From Natronobacterium texcoconense (GTDB lineage Archaea > Halobacteriota > Halobacteria > Halobacteriales > Natrialbaceae), in the NCBI RefSeq assembly GCF_900104065.1, contig NZ_FNLC01000001.1, positions 62,001 through 126,000 on the forward strand: a DNA stretch of 64,000 nt. The letters run 5' to 3'. Below are positions 1 through 64,000 of the stretch, piece after piece; the stretch's first letter is position 1, and every line of letters starts with the position of its first letter. The translations under genes were made by a program, and so were the position numbers. The notes beneath the pieces are model-generated. The model was given only the letters and a program-made list of their open reading frames with translations, searched no databases and was not told where the DNA came from.

Positions 1-568
1 CAGGGGCGGGGAACTGTACCGGATCAACCGCTGGGAAGGCCGCATCGAGTGGCGACGGACGATCGAGGCTGGCATCTCGAGCGCGCCGATCGTCCTCACC
101 TCGAGTGACCGCCGGGTCGGTCACGGCGTTGCGGTCGCGGGCGGTGACGGCTCGGTCACTTACTTCGATCTCAGCGGCAAACGTGAGTGGCGAACGGAAC
201 TCCACGCGTTCGGAAACGACGGCCTCGCGATCGGCCACCGGACCGTCTTCGCTCGGTCGGGTTCGACGCTGTACGCGCTCGACGCGAACGACGGTGACGA
301 ACGCTGGCGCGTCGACGTCGGACGTAGTTCCCGGAATCCGCCGATTATCGTCGGCGACACGGTGTACGTCGGCGGCGATCGGCTCCGTGCGTTCGACGTC
401 GGCGGCGGATACGGGATTCGATCGCTACGGATCGGCGGGAAGCGGTTCGAGCGCGAGAGAACAGGCGATGTCAACTACGTTACCGCAGCCGATGGGAGGC
501 TGTTCGTGACGACGGACGTCGGTCGGTTCGAGGGCGACGACACCGCGGAGTTGCTCGTGTTCTCCTAG
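1..568 (+). CDS. PQQ-type beta-propeller repeat protein (3' part only)
   Basis: The reading frame is open from base 2 and ends with TAG at 568, so about 188 C-terminal residues are visible and the start lies outside the window. The stretch contains blade-like motifs of the form LYALDANDGDERWR followed by PPIIVGDTVYVGG, which is the repeating signature of PQQ-binding-like (pyrrolo-quinoline quinone) propellers. In haloarchaea such proteins are usually secreted or cell-surface anchored and often do not bind PQQ. No enzymatic residues can be judged from this fragment. A substrate or partner is not assigned. Confidence 0.75.
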   Translation, partial: RGGELYRINRWEGRIEWRRTIEAGISSAPIVLTSSDRRVGHGVAVAGGDGSVTYFDLSGKREWRTELHAFGNDGLAIGHRTVFARSGSTLYALDANDGDERWRVDVGRSSRNPPIIVGDTVYVGGDRLRAFDVGGGYGIRSLRIGGKRFERERTGDVNYVTAADGRLFVTTDVGRFEGDDTAELLVFS

Positions 569-622
569 GATACCGGAAGCTGCCTGCACGAGGCCTACTC
601 GCCTCGAGTCCTCACTCGAACC

Positions 623-1513
623 GTGAGCGAACCGCACGCCCGAACGGACGGCAACGGCGACGAGGAGAACTCGAGTCGAGTCAGTAGACGCCACCTGCTC
701 GGATCGGTGGCGGGTGCGAGCGTCGGCGTCGCGGGTCTCGGTGCTGCGACCGACTCGGCTTCGGCGGCGGGCTTCACCGGCTGTGACGACTGGCTGGACG
801 CGCCCGCGGAGTATCCCGAGATCGATCTTACGAGTTCGAATCCGACCGCGTCGAACGTCGACGCCCTCGAGGACGAGGACGAATTCGCCGTCTACGTCCA
901 CGGCTGGCTCGGGCTCGAGACGAGCACGGACCAGGCGTACACGCTCGAGCAGGCGCTCGAGGACGAGGCGTACGACGCGCCGGTCGTCGCGGCGTCCTGG
1001 GAGGCGGACACGCTCAACTACTGGCGAGCGGAAGGGCGAACGGAGACGGCAGGTCGGCGACTCGCCTCCTGGCTCTCGACGGTGGCGGATACCGAGGACG
1101 CGACGATTCGCCTCGTCGGTCACTCGCTCGGTGGACGAGTCTGTCTCGAGACGCTGCTGGCACTGGAAGACACCGCCGTCGAGAGCGTCGCCCTCCTCGG
1201 CACCGCCGCGGACGACGATTCGGTCTGTACGGACGGCCGATACGCCTACGGCATCGCGACCAGCGGGGCCGACGTCTACAACTACCATTCGGGAGACGAC
1301 GACAGCGTCTGTTACGGCTACGACGTCCAGTCGCTCTCGAGCGGCCTCGGCTGTGGCGGAGCCGACTGTACCGGGAGCCTGTTCACCGACGATCAGGGGA
1401 CGACGCCGGAGGAGTACACGGACGTCGACGTGACCGATACGGTCGACGATCACTGCGATTACGCGAAACCAGACGTCGGCTGTGTGCCACGGGTCGTCGA
1501 CGACTTCGAGTGA
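623..1513 (+). CDS. Tat-exported alpha/beta hydrolase (lipase-like)
   Basis: 296 residues from a GTG start. A twin-arginine signal (SRRHLLG, residues 21-27) and an alanine-rich segment to about residue 48 point to export folded. The mature part has an HGWLG oxyanion-type motif near residue 93 and the nucleophile elbow GHSLGG with Ser168, typical of alpha/beta hydrolases. His277 near the C-terminus is a candidate catalytic His. Eight cysteines in the mature part suggest disulfides, consistent with an extracellular enzyme. Substrate is unknown; a lipase or esterase is the most economical guess. It stands alone, 55 bases after the propeller gene. Confidence 0.75.
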   Translation: MSEPHARTDGNGDEENSSRVSRRHLLGSVAGASVGVAGLGAATDSASAAGFTGCDDWLDAPAEYPEIDLTSSNPTASNVDALEDEDEFAVYVHGWLGLETSTDQAYTLEQALEDEAYDAPVVAASWEADTLNYWRAEGRTETAGRRLASWLSTVADTEDATIRLVGHSLGGRVCLETLLALEDTAVESVALLGTAADDDSVCTDGRYAYGIATSGADVYNYHSGDDDSVCYGYDVQSLSSGLGCGGADCTGSLFTDDQGTTPEEYTDVDVTDTVDDHCDYAKPDVGCVPRVVDDFE

Positions 1514-1542
1514 CTCGAGTGTGGCCACTCAGGTACGAAAAG

Positions 1543-2061
1543 CGGGTGAGAGGAGTAAGCCCCCTTCTGTTCGTCCCGGCATTCGGCTGAGCGTCCGTGC
1601 CGTTCCGCGGAAACCGCGGGACGTTCGGGCTACCACGGCACGGACTTGCACCGGTGAGGGTTCGCCGTTCCATCGCTCCTCGGCCGTCCGGGTGCAGTCA
1701 ATCGCGCCTGCGTGTTCGACGGCTCGCGCCGTCTCACTTGGTCGCGGTTCTCGCGTCGGAGACGCGTCGAACCGCGCTCGCGATTCGTGGATTCGAACCA
1801 CGAGATATCGACTGCACTCCCTCTGCGGGTTATCTCCCCTTCCTTTCGGTCGGGTTCGCGCGCATCATCGGTCGGGCCGAGACGTGTCGTTTCTGTTCCA
1901 GAGCCAGCGGTCTCCCGCTCCGGACTTGCGCCCGGTCACCTGCCCGAACAGGTGGGGGGACTTTCCTCGCGGGCGTGACACATCCCGAAGGATGAATCAC
2001 GTTGGACGGGGGACCGTTTCCGGCACCTCCGTCGCGGCAGCCAGGCTCTCTCTCCCACCTT
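1543..2061 (-). ncRNA. rnpB: RNase P RNA
   Basis: The minus strand carries the conserved blocks of archaeal RNase P RNA: GAGGAAAGTCC (about 1959-1969) near the 5' end, and ACAGAA followed by GGGGGCTTAC (1555-1570) near the 3' end. The ends pair as P1: GTGGGAG near 2053-2059 with CTCTCAC near 1546-1552. The RNA is the catalytic subunit that removes 5' leaders from pre-tRNA. At about 519 nt it is long for the class; the extra length is in the central part, which includes a T-loop-like hairpin at 1787-1801. Exact ends are estimates from the P1 pairing and the TATA position. Confidence 0.93.
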
Positions 2062-2076
2062 TCCTAAGTCCTTCGG

Positions 2077-2087
2077 CCGAATAAGTC
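2077..2087 (-). promoter_or_regulatory. TATA-like box of RNase P RNA
   Basis: On the minus strand the sequence GGACTTATTCGG sits about 24 bases upstream of the predicted RNA 5' end at 2059. That is the normal archaeal TATA-to-start distance and supports the chosen 5' end. The divergent AMMECR1 gene has its own element, GCGTTTTAG, around 2121-2129. Confidence 0.5.
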
Positions 2088-2155
2088 CCCCGGTCGCCGT
2101 TACAGCCGGATCGGAATGGAAGCGTTTTAGGAGCGGTGTTCCCATGTGCATCTGT

Positions 2156-2761
2156 ATGTCCCAGCAGCGACAGGGCGTCGACCTATCCTACGAAGACGGG
2201 GCGCGCGCCGTGGAACTCGCGCGTGAAGCCGTCGAATCCTACGTGGAACACGGGCAACGAGAACAACCGGGAAGCATGCGAGAGACCTTCTACGAGCGAA
2301 CGGGTGCGTTCGTCCGCCTCGAGTCGACGCGCGGCCGGGGCAGCTTGCGGGGCTGTGCCGGCGGCTACCGATCCGACGACCAGCTCGGTCACGTGATCGT
2401 CGACGCGGCGATCGAGGCCGCGAGCGAGGACTCCTGTGGCTCGGAGGTCACTCCCTCTGAACTCCCGAATCTCACTGTCTCTATCTGTGCGGTCAACAAC
2501 GTCGTCCTCACGGACGACCCGGTGGCCGACCTCAAGCTCGGCAAACACGGCGTCGCCATCGACGGTAGCGGCGAGGGTGGCTGGCTCTACCCCACGGTTC
2601 CGGTCGAGAACGGCTGGAGCGAGCGCGAATACCTCGATCGCACCTGCCGTAAGGCCAAGCTCGCACCGGGGGCCTGGCAGGACGACGACGTCGTCGTCAC
2701 CCTCTTCGAGGGCCAGGTCTTCCGTGAGCGGGCAGCCGACGGCAGCATCGAAGAAGTCTAA
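2156..2761 (+). CDS. AMMECR1 / TIGR00296 family protein
   Basis: 201 residues with the hallmark LRGCAG motif (about residues 64-69) and the C-terminal YPTVPVENGWSE region of AMMECR1 proteins. The family is found in all domains. A cysteine in the motif suggests redox or thiol chemistry, but its reaction is not established; in some genomes it adjoins MEMO/radical-SAM genes, which are absent here. An ATG 12 bases upstream (2144) is in frame. I prefer 2156 because the protein then begins just before the conserved LSYEDGARAVELAR helix and lies about 30 bases after the GCGTTTTAG element. Confidence 0.88.
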   Translation: MSQQRQGVDLSYEDGARAVELAREAVESYVEHGQREQPGSMRETFYERTGAFVRLESTRGRGSLRGCAGGYRSDDQLGHVIVDAAIEAASEDSCGSEVTPSELPNLTVSICAVNNVVLTDDPVADLKLGKHGVAIDGSGEGGWLYPTVPVENGWSEREYLDRTCRKAKLAPGAWQDDDVVVTLFEGQVFRERAADGSIEEV

Positions 2762-2851
2762 CCGGCGACGAGACTTACCACCGCGCTCGAGACGTGTAGC
2801 TGCTGGTACTCGTGCCGTCGTATTTTCGCGGAGTCCGTTCTCGAGCGGGCG

Positions 2852-3163
2852 CTACGCCGAACCGTCAGCCGCTCCGCCGTCGGTGCTGGCCCGACCGTCG
2901 CTACTCCCGTTCGAATCCGCCGTCTCGACGAGGACGCGCGTCGCTTCGAACCATAGCTGGAGGGCGATCCAGAGTCCGGCGAGGTAGACGGTGACTCTCG
3001 CGAAAAAGGTATGCTCGAAACCGAGGCCGACGAGCGACACGAGTAGCTCCGAAGCGACCATCGCGACGTAGAACGTCAGCACGGCAAGAACGACGAACCT
3101 GACGAATAGCCAGTTCGCGAGTTCGAACGCCGACGCCGTCGGCTCGGGGGTGAACGCTGCCAT
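2852..3163 (-). CDS. Small haloarchaeal membrane protein (unknown)
   Basis: 103 residues with two predicted transmembrane helices (about 18-45 and 55-75) and a polar, Ser/Asp/Gly-rich C-terminal tail. No catalytic motif is visible. It lies 46 bases upstream of another two-helix protein on the same strand, so the two may be cotranscribed. Function not recognised. Confidence 0.6.
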   Translation of the reverse strand: MAAFTPEPTASAFELANWLFVRFVVLAVLTFYVAMVASELLVSLVGLGFEHTFFARVTVYLAGLWIALQLWFEATRVLVETADSNGSSDGRASTDGGAADGSA

Positions 3164-3209
3164 AGCGGGGATCCATCGCGAAATCAGGTTAACTTTCCGA
3201 TAGCTTCGG

Positions 3210-3479
3210 TCACGATGATCGTCCTTCGTCCTCGAGTCGTTGCTCGAGTTTCAACTCGAGCAGGTCGTCGAACGCGGTGAAGACGGCGTCGACGAACAGC
3301 CAGAGGACGGCGACGTTTCCGAGCAACAGGAGGGTGGTACCGAGCGGGCTGACCGGATCCGAAAGTATCGAGACGAGTCCGTTGACCACCAGTGCGAAGA
3401 GGCCGATGGCGATCAGTTTTACCGTCAGATGGTTTACGATGACACTTCGAGAGTGCTTCGTGGTCGTGGAGGGCTCCAT
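3210..3479 (-). CDS. Small haloarchaeal membrane protein (unknown)
   Basis: 89 residues with two hydrophobic helices (about 20-39 and 46-68) and a charged amphipathic C-terminus rich in Glu/Leu that may form a short helix. It begins with a short polar N-terminus. Same strand as the neighbouring 103-residue membrane protein. No family recognised. Confidence 0.6.
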   Translation of the reverse strand: MEPSTTTKHSRSVIVNHLTVKLIAIGLFALVVNGLVSILSDPVSPLGTTLLLLGNVAVLWLFVDAVFTAFDDLLELKLEQRLEDEGRSS

Positions 3480-3504
3480 ACGAGATCGTTTGCTGGTGAA
3501 CTAT

Positions 3505-4662
3505 TCAATCCGTTGAACCGAAACCAACTCGTTCGGCGTCTGTCAGACACCGCTCGCTCGCTTCCTCGAGGTCGAACTCCCGGACGAGTTCGCCGTCGCG
3601 GATCAGTGGCTCGAGCAGCGGGTCGCCGTCTTCGGGACTCTCGCGGTCGGCGAGCGCGACGTGGTGGCCGCCGTCGGGGGTGCGGTAGACCTGCTTGACG
3701 CCCGAAAGCTTGCCGCGCTTGGAGATCGGTTCGCCCTCTACCTCGACGATGTCGAGACTGAAATCGACGCTCGGCGCGCTCGTGATGTGGCTGCCGACGC
3801 CGAACCCGTCCGCGACGTCCCGGAGGTTCCGGATGGCGTCGGGGCCGATGCCGCCGCTACAGAAGACGTCGACGTCCTCGTAGCCGTGGGCGTCGAGTTC
3901 CCACCGGACCTCGCGAATAATGTGTCGGAAGTCGCCCCGTCGGGAACTCGTCGTGTCGATTCGGACGCCGTCCAGTCGGTCGCCGAGCGTCTCGGCGGCC
4001 AGCAGGCTCTCGCTGACCTCGTCCCAGAAGGTGTCGGTCAGCGCGATCCGTGGCACGTCCTCGGGGACGGCCTCGTCGAACGCTTCCCAGGCCTCGTCCT
4101 GGTTGCCCTCGCCGAAACAGAACATGAGCGCGTGGGGCATCGTGCCGCCGGCCTCGCGCCCGAGAATCTCCCCTGCAGCGACGTGAGAGAAGCCGTCCAG
4201 TCCCGCGAGCAACGAGGCGCGTTCGACCGTCGCCGCGATCGAGGGGTGGACGTGCCGCGCGCCGAAGGAGAGCACGAGCGAGTCAGGTCCCGCGACCCGC
4301 GCCTCGAGTGCGGCCGTCGCGAAGCCGCTGGGCTGGGAGCAAAAGCCCAGCAGCGAGGTCTCGAGTTCGGCGAACTCGAGGTACGGCCCCTCGATTCGCA
4401 TCACGGGGCCGCCGTCGAACAGCTGGCCGTCCGGCAGCGCGTCGACGTCTACGTTCCGCCCCTCGAGCAGGGTCGCGACGTCTTCGATCCCGGTGAAGAC
4501 CTCGAACTCGCCGGTCGGGAACTGGTCGGCCGTGACCTCGGCGACGACGTGAGGGTTCTTTCCCGCGCTCTCGAGTGTCGTGCGGGTGCGTTCGAAGTAG
4601 GCGTCGGTTGCGTCCCCTTCGAGAATCGCCTCGGCAGGGACGGTTCCGAACGGATTCGTCAT
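3505..4662 (-). CDS. pncB: Nicotinate phosphoribosyltransferase
   Basis: 385 residues, the size of archaeal nicotinate phosphoribosyltransferases. The enzyme joins nicotinate to PRPP to give nicotinate mononucleotide in the Preiss-Handler NAD salvage route. The sequence shows the family features in order: an N-terminal DATDAYFERT segment, LSFGARHVHPSI, GTMPHALM, the phosphate-binding DVFCSGGIGPDAIRNL barrel strand, and FGVGSHITSAP near the C-terminus. A nicotinamidase-like gene (7900) lies about 3.2 kb away, and together they would convert nicotinamide to NaMN. Cytoplasmic. Confidence 0.93.
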   Translation of the reverse strand: MTNPFGTVPAEAILEGDATDAYFERTRTTLESAGKNPHVVAEVTADQFPTGEFEVFTGIEDVATLLEGRNVDVDALPDGQLFDGGPVMRIEGPYLEFAELETSLLGFCSQPSGFATAALEARVAGPDSLVLSFGARHVHPSIAATVERASLLAGLDGFSHVAAGEILGREAGGTMPHALMFCFGEGNQDEAWEAFDEAVPEDVPRIALTDTFWDEVSESLLAAETLGDRLDGVRIDTTSSRRGDFRHIIREVRWELDAHGYEDVDVFCSGGIGPDAIRNLRDVADGFGVGSHITSAPSVDFSLDIVEVEGEPISKRGKLSGVKQVYRTPDGGHHVALADRESPEDGDPLLEPLIRDGELVREFDLEEASERCLTDAERVGFGSTD

Positions 4663-4692
4663 ATCGCCGACTACCAGCGGCGCATAAAAAAG

Positions 4693-6135
4693 CTACCCGT
4701 CTGCGGCCGCTCGCGCCGTCGCGGAATCGGTAGCCGCCGGGGTCGCGGGCTGTGGCGGATCGATGGTCGTTGCGGTCCCGTCCGTTACCGTCTGCTCGCC
4801 CCCGATCGCCTCGAGGTCGTCGACGGTTGGCGCGCCGACGATTTCGACGGTGTCGCCCGCCACCTCGATTCGGTAGGCACCCGCGAACGGTTCGTCGTCT
4901 GGAATCCGGTAGACGCTCTCGTTTTCGACGGATTCGCCCTCGTTGTTCTCGAGCAGGGTTCGATAGGCGTCGGCGAAGGTGTCGGCGTCCTCGTCGCTCT
5001 GCCAGACGAGTCGCCAGACGTGGCCGGTTCGGTCGCCGTCTTCGTAGACCTGGAACGCGTCGCCGGCCCAGCCGTCGGTCGCCGGGTAGGAGTAGTTGTA
5101 CGGCGAGCGCTCCGTTCCGCCCTCCGTGAGCGGTCGATCGACGACGCCGTTCGCCCACAGCGTCGCAAACAGGGTCGCCTCGCCGACGGTCTCCGCGTGT
5201 GGTTCGCCGTCGCGGGTAACCGGTTCCCAGTCGTCACTCGAGCGATCCTCGAGATCGACCTCGACGGGTCCGTCGTCGGGATAGCGTTCGGGGTGGATGA
5301 TCTGGCTCGTGCTCGCGGGCCGGTCGTCGTAGGCGTCGTCGACGGCGTCCCAGCCCTCGCGCTCGTGGAGGTGGCCGACGAACGCGGGCCCTTCGGAGTA
5401 GGGGGCGTAGATCGAGAGGAACAGGCCGACGTTGAACGGCCGATCGACGGGCGCGGGTTCCGAACCAGTGGAGGCGCGTTCTGGAATGCACTGCCAGTCC
5501 GTCTCGCAGCGGTCGTCGTACAGTTCCGGTACGTAGTTTGCCTCTCCCTCGATCAGGCCGTCCTCGGCCCGCCGTTCGTCGAGCGTCGCGCTGTAACGGG
5601 CGAGTCCGAACTGCTGGTCCTGCAGTGCGTGTGTCAGTTCGTGGACCAGCGTCCCGCGGTCGATCCTGATCTCCTCTGTGTCGTCGGTCACGACGACGAT
5701 CCGATCGTTCACGTAGTAACCCTGAACGGCCGTCCCGTAGAGGTCGTCTCGAGCCGTCGCGACGTCGGTCTCGCCGTCGACGACGAACGTCCCGCGCCAC
5801 AGTTCGTTCTCGGCCGCCGTCGCCTCGCTCGCGCTGCGCTGGTCGCGCAACTCCGATCTGGTGATCACCTCGAGGTCGACGTCGTGGTGGAACTTCAGCC
5901 CGCGAACGACCTCGATGCGAGCCATCGACCGGTACTTGACGTCCTCGAGTTGGGCCTCGGTGAGCGGTTCGTCGCCGTCGAACGCGAACTCGTCGTCGTG
6001 GGCGTAGTCGCCGACGTAGCCGACCTCGCGGTCGGTATCGAACTCGTCCGGCGATTCGGGGAGCGTACAGCCAGCCAGCGCGACGAGTCCGACGAGGACG
6101 ACGAGCGAACACAGCGCGAGTCGTCGCCGAGTCAT
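4693..6135 (-). CDS. Hvo_1808-family surface lipoprotein with HExxH motif
   Basis: 480 residues with a short signal and a lipobox ending LAGC (Cys23), so a lipid-anchored surface protein. It resembles the haloarchaeal Hvo_1808 family. The motif LVHELTH (HExxH at 165-169) followed about 28 residues later by GLIEGEAN is the arrangement of a gluzincin metalloprotease (two His plus a downstream Glu). Activity is not demonstrated for the family as far as I know. It overlaps the upstream paralogue by 4 bases (ATGA), so the two are translated from one mRNA. The C-terminal half has no motif I recognise. Confidence 0.8.
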   Translation of the reverse strand: MTRRRLALCSLVVLVGLVALAGCTLPESPDEFDTDREVGYVGDYAHDDEFAFDGDEPLTEAQLEDVKYRSMARIEVVRGLKFHHDVDLEVITRSELRDQRSASEATAAENELWRGTFVVDGETDVATARDDLYGTAVQGYYVNDRIVVVTDDTEEIRIDRGTLVHELTHALQDQQFGLARYSATLDERRAEDGLIEGEANYVPELYDDRCETDWQCIPERASTGSEPAPVDRPFNVGLFLSIYAPYSEGPAFVGHLHEREGWDAVDDAYDDRPASTSQIIHPERYPDDGPVEVDLEDRSSDDWEPVTRDGEPHAETVGEATLFATLWANGVVDRPLTEGGTERSPYNYSYPATDGWAGDAFQVYEDGDRTGHVWRLVWQSDEDADTFADAYRTLLENNEGESVENESVYRIPDDEPFAGAYRIEVAGDTVEIVGAPTVDDLEAIGGEQTVTDGTATTIDPPQPATPAATDSATARAAADG

Positions 6136-7784
6136 TCGTCACCGGTCGTGTTCGTGACGTCACTCGCGTCCCGCTGGCGACGAACGAGCAACCAGATTCC
6201 CGTCCCCGACACTACCGCCACGGCGAGTGCTATCGAACCGGCACTGGAGCCGCCAATGCCCGGTATCGCGTCGGTTTCGTCGTCGTCGCCGTCGATATCG
6301 ACCGACCCGACCTCGAGTTCGTCCTCGCCTTCGGGCGCTGCACCGTCCTCGACGTTCTCGAGGTCGTCGACCGACGGCGCGCGGACGACCGTTACGGTCT
6401 CGCCGTCGTCGCTTTGCTCGATGTAGTAGGCACCAGGATACCCACTTTCGATCACGTAGGTGTCCTGCCGGTCGTCGATCGCCTCCTCGTCGTAGAGACG
6501 CAGCAACTCGAGGTAGCCCTCGACGAACTCGGCGGCGTCCTCGCTCGAGGTCCACTCGGTCCGCCAGACGTAGGCGGTCTCCTCGAGGTTGTCGTCGGTT
6601 GCGTTCGCGTCGACGTCGTCGCCTACGTAGGTGACGAGTTCGTCGCCGGCCCAGCCGTCGGTGTAGGGCTGATCGTAGTCGTAGCCCGCGCCGTCGGTGA
6701 GGAACTCCTCGCGGTCGATCACGGACGGCTGGGCCGGATCGAACGCGCCGGCGGCGAACATCGCCACCATTCCGGCCTCGCCGATAGTCTCGTTCGCGAC
6801 CCCGCCTTCGACCTCGAACTGCGACCACTCGTCGCTCGAGCGGTCCGGCACCGCGACGTCGGCGGGTTCGCGCTCCTCGCCGGGGCGGATCACTTCCGAG
6901 GAACTGGCCGGCGGGTCGTCGTATGCCTCGTCGACGGCGTCCCAGCCGTCTTGCTCGTGTAGGTAGTCGACGTACTCGGGACCGTCGCTGTAGGGCTGGA
7001 AGACCGAGAAGTACAGTCCCCAGTTCGGCTCGCTCGTCGGTGGCTGGCTATCGTCGGGGAGCACGCAGTCCCACTCGTCCTCGCAGCGTTGTTCGTACTC
7101 TCGGTCGACCCAGACGGCGTCACCCTCGATGAGGCCGTTCTTGGCGTTGTCCTGGTCGGTCGTCTCGCGGTCGTAGCTCGTCAGGTCGAAGTGCTGGTCC
7201 TGCAGGGCGTGGAGTAACTCGTGGCCGAGCACGACCTCGTCCAGTTCGGGCGTCTCCGGCGTATCCGAGACGATGACGATCTGGTCCTCGCCGGGATCGT
7301 AGTAGCCGTCGACGGTGCCGCCGTAGAGCGACTCGACTTCACCGACCGCGTCCGTCTCCCGGTCGACCATGAAAAGCGCCTCGTAGGTAACGCTCGCGTG
7401 CAGTTCCTCCTCTTCGGTGAGGTCGACGAAGACGTCGTCTTGCTCCTGGAACTCCTCGCGGTCGATCACGTCGACCGGCACCTCCTCTTCGAAGGTCAGC
7501 CCACGGATCGTCTCGACGCGGGCCATCGACCGGTAGACGACGGCCTCGAGTTCGTCGTCCTCGAGTGCGGCATCGTCGCGGTCGTCGACGGGGAGGTCGT
7601 CGTCGTACCAGTACCCCTCGACGTAGCCGACGGTGTCGGTCGTCGATGGACCGTCGTCGACGCCGTCCTCGAGCGCGGATTCCACAGGCGTAAACGGCAC
7701 CACACCGGCGGCAACGACTGCGAGAAGGGCAATTACGGCGACCGCGAGAAGAGCGACGACCAACCGCGTTCGGGACGACGTCAT
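6132..7784 (-). CDS. Hvo_1808-family membrane-anchored surface protein with HExxH motif
   Basis: 550 residues, a paralogue of the downstream gene. It has an N-terminal hydrophobic segment (about 8-28), a domain with VVLGHELLH (HExxH 188-192) and GLIEGDAVW (Glu220) as in gluzincins, a long acidic linker, and a C-terminal transmembrane helix (about 510-530) followed by RRQR. The copies differ in anchoring: this one by a C-terminal helix, the other by lipid. Conserved pairs such as VYRSMARVETIRGL align throughout. Probably a cell-surface zinc protease or a derived binding protein. Confidence 0.8.
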   Translation of the reverse strand: MTSSRTRLVVALLAVAVIALLAVVAAGVVPFTPVESALEDGVDDGPSTTDTVGYVEGYWYDDDLPVDDRDDAALEDDELEAVVYRSMARVETIRGLTFEEEVPVDVIDREEFQEQDDVFVDLTEEEELHASVTYEALFMVDRETDAVGEVESLYGGTVDGYYDPGEDQIVIVSDTPETPELDEVVLGHELLHALQDQHFDLTSYDRETTDQDNAKNGLIEGDAVWVDREYEQRCEDEWDCVLPDDSQPPTSEPNWGLYFSVFQPYSDGPEYVDYLHEQDGWDAVDEAYDDPPASSSEVIRPGEEREPADVAVPDRSSDEWSQFEVEGGVANETIGEAGMVAMFAAGAFDPAQPSVIDREEFLTDGAGYDYDQPYTDGWAGDELVTYVGDDVDANATDDNLEETAYVWRTEWTSSEDAAEFVEGYLELLRLYDEEAIDDRQDTYVIESGYPGAYYIEQSDDGETVTVVRAPSVDDLENVEDGAAPEGEDELEVGSVDIDGDDDETDAIPGIGGSSAGSIALAVAVVSGTGIWLLVRRQRDASDVTNTTGDE

Positions 7785-7899
7785 GGGGATGTGTTACCGA
7801 CCCGTAGGAAAGGGAGTGTAAAAAGGACGGCGGTCGGGACGGCGTCGTCCGAACGCGGTTTCGGCGAACGTTTTTACGCTCCGGTTCGAACGATTACAC
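7785..7899. promoter_or_regulatory. Divergent promoter region (Hvo_1808 pair / nicotinamidase)
   Basis: 115 bases between divergent starts. On the plus strand, AACGTTTTTACG (about 7867-7878) lies about 25 bases before the ATG at 7900, giving a leaderless arrangement. On the minus strand, CTTTTTACACTC (about 7814-7825) is 30-40 bases before 7784. Confidence 0.45.
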
Positions 7900-8478
7900 A
7901 TGTCCATCGAACTCGAGCCAGAGCGGACGGCGCTGGTCGTCGTCGACATGCAAAACGGCTTCTGTCACCCCGACGGCTCGCTGTACGCGCCGGGCAGCGA
8001 GGAGGCCATCGAACCGATCGCAGACCTGATCGAGTGGGTCGACGACGCCGGCGCGTCGGTCGTCTACACGCGGGACGTCCACCCACCCGAACAGTTCGAG
8101 GATGCCTACTACTACGACGAGTTCGACCAGTGGGGCGAACACGTCCTCGAGGGTTCCTGGGAGGCCGAAGTCGTCGAGGAACTGCCGGTCGACGAGGCCG
8201 ATCACGTCGTCGAGAAACACACCTACGACGCCTTCCAGCGGACGGAACTCGAGGGCTGGCTGAACGCCCGCGGGATCAAGGATCTCCTGTTCTGTGGGAC
8301 GCTCGCGAACGTCTGTGTTCTCCACAGTGCCGGTAGTGCCGGCCTGCGTGACTTCCGTCCGATCCTCGTCGAGGACTGTATCGGTTACATCGAGGAAGAC
8401 CACCACGAGTACGCCTTAGAGCACGCCGACTGGCTGTTCGGCGAGGTCGAACACAGTGACGACCTCGAGTTCGCGTAG
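7900..8478 (+). CDS. Nicotinamidase-like cysteine hydrolase (isochorismatase superfamily)
   Basis: 192 residues with the superfamily triad Asp16 (VVVDMQNGF), Lys106 (VEKHTYDAF) and Cys139 (GTLANVCV, with the usual cis-peptide before the Cys loop). Family members hydrolyse nicotinamide to nicotinate and ammonia, or other amides. The metal site TRDVHP is present, although the usual second downstream His is not obvious, so the substrate is not certain. The nearby pncB favours NAD salvage. Cytoplasmic. A TATA element 25 bases upstream supports the ATG. Confidence 0.8.
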   Translation: MSIELEPERTALVVVDMQNGFCHPDGSLYAPGSEEAIEPIADLIEWVDDAGASVVYTRDVHPPEQFEDAYYYDEFDQWGEHVLEGSWEAEVVEELPVDEADHVVEKHTYDAFQRTELEGWLNARGIKDLLFCGTLANVCVLHSAGSAGLRDFRPILVEDCIGYIEEDHHEYALEHADWLFGEVEHSDDLEFA

Positions 8479-8554
8479 GTAGGCGACCGGCCACGCCGCT
8501 GTCCTGCCCACTCGAGGAACGAGGGTTTTTGTCCTCTCCTTCGAAGAAGTCGAT

Positions 8555-8593
8555 ATGAGCGAGTTTACCTCGAGAGCGGGTGAGCGTCGATGA
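8555..8593 (+). CDS. 12-codon mini-ORF upstream of a membrane protein
   Basis: ATG to TGA encodes MSEFTSRAGERR. A T-rich element (GGGTTTTTG, about 8524-8532) lies 25 bases upstream, where a leaderless transcript would begin at this ATG. The stop overlaps the ATG of the next gene as ATGA (8590-8593), and a GGGTGAG sequence inside the mini-ORF could act as ribosome binding site for that gene. No peptide function is known. Coding status is an inference from position; compare the similar arrangement at 22441. Confidence 0.35.
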   Translation: MSEFTSRAGERR

Positions 8594-8757
8594 ACGAGCG
8601 TCGTCTCAAGGTGATGTACATCCTCGGTTTCGTTCTCTGTACTATCGCACTCGTTTCGGCGGCAACGACCGGCGATATACTGTTTGCCGTCACCTTCGGG
8701 TTCGTTCTCGTCTACCTCGGCATCCGCTACTGGATGGTCTCGACAGGACGGCCGTAA
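8590..8757 (+). CDS. Small two-helix membrane protein (unknown)
   Basis: 55 residues beginning MNERRLKVMY, with two hydrophobic helices (about 9-26 and 31-47) and a short polar tail. Positive residues at the N-terminus suggest the N-terminus is inside. GGGTGAG eight bases before the ATG is a good match to the anti-Shine-Dalgarno end of haloarchaeal 16S rRNA. It begins within the stop of a 12-codon mini-ORF. No family recognised. Confidence 0.55.
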   Translation: MNERRLKVMYILGFVLCTIALVSAATTGDILFAVTFGFVLVYLGIRYWMVSTGRP

Positions 8758-8813
8758 AAAACGCGAACGCGTGCAGGCCTGCACGTATCGGCTACGGGTG
8801 CGATACGCGACGT

Positions 8814-8966
8814 ATGGATCCCGTCGCGCTCCCTGCCGTCCCTCCAGCCGTCGAACTGGCGATCTACGGCTACTTCGTTCTCGTCGCAGCTATCGGCTGT
8901 TACCTGCACGGTCGACTCTGGTTCGGTGCCCGCGGGAGAGACGGAAACACCGTCCTCGAGGGATAG
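8814..8966 (+). CDS. Small one-helix membrane protein (unknown)
   Basis: 50 residues beginning MDPVALPAVPP, with one hydrophobic helix (about 13-33) and a short basic, polar tail. It follows the 55-residue membrane protein by 56 bases on the same strand. Codon choice is like its neighbours. Homologues not recognised; it could be a short membrane subunit or a false call. Confidence 0.45.
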   Translation: MDPVALPAVPPAVELAIYGYFVLVAAIGCYLHGRLWFGARGRDGNTVLEG

Positions 8967-9140
8967 ACCGAGTGCTATCAGGCCGCCGATCCGAACCAGT
9001 TCCGAACTGTCCGCTTTGTCAGCCGATTTGTCTACGTTCGTCGAGGTAGGCGGAAGACCTCTTCTGCCACAACAACGAACTCGAGTAATACATCTACAAT
9101 CGGCAAAAACGATATACGTTCTTCCGTATTTGTGGGGAGT

Positions 9141-10094
9141 ATGTCTACGAACGTTGGAGAAGTATGCGATGAAACGGACGATCGTTCGGTACGTCTCCCC
9201 GATATACGGTCCCGGCCCGACCACTCGACGGTATTGTTCGCCCACCCACGACACTTCGACGTTCGGTACCGGATCAACCCGTACATGGGTGGCCGCGTCG
9301 ACACCGATCGCGCACGGGAACAGTGGCGAACGCTCAAGGACGCCTACGAGCGCTACGCGACCTCGGTCGCCGTCCTCGATCCCGCGGAGACGTGGACGGC
9401 GCTCGAGGACGGCGAGTACAGCGACGAGGACGCTGACGCCGTTTCACCCGCCCACTTGCCGGATATGGTCTTTTGTGCGAATCACGGGCTGGCGACCCCC
9501 GACGGAACAGGGGTCGTGCCGGCGACGATGGCCACCGACGAACGCGCGGGTGAACCGACTCACTTCGCGGCGTGGTGTGACGACCGCGGATACGAGGTGC
9601 TCGACGCGCCCGATTATCGGTTCGAAGGCACCGGCGACGCCATCTGGCACCCCGAAAAACGATTGCTCTGGGGCGGGTATGGCGTCCGGACGGACCAGCG
9701 AGTGTACGACGAACTCGCCGACAGGCTCGACGCGACCGTCCTCACGCTCGAACTCACGGACGACCACTACTACCATCTCGACGTCTGTTTCGCCCCGCTC
9801 GATGCGTCGACGGTCCTGATCCAGCCCGACGCGTTCACCGCCGACGGACTCGCGACGATTCGGACGGTCTTCGACCGCGTCCTCGAGGCCCCTCTCGAGG
9901 AGTCCCGGAATGGACTGGCCTGTAACTGCCACTGCGTCGACGGCGAGACCGTCCTCCTCGGCGCGGGCAATCCCCGGACTGAGCGCGTCCTCTCCGAAGC
10001 AGGGTTCGATCCCGTTCCGATTCCGACCGACGAGTTCCAGAAAGCCGGCGGCTCCGTCTGCTGTCTGAAACTCGAACTCGGCGCTCTCACCTGA
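9141..10094 (+). CDS. Dimethylarginine dimethylaminohydrolase / amidinotransferase family protein
   Basis: 317 residues of the guanidine-modifying superfamily. Visible are YRFEGTGDAIW (about 159-169), His212 in HLDVCF, and the C-terminal nucleophile region GGSVCC (Cys307/308). DDAH enzymes hydrolyse methylated arginine to citrulline and amine; related haloarchaeal proteins may act on arginine, ornithine or other guanidines, so the substrate stays open. An in-frame GTG nine bases upstream is possible. I chose the ATG at 9141 because GATATACG lies about 25 bases before it. Confidence 0.82.
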   Translation: MSTNVGEVCDETDDRSVRLPDIRSRPDHSTVLFAHPRHFDVRYRINPYMGGRVDTDRAREQWRTLKDAYERYATSVAVLDPAETWTALEDGEYSDEDADAVSPAHLPDMVFCANHGLATPDGTGVVPATMATDERAGEPTHFAAWCDDRGYEVLDAPDYRFEGTGDAIWHPEKRLLWGGYGVRTDQRVYDELADRLDATVLTLELTDDHYYHLDVCFAPLDASTVLIQPDAFTADGLATIRTVFDRVLEAPLEESRNGLACNCHCVDGETVLLGAGNPRTERVLSEAGFDPVPIPTDEFQKAGGSVCCLKLELGALT

Positions 10095-10133
10095 CGGCTG
10101 AACAGTGACCGATTCGGTCAGAAGAAGCCAGGC

Positions 10134-10763
10134 TCACTCGAGGAGAGCTGTCCATTCGCGGACCGTTCCCCCGTGCTCGTCGGCGAACGCTGCCGCGTCG
10201 TCGGCCGTGGAGAACGGGAGTAAATCCTCCCCCATCGCGCCTTCGACGTCGCTGTCGACGACGTAGTGCAGTTCCGTCGCGTCCGCGAAATCGTCCGCTG
10301 CGACGTGACTCGAGATGTACGTCGTGCCGTCACGTTCCTCGAGGTCGTAGTCGACGCTCGAGTAGTCGGTGACGAACCCCTCGCGGAGTTCCCAGCCGAG
10401 TCCGACTCGTTCCTCGTGGTAGACGACGAGTTCGGCGACACTGTCGAACCATGCCGGGCCGTCGCGCTCGTCGGGGTTTCCGTCGGCGTAGAATAGCTGT
10501 CCCGCGGGTCCGTAGTGGTCCTCGATCACCATCCCGCAGACGTCACAGGACTGTCCGTCGGTCAGGGCAACCGGCTCCGCGGGTGGCTCGTCGGCAGCGT
10601 CGTCCTCGAGACAGCCGGCGAGACCGGTTCCGGCGACGGCGATAGCCCCGGAAAGGACGCGACGACGCGAGAGACCACCGGAACGTTCAGTCCGGTGGTT
10701 ACAGCATCGGCTGCTCGAGCCGTGCGGAGCTTGCCTGTCGTGGGTGTGAGTGCGTTCGGTCAT
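10134..10763 (-). CDS. nosL: NosL copper chaperone lipoprotein
   Basis: 209 residues, last gene of the nos operon. NosL is an outer-surface copper-binding lipoprotein that feeds Cu(I) to the maturing N2O reductase. The sequence has a Tat motif (SRRRVLSG, 32-39), a lipobox ending LAGC (Cys51) and the copper-binding CDVCGM motif (73-78). The N-terminal 30 residues before the RR pair are unusually His/Ser rich. It overlaps nosY by 4 bases (ATGA). Confidence 0.93.
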   Translation of the reverse strand: MTERTHTHDRQAPHGSSSRCCNHRTERSGGLSRRRVLSGAIAVAGTGLAGCLEDDAADEPPAEPVALTDGQSCDVCGMVIEDHYGPAGQLFYADGNPDERDGPAWFDSVAELVVYHEERVGLGWELREGFVTDYSSVDYDLEERDGTTYISSHVAADDFADATELHYVVDSDVEGAMGEDLLPFSTADDAAAFADEHGGTVREWTALLE

Positions 10764-11734
10764 AGTCGTCGTCGTCGAATCGCGAGTGCGGCGAGTGCGA
10801 TCGGCAGGACGATCCAGGCGACGAGCGCCGCGACGAGGACCGGCGTCGAGAGGCCGGATTCGGCCAGGACAGACGCGAAGCCGGCGTCACCGGCGGCCCC
10901 GAGCGATCCCAGCACCAGCGCGCGGAAGATGCCGGTCGGGTTCGCCAGCAACATCGCGGAGACGGCGGCCTCGGAGAGGTCGAACGCCGCGATCACGCCG
11001 AGTCCGATCAGGTCGTGGACGAGGACGAACCACGCCCACGCGAGCAGCGAGACGCCGAGCGCGTGGGTCTTCTCGGGAACCAGCGTCGAGACGAGGACGC
11101 CGAGCGCGAGAAAGACCAGTCCGAGACCGATCGTCGCCAGCAGGAAGCCGGCGTAGGCGTCGAAGCCAGCCAGTCCGAACTCCTGGAGCAGGAAGAAACC
11201 AGCGGCCCCGAAGCCGATCAGCGCCGCACTCGAGAGGACGACCGCTCGACCGACGGCCGTCCCGACGACGATCAGTGCGCGATCGACCGGCAGGGCAAAC
11301 AGCGTGTGCAGCCAGCCGCTCTCCTCGCGGCCGACGACCGCGTCGTAGGAGAACGCAAGCGCCACCAGCGGGACGAGATACACCGCGAGCACGGCCAGGC
11401 TCGCGACCGTTCGCTCGAACCCGTCGGGGCTGACGCTCGAGCCGCTGAACGTCGTCAGCCCGAGCGCGAACGCGGCGAAGATGGCGGTCAGCGCGACCGC
11501 CCACCGGCCGCGAACCGCGAGTCGGTACTCGGTCTCGGCGACGACCAGGAGCTGACGGTACCAGCGTCCCGAGCCCAGGCCGTCGACGCTCGTCTCGGTC
11601 TCGAGATCGGTCTCGGTCGCGTCTTCCGTCGGCGAGACCGTACTGTATCCGCCGTCCGGCCGCGGAATGGAGTCGTCGCTCGTGGCTTCCGGATCGACAT
11701 CGGGGTCGACTGAGGGACTGTGTTCGTCGGTCAT
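10760..11734 (-). CDS. nosY: NosY ABC transporter permease
   Basis: 324 residues from the ATG that overlaps the stop of nosF by four bases (11731-11734); longer upstream starts would run into nosF. About 50 acidic residues precede six predicted transmembrane segments of the ABC-2 type. With NosF it forms the transporter that supplies sulfur for assembly of the CuZ [4Cu-2S] cluster. The final residues are basic (RRRRL), consistent with a cytoplasmic C-terminus. Confidence 0.92.
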   Translation of the reverse strand: MTDEHSPSVDPDVDPEATSDDSIPRPDGGYSTVSPTEDATETDLETETSVDGLGSGRWYRQLLVVAETEYRLAVRGRWAVALTAIFAAFALGLTTFSGSSVSPDGFERTVASLAVLAVYLVPLVALAFSYDAVVGREESGWLHTLFALPVDRALIVVGTAVGRAVVLSSAALIGFGAAGFFLLQEFGLAGFDAYAGFLLATIGLGLVFLALGVLVSTLVPEKTHALGVSLLAWAWFVLVHDLIGLGVIAAFDLSEAAVSAMLLANPTGIFRALVLGSLGAAGDAGFASVLAESGLSTPVLVAALVAWIVLPIALAALAIRRRRL

Positions 11735-12660
11735 CGTGCGCTCACCTCCGCTGGCTGTTCGGCGTCGTCCGCGAGCGCGTCGTGGAACGCCGCCTCGAGT
11801 CCGGGTTCCCGGACCTCGAAGCGATCGACCATGTCCGACTCGAGTTCCGAGAGGAGCTCGAAAGCACGCTCGCGGCTGCAGGTCACTTCGATCGAGTCGC
11901 CGGCGTCGGCGACCTCGCCCCATCCCTGGACGGTGTCCAGGAGCCGGCTCCGGTCGTCGGCCGCGTGGAGGACGACGGTGACGCCGTCTCCGGCCGTCGT
12001 ACGAAGGTCGTTGACGGGCCCGACGGCGCGAAGTTCGCCAGCCTCGAGGATGGCGACCTCGTCGCAGAGCCGCTCGACCTCCGAGAGGACGTGCGACGAG
12101 AGGACGACGGTCGCGTCGGTCTCGCGGTCGATGCGTTCGATGATCTCGTGGAAGGTGGCGACGCCGCGCGGGTCGAGTCCGGCGGTCGGCTCGTCGAGGA
12201 CGAGTACCGGCGGTTCGCCCAGCAAGGCGGCTGCGAGGCCGAGCCGTCGTCCCATCCCGTTCGAGTAGCCCGAGACGGCGCGGTCAGCGGCGTCGTGCAG
12301 GCCGACCGTCTCGAGGGCGTCCGCGATTCGCTCGGCTCTCGCGTCGAGTCCGCGGATGCGGGCGTGGACGTCGAGGACTTCGCGGCCGGTCATCGAGGAC
12401 GGGAAGCCGGCGTGTTCGGGCAGGAACGAGACGCGTTCTCGGACCTGGTGGCCGGCCTCGGCGACGTCGATGCCGCCGACCTCGATCGTTCCGCTGTCGG
12501 GTCGGTCGTGGCCGACCAGCAGTTCGAACAGCGTCGTCTTGCCGGCTCCGTTCGTTCCGAGGACGCCGAACGTCGATCCCGACGGGATCTCGAAGCTCGG
12601 CCCGTCGAGGGCGACGACGTCGCCGTACCGTTTGTGTACGTCAGTTATCGTGATCTCCAT
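11731..12660 (-). CDS. nosF: NosF ABC transporter ATP-binding protein
   Basis: 309 residues. Walker A GTNGAGKTT (35-43), signature SGYSNGMGRRLGLA and Walker B VLVLDEPTAGLDP are intact, followed by an extra C-terminal domain of about 90 residues typical of this subfamily. It energises NosY. Its start lies 20 bases inside the end of nosD and its end overlaps nosY, so translation of the maturation genes is coupled. Confidence 0.93.
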   Translation of the reverse strand: MEITITDVHKRYGDVVALDGPSFEIPSGSTFGVLGTNGAGKTTLFELLVGHDRPDSGTIEVGGIDVAEAGHQVRERVSFLPEHAGFPSSMTGREVLDVHARIRGLDARAERIADALETVGLHDAADRAVSGYSNGMGRRLGLAAALLGEPPVLVLDEPTAGLDPRGVATFHEIIERIDRETDATVVLSSHVLSEVERLCDEVAILEAGELRAVGPVNDLRTTAGDGVTVVLHAADDRSRLLDTVQGWGEVADAGDSIEVTCSRERAFELLSELESDMVDRFEVREPGLEAAFHDALADDAEQPAEVSAR

Positions 12661-14035
12661 AGTACTCTCTCCAGTCGTCGTGTGGCGGTTCGGCGAGCGG
12701 TCGGTGGTCGACGATGCCGGGCGATTCGATCAGGGGGAACGAGCTTTCTGCCATCCGGACGGCGTCGAACGCCGGACTTTCGGCGAAGACGGCGGCCTGT
12801 GGCTGCTCCTGGACCAGCCGTTCGGCGCTGCCGGCGGGCTGGTGGCGCACTTCGCTGGTGCCGTCGCCGTCCAGATCGACCGCGCGGGCGTCCGACCAGT
12901 AGTTGCCGCCGTCGGTGGCGTTCCACTCGAGCTGGTCGTTTATCGTGGCGTAGGCCGACTGGTCGTTGGCGACGAAGCTGTTGCCGACGACGCGCTCGTC
13001 GGAGCTTCCAGCCGTGAACTGGATGCCGACCTCGTTCTCCAGCACCAGGTTGTCGACGACGTCGTTGCGGTGAGCGTTGTAGACGTAGAAGCCGTTTCCG
13101 TTGGCGACCACGGCGTTCCCGCTGATCTCGCTGTCGTCGACGTCCTTGACGAGGATCCCCTGGCCGCTGGGACCGTCGTTGTTGACGGCGGTGTTGTTCA
13201 CGATCTCGAGGCCCTGCGAGACCATCAGCGCGTAGCCGACGTCGTTGTCGAACGCGACGTTGTTCTCGAGGCGGTTGTCGTCGGAGTACATGTAGTGGAC
13301 CCCGTATCGGAGCTCCCAGATGACGTTGCCCTCGGCGACGACGCCTTCGGACCACGAGAAGTAAATCCCGTCGCGGGTCGTCGTGATGTAGTTGTCGCGT
13401 AGTTCGGCACCGTCCGCTCGGTCGAGGTGGATGCCGTTGCCACGGGTGGCCTCACTGACGTCCTCGCGGCCGGCGATGATCGACTCCTCGACGGTGACGT
13501 CTTCCGACTCGCCGATCCAGATGCCGTAGGTCGTCTCGGTGATTCGAAGGTCCGAAAGCGTCGATCCCGAGCCGTTGACCAGCACGCCTGCGTCCTCGTC
13601 GCTGCGTTCGTAGCCGGAGCCGCGGATCCAGACGTCTTCGAGAGTGATGTCTTCGGCGGTGACGTGGACGACGGTCCCCTCTCCACCGCCGTCGATCAGC
13701 GCCTGCCGGTCGGCCTCGTCGCTCGTCACGAGCGTGAGACCTGGCGTCTCGATCGTCACGTGCTCCTCGAATGCTCCCTCGAGGAGGACGGTGTCTCCGG
13801 GCTCTGCCGCGTCGACAGCAGCCTGGACGGAGTCGTACTCCTCGCCGTCGACGGTCGCGACGCCGGGTTCGGTCGGCTCTTCGGCGTCGTGGACGTCGGG
13901 CACCTCTGGAGTCCATCCCTCGACGGTCCGTTCGGCGTCGCTGCTCGAGCCGTCGGCCGCGACGACGGCCGCCGCGCCGATTACGGCCAGGACGACGAGA
14001 GCCAGGACGAGGAACCACGTCTCGGATCTCGTCAC
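12641..14035 (-). CDS. nosD: NosD periplasmic-side maturation factor (right-handed beta-helix)
   Basis: 464 residues with an N-terminal membrane helix (about 7-26) and then many repeats of NosD/CASH beta-helix type, recognisable as N-x-(I/V/A)-x-x-N-x-x-G ladders from about residue 110 to 360. NosD works with NosFY to deliver sulfur for CuZ assembly in N2O reductase. The single helix replaces the cleaved signal of many bacterial NosD proteins, suggesting membrane tethering. It overlaps the upstream gene by 4 bases and nosF by 20. Confidence 0.93.
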   Translation of the reverse strand: MTRSETWFLVLALVVLAVIGAAAVVAADGSSSDAERTVEGWTPEVPDVHDAEEPTEPGVATVDGEEYDSVQAAVDAAEPGDTVLLEGAFEEHVTIETPGLTLVTSDEADRQALIDGGGEGTVVHVTAEDITLEDVWIRGSGYERSDEDAGVLVNGSGSTLSDLRITETTYGIWIGESEDVTVEESIIAGREDVSEATRGNGIHLDRADGAELRDNYITTTRDGIYFSWSEGVVAEGNVIWELRYGVHYMYSDDNRLENNVAFDNDVGYALMVSQGLEIVNNTAVNNDGPSGQGILVKDVDDSEISGNAVVANGNGFYVYNAHRNDVVDNLVLENEVGIQFTAGSSDERVVGNSFVANDQSAYATINDQLEWNATDGGNYWSDARAVDLDGDGTSEVRHQPAGSAERLVQEQPQAAVFAESPAFDAVRMAESSFPLIESPGIVDHRPLAEPPHDDWREYYGDHDN

Positions 14036-14835
14036 GGTGACTCACCTCTCGATGATCCGGGATCGGCCGTCGTTTCCGTGTTCGGCCCGGTTGCAGTCTC
14101 GGCGGTCGGTCCCGACTCGGATCGGTCGTCTCCGCCCCGCCACGAGCGAATCCTGTCTCGCAATCGGTCACGCCCGTCGCTCGTGAGTTCGGGGACGTCA
14201 CCGATCGTCGCCTCCGAATCCCGCAGTGCGTACGCGGTGACGAGGAGGGCGAGTGCGAGTATCGTGAGGTACCCGCCCGGGGCGAACCACGCGAGCCCGC
14301 TGATGTTGGCGATCTCGTAGGTGCCGAGCAACGGGGGCGTGAACGGCTCGATGCCACGCATCGGTGCGTCGGGATCGAGCGAGTGTCCGGCCTGGTGAAG
14401 CCGGTACTGGATCGCCGCGAACATCACGACGAACACGGTCAGGGTGCCGGCGAGCTGACAGGTCAGGCCGAGTTTCAACTTGCGGACGGTCGGCGCGAGC
14501 GCGACGAACAGGCCGGTTGCGGCGACGGCGACGAACGCGAGCGGGCCAACCGACCACTCGGGTACCTCGATCGCCTTCGGGTGCACGTCGTAGTTGGGGT
14601 CGAGATACACCGGATCCGGATAGTAGAATCCGACGTACTGGTTCAGCCCCTGAGTCTCGGCGACGTCACCCTCGAGCCGTGGATAGGCGTACAGTTCCAC
14701 GAACAGTCCGTCCGGATACTGTGGTGCCTCGAGGGTGATCCGCCACATCGGGAGCGCGAGCGCGACGAGCAACAGCACAGCCGCTGCGAGTGGGAGTGCA
14801 CGCCGGAGTTCGGTGAATTTGGCGAGTCGGGACAT
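14032..14835 (-). CDS. NosB-like four-helix membrane protein of the nos operon
   Basis: 267 residues with four predicted transmembrane helices (about 13-33, 97-115, 122-143, 182-204), a large outside loop rich in Tyr/Pro between helices 1 and 2, and a disordered acidic C-tail. It sits directly after nosZ (29-base gap) and overlaps nosD. That position and topology match NosB, a membrane protein of unknown function found after nosZ in clade II nos clusters. I infer NosB equivalence from context and helix count, not from a motif. Confidence 0.7.
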   Translation of the reverse strand: MSRLAKFTELRRALPLAAAVLLLVALALPMWRITLEAPQYPDGLFVELYAYPRLEGDVAETQGLNQYVGFYYPDPVYLDPNYDVHPKAIEVPEWSVGPLAFVAVAATGLFVALAPTVRKLKLGLTCQLAGTLTVFVVMFAAIQYRLHQAGHSLDPDAPMRGIEPFTPPLLGTYEIANISGLAWFAPGGYLTILALALLVTAYALRDSEATIGDVPELTSDGRDRLRDRIRSWRGGDDRSESGPTAETATGPNTETTADPGSSRGESP

Positions 14836-14864
14836 GAGTGATGGGTGAGGGGAGTCGCGGGCGA

Positions 14865-16760
14865 TCAGTCGGCCGGTTCGACGAGTAGTCGCGAGCGCAT
14901 CTCGAGGTGGAGTGCGCTACAGAAGTACGCACAGTACATCCAGTAGACGCCGGGCTGGTCGGCCGTGAACGTCACTTCACGGGTCTCCTGTGGCGCGAGT
15001 TTGACGTTGATGTCGTACTCGGGGATCGCGAGCGAGTGGAGGATGTCTTCCTCCTGTTCGATGTTCGTCGAGCGGATCGTCACCTCGTCGCCTTCCTGGA
15101 CGGTGATGTCCTCGAAGCCGAAGTGGTTGCGCTGGTTGTACATCTCGATGTGGACCTGATCCCCGTCGCGCTCGATGAAGTTGTCCTCGTCGGCGGGGGA
15201 GATGAAGTCCAGCTCGAGGTCGTCGGGATCGTAGACGCTGGCGGGGTCGAGCCGATCGGCCCGGACGATCGAGGCGTCGTGGGGTTCCGGGTAGGCGGGT
15301 GTGTCCTTGACCAGTTCCATGCCGGCGTCGTCGTCGCCGATGTAGAACAGCTGGTCGTTCTCGGGGAACACGGGTCCGACCGGGAGGAACCGGTCTTTCG
15401 AGAGCTTGTTGAGGACGATCAACCAGTCACCTTGTGGATCGCCGGTGTAGGATTCGGAGGCGATCAGGTGGCCGGGACTGTAGTGGACGTCGTGTTTCTC
15501 GATGACCGGATCTTCGGAGCCCATCTCGGCCTCGACTGCTGCTTCGATGTCCCACTTGACGACCTGGGAGTCGACGAACAGCGTCGTGTAGGCGTGACCG
15601 CGACCGTCGTAGGCGGTATGAAGCGGTCCGTTGCCGACGTTCACGCGTCCGACGACGGCGTCGTTGGGGTCGTCGACCTCGTTCAACTGGTCGATCTCGA
15701 TGACCGTACAGGTGGGGTCGAGTTTCCCGGAAGCGATCGCGTACTGGCCGTCCGGCGTGACGCTGACACCGTGGGGGTTCGTCGGCACGTCGACGTATCG
15801 AACCAGTGGCTCGTCGCCGTCGTTGAGCGGGCTGTCTTCGGTGCCGTCGACGACGGGCACGCCGTTGAACTCCTCGTACTCGCCGGCCTCGACGGCCTCT
15901 TCGATTCGCGGGATGTTGAACGCGACGACGTAGTCGGTGTCGGCCGCGGTCATCTCGGATTCGGTGACGCCCTCCTCGCTGTTGTAACTGGTCGTGAAGA
16001 ACCACTCGCCCTCCTTGCCGGAGTCGCCGTTGTCGAGGTTGCAGTCGACGCGGACGTCCCACTCGTGGTCGAACGGGTCCGGTGACATCGCCGAGAGGGT
16101 CGAGCCGTACTCGCTCGGGTCGTCGAGGTCGCGACCGTCGTTGGGAAGTGGGACACGGAGTTCGCCGACGCCGAAGACGTACCGGCTGTCGGGCATCAGC
16201 ATACACGCGCCGTGGGTCCCCTGCTGGTTCGGCAGGTCGATGATCGCGTCGGTCTCGAAGTACTCGAGGTCGATGCGAGCCATCCGGCCGTTTGCCTTGT
16301 CATTGACGAACAGCCACTCGCCGTCGTACTGGTTGTCGGTCTGGCTGACGCGGGGGTGGTGGGTGTCACCCCACGTGTAGCCGCCCGATTCCTGGAGCAT
16401 CTCGTGGGTTTCGTCGTCGAAGCCGTAACCGCGTGCGCTCTCGACGTTGAACACCGGGATGCGCATGATCTGGCGCATCGACGGGACGCCGTAGACGCGA
16501 ATGTCTCCGGAGTGGCCCCCGGAGAGGAACGCGTAGTAGTCGTCGTGTTCTCCGGGCGGGACCGTAGCGTCGACGTCCGCGGCAGCCGGCTGGTCGTCAC
16601 CGGAGAGCAATCCTGTACACCCTGCGAGTGACCCCATTGCCCCGGCCGCTGCACCGGCCTTCATGAAGTCTCGGCGGGGGATCCTGGCGAACAGCGGATC
16701 TTTGTCGCTGGCGTCGGCCTCGATAGTCTCTCGGTCGCTGGTTGGGTTAGTGTCGGACAT
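14865..16760 (-). CDS. nosZ: Nitrous oxide reductase
   Basis: 631 residues from the ATG at 16760; a longer reading frame upstream lacks a better start. NosZ reduces N2O to N2 on the outer face of the membrane. A Tat signal (PRRDFMKAG, RR at 29-30) is followed by a lipobox-like LAGC (Cys48), so it may be lipid anchored. The beta-propeller has His motifs expected for CuZ (DTHHPRVS near 125, NPHGVS, GPLHT, SPGHL, EPHD). The C-terminal cupredoxin domain has the CuA motif CAYFCSALHLEM (about 610-621). First gene of the nosZ-B-D-F-Y-L operon. Confidence 0.96.
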   Translation of the reverse strand: MSDTNPTSDRETIEADASDKDPLFARIPRRDFMKAGAAAGAMGSLAGCTGLLSGDDQPAAADVDATVPPGEHDDYYAFLSGGHSGDIRVYGVPSMRQIMRIPVFNVESARGYGFDDETHEMLQESGGYTWGDTHHPRVSQTDNQYDGEWLFVNDKANGRMARIDLEYFETDAIIDLPNQQGTHGACMLMPDSRYVFGVGELRVPLPNDGRDLDDPSEYGSTLSAMSPDPFDHEWDVRVDCNLDNGDSGKEGEWFFTTSYNSEEGVTESEMTAADTDYVVAFNIPRIEEAVEAGEYEEFNGVPVVDGTEDSPLNDGDEPLVRYVDVPTNPHGVSVTPDGQYAIASGKLDPTCTVIEIDQLNEVDDPNDAVVGRVNVGNGPLHTAYDGRGHAYTTLFVDSQVVKWDIEAAVEAEMGSEDPVIEKHDVHYSPGHLIASESYTGDPQGDWLIVLNKLSKDRFLPVGPVFPENDQLFYIGDDDAGMELVKDTPAYPEPHDASIVRADRLDPASVYDPDDLELDFISPADEDNFIERDGDQVHIEMYNQRNHFGFEDITVQEGDEVTIRSTNIEQEEDILHSLAIPEYDINVKLAPQETREVTFTADQPGVYWMYCAYFCSALHLEMRSRLLVEPAD

Positions 16761-16880
16761 TGTCTTTTGATTACGTGTCGTTTTTGTGCCTGTTCCCTGG
16801 GTCTGGCGTTCGGTACAGTCACAACTCGACAACCCGTCGTATTAGGGGCGTCTCGAATTCTCGTGTATCAGTAACTAGAC

Positions 16881-16908
16881 CGAACGCGTTCGTCCGATCT
16901 TTTATATG
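16881..16908 (-). promoter_or_regulatory. nosZ promoter: TATA box and adjoining palindrome
   Basis: On the minus strand CATATAAAAGA (16898-16908) is a strong TATA box. The perfect 12-base palindrome CGAACGCGTTCG (16881-16892) lies immediately downstream, between TATA and the expected start site near 16875, leaving a leader of roughly 115 nt before nosZ. Denitrification genes in haloarchaea are known to respond to the oxygen-sensing regulator NarO through an inverted repeat. Whether this palindrome is that element or a repressor site is not settled by position alone. The rest of the 16761-17042 gap shows no ORF. Confidence 0.6.
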
Positions 16909-17042
16909 GCCGGTCCAGCAGTCGTGGTCGCTCGGTCACCGTGTCCCGCGTTCGGTTCGGCATCCACTCCTGCGTCCGCGCCGAAACCATCAGAAAAGAA
17001 GGATAGTATTGGAGGCTCCGAAGCGAAACGACGGTCGTCTCC

Positions 17043-17525
17043 TCACTCGCGGAAAATACGGTACGCACCCTGGCCCGTCGCGACCTCTCGAGTCTCACCG
17101 TCCGGCGTCGTGCTCTCGACGGTGACTTCGCTGACGCCGACGCTCGAGCCTGCACGGACCACGTCCGCCGTCGCCACGAGGTCGCCCGTCGCCGGCCGAA
17201 GGTAGTTGACGTTCAGGTTGATCGTCGCGATACTCGCCGCGAACGGGTCCTCGAGTTCGGTCCGCAGGGAGAGGCCGCCGACGGTGTCGATCAGCGTGGC
17301 GGCGATGCCGCCGTGGATGTCCGGCCGCCGGTCGTCGTCGGCGTTCGGACGGGCGTTCGTCAGTTTTTCGTCGTAGGGAACTGCGAGAGTCATCGTTCCG
17401 GGGCCGACGTTCTCGACGCTCGTCCCGATCCACGAGAGGAACTCCTGGTGTTCGTCGATGTAGTGCTGGAGGAACTCCTCGAGGCTCGCGAACGTCTCGG
17501 GGTCCGGGTAGTCGTCGTCGGTCAT
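17043..17525 (-). CDS. PaaI-type hotdog acyl-CoA thioesterase
   Basis: 160 residues of the hotdog fold, with the family signature DIHGGIAATLIDTVGGLS around the central helix and ATINLNVNYLRPATGDLVA in the sheet. Members hydrolyse acyl- or aryl-CoA thioesters. It has about 40 extra N-terminal residues compared with minimal PaaI. The ATG at 17525 is chosen over a GTG six bases upstream. It lies upstream of nosZ but separated by 280 bases containing the nosZ promoter, so it is probably unrelated. Confidence 0.82.
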   Translation of the reverse strand: MTDDDYPDPETFASLEEFLQHYIDEHQEFLSWIGTSVENVGPGTMTLAVPYDEKLTNARPNADDDRRPDIHGGIAATLIDTVGGLSLRTELEDPFAASIATINLNVNYLRPATGDLVATADVVRAGSSVGVSEVTVESTTPDGETREVATGQGAYRIFRE

Positions 17526-17642
17526 GCCCACTCGTCCACGGTCGACCCCCTTTATGCCTGCGTTTCCGGGGTTTTGAGTTGGAAACGGTTTTTCGGGACG
17601 GCGGCGGATCTCGCTGAAACGTGCGTTTCACCCTGGAGAAGA

Positions 17643-17650
17643 CGTTTATC
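17643..17650 (+). promoter_or_regulatory. TATA-like box of serpin gene 1
   Basis: CGTTTATCC about 25 bases before the ATG at 17673. The same nonamer precedes the second serpin gene at the same distance, so the promoter core was duplicated with the gene. Confidence 0.5.
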
Positions 17651-17672
17651 CGTCTCCACCGATCACTCGCCT

Positions 17673-19124
17673 ATGACGACCGACAGACGAACGCTGATCG
17701 CCCTGACCGGTGCGCTTCTCGCCGGTGGTGCCGGCTGTCTCTCCGACGACGGGAGTAGTGACGATTCCGGATCCGGAACGTCGACCGAAAACGCCGACGA
17801 CGGCGGCGGATTCGAGGAGCACGACGTTCCCGACTTCCCGCAGGTAGACCCCGTCACCGACCCGGCTCTCGAGTCCGAACGTCTCGCCGAACAGGTGCGA
17901 GGGAACGTCGCCTTCTCGCTGGACGTCCTCGCGGAACTGCGGGCCGACCAACCCGACGAGAACGTCTTTTTCTCGCCGTACAGCATCTCCGTTGCCCTCG
18001 CAATGACCTTCGCGGGTGCACGCGGGGAGACTGCAGCGGAGATGGCCGACGCCCTGCGATACGAACTCGCCACCGAGGACGACGACCACACCCTGCGATA
18101 CGAACTCGCCACCGAGGACGACGACCTCCACGCCGCCTTCGGCGCACTCGAGGACGAATTCGAGCGCCGCAACGAAGACGGCGAGGAGGTCGAACAGCCG
18201 GAGTGGTCCGAAGCGGAAGGCGACGAAGACGACCTTGGCTTCCAGCTCTCGAGTGCCAACGCTGTCTGGGCCGACGAGGGGTATCCGTTCGACGAGGAGT
18301 ACTTCGAGTTACTCGAGGCCTACTACGGTGCCGGCGAGCACGTCGTCGACTTCGCCGGGAATCCGGAGGAAGCCCGCCAGGAAATAAACGAGTGGGTCGA
18401 AGAGCGAACGAACGATCGGATCGAGGACCTCCTGCCAGAAGGATCGATCGACGCCGCGACTCGACTCGTGCTCACAAACGCCGTCTACTTCCTCGCAGCC
18501 TGGGAGTACGACTTCGATCCGGCTGCGACCGAACCCGAGACGTTCACCGGGATAGACGGCAGCGAGACCGAGGTCGAGATGATGCACCAGAGTGCGGAAC
18601 TGCAGTATGCTGACGTCGACGGCCATCAGCTCGTCGAGCTTCCGTACGCGAACGGCGACACGAGCATGATCGTCGTCTTGCCCGCGGAGGGCGAGTTCGA
18701 GGCTTTCGAGGAGTCGTTTACGGTCGACCGGCTCGCGACGATGCTCGAGGAGACCTCCCGACCGGAGGTCGACCTCGCGATGCCGCGGTTCGGCGTCGAA
18801 TCGAAGTTCAGCCTCGTCGAGACGATGCGAGAACTGGGAATGGAGCGAGCGTTCGGCGGCGGCGCGGATTTCAGCGGGATGGTCGAGGGTGACGACGGCG
18901 GGCTGTTTGTCGACGACATCGTCCACCAGAGTTTCGTCGAGGTCGACGAGGAAGGGACCGAGGCCGCGGCCGCGACCGCGGTTATCATGGCGGAGTCGGC
19001 TCCGCCGGATCAGGTCGAGATGACCGTCGACCGCCCGTTCCTGTTTTACATTCGGGATCGGCCGACGGAGACGCCGCTTTTCGTCGGCCGGATCGTCGAC
19101 GGCGAGACGCTGCAGGAGGAGTGA
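17673..19124 (+). CDS. Serpin-family protease inhibitor lipoprotein (copy 1)
   Basis: 483 residues. A DRRTLIALTGALL signal with lipobox GGAGC (Cys22) anchors it outside the cell; an Asp/Ser-rich linker follows. The serpin core runs from about residue 75, with NVFFSPYSISVALAM, LVLTNAVYFLAAWE, and the hinge EEGTEAAAATAV. The reactive loop ends IMAESAPP; aligned from the conserved SxPP, the P1 residue would be Glu. Serpins trap serine or cysteine proteases by loop insertion. A 39-base tandem duplication lies at 18052. The next gene is a close paralogue. Confidence 0.92.
   Translation: MTTDRRTLIALTGALLAGGAGCLSDDGSSDDSGSGTSTENADDGGGFEEHDVPDFPQVDPVTDPALESERLAEQVRGNVAFSLDVLAELRADQPDENVFFSPYSISVALAMTFAGARGETAAEMADALRYELATEDDDHTLRYELATEDDDLHAAFGALEDEFERRNEDGEEVEQPEWSEAEGDEDDLGFQLSSANAVWADEGYPFDEEYFELLEAYYGAGEHVVDFAGNPEEARQEINEWVEERTNDRIEDLLPEGSIDAATRLVLTNAVYFLAAWEYDFDPAATEPETFTGIDGSETEVEMMHQSAELQYADVDGHQLVELPYANGDTSMIVVLPAEGEFEAFEESFTVDRLATMLEETSRPEVDLAMPRFGVESKFSLVETMRELGMERAFGGGADFSGMVEGDDGGLFVDDIVHQSFVEVDEEGTEAAAATAVIMAESAPPDQVEMTVDRPFLFYIRDRPTETPLFVGRIVDGETLQEE
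18052..18129 (+). repeat. 39-bp tandem duplication inside serpin 1
   Basis: Two head-to-tail copies (18052-18090, 18091-18129) differ at only a few 3' bases. They encode LRYELATEDDD twice in frame. The second serpin has a single, shorter version (LQYELENDL) at this place, so the duplication happened after the paralogues split. It lengthens a surface region before the FGALEDEFERRNEDGE helix. Confidence 0.9.
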
Positions 19125-19179
19125 GCTCCGGCAGAGGGACTCGCGAACGGTCAAAGAGCGATTTCAGTGTGGCGAAAGC

Positions 19180-19187
19180 GTTTATCC
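19180..19187 (+). promoter_or_regulatory. TATA-like box of serpin gene 2
   Basis: CGTTTATCC (starting about 19179) precedes the ATG at 19209 by about 25 bases, matching the element before serpin 1. The second copy therefore has its own promoter and need not be cotranscribed with the first. Confidence 0.5.
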
Positions 19188-19208
19188 ACTCTCTGTGGAG
19201 GTTCGTAC

Positions 19209-20642
19209 ATGACTGTCGATAGACGGACCCTGATCGCCCTGACCGGTGCCCTCCTCGCCGGCGCTGCCGGCTGTACGTCCGACGACCGGGGAACACCCGA
19301 GGTCGGAGACGAAACTGCTGGAAACGACGGCGAGTTCGAGCAACTCGAGTCCTCCGACTTTCCCCGCCTCGAGCCCGTCACTGACCCCGACATCGATCTC
19401 GACCTGTTCGCCGAACAGGTGCGGGGTAACGTCGCGTTCTCGTTCGACGTACTCTCGCAGTTACGGAACGATCGGCCGGAGGAGAACGTTTTCTTCTCGC
19501 CGTACAGCATCTCGGTCGCGCTTGCGATGACTTACGCGGGCGCACGCGGTGAGACGGCGACGGAGATGGCCGACGCTCTCCAGTATGAACTCGAGAACGA
19601 CCTCCACACCGTCTTCGGCGCACTCGAGGACGAGTTCGAGCGCCGCAATGAAGACGGCGAGGCGCTACGCGCCCCGGATGGCGAGCGGACGAAGTCCGCG
19701 AGCGACGGAGAAGAAGTCGAGAATCCGCAGGACGAAGGCGACGAGGACGACCTCGGCTTCCAGCTCTCGAGTGCGAACGCCGTCTGGACCGACGACGGAT
19801 TCCTGCTGGCCGACGACTACCGCGACGTACTCGAGGCATACTACGGCGCTGGCGACCACGTGGTCGATTTCACGGATAGTCCGGAGGAAGCTCGCCAGGA
19901 GATCAACGAGTGGGTCGAAGAGCGGACGAACGACCGGATCGAGAACCTCCTCCCGCAGGGATCGATCGACGCTTCGACGCGGCTCGTTCTTACCAATGCC
20001 GTCTACTTCCTCGCGGCGTGGGAGAACGACTTTACCCACGACGAGACCGAGCCGGCGCCGTTTGTGGGGCTCGACGGAACGGAAACCGAGGTCGAACTGA
20101 TGCACCAGACCGCACAGTTCCAGTACGCCGAGGTCGACGGCCACCAGCTCGTCGAACTCCCCTACGCCAACGGCGAGACGAGCATGATCGTCGTCCTCCC
20201 GGCCGAGGGCGAGTTCGAGTCCTTCGAGGAGTCGTTCACGGTCGATCGACTCGCGACGATGCTCGAGGAGACCTCGCAAACCCAGGTCGACCTCGCGTTG
20301 CCGAAGTTCGGCATCGAATCCGAGTTCAGCCTCGTCGAGGCGATGCAGGAACTCGGGATGGAACGGGCGTTCGGTGGCGGTGCGGAGTTCGACGATATGG
20401 TCGAGGGCGGCGGTAACGGGCTGTTCATAGACGACATCCGTCACAAGAGCTTCGTCGAGGTCGACGAGGAGGGAACCGAGGCTGCGGCGGCGACCGCCGT
20501 CACCGTGTTCTTCTCTGCACCACCGGACGACGCCGAGATGACCGTCGATCGGCCGTTCCTGTTCTACGTTCGGGATCGACCGACGGAGACGCCGCTTTTC
20601 GTCGGCCGGGTCGTCGACGCCGAGACGCTACAGGACGACTGA
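19209..20642 (+). CDS. Serpin-family protease inhibitor lipoprotein (copy 2)
   Basis: 477 residues, closely similar to the preceding gene along the serpin core, with the same signal (lipobox AGAAGC). The hinge EEGTEAAAATAV is unchanged, but the loop reads TVFFSAPP, so by alignment to SxPP the P1 residue would be Phe, fitting chymotrypsin- or subtilisin-like proteases such as halolysins. A 17-residue in-frame insertion (ALRAPDGERTKSASDGE) sits between GE and EVE of the variable region. The loop is the main place where the copies differ in chemistry. Confidence 0.92.
   Translation: MTVDRRTLIALTGALLAGAAGCTSDDRGTPEVGDETAGNDGEFEQLESSDFPRLEPVTDPDIDLDLFAEQVRGNVAFSFDVLSQLRNDRPEENVFFSPYSISVALAMTYAGARGETATEMADALQYELENDLHTVFGALEDEFERRNEDGEALRAPDGERTKSASDGEEVENPQDEGDEDDLGFQLSSANAVWTDDGFLLADDYRDVLEAYYGAGDHVVDFTDSPEEARQEINEWVEERTNDRIENLLPQGSIDASTRLVLTNAVYFLAAWENDFTHDETEPAPFVGLDGTETEVELMHQTAQFQYAEVDGHQLVELPYANGETSMIVVLPAEGEFESFEESFTVDRLATMLEETSQTQVDLALPKFGIESEFSLVEAMQELGMERAFGGGAEFDDMVEGGGNGLFIDDIRHKSFVEVDEEGTEAAAATAVTVFFSAPPDDAEMTVDRPFLFYVRDRPTETPLFVGRVVDAETLQDD
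19662..19712 (+). repeat. 51-bp palindromic in-frame insertion in serpin 2
   Basis: Relative to serpin 1 a 51-base block is inserted. It contains GCGGAC-GAA-GTCCGC (19685-19699), a perfect 6-base inverted repeat, and is flanked by near-identical 9-mers coding DGE (GACGGCGAG and GACGGAGAA) that look like a target duplication. Encoded residues include ALRAPDGERTKSAS, unlike the acidic surroundings. It behaves like a short interspersed palindromic unit that stays translatable. Confidence 0.6.
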
Positions 20643-20727
20643 ACGGTCTGCTGTACCGATGCACCGGCACAACCGTAAACGGTCGCGGTTACGTCGAAAA
20701 TGACGTACAGCAGTCCGTATGGCGTGA

Positions 20728-21606
20728 TCAGCGGTCGATCGCGTCGCTCGAACGAACCCGCACCTCGACGCGTTCGCCGACCTCGAACGCGCGGTCCGGG
20801 CAGATGAGCTTCGCGCCGAAGTCGCCGTCTCGAGCACAGAACAGCGAGAGGCCCGTGATCGGGTCGCCGTTCGCGGTGACGACGATGTCGTCCCAGGTGA
20901 TCGTCCGGCCGTCCGCGACGCCGAGGTGGTCGCCGTTCAGCGAGACGCCCGACTCGTTTTCAGTACGGCCGAGCACACCACCGCCTTCGTAGTGGGGAAT
21001 CCCGCCGTCGAGACTGCCTCCGCTATCCGCGCGCACGCCGACGAAGTACTCTCCGGGCGCGGGATGCGTCGGCGAGTCGAGAGCGGCGTAGGTCTCCCCC
21101 GTCGCGACGACTGTCCCCGTGCCATCCCACTCGAGCGGTTCCACCTCGTTCTCGAGTTCGAGCGGCAGCGACCCCGATGCCCGATAGGGGTTCTGATCGG
21201 GCCGACGGAAGCCGACGTGGAGGTGGTTGTCGACCCAGGGAGCGAAAAAGCCCGCCCGGACGAGCCGCCCGAGCGAGTCGCCGCGTTCGACCCGGTCGCC
21301 GACAGAGACGGCGGGATCGACGTGTAACACCCGAGCGGTCAATCCCTCGAGGGCGGCGGGACCCTCGCACTCGAGCAGGATCAAGTAGTCGTGGTCGGGC
21401 GCGTACGGTTTCGGCGGTGCGCGAACGGTCTTCGTCTCGAGGACGGTTCCCGAGACGGGACTTGGTGCGACCTCCGTCCGGCCGTCGCGGAGCGTCCCGG
21501 GATAGCAGTCGATCGCACAGCCGCTGTCGTGGGCTGCGTACGGCGAGTTGTACAGCGAAAAACGGGCATACTGGGATACCAAATCGTCGGGAAGCGTGAC
21601 GGCCAT
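20728..21606 (-). CDS. Peptidase M23 (LytM)-like domain protein
   Basis: 292 residues, no signal peptide. The first half has the arrangement of lysostaphin/M23 beta-sheets: RVLHVDPAVSVGDRVERGDSLG followed by DNHLHVGFR, which resembles the YxHLx-VxxGxxVxxGxxIG and HLHxE motifs of M23 peptidases. The second half is a beta-rich domain with no known motif. Archaea lack peptidoglycan, so if zinc is bound the substrate must be something else. Convergent with the serpin genes and divergent from lipoate ligase. Annotation by motif only. Confidence 0.5.
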   Translation of the reverse strand: MAVTLPDDLVSQYARFSLYNSPYAAHDSGCAIDCYPGTLRDGRTEVAPSPVSGTVLETKTVRAPPKPYAPDHDYLILLECEGPAALEGLTARVLHVDPAVSVGDRVERGDSLGRLVRAGFFAPWVDNHLHVGFRRPDQNPYRASGSLPLELENEVEPLEWDGTGTVVATGETYAALDSPTHPAPGEYFVGVRADSGGSLDGGIPHYEGGGVLGRTENESGVSLNGDHLGVADGRTITWDDIVVTANGDPITGLSLFCARDGDFGAKLICPDRAFEVGERVEVRVRSSDAIDR

Positions 21607-21664
21607 CTGCTCGCCGCAACTCCGGTGCGAGAGCGTTTAGTCCCGTCGGACCAACGGTCTGACA

Positions 21665-22402
21665 ATGCGCGTGTTCCGAGGCCGCGGGCCGACCGTCGAC
21701 GCCGACCGCGAGGCGAGCAGGACGCTGCTCGAGGTCGCAGCCGACGGCGAGCGAGCGGTACGGGTCTGGACGCCACACCGACAGGTCGCCTTCGGCAGGC
21801 GCGACCGGCGACGCGACGGGTACGACAGCGCCCACAGCACCGCCGACGAACGAGGGTTCCCGCCGGTCGAGCGCGATGTCGGCGGTCGAGCCGTCGCCTA
21901 CGACGGCGAGACGACGGTCGCGTTCGCCCGCGCCGAACCGATCGCGGACTTTCGACGCGGGACTGGAGAGCGATACGAGCGACTCGCCAGCGATCTCGAG
22001 GTCGGCCTCGCTTCCCTCCCGGGACTCGAGCGCGACCGACTCGCACACGACGAACCCGAAGACGCGTTCTGCCCCGGCACGCACTCGCTGTCGACAGCGG
22101 GACCGAATGGACGACTCAGGAAGGTCGCCGGCATCGCCCAGCGCGTCCGCCAGAACGGGGCGATCACGGCCGGCATCCTCCTCGTCGACGGCCGGGAGGA
22201 ACTCGTCGGAGTGCTCGAGGCTGTCTACGACGCGCTGGCGATCCCGTTCGATCCTGACTCCGTGGGAACCGTCGCGACCGCCCGTGGACCCTCGAACCCC
22301 GACGTCGTACGACAGAAAGTCGAGGATGCACTCGTCGGTGACGCGGAGCCGACGGTCGAACCCGTCGGAGCCTTGCTCGAGGAGTCGACCGGACAGGACT
22401 GA
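21665..22402 (+). CDS. Lipoate--protein ligase family protein
   Basis: 245 residues of the biotin/lipoyl A/B ligase fold. RDVGGRAVAY (70-79) corresponds to the conserved RRxxGGGxVxH segment, and Lys153 in RKVAGIAQR is the adenylate-contacting lysine. Such enzymes attach lipoate or octanoate to 2-oxoacid dehydrogenase E2 or glycine cleavage H protein. The family also holds transferases, so the donor is uncertain. Cytoplasmic; divergent from the M23-like gene with 58 bases between. Confidence 0.82.
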   Translation: MRVFRGRGPTVDADREASRTLLEVAADGERAVRVWTPHRQVAFGRRDRRRDGYDSAHSTADERGFPPVERDVGGRAVAYDGETTVAFARAEPIADFRRGTGERYERLASDLEVGLASLPGLERDRLAHDEPEDAFCPGTHSLSTAGPNGRLRKVAGIAQRVRQNGAITAGILLVDGREELVGVLEAVYDALAIPFDPDSVGTVATARGPSNPDVVRQKVEDALVGDAEPTVEPVGALLEESTGQD

Positions 22403-22440
22403 GGTAGCGTTTTTCGGGCTCGATCCCGTTGGTCTCGCGT

Positions 22441-22485
22441 ATGAACGCAACCGGCACTCGACGGCGGATGGAGGGGAGTCGATGA
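22441..22485 (+). CDS. 14-codon mini-ORF overlapping the next gene
   Basis: ATG to TGA encodes MNATGTRRRMEGSR. A GCGTTTTTCGG element (about 22407-22417) lies 25 bases upstream, so a leaderless mRNA would start here. The stop shares ATGA with the start of the 170-residue gene at 22482, and GGAGGGGA inside the mini-ORF is a plausible Shine-Dalgarno for it. The layout is the same as at 8555. Coding status is inferred only. Confidence 0.35.
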   Translation: MNATGTRRRMEGSR

Positions 22486-22994
22486 CTGCCGACGGCCAGC
22501 CAGTCGCGGATCCCCGCTGGTCGGAACTGTGTGAGGACGCGACCGGGATCGCCGACCGGTACCGGGAGAACGGCTGGGACGTGGTCGTGCTCGACCCAGT
22601 GGCGGTGACTCCCCATGACGGGGACGACCGATCCGGCCTCGAGGTACAGGTGTCCGACGAGGAGTACGATCTGGTCGAGACGCTGGTCGACGACGGCTCG
22701 GCTTCGTTCGGGGACGCGGAGGTGTACTACCGCCCAGCCGACGAGGGAGACGACCCGGACGCCCTCGAGGACCGGCGGTTCGCTATTGTGGTCGAGCGAG
22801 ACGCCGAAAACGAGATCGCCGTCTGTCTCCCGCTCACCTATTCAATCGCCGACGCACGCGAGACTCTCGAGGACGCCCTCGTCGACGAAGAGCTACTGAT
22901 TCACGTCCACGCTGGAGCGGACGACCGCTGGGTAACGTTCTCCCACGACGATCCGTCGCTATTCCTCGAGGAGGCGGACGTTCGACGCTGGTGA
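22482..22994 (+). CDS. Conserved haloarchaeal protein of unknown function
   Basis: 170 residues, soluble, very acidic. Recognisable segments include RYRENGWDVVVLDPVAVTPHDG at the start and CLPLTYSIADARETLEDAL in the middle, which suggest a single alpha/beta domain, but I do not recognise a named family. GGAGGGGA lies 11 bases before the ATG. It follows lipoate ligase by 79 bases and may be a separate transcription unit. Confidence 0.7.
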   Translation: MTADGQPVADPRWSELCEDATGIADRYRENGWDVVVLDPVAVTPHDGDDRSGLEVQVSDEEYDLVETLVDDGSASFGDAEVYYRPADEGDDPDALEDRRFAIVVERDAENEIAVCLPLTYSIADARETLEDALVDEELLIHVHAGADDRWVTFSHDDPSLFLEEADVRRW

Positions 22995-23058
22995 GGGGGA
23001 TCGTCCTGCGGGTAGAGACACCCGAAAGTATTCACCTGTGCTGACAGAATTTGGGAGT

Positions 23059-23637
23059 ATGCGCCGCCGTCGACTGCTGGCGTCGGTCGGGACGATCCTC
23101 GCGGCCGGCACTGCAGGCTGTCTGGCTCGAGACGGGCCCAGTGAGGAGCGACCGACGATCCCAGGCATCCCGATGAACGACGACGAGACGCCAGACGACG
23201 CCGACGTCGAACTCTACGATACAGTCGGGATCCGTGTCCTCGATCCGGAGTCAGAACGCGTCCACTCGACCTCGAGGGGGAACGAACGCTACGCCGTTCT
23301 CGGTTCTGGAGACGAGGTCGACGACGCCGTCGATCTCGACGCCAACTCGAACGCCGACGGCCCCGGTGAAGAGCGGGAAAACCGGATCGTCGCCTACGCC
23401 GACGGCACCGACTTCGCCGAATCGTTCCTCCTGGTCGTCGAGATCCATACTTCGTCGGCTCCCGATCTCCTGCCGGAGTCGATCGAGCGAACCGACGACG
23501 GACTCCGTGTCTCCCTCTCGCTGACCGATCCGAACCAGTGGACCGACGATAGGGTTCCACACGCCGTCCTCTTCAGGATCGACGACGAGGCGCCGTCGCC
23601 CGACGGGATTTCGATCGACGTTTCAGGGTATCAGTAA
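23059..23637 (+). CDS. Secreted lipoprotein of unknown function
   Basis: 192 residues: MRRRRLLASVG, hydrophobic stretch, then lipobox TAGC (Cys21). The mature part is acidic and likely beta-rich, with no motif recognised. A GAAAGTATTCACC element about 30 bases upstream and GGGAG just before the ATG support the start. It stands between an unknown protein gene on the same strand and a convergent DUF5806 gene. Confidence 0.65.
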   Translation: MRRRRLLASVGTILAAGTAGCLARDGPSEERPTIPGIPMNDDETPDDADVELYDTVGIRVLDPESERVHSTSRGNERYAVLGSGDEVDDAVDLDANSNADGPGEERENRIVAYADGTDFAESFLLVVEIHTSSAPDLLPESIERTDDGLRVSLSLTDPNQWTDDRVPHAVLFRIDDEAPSPDGISIDVSGYQ

Positions 23638-23661
23638 CCGACTCGAGTCGTTCGACCCGTC

Positions 23662-24456
23662 TTACTCGTCTGCGGAATCCTCTTGCTCGCGTAGCTCCTC
23701 GCTCGCCTCCCGAACTTCCCGCATCACCGAGGAAATCTTGTCTTCGGCCTCGAGTTCCTCCTCGACCGAGAGGTCGACGCCCTCGACCTCGAGCAAGAAC
23801 TTCGCGATCTCCGTCGACTCGTACATCACGTCGTCGAGTTCCTCGGCGGTGAAGAAGTCACACATCGCGCCGTAGAGGAAGGTCGCACCGGCCTTCTGGA
23901 CCTTTTCCTCGAACGAGGAACGAGCCTGGTTGACCGCCTGCGGCGTGTAGGTATCGGTCATGAAGGGAACGAGTTCGGGGAGATTCTCGCCGATCTTGGT
24001 CATCTCGACGCCAGTCTCGGTTCGGAAGTCCGAACAGAGCCGGGCGATAGCCCACTCGCGGGCGGTGATGTAGGTACGATCGCGAAGGAACTCGTTGACC
24101 CGCTCGTACTGTGCGCCGTCCATCTTCTTGAACCGGGCGTACTTCCGGACGTCCTCCGGAATGTCGGATTCCTCGGGTTCGGGGTCGGGAACGCCCGGCA
24201 TGGCTCCCTCACCGTCGCTGTCGGCGTCGGCATCGGCTTCGTCACCGTCGACATCGGCATCGGCTTCGTCGTCGCTGTCTGCAGCGGATTCGTCCTCGCC
24301 GACGGCTGACTCGCTGTCGGAATCCGGATCCGTGTCGCTGTCTTCGACACCGTCGCGTTCCTCGTCCGATCGTTCCTCGTCCGGTTCGGCAACCGAATCT
24401 TCGTCGGCGTCTGCGTCGGCCTCGGATCCGGCGACGTCCAGTCCGTCCTCGTCCAT
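23662..24456 (-). CDS. DUF5806-type haloarchaeal protein
   Basis: 264 residues in two parts. Residues 1 to about 95 are a low-complexity Asp/Glu/Ala/Ser tail. The rest is a helical domain beginning DIPEDVRKYARFKKMDGAQY, which I recall as the conserved core of the haloarchaeal DUF5806 family. Function unknown; the helical core with ITAREWAIARLCSDFRT could bind nucleic acid or protein, but that is a guess. Divergent from the thiolase gene. Confidence 0.65.
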   Translation of the reverse strand: MDEDGLDVAGSEADADADEDSVAEPDEERSDEERDGVEDSDTDPDSDSESAVGEDESAADSDDEADADVDGDEADADADSDGEGAMPGVPDPEPEESDIPEDVRKYARFKKMDGAQYERVNEFLRDRTYITAREWAIARLCSDFRTETGVEMTKIGENLPELVPFMTDTYTPQAVNQARSSFEEKVQKAGATFLYGAMCDFFTAEELDDVMYESTEIAKFLLEVEGVDLSVEEELEAEDKISSVMREVREASEELREQEDSADE

Positions 24457-24618
24457 GACCGCTTATTCCAACAGCCACGAGATAAGGATTGTTCTCGAGA
24501 GCGGCGTACCGAACCCGTACTCGGCGTGCTGGCGGGACGTATCTCGAGAAGCGTAAACTCCGATTCCGTGCCCCGAAGTTCTATCGGATTTAAGTTCGTG
24601 AGTGTTGTTCGACAGTAT

Positions 24619-25755
24619 ATGACACAGACGCCAGTCGTAGCCAAGGCCGTACGGACTCCACAGGGGAAAGAAGACGGCGCGTTCGCCGACCTGCGCAGCG
24701 AGGACCTCTCGGTGCCGCTGATCGACGAGATCCTGGCCGAGACCGGTCTCTCCGGTGACGAGATCGACGACCTGATGTGGGGCTGTGCCCAGCAGCGCGG
24801 CGAACAGGGTAACAACGTGGCCCGCGTCATCGCCTTGCTCTCGGAACTTGGCGAGTCGGTTCCGGCGACGACGATCAACCGCTGGTGTGCCTCCTCGATG
24901 CAGGCAGTCATCTCGGCCGCGGACGCCGTCGCAGCCGGCAACCGTGATGCCGTCATCGCCGGCGGCGTCGAGAACATGAGCCGCGTCCCGATGGGCGAGA
25001 ACACCCACAACGTCCACCCGAAGATGGCCGAACTGTACAACATGGGCGAACTCCAGATGGGGATGACCGCCGAAAAGGTCTCCGAGGAGTTCGGCGTCAG
25101 CCGCGAGGAGCAAGACGAGTACGCCGCACGGAGCCAGCAGCGCGCCGCCGAGGCAACCGAGGAAGGCCGATTCGACGACGAGATCGTCCCGATCGAGACC
25201 GAGGACGGCACCGTCTCCGAAGACGAAGGCATCCGACCGGGAACGACGCCCGAGAAACTGGGCGAACTCCCGACCGTCTTCAAGTCCGACGGCACCGTCA
25301 CGCCAGGTAACGCCTCCCAGATTTCCGACGGTGCCTCGGCCCTGCTGATCACCAGCGAGGAATTCGCCGAGGAACACGACCTCGAGATCCTCGCGGAGAT
25401 CGGCATGAACAACGTCGCCGGCGTCGACCCGACCATCATGGGTGTCGGTCCGGTTCCGGCTACTGAGGGTCTGCTCGAGCGCAACGGCCGCGACATCGAC
25501 GACTACGATCTCGTGGAACTCAACGAGGCGTTCGCGAGCCAGTCGATCTATTCGCGCGACCAGCTCGGTATCGATCCGGAGATCTTCAACGTCAACGGCG
25601 GTGCGATCGCGATCGGTCACCCGCTGGGTGCCTCCGGCGCGCGTCTGCCGGTGACGCTGATCCACGAACTCCAGAAGCGCGGCGGTGGCCTCGGGCTGGC
25701 GACGCTGTGTGTCGGCTTCGGCCAGGGTGCGGCGATCGAGTTCGAGGTTAACTAG
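24619..25755 (+). CDS. Thiolase (acetyl-CoA C-acyltransferase)
   Basis: 378 residues of the classical thiolase fold with all catalytic elements: Cys90 in NRWCASSMQ, NEAFA, the GGAIAIGHPLGASG histidine motif, and the second Cys in LCVGFGQG. It cleaves 3-oxoacyl-CoA or condenses acetyl-CoA units. It is slightly shorter than bacterial thiolases (about 390), losing a loop region segment. Preceded by CGGATTTAAG about 28 bases before ATG. The last 33 bases of its coding region are repeated downstream. Confidence 0.92.
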   Translation: MTQTPVVAKAVRTPQGKEDGAFADLRSEDLSVPLIDEILAETGLSGDEIDDLMWGCAQQRGEQGNNVARVIALLSELGESVPATTINRWCASSMQAVISAADAVAAGNRDAVIAGGVENMSRVPMGENTHNVHPKMAELYNMGELQMGMTAEKVSEEFGVSREEQDEYAARSQQRAAEATEEGRFDDEIVPIETEDGTVSEDEGIRPGTTPEKLGELPTVFKSDGTVTPGNASQISDGASALLITSEEFAEEHDLEILAEIGMNNVAGVDPTIMGVGPVPATEGLLERNGRDIDDYDLVELNEAFASQSIYSRDQLGIDPEIFNVNGGAIAIGHPLGASGARLPVTLIHELQKRGGGLGLATLCVGFGQGAAIEFEVN

Positions 25756-25864
25756 GCTGATTCGTCTGGGCCTTTTGGTCCAGATTTTGCGAGCGAGGAA
25801 CGGAGTGACGAGCGAGACAAAAGGTGGTCGCGCCAGGGTGCGGCGATCGAGTTCGAGGTTAACT
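25721..25864 (+). repeat. 33-bp direct repeat: thiolase 3' end and downstream copy
   Basis: The bases encoding the last residues and stop region of the thiolase (25721-25753) recur exactly at 25832-25864, 111 bases later, outside the gene. Similar flanking text follows each copy: CCTTTTGGTC, then CAGATTTTGCGAGCGAGGAACG (slightly changed) about 25781-25803 and 25947-25968. This looks like a local tandem duplication of the gene end plus its terminator-like T-rich stretch, followed by decay. Confidence 0.85.
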
Positions 25865-26153
25865 GAGGCGGCTAATCTAGACCTTTTGGTCTCTTCGCGA
25901 GTAAAACGAGCGAAGGTCAGCGAGAGTTCTACTCTCGCCAGACAGATTTTGCGAGCGAGGAACGCAGTGACCGCGAGCAGCCGGTCGTTTCGCTTCTTTT
26001 GTTTCGTCACGAGCCGTCAGAACTAGCTGATTGTCCGTCATGTACTCTGCTGAGCGCCGATACGGTCGGTCGGAACGATAGTCGACGTTCGACCGAACGG
26101 GCCGAAACCCCACTGGTCACGACCGACCGCGTGAGTTGTGCTCGCCGGTTTCG
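25756..26153. other. Intergenic: duplicated terminator-like sequence, no gene
   Basis: About 400 bases between the convergent thiolase gene and the repeat-protein gene. It holds the degenerate duplication of the thiolase tail, two T-rich CCTTTTGGTC elements (about 25771 and 25883) that could terminate transcription, and GCGAGCGAGGAACG-type interspersed sequence. No reading frame here has coding character. Confidence 0.6.
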
Positions 26154-26513
26154 TTAGAGGAAGTCGTCACCGAGAACGTCGTCGAGCAGACCGTCGAGGA
26201 CGTCACCGGCAGGATCGGTTGGCACATCGTCGACCGGGTCAGTTGGGACGTCATCGACTGGATCGGTCGGGACGTCGTCGACCGGATCAGTCGGCAAGTC
26301 GTCTAGATCGCCTTCGTACTCGTTGACCGACTCTTCGACGATCTCTTGCTCCGAAACGCCGTCACTTATCTGTTCACTTACGTTCTCGATCTCTTCGTGT
26401 TGTTCGGTCGTCTCTGCAGCTGCCATACCCGATGCCATCGCAATCAGGACGACGAGGCCGATCGACAGCGCCACTGTACGCCGATGAGTCTTGAGCCACC
26501 GTGTGATCTTCAT
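26154..26513 (-). CDS. Exported Asp/Pro repeat protein
   Basis: 119 residues from ATG 26513: a signal peptide-like MKITRWLKTHRRTVALSIGLVVLIAMASGMAAAE, a short acidic helix (EIENVSEQISDGVSEQEIVEESVNEYEGD) interrupted in my view by no domain, then four octapeptide repeats DDVPTDPV and a C-terminal GDVLDGLLDDVLGDDF segment. No enzymatic motif. Likely an extracellular or surface spacer protein. Confidence 0.65.
   Translation of the reverse strand: MKITRWLKTHRRTVALSIGLVVLIAMASGMAAAETTEQHEEIENVSEQISDGVSEQEIVEESVNEYEGDLDDLPTDPVDDVPTDPVDDVPTDPVDDVPTDPAGDVLDGLLDDVLGDDFL
26212..26307 (-). repeat. Four 24-bp coding repeats
   Basis: Four tandem 24-base units (26212, 26236, 26260, 26284) encode the PTDPVDDV octapeptide of the exported protein. 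Differences are mostly synonymous, so selection on the peptide rather than recent DNA duplication maintains them. Confidence 0.85.
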
Positions 26514-26832
26514 AGTGAATCTGCCCACGAGGGCAGCGAAAGGTCGACCGTTACCGTCGATAAACGATCGGAATCGTTCCGCTTCGAACGGCACATTTCG
26601 ACGACTCAATCGTGCGTTTGATGTCTGAAACGCCGATTGCTTCGGGCCCTGATACTTGCAGGCAAAAGACGAATGTATCAGCGATTACGCCAGAGAAGAA
26701 ATGACGTTCTACTGAAATCGCCCCTGAATCGACCTCCGAGTAGCCGACACCTGACAACGTAGGAACAGGGTACGTCGGCTGGACCGACCCGTTTTTGCTG
26801 GGCGTTTAGTATCCTCGAGTCCAAGATACCGT
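26514..26832. other. Intergenic between divergent genes
   Basis: 319 bases without a convincing gene. A short TGATAC/GTATCA pair (about 26650-26682) could form a loose inverted repeat. GCGTTTAGTATCC (about 26802-26814) lies 20-30 bases before the plus-strand gene at 26833 and is its likely TATA region. Confidence 0.45.
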
Positions 26833-27168
26833 ATGAACAGAATCCTGCTCGCGGTAATCGTCGGGATTCCGGTCGTCTGGCACGTCGCTCTCACGTTGAT
26901 CACCTACTACGATGCCGGCCGTGTCGGACTCGAGCCGCCGCTGAAGTGGGCAGCGATTACGTTCTGTATCCCGCTGTTTGGCTTCTTTATCTACCTGTTC
27001 GAACGTAGCGAACTGTCCTACGATCCGGAAACCGACCCGTACAGGGGGAACAACTTCAACATTCATCCCTCGCGAGCGGACGACACGCCGATTCGATCGC
27101 GGGGTGACGATCAGCTCGAGCCGGAGGACCTCGAGGACGAGATCGAAGAGGGTGAGGAGAACCGGTAA
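26833..27168 (+). CDS. Two-helix haloarchaeal membrane protein (unknown)
   Basis: 111 residues with two transmembrane helices (about 4-23 and 38-56), a short arginine-rich junction, and an acidic C-terminal half containing SYDPETDPYRGNNFNIHPSRADD. The tail is presumably cytoplasmic. It resembles small PLDc_N-like membrane proteins in topology, but I do not claim the family. Convergent with the membrane gene at 27189. Confidence 0.6.
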   Translation: MNRILLAVIVGIPVVWHVALTLITYYDAGRVGLEPPLKWAAITFCIPLFGFFIYLFERSELSYDPETDPYRGNNFNIHPSRADDTPIRSRGDDQLEPEDLEDEIEEGEENR

Positions 27169-27188
27169 CAATTCGATTCGTTCGTGGA

Positions 27189-27521
27189 CTACATTCTGAG
27201 TGCGTAGACGATGACGACCAGCCCGATCACCTGGCTCAGTTCGGAGGCGACGACGACGCCGGGTTCGGCGAGCGACGGCAGTCCCACGAGGAAGAACACC
27301 GAGAAGCCGCCGACGAAGAGGAAGAACGGGACGCCGAGTACCAAGACGAACCCGACGGCGAGATACAGCATCGGCCGACTCTCGTTGCGCCGGTAGCCCT
27401 GGTAGGCGATGTAGGCGATGCCGAGCCCGATGAACGCCTTCAGGACGTTGATCGCGAGCATCGCGGCCTCGAACTGATCTGGGTCCGCTGCCTCGGCTAC
27501 CTGAAGTGGTACTTCGTACAC
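27189..27521 (-). CDS. Membrane protein paired with an HTH regulator
   Basis: 110 residues from GTG 27521, with three predicted transmembrane helices (about 22-40, 49-69, 86-107). The GTG begins one base after the TAA of the upstream HTH gene, so translation is almost certainly coupled. HTH plus small three-helix membrane protein is a recurring haloarchaeal pair (I believe DUF7521-like, not verified). The membrane partner may sense a signal for the regulator. Confidence 0.6.
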   Translation of the reverse strand: MYEVPLQVAEAADPDQFEAAMLAINVLKAFIGLGIAYIAYQGYRRNESRPMLYLAVGFVLVLGVPFFLFVGGFSVFFLVGLPSLAEPGVVVASELSQVIGLVVIVYALRM

Positions 27522-27522
27522 G

Positions 27523-27867
27523 TTACATCTCCTCCACGAGACGGGTGAATCGGTCTGCCATGCGTTCGCTGCGGTCGATGCTGAATTCGAGGCCGTCGTC
27601 GTCGAGGTCGACGACGATCCGCTCCAGGTTCGTCGCGTACACCGTGTGGTGGTGTCCCTTCTTTGGGTCGGGCCTGGTCCGTTCGACCAGCAGATCACAG
27701 CGGCGCATATCCTCGAGTCGACGGTACACCGTCGGCCTGGAGACGTCACACCGCTCGCTGAGCGCGTTTGCTGACATGGGTTCTCGATAGATCTCGGTGA
27801 GGATGCGACGGGCCGTTTCGTCCTCCAGCAGGGCTGCGAGGTCCTCGAGTGGACGCTCCTCACTCAC
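27523..27867 (-). CDS. Winged-helix transcriptional regulator (ArsR-like)
   Basis: 114 residues. The winged helix is clear: ETARRILTEIYREPMSANALSERCDVSRPTVYRRLEDM (about 17-54) with recognition helix SRPTVYRRL, then a wing GHHHTVYATN and a C-terminal helix (SERMADRFTRLVEEM) for dimerisation. Soluble DNA-binding protein. Shares its transcript with the membrane protein gene one base downstream. Its target is unknown; self-regulation is likely. Confidence 0.8.
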   Translation of the reverse strand: MSEERPLEDLAALLEDETARRILTEIYREPMSANALSERCDVSRPTVYRRLEDMRRCDLLVERTRPDPKKGHHHTVYATNLERIVVDLDDDGLEFSIDRSERMADRFTRLVEEM

Positions 27868-27972
27868 GATAGCTGTTTGCAGGTGGCATATCCATAAAGT
27901 CGTGACGGCGACTTCAGGCCGTGAAGCGGTGCTCGGGGCGCTATTGAAGTGGGTTTCGTTGGTTCACTCGAG

Positions 27973-30063
27973 ATGCGTGATTCACTATTCGCGGCAGTCC
28001 GCAGTTCCGATAGCCGACACGGTACCATCGTTCGAGGACGATCTCGAGTGATCCGAGCGACGATCGTTCTGGCAATCACCATTTCGTTGCTCGTTGCAGG
28101 TGTCGCCGGTCCAGTGACGGCCACTGCCAGTGGATCGATCGATGCCGCCGCACCCAGTCAGGAGGTCGACGGGGAACCGGTGTTCGACGATCCCGACGAA
28201 CTCGAGGCGTTCGTCGACGACGTCGTGGCCGAACAGCGCGAGGAACACGACGTCCCAGGCGTGACGGTCTCCGTCGTCGAGGGTGAGGAGACCGTCCTCG
28301 CGAAAGGATACGGCGATGCAGATGCAGCGACTGGCACTCCCGTAGAGGCAAACGAGACGGCGTTTATGGTCGGTTCGGTGAGCAAACTCGTGACCTGGAC
28401 CGCCGTGATGCAGGGCGTCGAAGACGGGAAACTCGATCTCGACGAAGACGTCAACACTTACCTCGAGAATTCCGAGGTCGAGGTTCCAGAAGCGTACGAC
28501 GAACCCGTGACCCTTCGTCACCTCGGGACTCACACCACTGGTTTCGATCCGGCGCTCGTTCCAGGGATCGTCGAGGATGGCGAGGAGGTGACGTCGCTCG
28601 AGACTGCGCTGGCCGAGAACGAACCCGACCGGATCGAACCGCCGGGCGAAACCGTCGCCTACTCCAACTACGGCACGGTACTCGCCGGTCACGTCGTCGC
28701 AGAAGCCTACGAGACGACGTTCGAGGAGTACGTCCAGTCGGAGGTCTTCGAACCGCTCGAGATGGACCACAGTACGTTCGCTCAGCCGGTTCCCGAGGAC
28801 CACCCCGGCGAACTCGCGGCCCCACACGAACCGACCGGTGAACCGGCGGATCGCACGTACATCAACTGGCGGCCCGCCGGCTCGATGAGCGCGACGGCGA
28901 CCGATATGGCGACGTTCACGAGCGCGCACCTCGAGGACGGTGCCGTCGACGACGCTCGCATCCTCGAGTTGGAGACGGTCGAGACGATGCACGATACCCA
29001 CCACGAACGTCACGAGGCGGTCAACGACTGGCGGTACGGCTTCTACGAGTACGGTGCCGCCGATACTGATCTCGTCGCCCACTCCGGTGGGACGATGCAC
29101 GAAACGACCAAACTCGTCTTGGCACCCGAGGATGACGTGGGTATCTTCGTGAGTTACAACGTCCGGAATCAGGTTGCGCCCCCGAACGTGGTCGTCGACG
29201 CTATCCTGGGGGAGTACGGCCTCCAGCCCGAACCGGAGACGCCCGAGGACGGGGAGTTAGCCGATGGTGCGAGCGATCGAGCCGAGACGCTCGCGGGCGA
29301 GTACCGGGCGTCGATGGTCCCCTCGTCCGGTCCCGAGCAGGTCGTCGATCCGATGGTTCGCCTCTCGGTCGACGCAGCTAGCGACGGAACCCTCGAGAGC
29401 GATACGCTCGGCATGGACGAACGGGAGTGGGTCGAAGTCGAGCCGTACGTTTACCACGAGGTCGACGGCCACGACGTCCTCGTCTTCGAGGTCGAGGACG
29501 GCGAGGTCGAGGCCCTGCATCGAAACAGTATGCCGATGCTGACCTACGAACCGGTTCCGACTCACGAGCGAACGATCGTCGTCGGTGGTCTCGCCGGCAT
29601 CGCACTCGTCGGCTTCGCACTGTCACTCGTCGGCTGGATCGGACTCGCCGGCTGGCGACGCGTGCGCGGCTGGCGGACGGAAACCGCCCCGTCCCGATCC
29701 GGGCGGACAGCCTCCGGTTCGTTCCGCGACACGCTCGAGAACCGCCTCCGACGACCGTCGTGGCTCGCCCGCGCCGCTGGCATCGCGCTCCCTGTCCTCT
29801 CGCTCGCGTTCGTCGCGGGGTTCCTGTGGGGATTCGCGCTCGACGAGGAGTTCGCCTTCGTAACGATGCCGGTGCCGTTCCGCGTCGCGCTCTCGCTGCC
29901 ACCGCTCGTGGGCGTGGTGACCGCCGCGACCGTCGTCGGGACCGTCGTCGCGTGGCAGCGTGGCTACTGGTCCCGGCGAGCACGAATCCACCAGACGCTA
30001 CTCGCAGTGCTCGGACTCGCGTTCTGCTGGGTGTTACTCGAGTTCGGGTTCTTCGGCGTGTGA
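27973..30063 (+). CDS. Beta-lactamase-fold serine hydrolase with membrane domain
   Basis: 696 residues from the ATG (an in-frame GTG 24 bases upstream is less likely). A signal-like helix (about 28-50) precedes a beta-lactamase/penicillin-binding-protein-like catalytic domain with SxxK as GSVSKL, YxN as YSNYG, and HSGG. The C-terminal third has three to four transmembrane helices with positive loops, so the domain faces outside. Class C-like hydrolases of archaea lack a peptidoglycan target; substrates are likely peptides or esters. Not clustered with known partners. Confidence 0.82.
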   Translation: MRDSLFAAVRSSDSRHGTIVRGRSRVIRATIVLAITISLLVAGVAGPVTATASGSIDAAAPSQEVDGEPVFDDPDELEAFVDDVVAEQREEHDVPGVTVSVVEGEETVLAKGYGDADAATGTPVEANETAFMVGSVSKLVTWTAVMQGVEDGKLDLDEDVNTYLENSEVEVPEAYDEPVTLRHLGTHTTGFDPALVPGIVEDGEEVTSLETALAENEPDRIEPPGETVAYSNYGTVLAGHVVAEAYETTFEEYVQSEVFEPLEMDHSTFAQPVPEDHPGELAAPHEPTGEPADRTYINWRPAGSMSATATDMATFTSAHLEDGAVDDARILELETVETMHDTHHERHEAVNDWRYGFYEYGAADTDLVAHSGGTMHETTKLVLAPEDDVGIFVSYNVRNQVAPPNVVVDAILGEYGLQPEPETPEDGELADGASDRAETLAGEYRASMVPSSGPEQVVDPMVRLSVDAASDGTLESDTLGMDEREWVEVEPYVYHEVDGHDVLVFEVEDGEVEALHRNSMPMLTYEPVPTHERTIVVGGLAGIALVGFALSLVGWIGLAGWRRVRGWRTETAPSRSGRTASGSFRDTLENRLRRPSWLARAAGIALPVLSLAFVAGFLWGFALDEEFAFVTMPVPFRVALSLPPLVGVVTAATVVGTVVAWQRGYWSRRARIHQTLLAVLGLAFCWVLLEFGFFGV

Positions 30064-30082
30064 ACGACGGAAACGACGGACC

Positions 30083-31768
30083 TCAGTCGTCGGCCGGTGT
30101 CGCGCCTGATCCTCCGATTTGATCGGCCGGAACGGTACCGTCCTCGTTCCAGCCGCGTTCGTCGTAGTACTCGTCGAGACCCGCTTCGAAGCCCGGAATC
30201 TCGTAGGGAACCTGATCGTCCTCGCGGTCGAAGCCACGCTGGTTGTTGAAGTGGCGCTCGAGCGCGACAACCTCGCCGCCGACCTCGAGCAATTCCTCGT
30301 ACTCGGCGTCCAGCAGCGTCTCGAGTCGCTCCGGACTCACGAAGTCCCGCGAGAACTTGCAGAGCACGGCGCTGTCCTTGACGGCGTTGAGGTTCTCGAG
30401 TTCGACGAGTTTCGGCGGTTTGCCCTCGAGTCCTTTCTTGTCGAAGGCGTCGTCGGCGTCGACCAGCGGGTACTCGTAGGGATAGAACTCGCCGTACATG
30501 TGGTCTGCGCCGCGGTTTGCGGTGGCGAAACCGAGTCCCTGCCCGTTGAGCGTGCGGCCGTCGTGGGCGGAGAACTCCATTCCTTTGACCGTCCAGTTCT
30601 CGACGCCGAGGTCGTCGTGGATGCGGTCGACTCCCTCCGCGAGCTGGTCGCCAATCCCCTCGCGGTGGGCGATTTTCTCGACGAGGTCGTGGATCAACTC
30701 GGCGTTGCCGAACTCGTCCTCGCTGGCGAGGTAGGCCGCGACGACGTCGCCGGCCGAGATAGTGTCGAGTCCGAACTCGTCGCAGAGTTTGTTGGACTTC
30801 ATCACGTCGACGATGTCGTCGACGCCCGAGTTCGAACCGAACGCCATCAGCGTCTCGTACTCGGGACCTTCGGTCTCGAGGTCGGTCTCCTCGTCCTTCG
30901 TCGGGAGTTTGCAGGCAAACGCACAGGCCGAGCAGGTCCCTTTCTTGTACTTCTTCTCTTCGACGCGGTCGCCGCTGATGTCGTCGATGTGCTCGTAGGA
31001 GAGTTCCGAGAAGTACCGCGTCGGCAGGGCTTCGACCGTGTTGGCGTACTCGGCGACGGAGGTCGTCCCCTGGCGTTTCATGATGTGGTCGGCTTGGGCT
31101 GCCTCGCCGTGGACTTCGGACTGGAGCGGCGGAATCTCGACCTCGCGGGTCGAGTCGCCGTCGAACGTGATCGCCTTCACGTTCTTCGATCCCAGGACTG
31201 CGCCGAGACCGCCGCGACCGAACGCCCGTTCCTTCGAGGTCATGATCGAGGCAAAGCGGACCTCGTTCTCGCCTGCGGGTCCGACGACGACCGTGTGTTC
31301 GGACTCCAGGCCGTGCTCCGATTCGATGTACTCGCACGTTTCTGAGACGGTCGCCTCCTCGAGTTCTGGGACTGCCTCGTATTCGACGCCGTCGTCGGTG
31401 ACGTGGACGATCACGAGTTCGTCGCTCGCGCCGGTGACCTCGACGGCGCTGTACCCCGTCGCGGTGAAGTTTCGCGAGAGGAAGCCGCCAGCGTTCGAGG
31501 AGAGCAGGCCGTCGGTCAGCGGCGAGAGCCCCGTCGCGGACATCCGGCCCGTAAAGCTCATCGTGGAGTGCTGGAGCGGCCCCGTCGCGAGAAAGAGGCG
31601 GTTCTCGGAGCCGAGCGGATCGGCGTCGAACGGGATCCGATCGTGGGCGAGTGTCGTCCCGAGCGCACGGCCACCGATAGTCGACTCGAGGACGTCGTCG
31701 ATCGACTCCGTGTCGACGGTTCGGTCGTCGAGGTCGATCGTACACAGCGGTCCGCGTACGTGTTTCAT
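30083..31768 (-). CDS. Tungsten-containing aldehyde:ferredoxin oxidoreductase family
   Basis: 561 residues from ATG 31768. AOR-family enzymes oxidise aldehydes to acids with ferredoxin, using a tungstopterin and one [4Fe-4S] cluster. The cluster motif Cys279-x2-Cys282-x3-Cys286 (CSACAFAC) is present, with a further Cys in VLCKFS. The N-terminal IGGRALGTTLAHD, GPLQHSTMSFTGRM and FGRGGLGAVLGSKNVKAI match pterin-binding regions. In this setting, oxidation of an aryl aldehyde is an attractive role. About 40 residues shorter than hyperthermophile AOR. Confidence 0.9.
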   Translation of the reverse strand: MKHVRGPLCTIDLDDRTVDTESIDDVLESTIGGRALGTTLAHDRIPFDADPLGSENRLFLATGPLQHSTMSFTGRMSATGLSPLTDGLLSSNAGGFLSRNFTATGYSAVEVTGASDELVIVHVTDDGVEYEAVPELEEATVSETCEYIESEHGLESEHTVVVGPAGENEVRFASIMTSKERAFGRGGLGAVLGSKNVKAITFDGDSTREVEIPPLQSEVHGEAAQADHIMKRQGTTSVAEYANTVEALPTRYFSELSYEHIDDISGDRVEEKKYKKGTCSACAFACKLPTKDEETDLETEGPEYETLMAFGSNSGVDDIVDVMKSNKLCDEFGLDTISAGDVVAAYLASEDEFGNAELIHDLVEKIAHREGIGDQLAEGVDRIHDDLGVENWTVKGMEFSAHDGRTLNGQGLGFATANRGADHMYGEFYPYEYPLVDADDAFDKKGLEGKPPKLVELENLNAVKDSAVLCKFSRDFVSPERLETLLDAEYEELLEVGGEVVALERHFNNQRGFDREDDQVPYEIPGFEAGLDEYYDERGWNEDGTVPADQIGGSGATPADD

Positions 31769-32185
31769 ATGGGGGAGTGTGACACGCCCGGTCGCAAAAC
31801 GATAACGGTTGTGGAGGCAACGGTGACAGCTCGAACTATCATAATTACATTCTACTATGTATTCGCACATGTAGACTTACGAATCGGTCGGGCCGAGAAC
31901 GAACAAGTTATCGCCTGTAGCAAGATAGAACTGATTATAACTCTATATAGGTCGTGTAGATAGTCCACTGCCCTCTCGATGTATACCACACTCTCTGTCT
32001 CTGAGAGGGTGGATTCGGGAATACGACTTTCAATTCCGGATTCGAGCTATACTTAGGAAGTAATAGATGAATGTACAATAGTAGAATAAGTTATAGTTTA
32101 GGCCAGCGGAGGGAACCGCTTCGTTCTCTCTATCGAACTGTGAGTGTGGTGAACATACATATGCCGGCACGCCGTAACCGAGCCT
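31769..32185. promoter_or_regulatory. AT-rich divergent promoter region
   Basis: 417 bases between divergent AOR and amidohydrolase genes, much more AT-rich than the surroundings (about 31830-32110). CCCTCTC (31971-31977) and GAGAGGG (32003-32009) form an inverted repeat. ACATACATATG (about 32152-32162) sits 24 bases before the ATG at 32186. A GTTATCGTTTT element on the minus strand (about 31801-31811) is about 35 bases before the AOR start. No ORF with coding character was found. Confidence 0.5.
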
Positions 32186-33061
32186 ATGGGTTCGCCTGCA
32201 GTGCTCGAGGAGCCACGCGCAATCGACATGCACGCTCACCAGCCGACCAGCGAATTTCTCCACGACGCTGGCGGCCAGATGATGCGAGATGCCGCCGACA
32301 GGTTCGGAACGGACCTCGAAACCGACACGTACGACAACATGCTCGAGGAGTATCGCGACGCCGGCGTCGGCCGCGCGGTTTTGCTCGGGTGGGACGCCGA
32401 GACGAACACTGGAAATCCACCGGTCCCCAACGACTACGTCGCCGAGGTTCGCGACGAGTACGACGACTTCTTCGTCGGGTTCGGTTCCGTCGATCCCCTC
32501 AAGGACGACTGCGTCGAGGAGGCGATCCGCTGCGTCGAGGATCTGGACCTCTCGGGGTTCAAGTTCCAGCAGATCGCCCAGGGGTTCGACCCCTCCGATC
32601 CCGAACACGAGGAACTGTGGGAGACGATCGAGGATCTGGGCGCGCCCGTCGTCTTCCACGGCGGTAACTCGACGCTCGGTGCGTGTTCGCCGGGCGGTCG
32701 CGGCCTGAAGATCAAGTACGGCAACCCCATGCTGATCGACGACGTGGCGGCGAACCATCCCGACCTGCAGATCCTCATCGCCCACCCAGCGTATCCCTGG
32801 GAGAAAGAACAGCTCGCCATCTGCCAGCAGAAGGGCAACGTCTACATGGACCTCTCGGGCTGGATGCCCCGGTACATCGACGATCAGGTACTCCACTACG
32901 CGAAGACGCTGCTCACGGACAAGGTTATGTTCGGCACCGACTACCCAATGCTCGAGCCGAAACCGTGGCTCGAGCAGTTCGCCGAACTCGAGTTCGACGA
33001 GGACGTACAGCGGAAAATCCTCTGGGAGAACGCCGAGGAATTTCTCGAGATAGCCACGTAG
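32186..33061 (+). CDS. Amidohydrolase family protein (ACMSD / decarboxylase-like)
   Basis: 291 residues of the amidohydrolase-2 fold: DMHAH (14-18) provides the first metal ligands, followed by VFHGGNS, LIAHPAYPW, and FGTDYP with the catalytic Asp. This subgroup contains 2-amino-3-carboxymuconate-semialdehyde decarboxylase and resorcylate decarboxylases, which act on aromatic or ring-opened acids. The neighbourhood of aromatic-degradation enzymes fits. The exact substrate cannot be read from sequence. Confidence 0.82.
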   Translation: MGSPAVLEEPRAIDMHAHQPTSEFLHDAGGQMMRDAADRFGTDLETDTYDNMLEEYRDAGVGRAVLLGWDAETNTGNPPVPNDYVAEVRDEYDDFFVGFGSVDPLKDDCVEEAIRCVEDLDLSGFKFQQIAQGFDPSDPEHEELWETIEDLGAPVVFHGGNSTLGACSPGGRGLKIKYGNPMLIDDVAANHPDLQILIAHPAYPWEKEQLAICQQKGNVYMDLSGWMPRYIDDQVLHYAKTLLTDKVMFGTDYPMLEPKPWLEQFAELEFDEDVQRKILWENAEEFLEIAT

Positions 33062-33376
33062 AGGCCGAGAGCGCCAGAACAAGTCTTCGAGGTACCGTTC
33101 GGTGTTCGGTCCTGGACGCCACGACTTCGAACAGATCGTACTCGAGCTATCTTTCTCGACGCTGATTGGTAAGCGATCGCGTAGCGTGCGGGCAGACGTG
33201 ACCGTGGATCGATCCGCTTGCACCCCTCGATGTCGGATTCTACCCTGACGATTCCGACCCTCCAACCGACAAAACGTTGTGGCGCTACTCTGAGAGCTGG
33301 TCGCCTGACCGTGAAAGGTAACTTCTGATATTAATCGAACATTCTATATGATTCTCTACTGAACTGTATTTTTACT
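33062..33376. other. Intergenic, with AT-rich 3' half
   Basis: 315 bases without a credible gene. The second half becomes AT-rich. CTATATGATTC (about 33345-33355) is about 25 bases before the ATG of the membrane gene at 33377 and is its probable TATA. Confidence 0.5.
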
Positions 33377-33685
33377 ATGGGGATAATCGTAACGAGAACG
33401 TTTGTGGCCCAGTACTGGTCGATAAAAAGAGCGATCGGCGTCTTCACAGTGGGTGTGATAGTAGGTCTCGCCACTATCGCTTCGACCGATGGCATAGCTT
33501 CTGGGGGGCCAGGCCCCATTATTTTATTATGCTCTGGAGGCATTTTTGCTTTTTACGGGGCGTCTGAATTGATTCCTGCGGACAAAACGATCATTATTGG
33601 CTTATTCCGCATCGTGTGCGTACTATTTCTTATTATATTGATTACAATACTGTATGCGGTGTATGTGTTTGCTTCTGGAATGTGA
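33377..33685 (+). CDS. Low-GC three-helix membrane protein (unknown)
   Basis: 102 residues with three hydrophobic helices (about 20-35, 47-60, 76-98). The gene and its flanks (about 33270-33720) are visibly AT-rich, with many ATT/ATA codons rare elsewhere, so recent acquisition is plausible. No family recognised. It lies between the amidohydrolase and the iclR gene. Confidence 0.55.
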   Translation: MGIIVTRTFVAQYWSIKRAIGVFTVGVIVGLATIASTDGIASGGPGPIILLCSGGIFAFYGASELIPADKTIIIGLFRIVCVLFLIILITILYAVYVFASGM

Positions 33686-33804
33686 ATTACCGAATACTCG
33701 TTCCGCTTGGACTCCCCTCGGATAGGTATTCGCGTCTCAGCGATCATCCAGTTGAACACCTCGTCGGTCAGCAGACGGGTCGCAGGAGAAAGTCGTGGAC
33801 GTAG

Positions 33805-34572
33805 TCAGCGGTGTGCGAGATTGATCTCGATCTCGTTTGTCGCACCGAGTAGGAGGTCCGGGAGTTCGTCGGCCATCAAGTCGCCGCGAAGACGGTTGGC
33901 GGGGCCGGCGATACTGAGCGCACCGATCGAGGCCCCGTCTTCGTCCGTGATCGGCGCTCCCACGGCGTGCACGCCGACGACCGACTCCTCCCGGTTGAAC
34001 GCGTAGCCGCGGTCGCGAATCGACTCGAGTCGATCGAACAGTGCCGCCCGGTCGGTGATCGTCTCGGCGGTCTGGCCGGGGAGTCCGTGTCGTTCGAGGA
34101 TCGTCTCGACGCGCTCGTCGGGGAGATGCGCCATGATCGCTTTTCCGGCCGCAAACTGGTGGAGAGGTGTCCGTTTGCCGATCCGGGCGTGGGTCTTCAC
34201 CGAGTGGCGGCCCTCTGCACCGTAGATGTGGACGCCCATGCCGTGTTCCTCGACGACGCACCAGACCTTCTCGTCGGTCTCGTCTGCGAGCTCGTCGACC
34301 TTCGGCTTCGCGACGTCGAACAGCGGATGCCGGTTCCGGGCGTACACCCCGTAGTCGAGAAACCAGGTACTGATTCGGTAGCCACCGTCCTCCTGGACGA
34401 GCAGTCCTCGAGACTCGAGCGTCTTGACGTGTCTGTGTACCGTACTCTTCGCGAGTCCGAGTTCGTCGGCGAGTTCGGACACGCCTGCGTTCCCCTCGCG
34501 TTTGAGCGTATCGACGACGTCGAACGCGGTTTCGACGGTTTCGACCGGTCGATGACTCGAGTCGATTGCCAT
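33805..34572 (-). CDS. IclR-family transcriptional regulator
   Basis: 255 residues. The N-terminal winged helix is VETVETAFDVVDTLKREGNAGVSELADELGLAKSTVHRHVKTLE (about 9-52), followed by the IclR effector-binding domain with HQFAAGKAIMAHLP and AVGAPITDEDGASIGALSIAGPA. IclR regulators sense small acids and control catabolic operons. The palindrome GTGTTGACAACAC sits directly before the start and the motif CTATTCGAACG upstream, suggesting autoregulation. Divergent or adjacent EthD, AOR and M24 genes are candidate targets. Confidence 0.92.
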   Translation of the reverse strand: MAIDSSHRPVETVETAFDVVDTLKREGNAGVSELADELGLAKSTVHRHVKTLESRGLLVQEDGGYRISTWFLDYGVYARNRHPLFDVAKPKVDELADETDEKVWCVVEEHGMGVHIYGAEGRHSVKTHARIGKRTPLHQFAAGKAIMAHLPDERVETILERHGLPGQTAETITDRAALFDRLESIRDRGYAFNREESVVGVHAVGAPITDEDGASIGALSIAGPANRLRGDLMADELPDLLLGATNEIEINLAHR

Positions 34573-34585
34573 GTGTTGACAACAC
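34573..34585 (-). promoter_or_regulatory. Palindrome immediately before the iclR start
   Basis: GTGTTGACAACAC is a perfect inverted repeat with a one-base centre touching the start codon. A TATA-like CAGGTTTTTGCG (about 34597-34608, minus strand) is 25-35 bases upstream, so the palindrome covers the predicted transcription start of a leaderless mRNA. A natural repressor site. Confidence 0.55.
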
Positions 34586-34613
34586 TCTGCCCTCTCGCAA
34601 AAACCTGTTCCCA

Positions 34614-34624
34614 CTATTCGAACG
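34614..34624 (+). promoter_or_regulatory. CTATTCGAACG box upstream of iclR
   Basis: One exact copy of an 11-mer that occurs three more times at 42749-42759, 42881-42891 (minus) and 42991-43001. Here it lies just upstream of the TATA-like box of iclR, an activator or repressor position. The longer 14-mer CCACTATTCGAACG is shared exactly with 42988-43001. Confidence 0.55.
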
Positions 34625-34665
34625 ATTCCTGCGTTCGCTTCGATCGCTCTTCGGACTGTCTCGAG

Positions 34666-35385
34666 TCAGCGGTCGTCCTTGACGAGTCGTTCCTGGCCGA
34701 TAAACCGCGGCCGCTCGTCGATCGCGAGGAAGTTGTCGACGTCCTCGCGGGCCTCCTTTGCCTTCCCTTTCTCGGGATCGTAATCTCGCGAGCCCTCGCT
34801 GCCGAGTGCGTCGTACAGTTTCTCGAGGTCCTCGAAGTACAGTTCGGCGACGCCGTCGAACTCCGCGTTCTCGGGGTCGGTCGGGAGGATCGTGTTGTAC
34901 TTCACGACGCCCTCTATCTCGCGGGCGATCGGAGTGTGGTTCTCCTGCCAGTAGTCGACGAACTCCTCGTGGGTCATCCCCTCCTGGCGGACGAGAAACG
35001 CCGAGTGTTTGTACAGATCGTCGGTATCACCGTCGACCTCGTCTTTCTGGACGATCTCCTCGCCGATGAAGCGGGGACGTTCCTCGACGGCGAGGAAGTT
35101 GTCGACGTCCTCGCGGGCCTTCGCCGCGACTTCCTTCGTCGGGTCGTAATCCCGCGATCCGGGGCTGCCGAGCGCCGCGTGGAGGTCTTCGAGGTCTTCG
35201 AAGTACAGTTCCGCCAGCCCGTCGAACTCGGCGTGGTCCGGCTCTGTGGGGAGGACCTGCTGGTATCGGACCACGCCCTCGATCTCCTTCGCAATCGGGG
35301 TGTGGTTCTCCTGCCAGTAGTCGACGAACTCCTCGTGGGACATGCCGTCCTGACGGACGAGTAAGGCGACGTGCTTGTACATCAT
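34666..35385 (-). CDS. Tandem-duplicated EthD-domain protein
   Basis: 239 residues made of two similar halves (about 1-118, 119-239), each starting LYKH/MYKH...LVRQ(D/E)GM and containing HEEFVDYWQENHTPIA and a DNFLA(V/I)(E/D)ERPRFIG ending. Each half is an EthD/ferredoxin-like dimer domain, so this is a fused dimer. EthD proteins accompany oxidative or aromatic catabolism but their chemistry is often unknown. Divergent from the M24 gene. Confidence 0.8.
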   Translation of the reverse strand: MMYKHVALLVRQDGMSHEEFVDYWQENHTPIAKEIEGVVRYQQVLPTEPDHAEFDGLAELYFEDLEDLHAALGSPGSRDYDPTKEVAAKAREDVDNFLAVEERPRFIGEEIVQKDEVDGDTDDLYKHSAFLVRQEGMTHEEFVDYWQENHTPIAREIEGVVKYNTILPTDPENAEFDGVAELYFEDLEKLYDALGSEGSRDYDPEKGKAKEAREDVDNFLAIDERPRFIGQERLVKDDR

Positions 35386-35499
35386 GCTTGAATATCCCAC
35401 ACAGTCCAATAAACGTCCGGGTGCAGACGCCACTCGGTTTCGTTGCCCTGTGAGGTGGACCAGAATTTATGGTCGTCGGTTTGATTGGTACGAGTACGC
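35386..35499. promoter_or_regulatory. Divergent promoter region (EthD / M24)
   Basis: 114 bases. Minus-strand ACGTTTATTGG (about 35402-35412) precedes the EthD start by about 20 bases; plus-strand AGAATTTATGG (35461-35471) precedes the M24 ATG at 35500 by about 30 bases. The CTATTCGAACG box is absent here. Confidence 0.45.
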
Positions 35500-36774
35500 A
35501 TGACGTTCTACGATCGAGAGTTCATGGAGGGCACCCGTGGCACCCAGGCCGTCGACTGGGAACAGCGGATCGACACCCAGCGCCTCCGCCGGGAGCGCAA
35601 AGAGCGGGCACTCGAGCGCCTGCAGGAGACGGATCTGGGTGCGATGCTCCTGCTATCGGACCCGAACATCCGGTACGTGACCGGGCTGGCGATGACCGGC
35701 GGCAGCGGCGCGGATCACTATACGCTGTTGACCGAGGAGGGCGATGTCGTCCACTGGGACACTGCCGACCACGCGAGCAACCAGCGGTTCAACTGCCCCT
35801 GGCTCCACGATATTCGGTACGCCTGTCCCGGCCTCGGCAACGTCCCACGAGCGTCCGGTCGGGACTCCGCGCGTCGGTTTCTGCTCGAGACGATGGCCGA
35901 GGGCGTCGCCGAGGCGATGAACGAGTACGGCGTCGCCGACGAGCGACTCGGCGTCGACGTCGGCAACCGCGGATTGCTCGAGGCGCTCGAAGGGCAGGAC
36001 CTCGAGACGGACGTCGAGACCTGTACCGCGGTCATGGAAGATGCTCGCAAGGTCAAGACCGAAGACGAGATCGAGTGTCTCCGTCAGGTCGCCGCCATCT
36101 GCGAGGCCGGTTTCCAGCGGATCACAGACGCCGCGAAGCCGGGGATGCGCGAGAACGAGGTCTGGGGCGAAGCGGTCCAGGAACTGTGGCGTCACGGTGC
36201 GTTCGTCGGCGGCGGCTACCTCACCTCGGGGCCGAACACGTGGCCGAAACACCAGGCCAACACCACCGATCGCGCCATCCGGCCGGGCGACCTCGTCTAC
36301 GCCGACTTCTACAATATCGGTTACCTCGGCTATCGCTCCTGTTACTATCGCACGTTCTCGATGGGCGAGCCGACCCAGGAACAGAAAGAGGCGTACGAAA
36401 CCGCTCGAGACAACCTCTACGACGTCCTCGAACGGATCGAGCCCGGTGCGACGACCGACGAGATCGCACAGGGGTTCCCGGACATGGCGGGCGAACACGC
36501 TGACTACTACGATGCCGATGAACACTGGCAGATGACGACTAACCACTGGGCCCACGGGCTCGGCCTCCAGTTGTACGAGGTGCCGCTGATCTGGCGCGGA
36601 CTCTCACCCGACCATCCGATCGAGATCGAGGAGGGGATGACGATGGCCGTCGAGACTCAGGAACCCGCTGGACGGCAGGGCGTCCGGGTCGAGGAGATGG
36701 TCGTCGTTCGCGAGAACGGCGTCGAGATTCTGAGCCAGTGGCCCGTCGAAGAGATCACGGTGATCGATTACTGA
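35500..36774 (+). CDS. M24-fold protein lacking a metal ligand (creatinase-like)
   Basis: 424 residues of the pita-bread fold with an N-terminal creatinase-type domain. Canonical peptidases have a VDxG...SDxTRTF pair of Asp ligands; here the second reads SCYYRTF, so an Asp is replaced by Cys. The histidine motif is AHGLGLQLYEVP with Tyr in place of the substrate His, while the Glu motifs (VETQEP, VEEMVVV) remain. This pattern is closer to creatinase-like or other non-peptidase members than to Xaa-Pro aminopeptidase. It precedes the flavin oxidoreductase by 50 bases. Confidence 0.75.
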   Translation: MTFYDREFMEGTRGTQAVDWEQRIDTQRLRRERKERALERLQETDLGAMLLLSDPNIRYVTGLAMTGGSGADHYTLLTEEGDVVHWDTADHASNQRFNCPWLHDIRYACPGLGNVPRASGRDSARRFLLETMAEGVAEAMNEYGVADERLGVDVGNRGLLEALEGQDLETDVETCTAVMEDARKVKTEDEIECLRQVAAICEAGFQRITDAAKPGMRENEVWGEAVQELWRHGAFVGGGYLTSGPNTWPKHQANTTDRAIRPGDLVYADFYNIGYLGYRSCYYRTFSMGEPTQEQKEAYETARDNLYDVLERIEPGATTDEIAQGFPDMAGEHADYYDADEHWQMTTNHWAHGLGLQLYEVPLIWRGLSPDHPIEIEEGMTMAVETQEPAGRQGVRVEEMVVVRENGVEILSQWPVEEITVIDY

Positions 36775-36824
36775 CCACCAGTTACTGACCCGAACTATTT
36801 GGTCGCGGAGGACGAACGACGACT

Positions 36825-37832
36825 ATGCAGCTCGGGACTGGCCTCTTTACCGCCCAGCAGCGCCCGGACGACGACCGCGGGACGGCAGACCGCTACGACG
36901 AAATTCTCGCGCTCACCCGCGAGATCGAGGCCGCGGGACTGGACAGCGCGTGGGTCTCCGAACACCACTTCGCCGAGGACGAGTACCTCTCGGGGACGAT
37001 GCCGACGCTCGGCGCGATGGCCGCCGTGACCGGCGACATAGAGATCGGCAGCTGTGTGGCACTCGGACCGCTGTACGATCCAATTAGACTCGCAGAGGAC
37101 GCCGCAACCGTCGACGCGCTCGCGGACGGCCGGCTCACGCTCGGTCTCGCCATCGGCTCGAACCCCCGCGAGTTCGACGTCTTCGGCGTGCCACGCGACG
37201 AACGGGCCGAGCGCCTCGCCGACCTGATTCCGTTTCTCCGGGGTGCCTGGAGCGACGGCGACCTCGAGTACGACTCCGACTTCCACGACGTGCCGACCGA
37301 CGTCTCCATCACGCCCAAGCCGGCCGACGGCTACGTCCCGATCATGCTCGGCGGCGCGGCGAAACCCGCAGTACGCCGAGCGGCCCGCACCGCAGAGGGA
37401 TGGTGTGCTCCCTCCTCGCTATCTGTCGAAGGCATCCGCAAGCGCGTCGAGGACATCCGTCGGGTTCGCGACGAGGAAGACGTCGACGGTGACTTTACGA
37501 TCTACGTCCTCCAGCACGGCTGGGTCGGCGACTCCCGTGAGGAAGCCTGGGAGACGATGAAGGACGGCTACCTCTACATCCAGCGCCGGTACGCCGAAAT
37601 CTTCTCCGGCGAACCGGTCGCCGAACTCGAGCCCGAGCGCAAGCGCGAACTGAAAGAGCAGGCGATCTTCGGCACGCCCGAGCAGGTGGTCGAGGAACTC
37701 GAGACCTATCGCGGCGTGCTCGGCGACGACGTCCACTTCATCTTCCGGACCTACCACCCCGGCGTCGGGACCGAGGCAATGGTCGAGTGTGTCCACCGGC
37801 TCGGCGACGAGGTCGCCCCGGAGCTATCCTAG
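36825..37832 (+). CDS. LLM-class flavin (F420/FMN)-dependent oxidoreductase
   Basis: 335 residues of the luciferase-like TIM barrel. Visible are SAWVSEHHFAED near residue 41, LGLAIGSNPREFDVFG, and IMLGGAAKPAVRRAA around the cofactor site. Family members are F420-dependent dehydrogenases or FMN monooxygenases, common in archaea. In context an oxidative step on an aromatic or sulfur/nitrogen compound is likely. AACTATTTGG (about 36793-36802) is the probable TATA. Convergent with a thioesterase gene it overlaps by 4 bases. Confidence 0.85.
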   Translation: MQLGTGLFTAQQRPDDDRGTADRYDEILALTREIEAAGLDSAWVSEHHFAEDEYLSGTMPTLGAMAAVTGDIEIGSCVALGPLYDPIRLAEDAATVDALADGRLTLGLAIGSNPREFDVFGVPRDERAERLADLIPFLRGAWSDGDLEYDSDFHDVPTDVSITPKPADGYVPIMLGGAAKPAVRRAARTAEGWCAPSSLSVEGIRKRVEDIRRVRDEEDVDGDFTIYVLQHGWVGDSREEAWETMKDGYLYIQRRYAEIFSGEPVAELEPERKRELKEQAIFGTPEQVVEELETYRGVLGDDVHFIFRTYHPGVGTEAMVECVHRLGDEVAPELS

Positions 37833-38257
37833 CCCGTCTTGTAGACGCCGCGCGCGTCGGCGATCAGGGTATCGACGGCTTCGCCGTCTCCACGAGGTTC
37901 CGACGGAGTCTCGCCGTCGTCGGCCGCGTACACGTCCACGTCGACCACGCCCACGTCACCCCCACACCGGACGACGTCGGCCTCGGCGTAGAGGTCGCCC
38001 GTTCCGGCGCTCAGGTAGTCGATCCGCATGTCGATCGTCGGCACCGGCTGGTCGACCTCCGAGACCAGCGCCGCGCCGCCGACCGTATCCGCGAGCGTGA
38101 ACGTGACGCCGCCGTGAGCCATCAGTTCCTCTTCGTTCCAGGAGAGTTCCTCGGTCATCTCGAGGCGGCCTTCGGCGTGGCCGTCGGCACACTCGGTGAT
38201 CTCGATCCCCAGCAGGGATGCGAAGGGCATCCCCTCGAAGAAGGCCTCGATATCCAT
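37829..38257 (-). CDS. PaaI-type hotdog thioesterase
   Basis: 142 residues with the hotdog core LMAHGGVTFTLADTVGGAAL and IDMRIDYLSAGTGDLYA. Family members release stalled acyl- or aryl-CoA, PaaI being the phenylacetate-pathway example. Same strand as the enoyl-CoA hydratase and hydroxyacyl-CoA dehydrogenase genes upstream (50-base gap), so it belongs to that operon. The 3' end overlaps the convergent LLM gene. Confidence 0.82.
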   Translation of the reverse strand: MDIEAFFEGMPFASLLGIEITECADGHAEGRLEMTEELSWNEEELMAHGGVTFTLADTVGGAALVSEVDQPVPTIDMRIDYLSAGTGDLYAEADVVRCGGDVGVVDVDVYAADDGETPSEPRGDGEAVDTLIADARGVYKTG

Positions 38258-38306
38258 ACGCTCACTCTTCCATGCTGACCAATAAAAGTTCAGGCGTAGC
38301 AGACCG

Positions 38307-39146
38307 CTACCGGCCTTGCCAGTCGGGTTCGCGGTCCTCGAAGAAGGCGTCGATCCCCTCGTTTTTGTCCTCGGTCGCGAACAGCTGGGCGAACAGTTCG
38401 GCCTCGTACTCGATGCCGCTCTCTAAGTCCATCCGGGAGCCGGCTTTGACGGCCTCTTTCGCGAACTCGAGGGCGACGGGGCTCTTTTCGGCCATCGATT
38501 CGGCGAGGCCATAGGTTTCCTCGTCGAGTTCGTCGTCGCTTTCGCAGACGATATCGACGAGTCCGATCTCGCGAGCTTCGTCGGCGTCGATCAACTCGCC
38601 CGAGAGGATCAGCCGCATCGCCTGTCCTTCGCCGACGAGTCGCGGCAGGCGCTGGGTACCGCCGCCGCCGGGCATAATCCCGAGGTTGATCTCGGGCTGG
38701 CCGACCTTCGCCCGTTCGTGGGCGATCCGGACGTCACACGCGGTCGCGAGTTCGCAACCGCCGCCGAGAGCGTGACCGTTGAGCCGGGCGATAACGGGCT
38801 GGCGGAGGTCGTCGACCACCTCGTACACGCGCGGGCGTTTCGAAGCCTCGCGCTGTTCCAGGGCGTTTCGTTCGCGCAGTTCACTCACGTCGGCACCGGC
38901 GACGAACGCCTTGGCCTCGTCCGCCCCGGTGAGCACGACGACGCGGACGTCGCTGTCCTCGATCGCGTCGAACACCTCCTTCAGTTCCGCTCGAAGCGTC
39001 CCGTTCAGGGCGTTGCGCGCGTCGGGACGATGCATCGTCACCGTCGCGACGCCCGCGACGCGGTCGCCGACCTCGACCCGAACGGTCTCGCAGTCCGCGG
39101 CGACCTCTTCGACGGCCTCGGCACCGTCGACTCGATCGTCACTCAT
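38307..39146 (-). CDS. Enoyl-CoA hydratase/isomerase
   Basis: 279 residues of the crotonase fold. The oxyanion segment FVAGADVSEL, the catalytic-Glu regions ALGGGCELA and PEINLGIMPGGGGTQRLPR are intact, so hydratase chemistry is expected. An N-terminal acidic extension of about 20 residues is present. Starts within the last 8 bases of the dehydrogenase gene. Could serve the PaaF or PaaG step or general beta-oxidation. Confidence 0.88.
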   Translation of the reverse strand: MSDDRVDGAEAVEEVAADCETVRVEVGDRVAGVATVTMHRPDARNALNGTLRAELKEVFDAIEDSDVRVVVLTGADEAKAFVAGADVSELRERNALEQREASKRPRVYEVVDDLRQPVIARLNGHALGGGCELATACDVRIAHERAKVGQPEINLGIMPGGGGTQRLPRLVGEGQAMRLILSGELIDADEAREIGLVDIVCESDDELDEETYGLAESMAEKSPVALEFAKEAVKAGSRMDLESGIEYEAELFAQLFATEDKNEGIDAFFEDREPDWQGR

Positions 39147-40023
39147 CGCCGCCACCTCCGCTGACGCCGACGATCTCGCCGTCCTCCCAGACGTAGAAGC
39201 CCTCGCCGGTCTTCTTGCCGAGTTTCCCCGCACGAACCTTTCGCTTGAGCACCTGCGGCGGCCTGAACCGTTCACCCAGTTCCTCGCGGAGATACTCGAG
39301 TATATCCAGTCGTACGTCTAACCCGACCACGTCGCCGAGTTCGATCGGTCCCATCGGGTGGTTGTAGCCCAGTTCCATCGCAGCGTCGATATCGTGCGGG
39401 TCGGCGACGCCCTCCTCGACCATCCGCATCGCCTCGACGCCGAGGGCGACGCCTAGCCGCGAGGAGGCGAAGCCGGGCGAGTCGGTCACTTCGACCGCCG
39501 TCTTGTCGATGTCCTCGACGAACTCGTGGGCCGTCGCGACCGTCTCCTCGCTCGCCTGCTCGGGGACGACGATTTCGACCAGTTCCATGATGTGGACCGG
39601 GTTGAAGAAGTGGAGTCCGATCACGCGGTCGTCGTGTTCTGCCGCGCTCGCGATCTCGGTGACCGACAGCGACGAGGTGTTCGTCGCGATGGTCGTCCCC
39701 TCGTCGACGACTCCCTCGACGTCCTCGAGGGTGTCCCGTTTCAGGTCGAGATCCTCCGGAACCGCCTCGATCACCAGGTCCGCTCCCTCGAGTGCCTCTG
39801 TGAGATCCGTCGTGCCATCGATCCGGGAGAGCGTCGCGTCGGCCTCCTCGCGGGTGAGTTTGTCGCGTTCGATCCCGCCCTCGAGGTTCGCTTCGATCGA
39901 CTCGAGGCCGTTCTCGACGTACTCGGGTTCGACGTCTCTGACGACGATGTCGTGGTCGGCCATCGCCGTCACCTGCGCAATGCCGTGGCCCATGGTGCCA
40001 GCCCCAAGCACTGTGACTTGCAT
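39139..40023 (-). CDS. 3-hydroxyacyl-CoA dehydrogenase
   Basis: 294 residues, single-function type. NAD-binding GAGTMGHG (7-14), catalytic-His motif LHFFNPVHIMELVEIV, and the C-terminal GYNHPMGPIELGDVVGLDV are clear. Oxidises 3-hydroxyacyl-CoA in the same route as the hydratase and thiolase; PaaH is a candidate role. First gene of a three-gene minus-strand operon, divergent from the thiolase with a 100-base promoter region. Confidence 0.92.
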   Translation of the reverse strand: MQVTVLGAGTMGHGIAQVTAMADHDIVVRDVEPEYVENGLESIEANLEGGIERDKLTREEADATLSRIDGTTDLTEALEGADLVIEAVPEDLDLKRDTLEDVEGVVDEGTTIATNTSSLSVTEIASAAEHDDRVIGLHFFNPVHIMELVEIVVPEQASEETVATAHEFVEDIDKTAVEVTDSPGFASSRLGVALGVEAMRMVEEGVADPHDIDAAMELGYNHPMGPIELGDVVGLDVRLDILEYLREELGERFRPPQVLKRKVRAGKLGKKTGEGFYVWEDGEIVGVSGGGGDE

Positions 40024-40123
40024 ACACGACACATCCGGAACGACCCTCAAAGACGTTACTATTTCCGACATATGGGGCGAGGTAACGGCACACATATATG
40101 GCTACGGACAATACGCGACGAGC
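40024..40123. promoter_or_regulatory. Divergent promoter region (dehydrogenase / thiolase)
   Basis: 100 bases. Plus-strand CACATATATGGC (40089-40100) lies about 26 bases before the thiolase ATG, a strong leaderless promoter. ACTATTTCCGACATATGG (about 40060-40077) includes a weak relative of the CTATTCGAACG box and a minus-strand TATA candidate (CATATG). Joint control of both arms of the pathway is plausible. Confidence 0.55.
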
Positions 40124-41299
40124 ATGCGAGACGTCTATCTCGTCGGTGCGGGCCAATCGCCGTTCGGGGCGTTCCCGGATCGGAGTTACCGGGACCTGTT
40201 CGCGGAGGCGTACGAGGCCGCATGCGACAGCGTCGACCACGGGATCGACACCGAGGACGTCGACGAGGCCGTCGTCGGCACGCTCGGCGTCGGCGGCCGC
40301 CAGTTAGGGCTGTCGGGGCCGGCCGTGACCGAACACGTCGGTCTCCACAACGTCCCTTGCTCGAGAGTCGAGAACGCCTGCGCTGCAGGCGGATTCGCCG
40401 TCCGAAACGGCGTTCAGGCGATCAAGAGCGGCTTCGCCGACGTCGTCGTCGCCGGCGGCTACGAGGTGATGACCGACCTCTCGGACGACGTGACGAAGTA
40501 CTGGCTCGGCGTCAGCGGCGAGACCGAGTGGGAGCGACTGACCGGGACGACCTTCTCTGGCGTCTACGCCCAGATGGCGAGTGCGTACTTGAACGAGTAC
40601 GAGGCGACGACGGAAGATCTCTCGCGAGTCGCCGTCAAGAATCACGGAAACGGCGCGAAAAACCCCAAGGCACATCTGGGATTCGAGTGTTCGCTCGAGG
40701 ACGCCACGAGCGCGCCGACCGTCGCGGACCCTCTCAATCTCTACCACTGCTGTCCGACCTCCGACGGTGCGGCGGTCGCGATCCTCGCGAGCGAGAACGT
40801 CGTCGGGGAGTACACCGACGAACGAGTACGAATCGCTGGCGTCGGCGCGGCGAGCGACCGGGTCGGCCTGGCCCAGCGGGACAGTTACACCGGCATCTCG
40901 GCATCGCAGGTCGCCGCCGAGACCGCCTACGAGCGGGCGGGCGTCTCCCCCGGCGACCTTGATTTCGCCGAGGTCCACGACTGCTTCGCGATCGCGGAAC
41001 TGGTCGCCTACGAGGATCTGGGCTTCTGTGAGCCGGGATCGGCTCCCGAACTGCTCCGTGAGGGCAGAACCGATCCGGACGGCGACCTCCCCGTCAACAC
41101 CTCGGGCGGGCTGAAGTCGAAGGGTCATCCCATCGGCGCGACCGGAACCGGCCAGGTCGTCGAGGCGTTCGACCAGTTGACCGGACGAGCGGGCGATCGA
41201 CAACTCGAGAACCCACGGTACGGCCTGACCCACAACGTCGGCGGAAGCGGCGGCGTGTCGGTCGTTCACGTCTTCGAGCGCGAGGAGGTGGGACGATGA
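40124..41299 (+). CDS. SCP2-type thiolase
   Basis: 391 residues of the thiolase subfamily used by archaea with HMG-CoA synthase. Nucleophile Cys86 (ENACAAGG) and KSKGHPIGATG are present; the second Cys of classical thiolases is replaced in HNVGGSGG, as is usual for this subfamily. Start chosen at the ATG 26 bases after a TATA box; upstream in-frame residues are antisense to the dehydrogenase. Overlaps the next gene by 4 bases (ATGA), implying a stoichiometric partner. Confidence 0.88.
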   Translation: MRDVYLVGAGQSPFGAFPDRSYRDLFAEAYEAACDSVDHGIDTEDVDEAVVGTLGVGGRQLGLSGPAVTEHVGLHNVPCSRVENACAAGGFAVRNGVQAIKSGFADVVVAGGYEVMTDLSDDVTKYWLGVSGETEWERLTGTTFSGVYAQMASAYLNEYEATTEDLSRVAVKNHGNGAKNPKAHLGFECSLEDATSAPTVADPLNLYHCCPTSDGAAVAILASENVVGEYTDERVRIAGVGAASDRVGLAQRDSYTGISASQVAAETAYERAGVSPGDLDFAEVHDCFAIAELVAYEDLGFCEPGSAPELLREGRTDPDGDLPVNTSGGLKSKGHPIGATGTGQVVEAFDQLTGRAGDRQLENPRYGLTHNVGGSGGVSVVHVFEREEVGR

Positions 41300-42711
41300 C
41301 GCTCGGCATCGAGAGCGTCGGCGCGTACGCTCCGCGGTACCGGCTCACGGCCGACGCCGTCGAGGACGCCTGGGGCCAGTTCCACGGCGCGGGGATCTCG
41401 GAGACGGCGGTTCCCGCCGGCGACGAGGATACGCTGACGATGGCATCCGAGGCTGCAACGGAGGCGCTGGCGGCGAGCGCCCTCGAGCCGACCGACGTGG
41501 CCCACCTGCTGGTCGCCACGACGACGCCGCCGAACGAGGAGGGGGCGATCGCCGGGCGACTCGCGAGTTTCTTCGGACTCGCGGCGACGACCGAGACGCG
41601 GACGTTCACCGCGAGTACGCGGGCCGGCGTCGACGCGCTGACGACTGGCCTCGAGCGCGGCGACGGCCCCGTTCTTGTCGTCGCCAGCGACGCTCCGCGC
41701 GGCGCGCCGGACGACGAGATCGAACACGCCGGCGGCGCGGGCGCGGCCGCAGTCCTCCTGACCGCCGACGGCGAAGGCTCGGTTCGCGACCGCGCCGAAC
41801 GCACGACGACGTTCCCCGGCACGCGATTCCGCCCCGCCGGATCGGACGAGACGACCGGTCTCGGAATCACCGGCTACGACCGTCAGGCGTTCACCGAGAC
41901 CGTCACAGGCGTGGCCGAGGACCTCGAGTACGACCTCGGGTCGGCCGACGCCGTCGCACTCCAGTCGCCGAACGGAAAACTCCCCTATCGGGCGGCCGGT
42001 CCGCTCGGCGTCGAGGCCGAGACGCTCCAGGCTGGAACCACCGTCCACGACCTCGGCGACACTGGCGCGGCGAGCCCCCTCCTCGGGTTCGCGAGCGCGC
42101 TCGAGGCCGGCCACGAGGACGTCGTCCTGATCGGCTACGGCTCCGGCGGCGGCGCGTCGGCGATCGCACTCGAGGCGACCAACGTCGCGGTCTCGACGAG
42201 ATTCGGGGGCGCGGAGACGCTCTCCTACGGCGAGTATCTGCGGATTCGGGGCGACGTCACCCCTGGCGAACCGGACGGCGGCGGCGCGTACGTCAGCGTC
42301 CCCAGTTGGAAGCGAACCCTCCCTCAGCGCCACCGGCTCGTCGCCGGCCGCTGCCGGGAGTGCGGCGACCTCGCCTTCCCACCCGAGGGGGCCTGTACGG
42401 GATGTGGGACGCTCGAAGAGTACGACGACGTCTCCCTGCCCGGGACGGGGATGGTCGAGGCGGCGACGGTCATCGGCCAGGGCGGTGCGCCGCCGGAGTT
42501 CGTCGAACAGCAGGCCAGGGAGGGCGCGTACGTCAGCGCCATCGTCGCGCTCGACGGTCCCGACGGCGGCACAGTCTCGACGCCGGCGCAAGTCCGTACC
42601 GTCGGTGAGGAGTCCGTCTCGCCGGGCGACCGCGTCGAGGCGACGATCCGTCGGATCTACACGCAGGAGGGCGTGACCCGGTACGGCTTCAAGATGCGAC
42701 TTCGAGACTGA
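41296..42711 (+). CDS. HMG-CoA-synthase-like protein fused to DUF35, catalytic Cys missing
   Basis: 471 residues in two parts: a thiolase-fold/HMGCS-like domain (1 to about 335) and a DUF35 domain with rubredoxin-like zinc ribbon (CRECG...CTGCG, about 353-373) and OB fold. In HMG-CoA synthases the nucleophile lies in a FACKAG-type motif; here the equivalent reads TASTRAG (105-111) with Thr in the Cys position. So this domain is probably non-catalytic. In archaea separate thiolase, HMGCS and DUF35 proteins form one complex; this is a fused variant next to its thiolase. Confidence 0.8.
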   Translation: MTLGIESVGAYAPRYRLTADAVEDAWGQFHGAGISETAVPAGDEDTLTMASEAATEALAASALEPTDVAHLLVATTTPPNEEGAIAGRLASFFGLAATTETRTFTASTRAGVDALTTGLERGDGPVLVVASDAPRGAPDDEIEHAGGAGAAAVLLTADGEGSVRDRAERTTTFPGTRFRPAGSDETTGLGITGYDRQAFTETVTGVAEDLEYDLGSADAVALQSPNGKLPYRAAGPLGVEAETLQAGTTVHDLGDTGAASPLLGFASALEAGHEDVVLIGYGSGGGASAIALEATNVAVSTRFGGAETLSYGEYLRIRGDVTPGEPDGGGAYVSVPSWKRTLPQRHRLVAGRCRECGDLAFPPEGACTGCGTLEEYDDVSLPGTGMVEAATVIGQGGAPPEFVEQQAREGAYVSAIVALDGPDGGTVSTPAQVRTVGEESVSPGDRVEATIRRIYTQEGVTRYGFKMRLRD

Positions 42712-43019
42712 CCTCGCTGTTCTCGGATCCGTAATCGACCGGTTCGAACTATTCGAACGCCTAGGGCGGAACGAGCAGCACGATCGTACATTGTTCCTCT
42801 ACGACAGATATGGTATTACAGAAGTACATCTGTAAAGGTCTGTGGTCGGTCAGGCACGATGCCCACGTAGCACCGATTGTCGTTCGAATAGCTCGAACGA
42901 GTTCGTCGATCCGATACGAATCGTCTCCGCCGTTCGTGACTCGAAATCGGTACTGTCGTCGATAGATCGGCTGATGGCACCTGATTGCCACTATTCGAAC
43001 GGTCCGCCGTCTGTTCCGC
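42712..43019. other. Convergent intergenic region with three CTATTCGAACG boxes
   Basis: 308 bases between the 3' ends of two convergent genes, where no promoter is expected. It contains exact CTATTCGAACG boxes at 42749-42759 (+), 42881-42891 (-) and 42991-43001 (+); the first and second are parts of inverted repeats (GTTCGAA-CTA-TTCGAAC at 42742-42758, CGTTCGA-N5-TCGAACG at 42881-42899). A longer palindrome is at 42816-42835. No ORF here looks coding. An unannotated small RNA or a relic promoter are the main options. Confidence 0.7.
42816..42835. promoter_or_regulatory. 20-bp near-perfect palindrome
   Basis: TTACAGA-N6-TCTGTAA with a further complementary spacer, only the two centre-proximal bases break symmetry. 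It lies between IclR-like boxes one and two. A dimeric regulator site or the stem of a short RNA hairpin. Confidence 0.55.
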
Positions 43020-43613
43020 TCACGAGGTCTGTGAGTACTCCTCGACCCACTCCTGGAGGGTGATTCCCATTGCTGCCTCGGTGATGGCGTTCGAGGACGC
43101 GGAATTCGCGCTCTTGACGAGTTCGGCCTCGAGCGTCCGGGTCGGAATCTCGCCGAAGAAGTGCGGAATCGCCCGCTGGACGGCAAGCGGACAGCCAACC
43201 TCGTGTGCGAGGGCGTACCCGGAGATGGAGTGAGGAATCTCCTCGGTGGCGTACCGCGGGTCGGGATCGACGAGGACGTCGTCCTCGACGTGATCGGTGT
43301 ACTCGTAGCACTTCCCCACGTCGTGGAGGAGACAGGCCGCGACAATCGTGTCGACGTCCGGCGTAGCACCGTGGAACTCCCGCTGTTCTCTCGCGGACTC
43401 GAGTGCAATCCGCGTGACGCCGCGGACGTGTTCGACGTTGGTGACCTCGTGGATGTTCCAGGCGTAGGGGACGTCCTCGATCCGTTGCCAGCCCCCTCGC
43501 CGCAGACCGAGCGTCCAGGCCTCGACGACGCGATTTCGGAGGTCGTCGTCGTCGATCTGCTCGAGTTCGGGAAACGCTTCACGGACTTGCGCGTCGTAGT
43601 CGATTTCGGACAT
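43020..43613 (-). CDS. HD-domain phosphohydrolase
   Basis: 197 residues from ATG 43613. HD motifs: His in TNVEHVRGVTRIALE, the HD pair in ACLLHDVGKCYEY, and a later His in EIPHSISGYALAHE. Such proteins hydrolyse nucleotides or phosphoesters with a divalent metal, or act on other oxygen-activating reactions. The N-terminal 45 residues are helical. Placed between the thiolase operon (convergent) and the epimerase gene, so possibly part of the catabolic island; substrate unknown. Confidence 0.78.
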   Translation of the reverse strand: MSEIDYDAQVREAFPELEQIDDDDLRNRVVEAWTLGLRRGGWQRIEDVPYAWNIHEVTNVEHVRGVTRIALESAREQREFHGATPDVDTIVAACLLHDVGKCYEYTDHVEDDVLVDPDPRYATEEIPHSISGYALAHEVGCPLAVQRAIPHFFGEIPTRTLEAELVKSANSASSNAITEAAMGITLQEWVEEYSQTS

Positions 43614-43741
43614 GGTGATCGGTGGTCGAGTATCGGCAGTCGCTCCGGACAGTTCTGGCGGCACGTCGGTAGCGGCCGTAGTTTCTGGACTCTCGTAAAT
43701 AAATCGTGAGGCCGGCGGTCTGTTCCCGGAGACCGCGCGCA

Positions 43742-44209
43742 TCATAGCCGCTCGCCGCGAACGAACAGCCGTTTGCCGGCATCGCGGCTCTCGGCGTAGC
43801 CGTCGTCGTACTCCATCAACTGGAACAGCACTCCGGTCGCGTTCTCCGGCGAGAGAAACGCTTCGCCCCAGTGGTCGAACTCGGCGTGATCGACCACGGA
43901 GACGCCGTGCTCGGACAGCGCCTCGATCGCCGCCTCGAGATTCGCCACCTCGAGCGTGACGTGGTGGAGGCCGGGTCCGTTCTCCTCGAGGAAGGCGGTG
44001 AGAAACGATTCCGAGCCGTCCGCGGGGGCGATGAGCTCGAGCCGGGAGGCGTCGCCGAGTACGTACGTCGCCCACGCGAATTCCGCGTACTCGCTTCGTT
44101 CCTCGTGGATCTTCTCGCAGCCGAGCGCGAACAGGATCGATTCGGCGTCCTCGATCGAGTCGACCGCGATGCCGACGTGGTCGACACGCATTGCTGGCAG
44201 GTCGGCCAT
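43742..44209 (-). CDS. Methylmalonyl-CoA-epimerase-like VOC protein
   Basis: 155 residues. The vicinal-oxygen-chelate fold is shown by RVDHVGIAVDSIEDAESILF at the start, GLHHVTLEVANLEAAIEAL in the middle and LFQLMEYDD near the end, with metal-site His/Glu positions as in methylmalonyl-CoA epimerase. It may epimerise a CoA thioester derived from the pathway. Start at 44209 follows CAAATACCTATG on the minus strand by about 27 bases; ATG 44191 is an alternative. Confidence 0.8.
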   Translation of the reverse strand: MADLPAMRVDHVGIAVDSIEDAESILFALGCEKIHEERSEYAEFAWATYVLGDASRLELIAPADGSESFLTAFLEENGPGLHHVTLEVANLEAAIEALSEHGVSVVDHAEFDHWGEAFLSPENATGVLFQLMEYDDGYAESRDAGKRLFVRGERL

Positions 44210-44327
44210 ACGGTGGAAACGTGACTCGGAGAACATAGGTATTTGGTGGTTGTTCTCACTCCTCGAGGCTCGCGTGATCATACCGCACCGGTAGAACAAA
44301 GTTGGCGTCCCTCGACAACGGGAGTGT

Positions 44328-44648
44328 ATGCTCAAGCTGGTAGAGCTACTCGTGCGACGGGACGAGTACAGCCACGAGGAGTTCGTCGAGCGGTGGCAGG
44401 GCGACCACGCCGAAATCGCTCGCGACCTCCCTGGACTGAAACGCTACAGCACGTCCGTACCGACGGATCCCGAGGCCGTCGAGTACGACGGCGTTCTCGA
44501 ACTCGTCTTCGAGGACGAGGCGGCGCTGAACGAGGCGTTCGGCTCCGAGGTCGGGCAAGCGGTCCAGGAGGATGCCGCCGAGTTCGTCGACGTCGGGGCC
44601 GGGCCCCGGATGATCGTCGAGGAGACGGTCCACGTCGACGAGACATGA
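44328..44648 (+). CDS. EthD-domain protein coupled to a ThDP enzyme
   Basis: 106 residues, one EthD domain (LVELLVRRDEYSHEEFVERWQGDHAEIA, conserved W-x-x-x-H) with an extra acidic C-terminal segment. It overlaps the thiamine-enzyme gene by 4 bases (ATGA), so the two are made together. Related to each half of the tandem EthD protein at 34666. A role in binding or converting the substrate of the ThDP enzyme is suggested by the coupling. Confidence 0.8.
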   Translation: MLKLVELLVRRDEYSHEEFVERWQGDHAEIARDLPGLKRYSTSVPTDPEAVEYDGVLELVFEDEAALNEAFGSEVGQAVQEDAAEFVDVGAGPRMIVEETVHVDET

Positions 44649-46342
44649 CGTCGACGGCTGCCGAACTCGTCGCGACGCTCGAGGAGCTAGACGTCGAGTA
44701 CGTCTTCGGCTATCCCGGCGGGAGAGTGATCGAACTGTTCGAGCACCTCCCGGAGTCCGACGTCGACGTGATCCGACCGCGCGACGAACGCGAGGCCAGC
44801 GTCATGGCCGAGACGTACGGCCGTCTCACCGGCCGTCCGGGTGTTCTCACGGGCCAGGGACCGTGGATCGGCAGTCTCGGCGCGATCGGTCAGATGGAGG
44901 CACGCCTCGCGTCTTCACCGATGGTCGTGCTCACCGAGGCTTCCGAACGCGGCGAGTACTCGACGCTGGCTCCCTACCAGCAGGCTCGAGGCGATTACGG
45001 CGGCCTCAGCTTGCCGGATATTCTCGACGGTGTCACCGAGGAGTGGTGGTTCCCGCGGACGCCGACCGAGACGCTCCGCTCCACCCAGCTCGCGTTCAAA
45101 CACGCCGTCGCCGGTCGGCCCGGCCCGACTGCGGTGATTCTCGACGGCGACGCGATCACCGACGAGGTGCCCGCGGACCCGACGCCCCCGGCCTGGGACG
45201 CCACCGAACAGACGCGTACCTGGGATGCCAGGCCGACCGCGGAAGACGTCGCGGCGGCGGTCGAGACACTCGAGGACGCCGAACGCCCGGTCCTGATCGC
45301 AGGCAACGGCGTTCACGCAGCCCAGGCGTACGACGAACTCGAGGCGGTCGCGGCGGGCTACGACTGTGCCGTCGTCACCTCCTACCTGGGGAAGTCGACC
45401 TACCCGGAGACCGACGAGCGCGCGGCGGGCGTCATCGGGTCGTTTGGCCACGAGGGTGCAAACCGCGTCGTCAGCGAGGCCGACGCGTTGCTCGTCGTCG
45501 GCTGTCGGCTGAATCCGATGGACACCAACTGGCAGGCACCCGATTTCATTCGACCAGAAGAGCAGACGATCGTCCACGCCGACGTCGACACGCGCAACGC
45601 CGGCTGGGTCTACCCCGCCGACGTGGGGCTGATCGGCGACGCGAAAGAGAGCCTCGCGGCGCTCGCGGAAGCCGGCGGCGCGGAAAACGACTGGGCGCTC
45701 GAGCGCGCAGCCGAGGCCCGCGAGTGGTTCACGACCCCCGAGTGTCGGGACGACTCGAGTCCGATCAAGCCTCAGCGGGCCGCCAAAGAAATACAGCGAG
45801 TCGTAGACGACGAGACGATCGTCACTGCCGATTCCGGGAACAACCGGTTCTGGCTCCTCTACTACCTGCAGACGCCCGCCGTTCGAACGTACTTCGGCAG
45901 CGGCGGGGTCGGCGGGATGGGGTGGGCCCAGCCAGCGGCGGTCTCGGCGGCGCTTTCGACTGGGAAGGACGTGATCTCGGTCGCCGGCGACGGCGGGTTC
46001 TCGATGACGATGAACAGCGTCGAGACCGCCGTCGAGTACGGCGTCGCGCCGACGTTCGTCGTCCTGAACGACACCAGCCTGGGGATGGTCCGCCAGATGC
46101 AGACGGAAGACGGCGACATCGCCGGCGTCGAGTTCCACGACACGGACTTCGTGAAGATCGCCGAGGGCTTCGGCGCGGTCGGCCGGCGGATCATCGACCC
46201 CGACGCGCTCGCGGACGCCCTCGAGGAGGGAAAGGCGGCCGACCGTCCCCACGTCCTCGACGTGCGAATCGACCGCGAAGAGGACATGGCCGACCGGCTC
46301 GCCTCCTCGTTTTACGAGTCGGTGGGCGGACTCCACGAGTGA
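44645..46342 (+). CDS. Thiamine diphosphate-dependent enzyme (acetolactate-synthase-like)
   Basis: 565 residues with three ThDP domains. The catalytic Glu region RDEREASVMAETYG (about 47-60) is intact; the Mg-ThDP motif runs from GDGGF near residue 448 to the Asn in VVLN. Benzoylformate decarboxylase, oxalyl-CoA and acetolactate-type enzymes share this fold, and no residue settles which. Not an ilvB, since no small subunit follows. Aromatic context makes a 2-oxoacid decarboxylase or carboligase attractive. Follows EthD with overlap. Confidence 0.82.
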   Translation: MTSTAAELVATLEELDVEYVFGYPGGRVIELFEHLPESDVDVIRPRDEREASVMAETYGRLTGRPGVLTGQGPWIGSLGAIGQMEARLASSPMVVLTEASERGEYSTLAPYQQARGDYGGLSLPDILDGVTEEWWFPRTPTETLRSTQLAFKHAVAGRPGPTAVILDGDAITDEVPADPTPPAWDATEQTRTWDARPTAEDVAAAVETLEDAERPVLIAGNGVHAAQAYDELEAVAAGYDCAVVTSYLGKSTYPETDERAAGVIGSFGHEGANRVVSEADALLVVGCRLNPMDTNWQAPDFIRPEEQTIVHADVDTRNAGWVYPADVGLIGDAKESLAALAEAGGAENDWALERAAEAREWFTTPECRDDSSPIKPQRAAKEIQRVVDDETIVTADSGNNRFWLLYYLQTPAVRTYFGSGGVGGMGWAQPAAVSAALSTGKDVISVAGDGGFSMTMNSVETAVEYGVAPTFVVLNDTSLGMVRQMQTEDGDIAGVEFHDTDFVKIAEGFGAVGRRIIDPDALADALEEGKAADRPHVLDVRIDREEDMADRLASSFYESVGGLHE

Positions 46343-46396
46343 GACTGTGCGGACGAACACCAACCTATACGTGACCGATCGACACACTATCAGCGT

Positions 46397-47371
46397 ATGA
46401 CGAACACGACAGACGACGCGACCGTACTGGTAACCGGCGGAACCGGCTTCATCGGTTCTTACGTGGTACAGGATCTGCTCGAGCACGGCCACGACGTCGT
46501 GGCCTACGACCTCTCGACGGATACCGAGATCCTCGAGAAACTCGGCGTCGCCGACGACGTCGAGGTACGACGTGGCGACGTCTCCGAGCCGACCGACGTG
46601 ATCCGAGCGGTGCGGGAGACAGGTGCGACCCACGTCGTCCACCTCGCCGCCCTGCTGACGACGACCGCTCGAGAGAACCCGCGTGCAGCGGCCGAGGTGA
46701 ACATTATGGGGACGAACAACGTCTTCGAGGCGGCCCGAATCCTGGACGATCAGGTCGAACGCGTCGCCTGGGCGTCTTCGGCGGCCGCCTACGCGCCGCC
46801 GGCAAACTACGACGCAGAGTGGGTCGACGAGGACGAACTCGTCTACCCCGATACGCTCTACGGCGCGACCAAGGAGTACAACGAACACCAGGCGCAGGTC
46901 TATCACGAGGACTACGGACTCGACCACGTCGCCCTCCGGCCGACCGTCGCCTACGGGCCCTACCGCGAGACGGGGGGATCGGCGTTCCTGGCGAACATCA
47001 TCGAAAAACCCGCGCTCGGCGAACCCTACAGCGTCGAGTACGGCGACCAGGCCATCGACTGGCAACACGTCGAGGATATCGCACAGGCGTTCCGGAAGGC
47101 GGCGTTCACGCCCGAAGAAGACCTCTCGCAGCGCGTCTACAACGTCCGCGGCGTCCTCGCGACGGTTCGCGAAGCCACCGAAGCCGTCGAAACCGTCATG
47201 CCCGACGCCGAGATCGACGTCTCCGACGACGGTGAACTCCCCTGGACCCAGAACCTGGACATGACGGCAGCACAGGAGGACCTGGGCTACGACCCCGAGT
47301 ACGACCTCGAGTCCGGCTTTCGGAAGTACATCAACGTCCTGCGGGAGGAGGAAGGGCTCGAGCCAGTATAG
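46397..47371 (+). CDS. NAD-dependent epimerase/dehydratase (extended SDR)
   Basis: 324 residues with Rossmann motif VTGGTGFIGSYV (11-22), Ser in SSAAAYAP, and the YGATKEY Tyr-x3-Lys active site. Extended SDR enzymes act on nucleotide sugars or other hydroxyl substrates. TATA-like CCTATACGTG precedes the ATG by about 30 bases. A steroid, sugar or aldehyde-type substrate is possible; the position between ThDP enzyme and amine oxidase points to the catabolic set, but this is context only. Confidence 0.85.
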   Translation: MTNTTDDATVLVTGGTGFIGSYVVQDLLEHGHDVVAYDLSTDTEILEKLGVADDVEVRRGDVSEPTDVIRAVRETGATHVVHLAALLTTTARENPRAAAEVNIMGTNNVFEAARILDDQVERVAWASSAAAYAPPANYDAEWVDEDELVYPDTLYGATKEYNEHQAQVYHEDYGLDHVALRPTVAYGPYRETGGSAFLANIIEKPALGEPYSVEYGDQAIDWQHVEDIAQAFRKAAFTPEEDLSQRVYNVRGVLATVREATEAVETVMPDAEIDVSDDGELPWTQNLDMTAAQEDLGYDPEYDLESGFRKYINVLREEEGLEPV

Positions 47372-47440
47372 ACGATTACGATCGCCGCAGGCTCCTGCCG
47401 GGGGCGAACGTATTTACCTTGGTTTGTGGTGTCGCCCCAC

Positions 47441-49480
47441 ATGGCGCTCGAACGCACGCCAGTGGCGGATCACCCGCTCGACCCGTTGTCACCCGAGGAG
47501 ATCGAAACGGCCTACGATGTCCTGACGCGCGAACGGGACGTTGGGGAGGACAGCCTCTGCATCAAGATCGAACTCGACGAGCCCGAAAAAGAGGTACTCG
47601 AGGCGTACGACGACGGTGGCGACGCCCCCGAACGGCGAGCGCGGATCGTCGTCAGAAACGGTGCCGAGCGAAAGACGATCGAGGCGGTCGTCTCGCTCTC
47701 GGACGACGCTGTAGTCTCGTGGGAGTACGTCGAGGACGCACAGCCCTCGATCGCGATCGAGGAGTTCGTCGCCTGCGAGGAGACGGTGAAGGCAAACGAG
47801 GAGTGGCAGGAAGCGGTCGAGCGACGCGGCGTCGAGGACACCGACCGCGCGATGGTCGACCCCTGGTCGGCCGGCCACGAGTTCATTCCGGCGGACGTCG
47901 ATCGGTCGAAGCGGCTGGCCCACGGGCTGACGTTCCTCCGGCCGAGCGAGGACGACGGTGACGAGGGGTACGCGAAGCCGCTGACCGGCATCCACACGTT
48001 CGTCGACCTGGACCGGATGGAGGTCGTGAAGGTCGTCGACTACGGCCCGCCGGACGAGGACCAGCCGCTGCCTCCCGAGTGGATGGCTTATCGCGAGGAC
48101 GACGTCGACCTGCGAGAGGACCTGACGGCGTACAACGTCGAGCAACCCGACGGCCCTAGCTGGAGCGTCGACGGCCACAAACTCGAGTGGCAGGGGTGGC
48201 ACATGCGCGTGGGCTGGACCCAGCGTGAGGGGCTTGTACTGTACGATATCGGCTACGAGGACGACGGCGAGGTGCGATCGATCATCGATCGCGCATCGTG
48301 TGCCGAGATGTCGGTACCGTACGGGACGACCGACGTCAACGACCGGTTCAAGAACGCGATGGACGTCGGCGAGTACAACATCGGCCGGCTCGCCAAGTCG
48401 CTGACCAACGGCTGTGACTGTCTCGGGCACATGCACTACTGGGACGCCGTGATGAACACGGCTGACGGCAGGGCGAACGTGCTCGAGAACGCCATCTGCC
48501 TCCACGAGGAGGACAACGGAACCCTCTGGGAGCGAAGCGACTGGCGTACCGACACCGACGAGGTTCGTCGCCGTCGACGGCTGGTCGTCTCGTTCGTCGC
48601 CGCCGTGGGCAATTACGACTACATCTTCAACTGGTACTTCTATCAGGACGCCTCTATCGAGGTCGAGGTGCGACTGACGGGCATCGACAGCGTCTCCACC
48701 GTGGGGTCGGACGAGGACCCGTCGGGCTACGGCGAACTGGTCGCGCCGCAACTCAACGGGCCGATCCACCAGCACTTCTTCAACTTCCGGCTCGACATGA
48801 ACGTCGACGACGGGCCGAACTCGCTCTATCGCGTCGAGAACCGAACGGTCCCGGTTGGACCGGACGGCACGGACCCGATGGGCGAGGCCGACGAGCGGAC
48901 GCACAACCCCGGCGGCAACGCCTTCTACGCGAAGCGGGAGAAACTGACGAGCGAGGAAGACGCGAAAGACCTGATCGACCCGCTGAAGGGCCGGTACTGG
49001 CAGATCGTAAACGAAGGCGAGGAGAACCACCTCGGGAAGCCGACCGGCTACCGCCTCGTCCCTGGCGGCAACGTCGAGGCGGCAGTTCACCCCGACTCGA
49101 GCGTGATGGAGCGTTCCGGCTTCATCAGGTACCATCTGTGGGCGACGCCGTTCCGCGAGGACGAGCGTTTCCCGTCGGGTCGGTACCCGAACCAGCATCC
49201 CGGCGGCGCGGGACTACCGGCCTGGACCGAGGCTGATCGCGACCTCGAGGACGAGGACCTCGTCTGCTGGTACACCCTCGGCGTCAACCACGTGACCCGA
49301 CCCGAGGACTGGCCGATCCTGCCCGTGCAGGTCTACAGCTTCAAACTTCAGCCGGACAACTTCTTCGGCGAGAGTCCGGCGATCGACGTGCCACCACAGC
49401 ACGCCATCGAGGGACAGGACGTGCCGGGCCACGGTGCCTGTGGGACGGACGAGGCAGGCGCGGACGCCGACGACGACTGA
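47441..49480 (+). CDS. Copper amine oxidase
   Basis: 679 residues. Copper amine oxidases convert primary amines to aldehyde, ammonia and H2O2 with a self-made topaquinone. The TPQ precursor is Tyr392 in VGNYDYIFNW, and His443/His445 of PIHQHFFNF are copper ligands; the third His lies near the C-terminal YHLW region. No signal peptide, so it appears cytoplasmic in contrast to periplasmic bacterial enzymes. Candidate substrate is phenylethylamine or tyramine given the paa genes downstream. ATG 47441 follows CGTATTTACC by about 25 bases. Confidence 0.93.
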   Translation: MALERTPVADHPLDPLSPEEIETAYDVLTRERDVGEDSLCIKIELDEPEKEVLEAYDDGGDAPERRARIVVRNGAERKTIEAVVSLSDDAVVSWEYVEDAQPSIAIEEFVACEETVKANEEWQEAVERRGVEDTDRAMVDPWSAGHEFIPADVDRSKRLAHGLTFLRPSEDDGDEGYAKPLTGIHTFVDLDRMEVVKVVDYGPPDEDQPLPPEWMAYREDDVDLREDLTAYNVEQPDGPSWSVDGHKLEWQGWHMRVGWTQREGLVLYDIGYEDDGEVRSIIDRASCAEMSVPYGTTDVNDRFKNAMDVGEYNIGRLAKSLTNGCDCLGHMHYWDAVMNTADGRANVLENAICLHEEDNGTLWERSDWRTDTDEVRRRRRLVVSFVAAVGNYDYIFNWYFYQDASIEVEVRLTGIDSVSTVGSDEDPSGYGELVAPQLNGPIHQHFFNFRLDMNVDDGPNSLYRVENRTVPVGPDGTDPMGEADERTHNPGGNAFYAKREKLTSEEDAKDLIDPLKGRYWQIVNEGEENHLGKPTGYRLVPGGNVEAAVHPDSSVMERSGFIRYHLWATPFREDERFPSGRYPNQHPGGAGLPAWTEADRDLEDEDLVCWYTLGVNHVTRPEDWPILPVQVYSFKLQPDNFFGESPAIDVPPQHAIEGQDVPGHGACGTDEAGADADDD

Positions 49481-49505
49481 TCGTCGTTCGCGGTCAGCCC
49501 AAAAC

Positions 49506-49709
49506 TCAGTCGCCCGACTCTCCAGACACGTCCTCGTCGCCGACGATCTCGCTGATCTCGTCGCTCTCGAGCAGGTCGACCAGGTTCGCTTCACCGGCAC
49601 GGTAGGCCTCGCGGTCGGATTCGGACAGATATTCGTCGAGTCGGTCGTCCTCGAGTTTCCCCTCGAGTGCGTCGTCGATGTCTTCCGGATCGTATCCCGA
49701 GACTGGCAT
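49506..49709 (-). CDS. Small acidic protein (unknown)
   Basis: 67 residues, Asp/Glu rich and likely helical (EDIDDALEGKLEDDRLDEYLSE). Start at ATG 49709; an ATG four codons upstream is also in frame. No motif. Convergent with the amine oxidase gene and divergent from the penicillin acylase gene. Confidence 0.5.
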   Translation of the reverse strand: MPVSGYDPEDIDDALEGKLEDDRLDEYLSESDREAYRAGEANLVDLLESDEISEIVGDEDVSGESGD

Positions 49710-49802
49710 ATGGTAACGCACGGCGCTGATTGACTTATAACGCGGGTGGGTCGTCGAAACGGGTGGAAATCTCTCGGCCGGCGAAACTAGCGGCTATCCA
49801 CC

Positions 49803-49821
49803 GGTAACGCCTTCCGTTACC
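49803..49821 (+). promoter_or_regulatory. Inverted repeat upstream of penicillin acylase
   Basis: GGTAACG-CCTTC-CGTTACC, arms of seven perfect bases, sits just upstream of the TATA-like CCAATATCG (49827-49835) and 36 bases before the ATG at 49857. GGTAACGC half sites also occur at 49712 and inside the first codons (49859). A regulator site controlling the acylase, possibly also the small gene at 49709. Confidence 0.55.
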
Positions 49822-49856
49822 CCCAGGCCCAATATCGCGTTCGTGATCCGTGTGAT

Positions 49857-52460
49857 ATGGTAACGCCGTTCGACAGGCGAAACTTTCTGCGAGCGGGCGC
49901 TGCAGCGGCCGCCGGGGGATTCATCAGCGAAACGACGCTCGCCTACGAGGAGGGAGACGGCCTCGAGGCAGCCGTAACCGTCAGGCGCGACGAGTACGGC
50001 GTTGCGCACGTCTACGCCCGGGACGCTCGCGGTCCCGCTCCGGTTTTCTACGGCTACGGGTACGCGACGGCCCGCGACCGTCTCTACCAGCTCGAGCTGT
50101 ATCGGCGGTACTACCACGGGACCGTGGCGGCGGTGCTGGGTGAGGAGTGGGTCGAGTTCGACCGCGAGGCACGGATCAACCACAGTAGTTCCGTCCCGCT
50201 GGCCGAACAGATCGAGACGCAACTCGACGACGAGCATCGGGCCGTCCTGCGGGCCTACGCCGACGGAATCAACAGACACATCGAGGCGGCCCGTACCGGC
50301 GAGAGCGACCGAGACGGGTTCCACCGGGGCTTCGTCGAGCACGACTTCGAACCGGAGCCATGGGACGTGGTCGACGTCGCGGGCGTCTTCGTCGCGACGA
50401 TGGCCTTCTTCTCCGGCGTGAACCTCGAGACGCTGAACGCGGCCGTCCTCGAGGCCCTCGAGGAGCAGTACGACGAGGAGACCGCCTGGGACCTCTTCGA
50501 GGACCTCCAGTGGGGCGACGACCCGGACGCGCCGACATCGGGCGACGTACCGAACCCCGGCTTCGCGCCGCCGCTGTCGGAGTCGGGTATCTACGCCGAA
50601 CGGGACGAACGAGTCGACGCCGGCAAGTCGGTCGAAGTCAGCAACCGGGTAACCGGCGGCGAGTATCGGCTCTCGAGCGACGCCGCGAGTGCGTTCGACC
50701 GCCACCGGGATCGAATGGACACGCTCGTCGAGGGGGCACACGAACTCGGGATTCCGACGACGGTCGGCTCGAACGCGCTCGCGGTCCACGGCGACGTCAC
50801 CGAGAGCGGCGACCACCTCCTGATGGGCGGGCCGCAGATGGAGTTCTCCACGCCGTCCGTGATGTACGAGGTCGGCCTCCATGGGCCGGACTTCGACGTC
50901 GCCGGGATCACGGTCACGGGCTATCCGGCGATCATGTTCGGACACAACGGCGACGGGGCGTTCACCTCGACGGCGGGTATCGACAACAGCATCCAGACGT
51001 TCGTCGAGTCGATCCGGACGACCGACGACGGCCCGGACGAGTACGAGTTCCGCGACGAGTGGGAGGCAATCGAGGAAGACGAGCAGGTGATCGAGGTGGC
51101 CGACGGCGAGGACGTCTCCCACACGGTTCGTCGCACCCGACACGGCGTCGTCACCGACTACGACCCCGACGCGGGCGAGGCGATCGCGCAGACGCGAGCC
51201 TACGACGGCCGGGACATGCTCTCGTTCCGGGCGTTCTACGACGCGCAGTTCGCCGACGACGTCGAGTCCTACGGCGAGGCCGCACGCCAGTGTGACTACG
51301 CGCTCAACTTTATGTGGGCGGGCGAGGGCGGTATCGGCTACTTCCACCTCGGGCGCTACCCGGACGCCGAGGCCGTTCCCTGGGACACGCGACTGCCGGC
51401 GGACGGGACGCAGCACGAACTGACCGACGACGACTTCCTGCGGGCGGCCGACGGCGAGGTCCCCTACAGCATCAACCCGCCCGTCGGCTACTCCGCCCAG
51501 TGGAATAACAAGCCCGCACCGGATTGGGACAACGGCGACCGGAGCTACTCGTGGGGCGTCGACCACCGCGTCCAGCGGTTCGTCAACCTCGTCGAGCACG
51601 AACTCGAGACTACTGGCTCGGTCAGCTACGAGAACCTCAAGGAGATGGTCTACGACACTTCGTTCGTCGACCTGCGGGCAATCCGGTACAAGGAGTTTCT
51701 GCTCGAGGCGCTCGCCGACGCCGACCTCTCGGCGACCGAACGGAACGCGAAGGAGGCTCTCGAGTCGTGGGACGACTACCGGCAGGGTGACGGCGAGAAC
51801 TACACGGGCCGATACCCGGTCGGCTACACGGTTTTCGACGAATTCTTCTCCCGACTCCTGGAGCGGACGTTCGCCCCGACGTTCGGCGACGTCTTCGAGC
51901 AGGCGCTGACGTTCCTCGACGACAACTACGGCCGGAGTACGCTCATGCGTGCGCTGTACCCCGACGAGACCGCACTCGACACTGCAGTCGACTACTTCGA
52001 CGGCGACCGTGACGCGGTCTTCCAGGCAGCCTTTCGGGAGGCCGTTGCCGCGCTCGAGGATGAGTACGGACCGGACGTCTCGGAGTGGCGCAGCGAGGCC
52101 GAGGTGATCGACCTCGAGAACGTCACGCTGTTCGGCGTCCCGGTCGGCGTCGAGGAAGCCGGCGAGATGCCGTGGCTGAACCGCGGGACCGAGAACCACT
52201 TCGTCCGGATCGGCGACGGCGTCGAGCACGCCGAGAACGTGTTGCCGCCGGGCAACTCGGGCTACCGCTCGCCCGACGACGAACCGGCTCCCCACTACGC
52301 CGATCAACTCGAGTTATTCCTCGAGTTCGAGTACAAGGACCTCCTGTTTGCCGACGGCGAGGTCGCGGCCGCGACGACGGACCAGACGATCCTCCGGCCG
52401 AACGATGGTTCGCTCGGGAAACCGAAGAAGTCGAAGAAATCGCCGCCCCGGAACGAGTAA
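49857..52460 (+). CDS. Penicillin acylase family Ntn hydrolase
   Basis: 867 residues with a Tat signal (DRRNFLRAG, then ISE). Penicillin acylases are cleaved in cis into two chains; the nucleophile is the N-terminal Ser of the beta chain, here Ser305 in TVGSNALAVHG, giving a beta chain of 563 residues, as expected. The GGPQMEFSTPS and ITVTGYPAIMFGHNGDGAFT segments are typical. Known members hydrolyse phenylacetyl amides, or acyl homoserine lactones. With paaK and paaABCD adjacent, release of phenylacetate from amides outside the cell is a reasonable reading. Confidence 0.88.
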   Translation: MVTPFDRRNFLRAGAAAAAGGFISETTLAYEEGDGLEAAVTVRRDEYGVAHVYARDARGPAPVFYGYGYATARDRLYQLELYRRYYHGTVAAVLGEEWVEFDREARINHSSSVPLAEQIETQLDDEHRAVLRAYADGINRHIEAARTGESDRDGFHRGFVEHDFEPEPWDVVDVAGVFVATMAFFSGVNLETLNAAVLEALEEQYDEETAWDLFEDLQWGDDPDAPTSGDVPNPGFAPPLSESGIYAERDERVDAGKSVEVSNRVTGGEYRLSSDAASAFDRHRDRMDTLVEGAHELGIPTTVGSNALAVHGDVTESGDHLLMGGPQMEFSTPSVMYEVGLHGPDFDVAGITVTGYPAIMFGHNGDGAFTSTAGIDNSIQTFVESIRTTDDGPDEYEFRDEWEAIEEDEQVIEVADGEDVSHTVRRTRHGVVTDYDPDAGEAIAQTRAYDGRDMLSFRAFYDAQFADDVESYGEAARQCDYALNFMWAGEGGIGYFHLGRYPDAEAVPWDTRLPADGTQHELTDDDFLRAADGEVPYSINPPVGYSAQWNNKPAPDWDNGDRSYSWGVDHRVQRFVNLVEHELETTGSVSYENLKEMVYDTSFVDLRAIRYKEFLLEALADADLSATERNAKEALESWDDYRQGDGENYTGRYPVGYTVFDEFFSRLLERTFAPTFGDVFEQALTFLDDNYGRSTLMRALYPDETALDTAVDYFDGDRDAVFQAAFREAVAALEDEYGPDVSEWRSEAEVIDLENVTLFGVPVGVEEAGEMPWLNRGTENHFVRIGDGVEHAENVLPPGNSGYRSPDDEPAPHYADQLELFLEFEYKDLLFADGEVAAATTDQTILRPNDGSLGKPKKSKKSPPRNE

Positions 52461-52474
52461 CGCTCGCTCCGAAA

Positions 52475-53755
52475 TCAGCGGTGGTCGTACACCCGCTTTA
52501 CCTTCCCGACCTCCGTTCGCTCGATCGTCCCGTAGTCGACTAACTCGAGGGCATCGGGCCTGAACGATAGCGTATTTGCGAGGCGTTCGCCCATCTCCTC
52601 GCGGAGCGTGTCGCTATCGCCGTCGAAATCGGCCGCGAGTTCGACGGTCAACTCGAGGCGGTCCAGGTTGTCTTCCCGGTAGAGGTCGATCCGGTAGTAA
52701 GGTGCGACGTCGTCGAACTCGAGGACGACGTCTTCGATCTGGCTGGGGTAGAGGTTGACGCCGCGGACGATCAGCAGGTCGTCGGCGCGGCCGGTGACGC
52801 TGTCCATCCGCGCCATCGTGCGGCCACAGTCACACTTCTCGTAGGTGAGCGTGGTGAGGTCGCCCGTCCGGTAGCGAAGCACGGGCAGTGCTTCCTTCGT
52901 CAGCGAGGTGAGGACGAGTTCGCCCTCTTTGCCTTCGGGGAGCACCTCGCCGGTGTGTGGGTCGACGATCTCGGGGTAGAAGTGATCCTCCCAGACGTGC
53001 ATCCCGTCCTGGGCCTCCGCGCACTCGACGGCGACGCCGGGACCGATCAGTTCCGAGAGACCGTAGTTCTCGATTCCCGTCGCATCGAGTCGTTCCTCGA
53101 TCGCCTCGCGCATCGGTTCGGTACAGGGTTCCGCGCCGTAGAGGACCGTCGAGAGCGGGAGGTCGCGGGGATCGACGCCCATCTCCTCGGCGGTTTCGGC
53201 CAGATACAGCGCGTAGGAGGGCGTACAGCCGATCGCGTCGCTCTCGAGGTCCCGTGCGAGTTCGACCTGGCGTTGCGTGTTGCCGCTGCCGGACGGGATC
53301 ACCGTTGCCCCAAGTGCTTCCGCGCCGCCGTGGAAGCCCAGACCGCCGGTGAACAGGCCGTATCCGTAGGCGTTCTGGACCGTGTCGCCGGGTTCGATCC
53401 CCGCTGCGGCCATCGAGCGGGCCATCACCTCGTCCCACAGTTCGAGGTCGCTCTCGGTGTAGGCGACGATCTTGGGCTTGCCGGTGGTGCCCGAGGAGGC
53501 GTGGATGCGCAGGATGTCGTCGTCGACAGCGAAGAGGCCGTCGGGATACTCGTCGCGGAAGTCTTCCTTGGTCGTGAACGGCAGTTTTTCGACGTCGTCG
53601 ATTCCTCCTACGTCCCCGGGAGCGATACCGGCCTCCTCGAGCAGATTACGGTAGAAGGGAACGTTCTCGTAGGCTCGCTCGACCGTCTCGCGGAGTCGTT
53701 CGGACTGTAACTCGCGTAGATCCTGGCGAGTTTCGCGCTGGATACTCTCCGACAT
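52475..53755 (-). CDS. paaK: Phenylacetate--CoA ligase
   Basis: 426 residues, the size of PaaK. Adenylation motif HASSGTTGKP near residue 85, the YGAEPCTEPMR segment and C-terminal RGVNLYPSQIEDV are present. It makes phenylacetyl-CoA from phenylacetate, ATP and CoA, the committed step before epoxidation. On the same strand and 76 bases downstream of the epoxidase genes; convergent with the penicillin acylase. Confidence 0.93.
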   Translation of the reverse strand: MSESIQRETRQDLRELQSERLRETVERAYENVPFYRNLLEEAGIAPGDVGGIDDVEKLPFTTKEDFRDEYPDGLFAVDDDILRIHASSGTTGKPKIVAYTESDLELWDEVMARSMAAAGIEPGDTVQNAYGYGLFTGGLGFHGGAEALGATVIPSGSGNTQRQVELARDLESDAIGCTPSYALYLAETAEEMGVDPRDLPLSTVLYGAEPCTEPMREAIEERLDATGIENYGLSELIGPGVAVECAEAQDGMHVWEDHFYPEIVDPHTGEVLPEGKEGELVLTSLTKEALPVLRYRTGDLTTLTYEKCDCGRTMARMDSVTGRADDLLIVRGVNLYPSQIEDVVLEFDDVAPYYRIDLYREDNLDRLELTVELAADFDGDSDTLREEMGERLANTLSFRPDALELVDYGTIERTEVGKVKRVYDHR

Positions 53756-53831
53756 ACGTCTCGTCTTCACCAATGATACCAACCACCAAAGATCTTGATT
53801 CGACTGACCCTCGAGCGAGAAACGAATGGGG

Positions 53832-54002
53832 TTACTCGAACTTCTCGAAGGGCTGGTCGCAGTCGTTGCAGTAGTGCATCGACCGACACAGCGACGGCCC
53901 TTTCGGATGCTCGCGGACGGTGTTCGTCGACTCGCAGTACGGACACGTCGCGCCGGTCTCGTCGCCGCTCGTCTCGACGCTGGGGTCGCGGCTCCGTCTC
54001 AT
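53832..54002 (-). CDS. Stand-alone PaaD-type zinc-ribbon protein
   Basis: 56 residues with CPYC-x14-C-x8-C-x2-C: TCPYCES, SLCRSMHY, CNDCDQPFEKF. In bacteria this Cys4 zinc ribbon forms the C-terminus of PaaD. Here it is a separate reading frame overlapping the PaaD gene by 4 bases (ATGA). Presumably the two associate as one functional PaaD, involved in maturation of the epoxidase. The alternate long ORF through this region is not expected to be used. Confidence 0.7.
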   Translation of the reverse strand: MRRSRDPSVETSGDETGATCPYCESTNTVREHPKGPSLCRSMHYCNDCDQPFEKFE

Positions 54003-54415
54003 ATGCTTAGCCCGAACTCCCGCAGGTCCTCCTTGCCTCGCTCGGTCACCATCTCGACCGTCCACTCGGGACTCCAGACCAGCCGCAACTCGACGTCTTC
54101 GACGCCATCGACGGCAGCGACTTCCTCCTCGACTTCCTCGGTGAGCATGTCCCGTGCGGGACAGCCCGAGTAGGTGAGCGTCATGTCGACGGTCGCCGCG
54201 CCGTCCTCGAGGGCGACGCCGTAGATCAGCCCAAGGTCGACGATGCTGATCGGCATCTCCGGATCCTCGATCCCGTAGAGGGCGTCCCACACGTCGGCTT
54301 CGAGACCGGTCGCGTCCTCGCCGGTGGCGGGGAGGTCGTCCGCGGTCTCGCCCTCGCGGTAGTCGGTGTACGCACACGGCGTCGGGTCGTCGGGATCTGG
54401 AACGTTCGCGCTCAT
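53999..54415 (-). CDS. paaD: PaaD-like DUF59 (MIP18) protein of phenylacetyl-CoA epoxidase
   Basis: 138 residues of the MIP18/DUF59 fold, with DPEMPISIVDLGLIYGV and TLTYSGCPARDM. In the phenylacetate pathway PaaD is needed for epoxidase function, probably in Fe-S maturation. The usual C-terminal zinc ribbon is missing and lies in the next gene. The first 35 residues are acidic and presumably disordered. Overlaps paaC by 4 bases. Confidence 0.86.
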   Translation of the reverse strand: MSANVPDPDDPTPCAYTDYREGETADDLPATGEDATGLEADVWDALYGIEDPEMPISIVDLGLIYGVALEDGAATVDMTLTYSGCPARDMLTEEVEEEVAAVDGVEDVELRLVWSPEWTVEMVTERGKEDLREFGLSI

Positions 54416-55311
54416 TCAGGTTTCTCCATGATCCTCGTCGGTTCGCTTCGCTCGAGTTCCCTGTACGTGTGCGTGAACTCGTCGTACAGCTCCGCCCACG
54501 CGTCGGTGTGGGTGCCGTCGCGACCCCGCTCGTCCGGCAGCAGGTCGTCGGTCACCGCGAACTCGAGGTCGTCCTCGTCGACATCGACCGGCACGGCCAG
54601 GTCCAGCGACTCGAGGTACGGAACGACGATCGATAGCCACTCTTCGCCCATCTCCTCGAGGGTGGCGTCGCGGAGCCCGAGGTCGACGATATCGTCTTCG
54701 ACGTCCGTCGCTCGCGGCTCATCGCCGCTCGCACCCGCGCCGCGTGGCGGCGCGCACGGTTCGAAAAGCGTCAACGCGTGCGGGAACAGCCGATCCAGCG
54801 ACTCCTGCAGGCGTTCGTGTCCATCCTCGCCGTCGGCGAGCCGTTCCAGCCAGTTCTGGGCGTGCTCGAGGTGGTACTCCTCTTCGCTTCGGATCTTGCC
54901 TACCCGATCCGCGATTTTGGGGTGCGTGGAGTCCTCGAGCGCCGCAAGCCGGACGTCCTCGGCGGCGTCGTAGAGGTACGACCGGAGGACGGCGTCGGCC
55001 CAGTCGCCCTCCTCGAAGGGGAGTTCGACGAGCGTACTGTGTCGGAAATCGTCGAGGTCGCGCTCGTAGACCAGGTCTCGCTCGCCGAGGCCGACGTCCT
55101 CGAGCACGTCGTACCAGAGGCGGGCGTGACCGAGTTCGTCCTGGGCGTTGTTCGCCAGCGCGAGGTCGGACTCGAGCGTCGGCGCGCGGACCTGCCACTC
55201 CGTGTAGCGTTCGGCGAGTACGAACTCGTCGTCGGCGAGTCGCTTGATCAGGGTCTCGAGGGCTCGTCGCTCGCGCTCCTCGAGGTCATTGGGATCGTCG
55301 AACGCGCCCAT
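54412..55311 (-). CDS. paaC: Phenylacetyl-CoA epoxidase structural subunit PaaC
   Basis: 299 residues of ferritin-like fold, bearing degenerate di-iron motifs AQDELGHARLWY and EEEYHLEHAQNW. PaaC pairs with PaaA as a non-catalytic scaffold. There is an insertion of about 30 residues (GAGASGDEPRATDVEDDIVDLG, acidic) relative to bacterial PaaC. Starts in the stop of paaB (TGATG overlap) and overlaps paaD. Confidence 0.92.
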   Translation of the reverse strand: MGAFDDPNDLEERERRALETLIKRLADDEFVLAERYTEWQVRAPTLESDLALANNAQDELGHARLWYDVLEDVGLGERDLVYERDLDDFRHSTLVELPFEEGDWADAVLRSYLYDAAEDVRLAALEDSTHPKIADRVGKIRSEEEYHLEHAQNWLERLADGEDGHERLQESLDRLFPHALTLFEPCAPPRGAGASGDEPRATDVEDDIVDLGLRDATLEEMGEEWLSIVVPYLESLDLAVPVDVDEDDLEFAVTDDLLPDERGRDGTHTDAWAELYDEFTHTYRELERSEPTRIMEKPE

Positions 55312-55628
55312 CAGTCGTCACCCCGCTGTTTCTCGGCGGTCGCCTGTTCGTCCTCGGATTCGATAACCTCGCGGGCGTCCTGGCCGGTCGTCCGGTAGGT
55401 CGTCGCCCAGCGGTAGCTCTTGTCGGTCGTGCCGCCGAAGGCGACGTCGTCGGCGTCGATCTCGCCGACCTCCTCTTTGGGGACGACCCAGAGGCTGTTG
55501 GTCGGTTTGCGGCGGCCGTGCTGGATGGCCGCGAACTGTTTCGCCATCTCGCGGTCCGGCGCGTGAACGTTACCGCAGTGGGTGTGGTACTCTCCGGTCT
55601 CTCCCTGTCGGAACACTTCCCAGATCAT
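55311..55628 (-). CDS. paaB: Phenylacetyl-CoA epoxidase subunit PaaB
   Basis: 105 residues, close to the family size. Begins MIWEVFRQGETGEYHTHCGN, with SLWVVPKEEV and a polar C-terminal tail. PaaB bridges PaaAC heterodimers. Start at ATG 55628 is three bases after the paaA stop; longer starts lie inside paaA. Confidence 0.92.
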   Translation of the reverse strand: MIWEVFRQGETGEYHTHCGNVHAPDREMAKQFAAIQHGRRKPTNSLWVVPKEEVGEIDADDVAFGGTTDKSYRWATTYRTTGQDAREVIESEDEQATAEKQRGDD

Positions 55629-55630
55629 GA

Positions 55631-56572
55631 TCAGTCGGCCGCCTGCGGCGCGTGGCCGCCGGCGGCTGTCGCATCGTCGTCGATCGTTTCGCGAACCCAC
55701 TCGACGGCCTCCTGTGCCGCCTTCCGGCCGTTAATCTGGCCGCGTCCGGGCTCGTACTCGTTTTTCGCGATGGCGAAGAACTCGTCCCAGTCTAAGTCGT
55801 CCTCGACGACCTCGTAGGTGCCGTCGTCGCGTTCCCGGATACGGGGCTCGTCGGGAATCTCGAGGCCGTATCTCTTCGCCTTCGGGATGTACTGGTCGAG
55901 GAAGGCGTTGCGGAGTTCGTCGTTGGACTTCTGTTTCAGGCCAACGGAGGCTGCGAAGTCGTGGTGTGTGCTCTGGTCGTCGGTCGGCCCGAAGAACTGG
56001 ATGATGCGAGGCCACCACTTCTCGAACGCTTCCTGGGTCAGCCGCTGTTCCTTCCGGGAGCCGGTCATCAGCTCCTTGAGGATGTCCTCGCCGTGTTTGA
56101 CGTGGAACCCTTCCTCGAAACAGACTTTGTCCATGGCGTGGGCGTACGGCTCCCAACTGGTCCGTCGCAGCGTCGCCTGCCGGCGCATCGCCGCGCCGTC
56201 GACGAAGAACGCGATCATCGGCGTCTCGACCCAGTCGTCCATCGGATAGTGGAAGCAGTTGAGGAACTTCCCGTCGCCGTTCGCGAGGTCGTCTAGCATC
56301 TCCTCGCGAGTCTTGACGCCGAGCGACTCTGCGGCACGGTAGAGTAACTGGCCGTGGCCGATTTCGTCTTGCACCTTCGCGGAGAACGCCAGTTTTCGGT
56401 CGATGCTCGGTGCCTGCCGGATGAACGGGCGCTCTAGGTACGCCCCCATGATCTCGCTGTTGGCGTGGAACTCGATCATCCGCGTCGCCGCTTTCCGGTA
56501 CTCCTCGGGGAGGTCGTCGGCGGGACTGAACTCCCGCGGCCCCGCTCGTTCTGTGACGGTGTCCAGATCCAT
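55631..56572 (-). CDS. paaA: Phenylacetyl-CoA epoxidase catalytic subunit PaaA
   Basis: 313 residues. The di-iron carboxylate helices are seen: SEIMGAYLE, VQDEIGHGQLLY, and FEEGFHVKHGED, with two ExxH motifs. PaaA activates O2 to form the ring-1,2-epoxide of phenylacetyl-CoA. First gene of paaA-B-C-D-Dzn-K. The electron-transfer reductase PaaE is not adjacent, so an unlinked ferredoxin or reductase must serve it. Divergent from a BAT-type regulator. Confidence 0.95.
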   Translation of the reverse strand: MDLDTVTERAGPREFSPADDLPEEYRKAATRMIEFHANSEIMGAYLERPFIRQAPSIDRKLAFSAKVQDEIGHGQLLYRAAESLGVKTREEMLDDLANGDGKFLNCFHYPMDDWVETPMIAFFVDGAAMRRQATLRRTSWEPYAHAMDKVCFEEGFHVKHGEDILKELMTGSRKEQRLTQEAFEKWWPRIIQFFGPTDDQSTHHDFAASVGLKQKSNDELRNAFLDQYIPKAKRYGLEIPDEPRIRERDDGTYEVVEDDLDWDEFFAIAKNEYEPGRGQINGRKAAQEAVEWVRETIDDDATAAGGHAPQAAD

Positions 56573-56654
56573 AGTTTCGGCCGAACGAACGCTCGTCAGC
56601 GCCTTAGCAGTTGACCGCTATATGAAGAGGTTTTATAAGTGGTACTGTGTAACA
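56573..56654. promoter_or_regulatory. Divergent promoter region paaA / HTH regulator
   Basis: 82 bases. Plus strand TTTTATAAGTGG (56628-56639) is about 25 bases before the regulator ATG, a strong TATA. Minus strand TTCATATAGCGG (about 56615-56626) lies 45-50 bases before paaA. Overlap of the two cores suggests mutual control, with the regulator acting on both. Confidence 0.55.
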
Positions 56655-57308
56655 ATGCCCATACAGTCGATGATCGACGAATGCCTCGTGGTCGAGTTCC
56701 GGGTTCGGAACGACGGTTGCCCGCTCGCGGAAGCGACGGCAGCGGTCGACGTCGAGGTCGACGCCCAGCCACCACAACACCGATCCGACGGCTACGATCT
56801 CCTGCAGTTTAGCTCGCCCAGCAGCGACCGCCTCACGACGCAACTCGATGCGGACGAACGGATCTCGTACCTCCACGTCGCGACGACCGACGGCCGGAAC
56901 CGGTACCGCTGCCTGTCGAAACACCCCTGTATCGTCCACGAACTGATCAACAACGGCCTCATCGTCGAGACCCTGCGATACCGCGACGGTGCCGCGATGA
57001 TATTCGGCGCAGTCGTCGGCCGTGACGTCCTCAAAGGCGTCATGGAAGCGGCCGGCGAAACCGTCGGCGTCCAGCTCGAGCGAATCTACCCCCTCGAGTC
57101 GGAGGCCAGGGAGGTCCCCAGCCAGCGGTGGGATCTCACGCCCGCCCAGGAGGAGTGTATCCGGACGGCCCTCGAGATGGGGTACTTCGAGATTCCGCGT
57201 GCAGTCTCGACCGAGGAGGTCGCCGCCGAACTCGGAATCAGCAAGTCCGCGTTCCTCGAGCGGCTGCGTCGGGGCGAACAGGCGCTCGTGCAACAGATCT
57301 TCAGTTGA
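56655..57308 (+). CDS. BAT-type HTH_10 transcriptional regulator
   Basis: 217 residues from ATG 56655 (an upstream frame through paaA is antisense). The N-terminal part resembles the sensor half of bacterio-opsin-activator-like proteins; the C-terminal LTPAQEECIRTALEMGYFEIPR and ISKSAFLERLRRGEQALV (about 165-213) is the HTH_10 DNA-binding domain. Divergent orientation from paaA makes it the likely phenylacetate-operon regulator. Confidence 0.88.
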   Translation: MPIQSMIDECLVVEFRVRNDGCPLAEATAAVDVEVDAQPPQHRSDGYDLLQFSSPSSDRLTTQLDADERISYLHVATTDGRNRYRCLSKHPCIVHELINNGLIVETLRYRDGAAMIFGAVVGRDVLKGVMEAAGETVGVQLERIYPLESEAREVPSQRWDLTPAQEECIRTALEMGYFEIPRAVSTEEVAAELGISKSAFLERLRRGEQALVQQIFS

Positions 57309-57348
57309 TCCAGTAGATTCTTGGCCACCGCTGTTGGCGTGATACTGT

Positions 57349-57741
57349 ATGACAGATATCGGTTCCGTCAGGGAGCACATCGAGAGCGACGCCTACTGTG
57401 AAACGCTCGGGATCGAACTCGAGGCCCTCGAACCCGGGACCGCGACCACTCGCCTCGAGATCACCGACGATCTGACGAACTTCCACGGGACGCCCCATGG
57501 CGGTGCGATCTACTCCCTTGCCGACGCTGCGTTCGCCGCCGCCTCGAACTCCCGCGGCGAGACGGCGGTCGCGCTCGAGACGAACATTTCCTATCTCGAG
57601 GCCGTCGAGGTCGGCACGGTACTGACCGCGACTGCCACGGAGAGCCACGACGCGGGCCGAACGGCCGAGTACGAGGTGGTCGTGACCGACGACGCCGACG
57701 ATCGAATCGCGACGTTCCGGGGACGGGTGTACAGGCCCTGA
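57349..57741 (+). CDS. paaI: PaaI acyl-CoA thioesterase
   Basis: 130 residues of the hotdog fold, close to bacterial PaaI: FHGTPHGGAIYSLADAAFAAASNSRG at the catalytic helix (HGG and Asp), and AVALETNISYLEAVEVGTV. PaaI removes stalled phenylacetyl-CoA ring-hydroxylated thioesters. Best match to PaaI of the three hotdog genes here, and closest to paaA. Follows the regulator gene by 40 bases. Confidence 0.87.
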   Translation: MTDIGSVREHIESDAYCETLGIELEALEPGTATTRLEITDDLTNFHGTPHGGAIYSLADAAFAAASNSRGETAVALETNISYLEAVEVGTVLTATATESHDAGRTAEYEVVVTDDADDRIATFRGRVYRP

Positions 57742-57768
57742 CGGTGCGAACGAGGCCGGACCCTCGTT

Positions 57769-58491
57769 TCAGGCGGTGATGCCGAGATACCTGTCGAGGA
57801 CCTCCTCGTTGGCTTCCAGTTCCGTCGAACTCCCCTCGTAGACGATCTCACCCTGGTTGATGACGTAGTTGCGATCCGCGAGTTCGAGACAGACGTGGAC
57901 GTTCTGTTCGACCAGCAGGACGGTGATCCCGCGCTCGTTGAGGTCGGCGACGATGTCCATCACGTCCTGGACGATGTAGGGAGCAAGTCCCTCCGTCGGT
58001 TCGTCCAGCAAGACGAGGTCGGCACCGCCGACCAGCGCGCGAGCGATCGCGAGCATCTGCTGTTCGCCACCCGACAGCGACGACCCCGCGTTGCCGGCGC
58101 GGGCTTTCAGGTTCTCGAAGGTATCGAGTGCCTCGCCGACCGACAGCGAGTCGGCGTCGGTCGCGCCGCCGTACTCGGCGATTTCTAAGTTCTCCTTGAC
58201 GGAGAGTTCCGGGAAGATCCGACGCTCTTCGGGGACGAACGCGAGGCCGCGTTCGGCCGTCTTCGTCGCGTCGAGCCTCGAGACGTCGTCGCCGCGGTAC
58301 GTGATCCGACCGGTCGTCGGCTCGAGGATGCCCATGATCGTCCGCAGCGTGGTCGTCTTCCCCGCGCCGTTGCGTCCGACCAGCGAGACGATCTCGCCGT
58401 CGTCGATCGAAAGCGACAGGTCCGAAAGCACCTGCGTCTCGCCGTAGCCGGCGTCGACGTCCTCGACTGCGAGCAACGGTTCGGCGCTCAT
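57769..58491 (-). CDS. livF: LivF-type ABC transporter ATP-binding protein
   Basis: 240 residues. Walker A GRNGAGKTTT (about 39-48), signature SSLSGGEQQMLAIARAL, Walker B LVLLDEPTEGL, then VEQNVHVCLELADR as in LivF. One of two ATPases of a branched-chain amino acid / aromatic acid type importer. Overlaps livG by 4 bases and ends the operon. Confidence 0.92.
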   Translation of the reverse strand: MSAEPLLAVEDVDAGYGETQVLSDLSLSIDDGEIVSLVGRNGAGKTTTLRTIMGILEPTTGRITYRGDDVSRLDATKTAERGLAFVPEERRIFPELSVKENLEIAEYGGATDADSLSVGEALDTFENLKARAGNAGSSLSGGEQQMLAIARALVGGADLVLLDEPTEGLAPYIVQDVMDIVADLNERGITVLLVEQNVHVCLELADRNYVINQGEIVYEGSSTELEANEEVLDRYLGITA

Positions 58492-59288
58492 TCGGTCATC
58501 CCTCCGAGATAGGCGTCCTGAACGTCCTGGTTCGCGGCGATCTCGTCGGGCGTTCCCTCCGCGAGGATCTCGCCGCGGTTCAACACGGTGATACGATCGG
58601 AGAGTTCCATCACGAGTTCGATGTCGTGTTCGACGAGCAACAGCGTCTGATCGACCAGCACCTCCTCGAGCAGGTCGATCGTCTCCTGTGTTTCCTCGGC
58701 GCTCATCCCGGCCGTCGGCTCGTCGAACAACACGAGATCGGGGTCGGTCGCCAGCACGACGCCGATCTCGAGGCGACGCTTGTCGCCGTACGCGAGTGCG
58801 TCGGCCTGCTCGTCGGCGACGTCCTCGAGGCCGACGCGGGCGAGGACCTTGTCGGTTCGGTCGTTCATCCGGTCGTAGCGATCGGTCGGCTTGAACAGCG
58901 ACTCGAGGAAGTTGTACTCGTCCCGATCGATCGACTGGGCGGCCAGCCTGACGTTCTCGCGGACGGTCAGCCCGCCGAATATATTGGATATCTGGAACGA
59001 GCGGCCGATTCCGCGGCGAACCCGCTCGGGTGGCGAGAGGGCAGTGATCTCCTCGCCGTCGAAGTAGATATTGCCCTCTGTGGCGGGTAGTGCGCCAGTG
59101 ACGAGGTTGAACAGCGTCGTCTTCCCCGCCCCGTTCGGGCCGATGATGCTCCGGAACTCGCCGCGTTCGACCTCGAGGTCGACGCGGTCGGTCGCGACGA
59201 ACTGGCCGAACTTCTTGACCAGTCCGTCGGTCCGGAGGATCGTTTCGCCTGCGGTCCGTCGGTTGGATTCTGTGGTTTGCGTGGCCAT
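58488..59288 (-). CDS. livG: LivG-type ABC transporter ATP-binding protein
   Basis: 266 residues. Walker A GPNGAGKTT, the LivG-typical RRGIGRSFQISNIFGGLTVREN insert, signature DALAYGDKRRLEIGVVLA and Walker B LVLFDEPTAGM. Works with LivF on the fused permease. Overlaps the permease gene by one base (stop/start) and livF by four. Confidence 0.92.
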   Translation of the reverse strand: MATQTTESNRRTAGETILRTDGLVKKFGQFVATDRVDLEVERGEFRSIIGPNGAGKTTLFNLVTGALPATEGNIYFDGEEITALSPPERVRRGIGRSFQISNIFGGLTVRENVRLAAQSIDRDEYNFLESLFKPTDRYDRMNDRTDKVLARVGLEDVADEQADALAYGDKRRLEIGVVLATDPDLVLFDEPTAGMSAEETQETIDLLEEVLVDQTLLLVEHDIELVMELSDRITVLNRGEILAEGTPDEIAANQDVQDAYLGGMTE

Positions 59289-61252
59289 CAGTCGTCACCT
59301 CGAACGGTCGATTCGTCGGGAGTCGGTTCGGGGCCCGGGCCGGAGCCACCCAGGTACGGCTCGAACTGGGCGGGCAGCGACACCAGCCCGCGCGGGAGGA
59401 AGATCACGAACAGGACGAAGATCGTCCCGAGCACCAGCCGCCACCGCTCGGTGAACCCGGTGAGGACCTCCTCGAGGCCGAAGAACACGCCCGAGCCGAT
59501 GATCGGTCCGTACAGCGTGCCCATGCCGCCGAGGATGACCATCACGATCACTTCCCCGGAGTGGAGCCAGTACGCGAACGACGGCGTGGCATACCCCGCG
59601 TTGAGCGTGAACAGTCCGCCGGCCAGCCCAGCCAGCGCGCCGCTTATCACGAACGCGCGGCGCTTGTAGACGGTCGTCTCGTAGCCGACGAACGTCGCTC
59701 GCTGTTCGTTCTCGCGGATGGACTTCAACACTGCGCCGAAGGGCGACTCGAGCATTCGTCGCGTGAGCAGGAACGAGGCGACGAGCGTCGCCAGCGCGAT
59801 GTAGTAGAACAGCGACTGGCCGGTCAACGCGACGGGGCCGACGAAGATAGCGATCTCCTCGAGGCTGATCCCGACCCCGGCGAGCCCGTAGTAGGCCGAG
59901 AGACCGAACAGCCCCTCGGAGCCGCCGGTGATCTCGAGTCGGTAGAGCATGTTGTAGAACAGTTCGGCGAACGCGAGCGTGATCATCGCGAAGTAGACGC
60001 CGGAGACGCGGATCGAGAGGTAGCCGACGAACCACGCGATCGCCGCCGAGATAACGATCGCGAGCGCGACGGCGACGAACGCGGACTGGCTCACGTGTAC
60101 CAGGACGAGCGCGACGGCGTAGGCTCCGAGCGCGTAAAACAGCGCGTGTCCCAGCGAGACCAGTCCCGTATACCCCATCACGAAGTCGAGGCTGAGCGCG
60201 AACAGCCCCCAGATGAGGATCTCGATCATCAGCGTGACGGCGTACGTCGAGTACAGCGTGCCCGCGCCGAGCGGGACCAGCGCCAGCAGGCCGACCATCG
60301 CGAACCCGAGTCGTTTCCGGGTCTCCGGCTCGAGGAAGCCACCGCCGGAGCCGGTCAGCAGGTCGCCACCACCCTCGTCCTCGGGCGTTTCCGTTCCGAA
60401 CAGACCGTGAGGTCGAAGCAGGAGAACAGCGATCATCAACAGGAAGATCACCGTCCCCTCGAAAAACGGCGCGTAGTGTCGCAACAGCGTCTGGATGATG
60501 CCCACGAGCAGCCCGCCGACGACGGCTCCCTTGAAGCTGCCGAGCCCACCGAGGACGACGATGACGAACGCCGGGATGATGACCGACATCCCCATCTCGG
60601 GATTGACGCTCTGGTAGCCGCCCAGGACGATCCCCGCGATTGCGGCCAGGGCCGCTCCGACGCCGAACACAAGCGAGTAGTACCGGTCGATGTCGATCCC
60701 GAGGTTCCGGACCATCTGCCGGTCCTGGGACCCGGCGCGGATGATCAGTCCGTACCTGGTGTACTCGAGCAGTGACCAGACGGCAAGCGCCATCGCCGCC
60801 CCGAAGACGATGATGAACAGGTTGTAGACGCTGGCCGTGAGGCCGAACACGCCGACCGTCCCCGACAGCATGGCGGGGACAGCGAGGTTGACGTTCCCGG
60901 GGCCCCAGACGAGGTAAATGAGGTCGTTGATGACCAGAACCAGGCCGAACGTCAGGAGAATGTGATAGAGCGGGTTTCGGCCGTACAGCGGCTGGACGGT
61001 GTATCGTTCGATGGCGACGCCGATGACGCCGACCAACAGCGGGGCGACGAACAGGGCGACGAAGAAGCCGGTGCCGCCGAAAGGGGCGACCAGCGCCAGT
61101 GCGAAGTACGCGCCGAGTGCGAACAGCTCACCGTGGGCGAAGTTGATGACGTGCATCACGCCGAAGATGACCGACAGCCCGGCGGCCAGCAGGACGTAGA
61201 CGACGCCGATCGTCAGCCCATCGACGAGTGCTTGCAGGAATCCTCCGAGCAT
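59288..61252 (-). CDS. Fused LivH-LivM permease
   Basis: 654 residues joining the two permeases normally encoded separately. Residues 1 to about 290 match LivH (GLTIGVVYVLLAAGLSVIFG, GLVINDL-type loops, GGLGSFKGAVVG), and about 310-640 match LivM (VMGYTGLVSLGHALFYALGAY, RVSGVYFAMITLAFAE, GGMGTLYGPIIG). The linker (EDEGGGDLLTGSGGG) is polar. Membrane channel of the importer; the cargo could be branched-chain or aromatic acids or amides. Confidence 0.92.
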   Translation of the reverse strand: MLGGFLQALVDGLTIGVVYVLLAAGLSVIFGVMHVINFAHGELFALGAYFALALVAPFGGTGFFVALFVAPLLVGVIGVAIERYTVQPLYGRNPLYHILLTFGLVLVINDLIYLVWGPGNVNLAVPAMLSGTVGVFGLTASVYNLFIIVFGAAMALAVWSLLEYTRYGLIIRAGSQDRQMVRNLGIDIDRYYSLVFGVGAALAAIAGIVLGGYQSVNPEMGMSVIIPAFVIVVLGGLGSFKGAVVGGLLVGIIQTLLRHYAPFFEGTVIFLLMIAVLLLRPHGLFGTETPEDEGGGDLLTGSGGGFLEPETRKRLGFAMVGLLALVPLGAGTLYSTYAVTLMIEILIWGLFALSLDFVMGYTGLVSLGHALFYALGAYAVALVLVHVSQSAFVAVALAIVISAAIAWFVGYLSIRVSGVYFAMITLAFAELFYNMLYRLEITGGSEGLFGLSAYYGLAGVGISLEEIAIFVGPVALTGQSLFYYIALATLVASFLLTRRMLESPFGAVLKSIRENEQRATFVGYETTVYKRRAFVISGALAGLAGGLFTLNAGYATPSFAYWLHSGEVIVMVILGGMGTLYGPIIGSGVFFGLEEVLTGFTERWRLVLGTIFVLFVIFLPRGLVSLPAQFEPYLGGSGPGPEPTPDESTVRGDD

Positions 61253-61276
61253 GATTATGGATACTGGCGTGCCATC

Positions 61277-62548
61277 TTACAGGCCACAGTTGGTATCCTC
61301 GCAGTCGGGGATCGCCTCCTCGCCGGACAGCTCCGCCAGGAGTTCGACGTCGGCGAGTTCGCCGTCGTCCGGCTCGACGCACTCGCCCATCCAGACCGGG
61401 TTGACTGCCTGCTGGTCACACTCCCGGAACTCGTTGGGGCCGAAGATGGTATCGTGTTCCATCCCCGAAAGCGTCTCCCGGACCGTCGTCGGATCGCGGG
61501 AGCCGGCCTCCTGGATCCCGTTTGCGAGCATCCGGATCGACTCGTAGCCGACTCGAGAGAAGTTGTCCGGCGGGTCGCCGTACTCGGATTCGTAGGCCTC
61601 GACGAACGCCTGGTTGTCGCCCGTCTCGAGGTCCGGAACGTATCGGACGCCACTGTAGACGTCGTATGCGCCGTCGCCCGCACCTGCTCGAACTGCGTGG
61701 AACGATCCCGTCGTGGTCACGATCGGAATCTCGTCTTGCAGGTCTCGAGCACTCGCCTGCGAGAGAAAGAGCGCGAGGTCGGCACCGGTCATCCCCACGA
61801 CGAGCGCATCGGCCTCGTCGCTTGCGTCCGAGATCTGGCTGATAAACGCCTCGAAGTCGGTCGATCCAGGGTCCGAGCGGGTGATATCGACCTGCTCGTA
61901 GGAGTCACTGATCGACTCCATCCGGGACTCGACCTGGTTCAGAACCGATTCGCCGTACGCGTAGTCCGCGATGTGATAGAATATCTGATCGCCCAGTTCG
62001 TCGATCGTCCACTGGGCCATGACCTCCGCGATCTGTGCGGCGGACGTCTCGAACCGGAACACGTACTCGTTGCACTCCTCGCCGGTGATCGAGACGTCCG
62101 CTGCACCGGGCGCGTAGACGACCTCGTTTTGCTGGGCGAAGTCGTTGATCGCGAGCGCCGCGGAACTGTTGATACAGCCACTGAGGAACTGTGCACCGTC
62201 GGACTGGACGGCTGATTCGGCTTCTCGAGTCGCCGTCGCCGGATCGACCTGCGTGTCGTAGTCGTCGTACTCGATCGTGAAGTCGTACTCGTCGCTCTCG
62301 TTGACGTGTTCGATGCCGAGTTCGGTTCCCTGGAGGTGCTCCTGGGCGAGATCGCTGAATTCGCCGGTGAGTGGCTCGAGGATACCGAACTGTACTGTCT
62401 CGAACTCGTCGTCGTCGCCGTCGCCGGCGTCGGCTTCTTCGGGGTCGCCGACGCAACCGGCGATCCCCGACAATCCAGCGACGCTCCCTGCTGTGACGGC
62501 CTTGAGAACCTGCCGCCGGCTCCCGTGGGCATTGCTATCCCGAGGCAT
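61277..62548 (-). CDS. ABC transporter substrate-binding lipoprotein (Leu/Ile/Val-BP family)
   Basis: 423 residues. Tat signal SRRQVLKA, lipobox GIAGC (Cys32), then a type I periplasmic-binding fold of the LivJ family: FGILEPLTGEFSDLAQ, FLSGCINSSAALAINDFAQQ, PAAD/DADALVVGMTGADLALF, NGIQEAGSRDPTTVRETLSG. First gene of the importer operon. In bacteria the family also takes up aromatic acids and amides. TTTTTATAATG on the minus strand (about 62569-62579) is 25 bases before the start. Confidence 0.9.
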   Translation of the reverse strand: MPRDSNAHGSRRQVLKAVTAGSVAGLSGIAGCVGDPEEADAGDGDDDEFETVQFGILEPLTGEFSDLAQEHLQGTELGIEHVNESDEYDFTIEYDDYDTQVDPATATREAESAVQSDGAQFLSGCINSSAALAINDFAQQNEVVYAPGAADVSITGEECNEYVFRFETSAAQIAEVMAQWTIDELGDQIFYHIADYAYGESVLNQVESRMESISDSYEQVDITRSDPGSTDFEAFISQISDASDEADALVVGMTGADLALFLSQASARDLQDEIPIVTTTGSFHAVRAGAGDGAYDVYSGVRYVPDLETGDNQAFVEAYESEYGDPPDNFSRVGYESIRMLANGIQEAGSRDPTTVRETLSGMEHDTIFGPNEFRECDQQAVNPVWMGECVEPDDGELADVELLAELSGEEAIPDCEDTNCGL

Positions 62549-62798
62549 ACCGTCAGTAGATTACAACACATTATAAAAATCTACCCCGTTTTGTGGGGGT
62601 TTTATATCAACAATGGGGCAATATTTGGCGGTTCTTTCGCTGATCGTTCGAAATATCGATCTGCCGGGGTCGACGTCGCCGACCGTCCCGTTCTCGTTTC
62701 GGCGCGTTCTCGGCCATCGTCGTCGGGATTTCGGTCCGGGTACTCGTTCGTCTCCCGACGCTCGAAATATAGTAGCTACTGAAAATCAGTGCGCACCC

Positions 62799-62821
62799 GA
62801 TCGCACGACAGCGGTGCGATC
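62799..62821 (+). promoter_or_regulatory. Inverted repeat GATCGCAC-N7-GTGCGATC
   Basis: Perfect 8-base arms about 25 bases upstream of the uspA TATA box. Position suits a repressor or activator site, and arms this long also allow a hairpin. No regulator assigned. Confidence 0.5.
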
Positions 62822-62865
62822 GATGTGCAAACAGTTTCAGTTGTTACTATAAAACCCGAGTAAAT

Positions 62866-62887
62866 GGTGGGCGAACGTTATCCCACC
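62866..62887 (+). promoter_or_regulatory. Hairpin GGTGGG-N10-CCCACC in the uspA leader
   Basis: Perfect 6-base arms between the TATA box and the ATG at 62907, so inside the expected leader if transcription starts near 62875, or at its edge. Could modulate translation or be a start-site operator. Confidence 0.4.
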
Positions 62888-62906
62888 CCATCACAAGCAT
62901 CAACTC

Positions 62907-63302
62907 ATGTACCGGATACTGGTCGCACTCGATACCGATATCGACCGGGCGACCGCCCAGGCGTCGACCCTCGAGTCACTTCCAGCCGCATCCGAGGGGA
63001 TTACGACGATCCTGGCTCACGTCTTCCAGGAGAACCCCGAGGGACGGTCGGTCCACGACCTCGAGAGCGTCCGTCACGTCGCGTCAGCGTTCGACGAGGC
63101 GGGGATCGATTACGAGTATTACGAGGCGAGCGGTGAACCGGCGCCGGAACTGGTCGCTGCGGCCGAGGCAACTGACGCGGACATGATCTGTCTGTCGGGC
63201 CGGAAACGGACGCCGACAGGAAAGGTCCTCTTCGGAAGCGTCACGCAGTCGGTCATTCTCAGCACCGATATGCCGGTGGTCACGGTCAGTCCGGAGCAGT
63301 AG
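62907..63302 (+). CDS. UspA-family universal stress protein
   Basis: 131 residues, one Usp domain. Begins MYRILVALDTDIDRA and has the ATP-site consensus G-x2-G-x9-G as SGRKRTPTGKVLFGSVTQSVI near residue 97-117, followed by MPVVTVSP. Members bind ATP or act as dimeric stress-response scaffolds. Divergent from the importer operon; no evidence of a functional link beyond location. Confidence 0.88.
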   Translation: MYRILVALDTDIDRATAQASTLESLPAASEGITTILAHVFQENPEGRSVHDLESVRHVASAFDEAGIDYEYYEASGEPAPELVAAAEATDADMICLSGRKRTPTGKVLFGSVTQSVILSTDMPVVTVSPEQ

Positions 63303-63344
63303 TAGGAACGACCACTGGTAGCGCCGTCGACGACGATTAAAAAG

Positions 63345-63360
63345 CCCACGCATACGTGGG
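63345..63360. promoter_or_regulatory. Palindrome CCCACG-CATA-CGTGGG
   Basis: Perfect 6-base arms, four-base loop, right after the TATA-like GATTAAAAAG (63335-63344) and before the GNAT start. It may be an operator over the transcription start. Alternatively it terminates uspA, since it lies 42 bases past that stop. Confidence 0.45.
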
Positions 63361-63396
63361 ACGACAGTGATGGAGCCATGCGTAGTATTCGGTAGC

Positions 63397-63993
63397 ATGA
63401 CGACCGAGACCTGTCCCGCCTGGGACCCGTCACAGTGTGCGGGGACGACGGGTTGTCCACCACGTTGCCCTCGCTTCATCGACAAGCACGGGGAGCCAGT
63501 CCTGGTCCAGCCCTACGAGCCCACTCGCTTCGACGCGCTCGTCTCCATGTACGTCGACTATCCCGAAGCCCACCGATCGATGGGCATCCCGCCGGTCACC
63601 CGCGACCGGATCGAGGGCTGGCTCGAGCGACTGATCGACCGCGGCTACAACGTCGTCGCCGTCCACGAGGGATCGGTCGTCGGCCACGCGGCTTACTCGC
63701 CGTGCTCGAGTCTCGAACCGCAGTTCATCGTGTTCGTCGATCCGGCAGACCACGAGCGCGGGATCGGCAGCGAACTCTGTCGCCACGTGATCGCATACGC
63801 GGCCGACGACGGACGCGAGGCGCTCGTCCTCGACGTCGACGCCGCGAACGAACGCGCAGTCCACGTCTACCGACGAATGGGGTTCGAGACGGTCGACCGG
63901 GCCGGAAACGACCTCCGGATGCGGCTCTCCTTCGACGAACCGGTCGTCGAACGGGTGCAGTTACCGCCCGCCGAGCGGCCGAGCGCGGCGTAG
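63397..63993 (+). CDS. GNAT N-acetyltransferase with N-terminal Cys motif
   Basis: About 198 residues from ATG 63397; ATG 63370 and GTG 63367 are in frame and closer to the TATA-like box, so the start is open. The GNAT core has RIEGWLERLIDRGYNVVAVHEG and the acetyl-CoA loop HERGIGSELCRHVI, followed by ALVLDVDAANERAVHVYRRMGF. Before it lies C-x7-C-x5-C-x3-C (CPAWDPSQCAGTTGCPPRC), an unusual Cys4 cluster that may bind zinc. Acceptor unknown. Confidence 0.78.
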   Translation: MTTETCPAWDPSQCAGTTGCPPRCPRFIDKHGEPVLVQPYEPTRFDALVSMYVDYPEAHRSMGIPPVTRDRIEGWLERLIDRGYNVVAVHEGSVVGHAAYSPCSSLEPQFIVFVDPADHERGIGSELCRHVIAYAADDGREALVLDVDAANERAVHVYRRMGFETVDRAGNDLRMRLSFDEPVVERVQLPPAERPSAA

Positions 63994-64000
63994 CCATCGT

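Follow-up and report, generated by a model that had tools for sequence, protein, structure and literature searches.

Conserved palindromic modules between convergent haloarchaeal genes: a possible distal operator array of an IclR-family regulator

Within the window, which is the whole 64,000-nucleotide stretch of Natronobacterium texcoconense DNA analysed here, we found a real, highly non-random and conserved group of palindromic sites in a 308-bp spacer between two convergent genes. We give an even chance to the reading that this spacer is a conserved distal operator array of the cluster's own IclR-family regulator and not a promoter. The spacer is bounded on the left by a plus-strand thiolase and OB-fold (HMG-CoA-synthase-like) gene pair, the latter (41296-42711, +) ending into the module at 42711, and on the right by an HD-domain gene (43020-43616, −), which ends into it at 43020. 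The initial annotation had placed three exact IclR-like boxes, two of them inside inverted repeats, between these convergent gene ends (42712-43019), and each of these points was confirmed. Exact copies of CTATTCGAACG lie at 42749-42759 (+), 42881-42891 (−), and 42991-43001 (+), and a fourth is located at 34614-34624 (+) in the promoter of an IclR gene about 8 kb away. Dinucleotide shuffles of the 64 kb gave an expectation of 0.03 copies and a maximum of one, compared with four in the window. In pattern searches of the whole genome, exact CTATTCGAACG was found six times in 4.01 Mb, four of these inside one 8.4-kb stretch here, and the reversed-pattern control returned no match.

Boxes 1 and 2 each make up one half of a complete palindrome, GTTCGA-N5-TCGAAC (PAL). 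The first, PAL1, is GTTCGAACTATTCGAAC at 42742-42758 within the operator-like full palindrome CGTTCGAATAGTTCGAACC (42741-42759, −), which lies 30 bp past the stop codon of the OB-fold gene; the second, PAL2, is CGTTCGAATAGCTCGAACG (42881-42899, +). Box 3 is a half-site in the half-degenerate element B3' (CGTTCGAATAGTGGCAATC; 42983-43001, −), and its partner half GTGGCAATC is degenerate in N. texcoconense. We also identified a fourth element overlooked earlier, CEN (TTACAGAAGTACATCTGTAA, 42816-42835; (A)TTACAGAAGTACATCTGTAA(A) with its flanking bases, 42815-42836, no strand assigned), which lies midway between the PALs and is the sole palindrome of its kind in the window. Comparison of the window genome with four congeneric genomes revealed PAL1, CEN, PAL2, and a third site near the HD-domain gene between the same convergent genes in all five congeneric species, with one end base of CEN different in three of the four. 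The sequence between these sites is largely diverged and frequently unalignable among the congeners.

The promoter-proximal operator B3 (CGTTCGAATAGTGGGAACA; 34606-34624, −), followed by the TATA-like AGGTTTTTG, is the strongest site outside the spacer. It precedes by 34-50 bp the start codon of an IclR-family gene (33805-34572, −; IclR_C 2.4e-35, HTH_IclR 1.1e-13), whose orthologues share 73-82% identity. The motif tracks these orthologues, PAL being found mainly in genomes with an IclR orthologue of at least 73% identity in a 41-genome search, and the term "IclR-like" of the initial annotation is therefore well supported. We then scanned 20-64 kb of ten genomes with a PWM built from IclR-promoter and module sites, for which the scores of PAL1 (27.1), PAL2 (30.3), B3 (29.4), and B3' (15.2 in N. 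texcoconense vs 21.7-29.2 in four congeners) are high by construction and the information lies in the lack of further matches. Scores above 20 were confined to IclR promoters and modules, except for one borderline in-gene match (20.0) in genome G021, and none was found at other cluster promoters in the regions scanned; the next-best score in the window was 17.2. Similarly, pattern searches of the 4.0-Mb genome found both exact matches to the palindrome GTTCGARTARYTCGAAC inside the module spacer, the exact PAL pattern in the module only (n = 2), and the exact B3 pattern in the IclR promoter only (n = 1). Because PAL and B3 match only the regulator's own gene and the module, the targets predicted by motif alone are the IclR gene and the spacer. 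These sequence patterns make it very probable that the sites are operators of the cluster's IclR-family regulator, and linkage points to the protein encoded at 33805-34572 as the presumed binder of PAL and B3.

For IclR operators, a group 1 consensus (GKTYCRYW3-4RYGRAMC) and a PcaU/PobR/CatR set (GTNCG-N5-6-CGNAC) have been described (PMC8222616). As in these bacterial systems, the sites are inverted repeats with GTTCG/CGAAC half-sites, an inverted repeat is present in the IclR-gene promoter and conserved with the orthologues, a second site can lie 30 bp (about three turns) upstream, and a catabolic cluster would be controlled. However, PAL reads GTTCG-N7-CGAAC and is thus 1-2 bases longer than N5-6, GTTCGAAnnnTTCGAAC has G rather than C at half-site position 5 of the group 1 consensus, and likeness to group 2 is limited to the GGGAACA half of B3. 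PAL and B3 thus match neither published group consensus, which is not decisive since the family as a whole has no common operator consensus (PMC8222616). A further difference is that strong sites are also present here beyond the 3' ends of genes, within a convergent spacer; such sites were invisible to that survey because it scanned only −400 to +50 of gene starts.

A scan with the IclR protein extended the comparison to Natronococcus, Haloterrigena, Natronorubrum, Halopiger, and Natrialba, and genome G021 was included as well. The module recurs in at least five further genera of the Natrialbaceae, immediately 3' of the IclR orthologue, and the spacer between the IclR and amidohydrolase genes contains a PAL, a CEN (exact or with 1-2 mismatches), and a second site. 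The module thus occurs in two gene contexts, with convergent genes in every case. Most other genera have EthD2, HD, and IclR genes in this order on one strand, HD directly before IclR, facing an amidohydrolase gene; other genes separate HD from IclR in Natrialba and G021, and EthD2 and HD were not found in the stretch examined in Natronococcus. In the orthologous loci examined (at least six genera), IclR is preceded by B3, a site of the form GTTCGAATAGYGGGAAC that keeps a near-constant distance of about 50 bp to the start and has ARRCTTTTTG or a similar sequence after it; several genera carry a second site, exactly 30 bp farther upstream. The window's genus differs: its IclR gene comes after EthD2, has a B3 of its own, and lacks a downstream array, while the HD-domain gene is followed by B3', PAL, CEN, and PAL. 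The two layouts are collinear apart from the absent IclR body.

B3' is the counterpart of the IclR-promoter operator of the other genera, minus the T-run found there, so the IclR gene that intervenes elsewhere was probably lost or relocated in the window's genus, and box 3 is plausibly a relic of an ancestral IclR promoter. The simplest history would be that an EthD2-HD-IclR block was duplicated, with reciprocal loss afterwards, or that the IclR gene was relocated; the polarity of the rearrangement is deduced by setting a single genus against the others, with no tree. The initial annotation had raised the possibility of a promoter remnant moved by inversion. The remnant part is plausible for box 3 only, which occupies the IclR-promoter position of other genera, although the congeners retain the site; it does not extend to boxes 1 and 2 with CEN, which match the element 3' of IclR elsewhere, where no gene starts. 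The synteny comparison did not bear out the inversion, as relocation with loss fits the gene order better than a simple promoter inversion. An IclR pseudogene between B3' and PAL2 was also rejected, with blastx matches at chance level only. Separately, the amidohydrolase/IclR spacer of the window (33062-33804) is 743 bp long with AT-rich stretches, compared with about 100 bp in two congeners (G001 and G002) and in Halobiforma nitratireducens, and may be an insertion scar.

We further surveyed the exact CEN pattern, TTACA-N3-GTAC-N3-TGTAA, and found 58 sites in 17 of the 41 genomes searched, with none for the backward-read control. None of the classified sites was inside a predicted gene. An IclR gene lay within 3 kb of 27 of 49 CEN sites (none within 3 kb for the other 22), whereas a rough estimate from 2-19 IclR matches per ~4-Mb genome in this archaeal family predicts a few per cent. 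Some sites lie upstream of IclR genes and others 20-270 bp past IclR stop codons, and CEN is found in divergent and co-directional spacers besides convergent ones. Beyond the pattern itself, the only additional conservation is an A/T on each flank. The N positions are without consistent pairing (23, 16, and 17 of 56), which suggests that CEN acts as DNA and not as an RNA hairpin; the hairpin was rejected because the internal positions lack covariation, and a core promoter because no flanking element was found at a fixed offset among 56 sites. CEN therefore looks like a candidate protein-binding DNA site, and it provides a short genome-wide motif tied to haloarchaeal IclR genes. Among individual loci, four (L120, L123, L153, and L155) have paired CEN or CEN-like palindromes 69-157 bp apart within one spacer, and at L097 (5012-5031) a CEN lies 1 bp past the stop of a TrmB-like gene; this spacer is convergent and has no IclR gene nearby. 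In addition, more distant IclR genes (50-61% identity; L168, L169, L170, L171, L173, and L175) are followed on their 3' side, within about 350 bp, by a TTAC-N12-GTAA-like palindrome, which in several cases has a GTTCGA-type site close by.

The arrangement of matching palindromes around CEN was also found with a different sequence. We compared the palindromes flanking each CEN at 54 sites, with 316 mismatched pairings as a control, and six sites scored at least 24, while no mismatched pairing reached 23. Four of the six are the PAL module; the other two, L136 and L143, carry different sequences. At L136, a convergent spacer that follows an IclR-PIG-L gene pair has TGTTTCG-N5-CGAAACA to the left and to the right of CEN, the promoter of this IclR gene has the same palindrome in slightly degenerate form (TGTTTCGGACGGAGAAACA), and the exact pattern has no further copy in that genome. 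L143 offers weak support, with an IclR gene 1.8 kb from its twin-palindrome CEN site and one half-site only in the IclR promoter. The presence of the L136 palindrome both around CEN and in its own IclR promoter indicates that the layout exists for a second IclR regulator. Tentatively, PAL-CEN-PAL might thus be a recurring archaeal control element, in which regulator-specific operators surround a generic palindrome with a common partner away from gene starts, and through which different IclR regulators would act without a local promoter.

A transcript hidden in the spacer is the main alternative to a distal operator array. According to this explanation, the module would be the control region of an unannotated small or antisense RNA, transcribed within the spacer or outward from it, with the IclR regulator as its switch. 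It has in its favour the strong conservation of operators where no gene starts, the well-conserved sequence from CEN to the right-hand site in three Natrialba species, and a precedent in Haloarcula hispanica, where one ChIP peak of TrmB was classed as intergenic and lies near a ~200-nt unannotated transcript (PMC10817205). However, a T-run within 14 nt after the site was present at 0 of 45 module site-orientations (12 modules) compared with 12 of 12 IclR-promoter B3 sites, and TATA-like hexamers were absent from 11 modules against 5.1 expected (P = 0.03). No BRE/TATA-like element was thus recognised beside the operators, although a TATA box is often not recognisable in haloarchaeal promoters (PMC10817205), which makes the absent T-run compatible with transcription. 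Sigma-70-like promoters were likewise not predicted in the spacer region by a bacterial model that is hardly applicable to an archaeon. We found no Rfam family, tRNA, or conserved RNA structure in the spacer, and no conserved ORF or common inter-site sequence across genera; together with the missing core-promoter element at a fixed offset from CEN, these results count against a hidden RNA, which we regard as possible but doubtful. Small ORFs were also rejected: a 17-codon ORF (MYNGGGKRGGYRFDPFP) follows a GGAGG-like purine-rich stretch within the Natronorubrum texcoconense module (L162, ~11026-11080) and has no equivalent in other genera, and open frames extend into the OB antisense strand in some congeners, none of them shared.

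The lack of a T-run, TATA-like hexamer, RNA family, or shared ORF favours the distal operator array over a hidden promoter, and we hold a non-promoter mode of action with moderate confidence. In such an array, two high-affinity PALs and a weaker third site would bracket CEN, which would probably be bound by a second factor. The PAL-bound regulator and the CEN-binding factor might then form a nucleoprotein complex that communicates with B3 in the IclR promoter, by looping or by setting the level of free regulator, and autoregulation would be tuned in this way. The ancestral order may have been HD, B3, IclR, and PAL-CEN-PAL facing the amidohydrolase gene, and in the window's genus the IclR gene would have moved by about 8 kb with the array left in place; the second factor, the looping, and the direction of this rearrangement are all inferred. 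Several observations fit less well. The PAL-to-PAL distances (107-261 bp) have an unconvincing helical phasing (R = 0.43 at 10.5 bp, p ~0.13), which looping would favour, and the array model has to span 8 kb to the IclR promoter in the window's genus and to accommodate the 22 CEN sites without an IclR gene nearby.

Simpler roles for the bound regulator were also weighed. The array could act as a decoy whose sole effect is to reduce the amount of free regulator and so make the IclR promoter respond more sharply; an excess of two or three strong sites over a single promoter site would suit this, and titration is distance-independent, so the module could have stayed when IclR moved. We consider this unlikely, since it leaves unexplained the CEN between the PALs, the repetition of the layout at an unrelated IclR locus, and the non-random location. 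Equally improbable is a road-block or boundary, with the regulator at the 3' ends keeping convergent transcripts from colliding: the setting is convergent in every genus and both gene contexts, and the outer sites are usually 7-100 bp from the flanking stop codons, but CEN also occurs in divergent and co-directional spacers and an ordinary terminator would be simpler. The PALs can form stems, but without a subsequent T-run, and no intrinsic terminator (hairpin plus T-run) or T-rich terminator-like site was found in 42600-43120. Least likely of all is a decaying remnant of an old IclR promoter and 3' flank, functionless in the window's genus, which would suit the collinearity of the layouts, the degenerate box 3 of N. 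texcoconense, and the lack of any remaining IclR coding sequence, but hardly the intact PAL-CEN-PAL of five congeners despite their diverged inter-site sequence.

Haloarchaeal precedents are partial. XacR, which controls pentose catabolism in Haloferax volcanii and is of the IclR type (Johnsen et al. 2015, as cited by PMC10448506 and PMC6085418), resembles the regulator described here in being a haloarchaeal IclR protein that serves a catabolic pathway and has a semi-palindromic site in a promoter, whereas a distal convergent array or CEN is not mentioned for XacR in the passages of these two papers that cite it. The TrmB site of Haloarcula hispanica is similarly intergenic rather than in a promoter (binding is presumed for our sites), but it belongs to another transcription factor family with another motif and is accompanied by a transcript and a predicted promoter (PMC10817205), with no recognisable promoter here. 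Our search of the open-access literature turned up neither CEN nor any account of IclR sites in convergent spacers. The cluster around the module (32186-49480) encodes EthD-domain proteins, an amidohydrolase, an M24 peptidase-like protein, an LLM oxidoreductase, a TPP enzyme, a thiolase, an enoyl-CoA hydratase, a 3-hydroxyacyl-CoA dehydrogenase, a glyoxalase-like protein, an epimerase, and a copper amine oxidase, and looks like an uncharacterised CoA-dependent catabolic pathway common to many haloarchaea.

Regulon surveys seek operators upstream of genes, and promoter-based surveys would miss such distal sites. Apart from the site in its own promoter, the regulator has its strongest and best-conserved sites away from any gene start, and none of the catabolic promoters in the cluster carries one. 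Either distal operator arrays without a promoter are in use by archaeal IclR regulators, or such spacers hide a regulated RNA.
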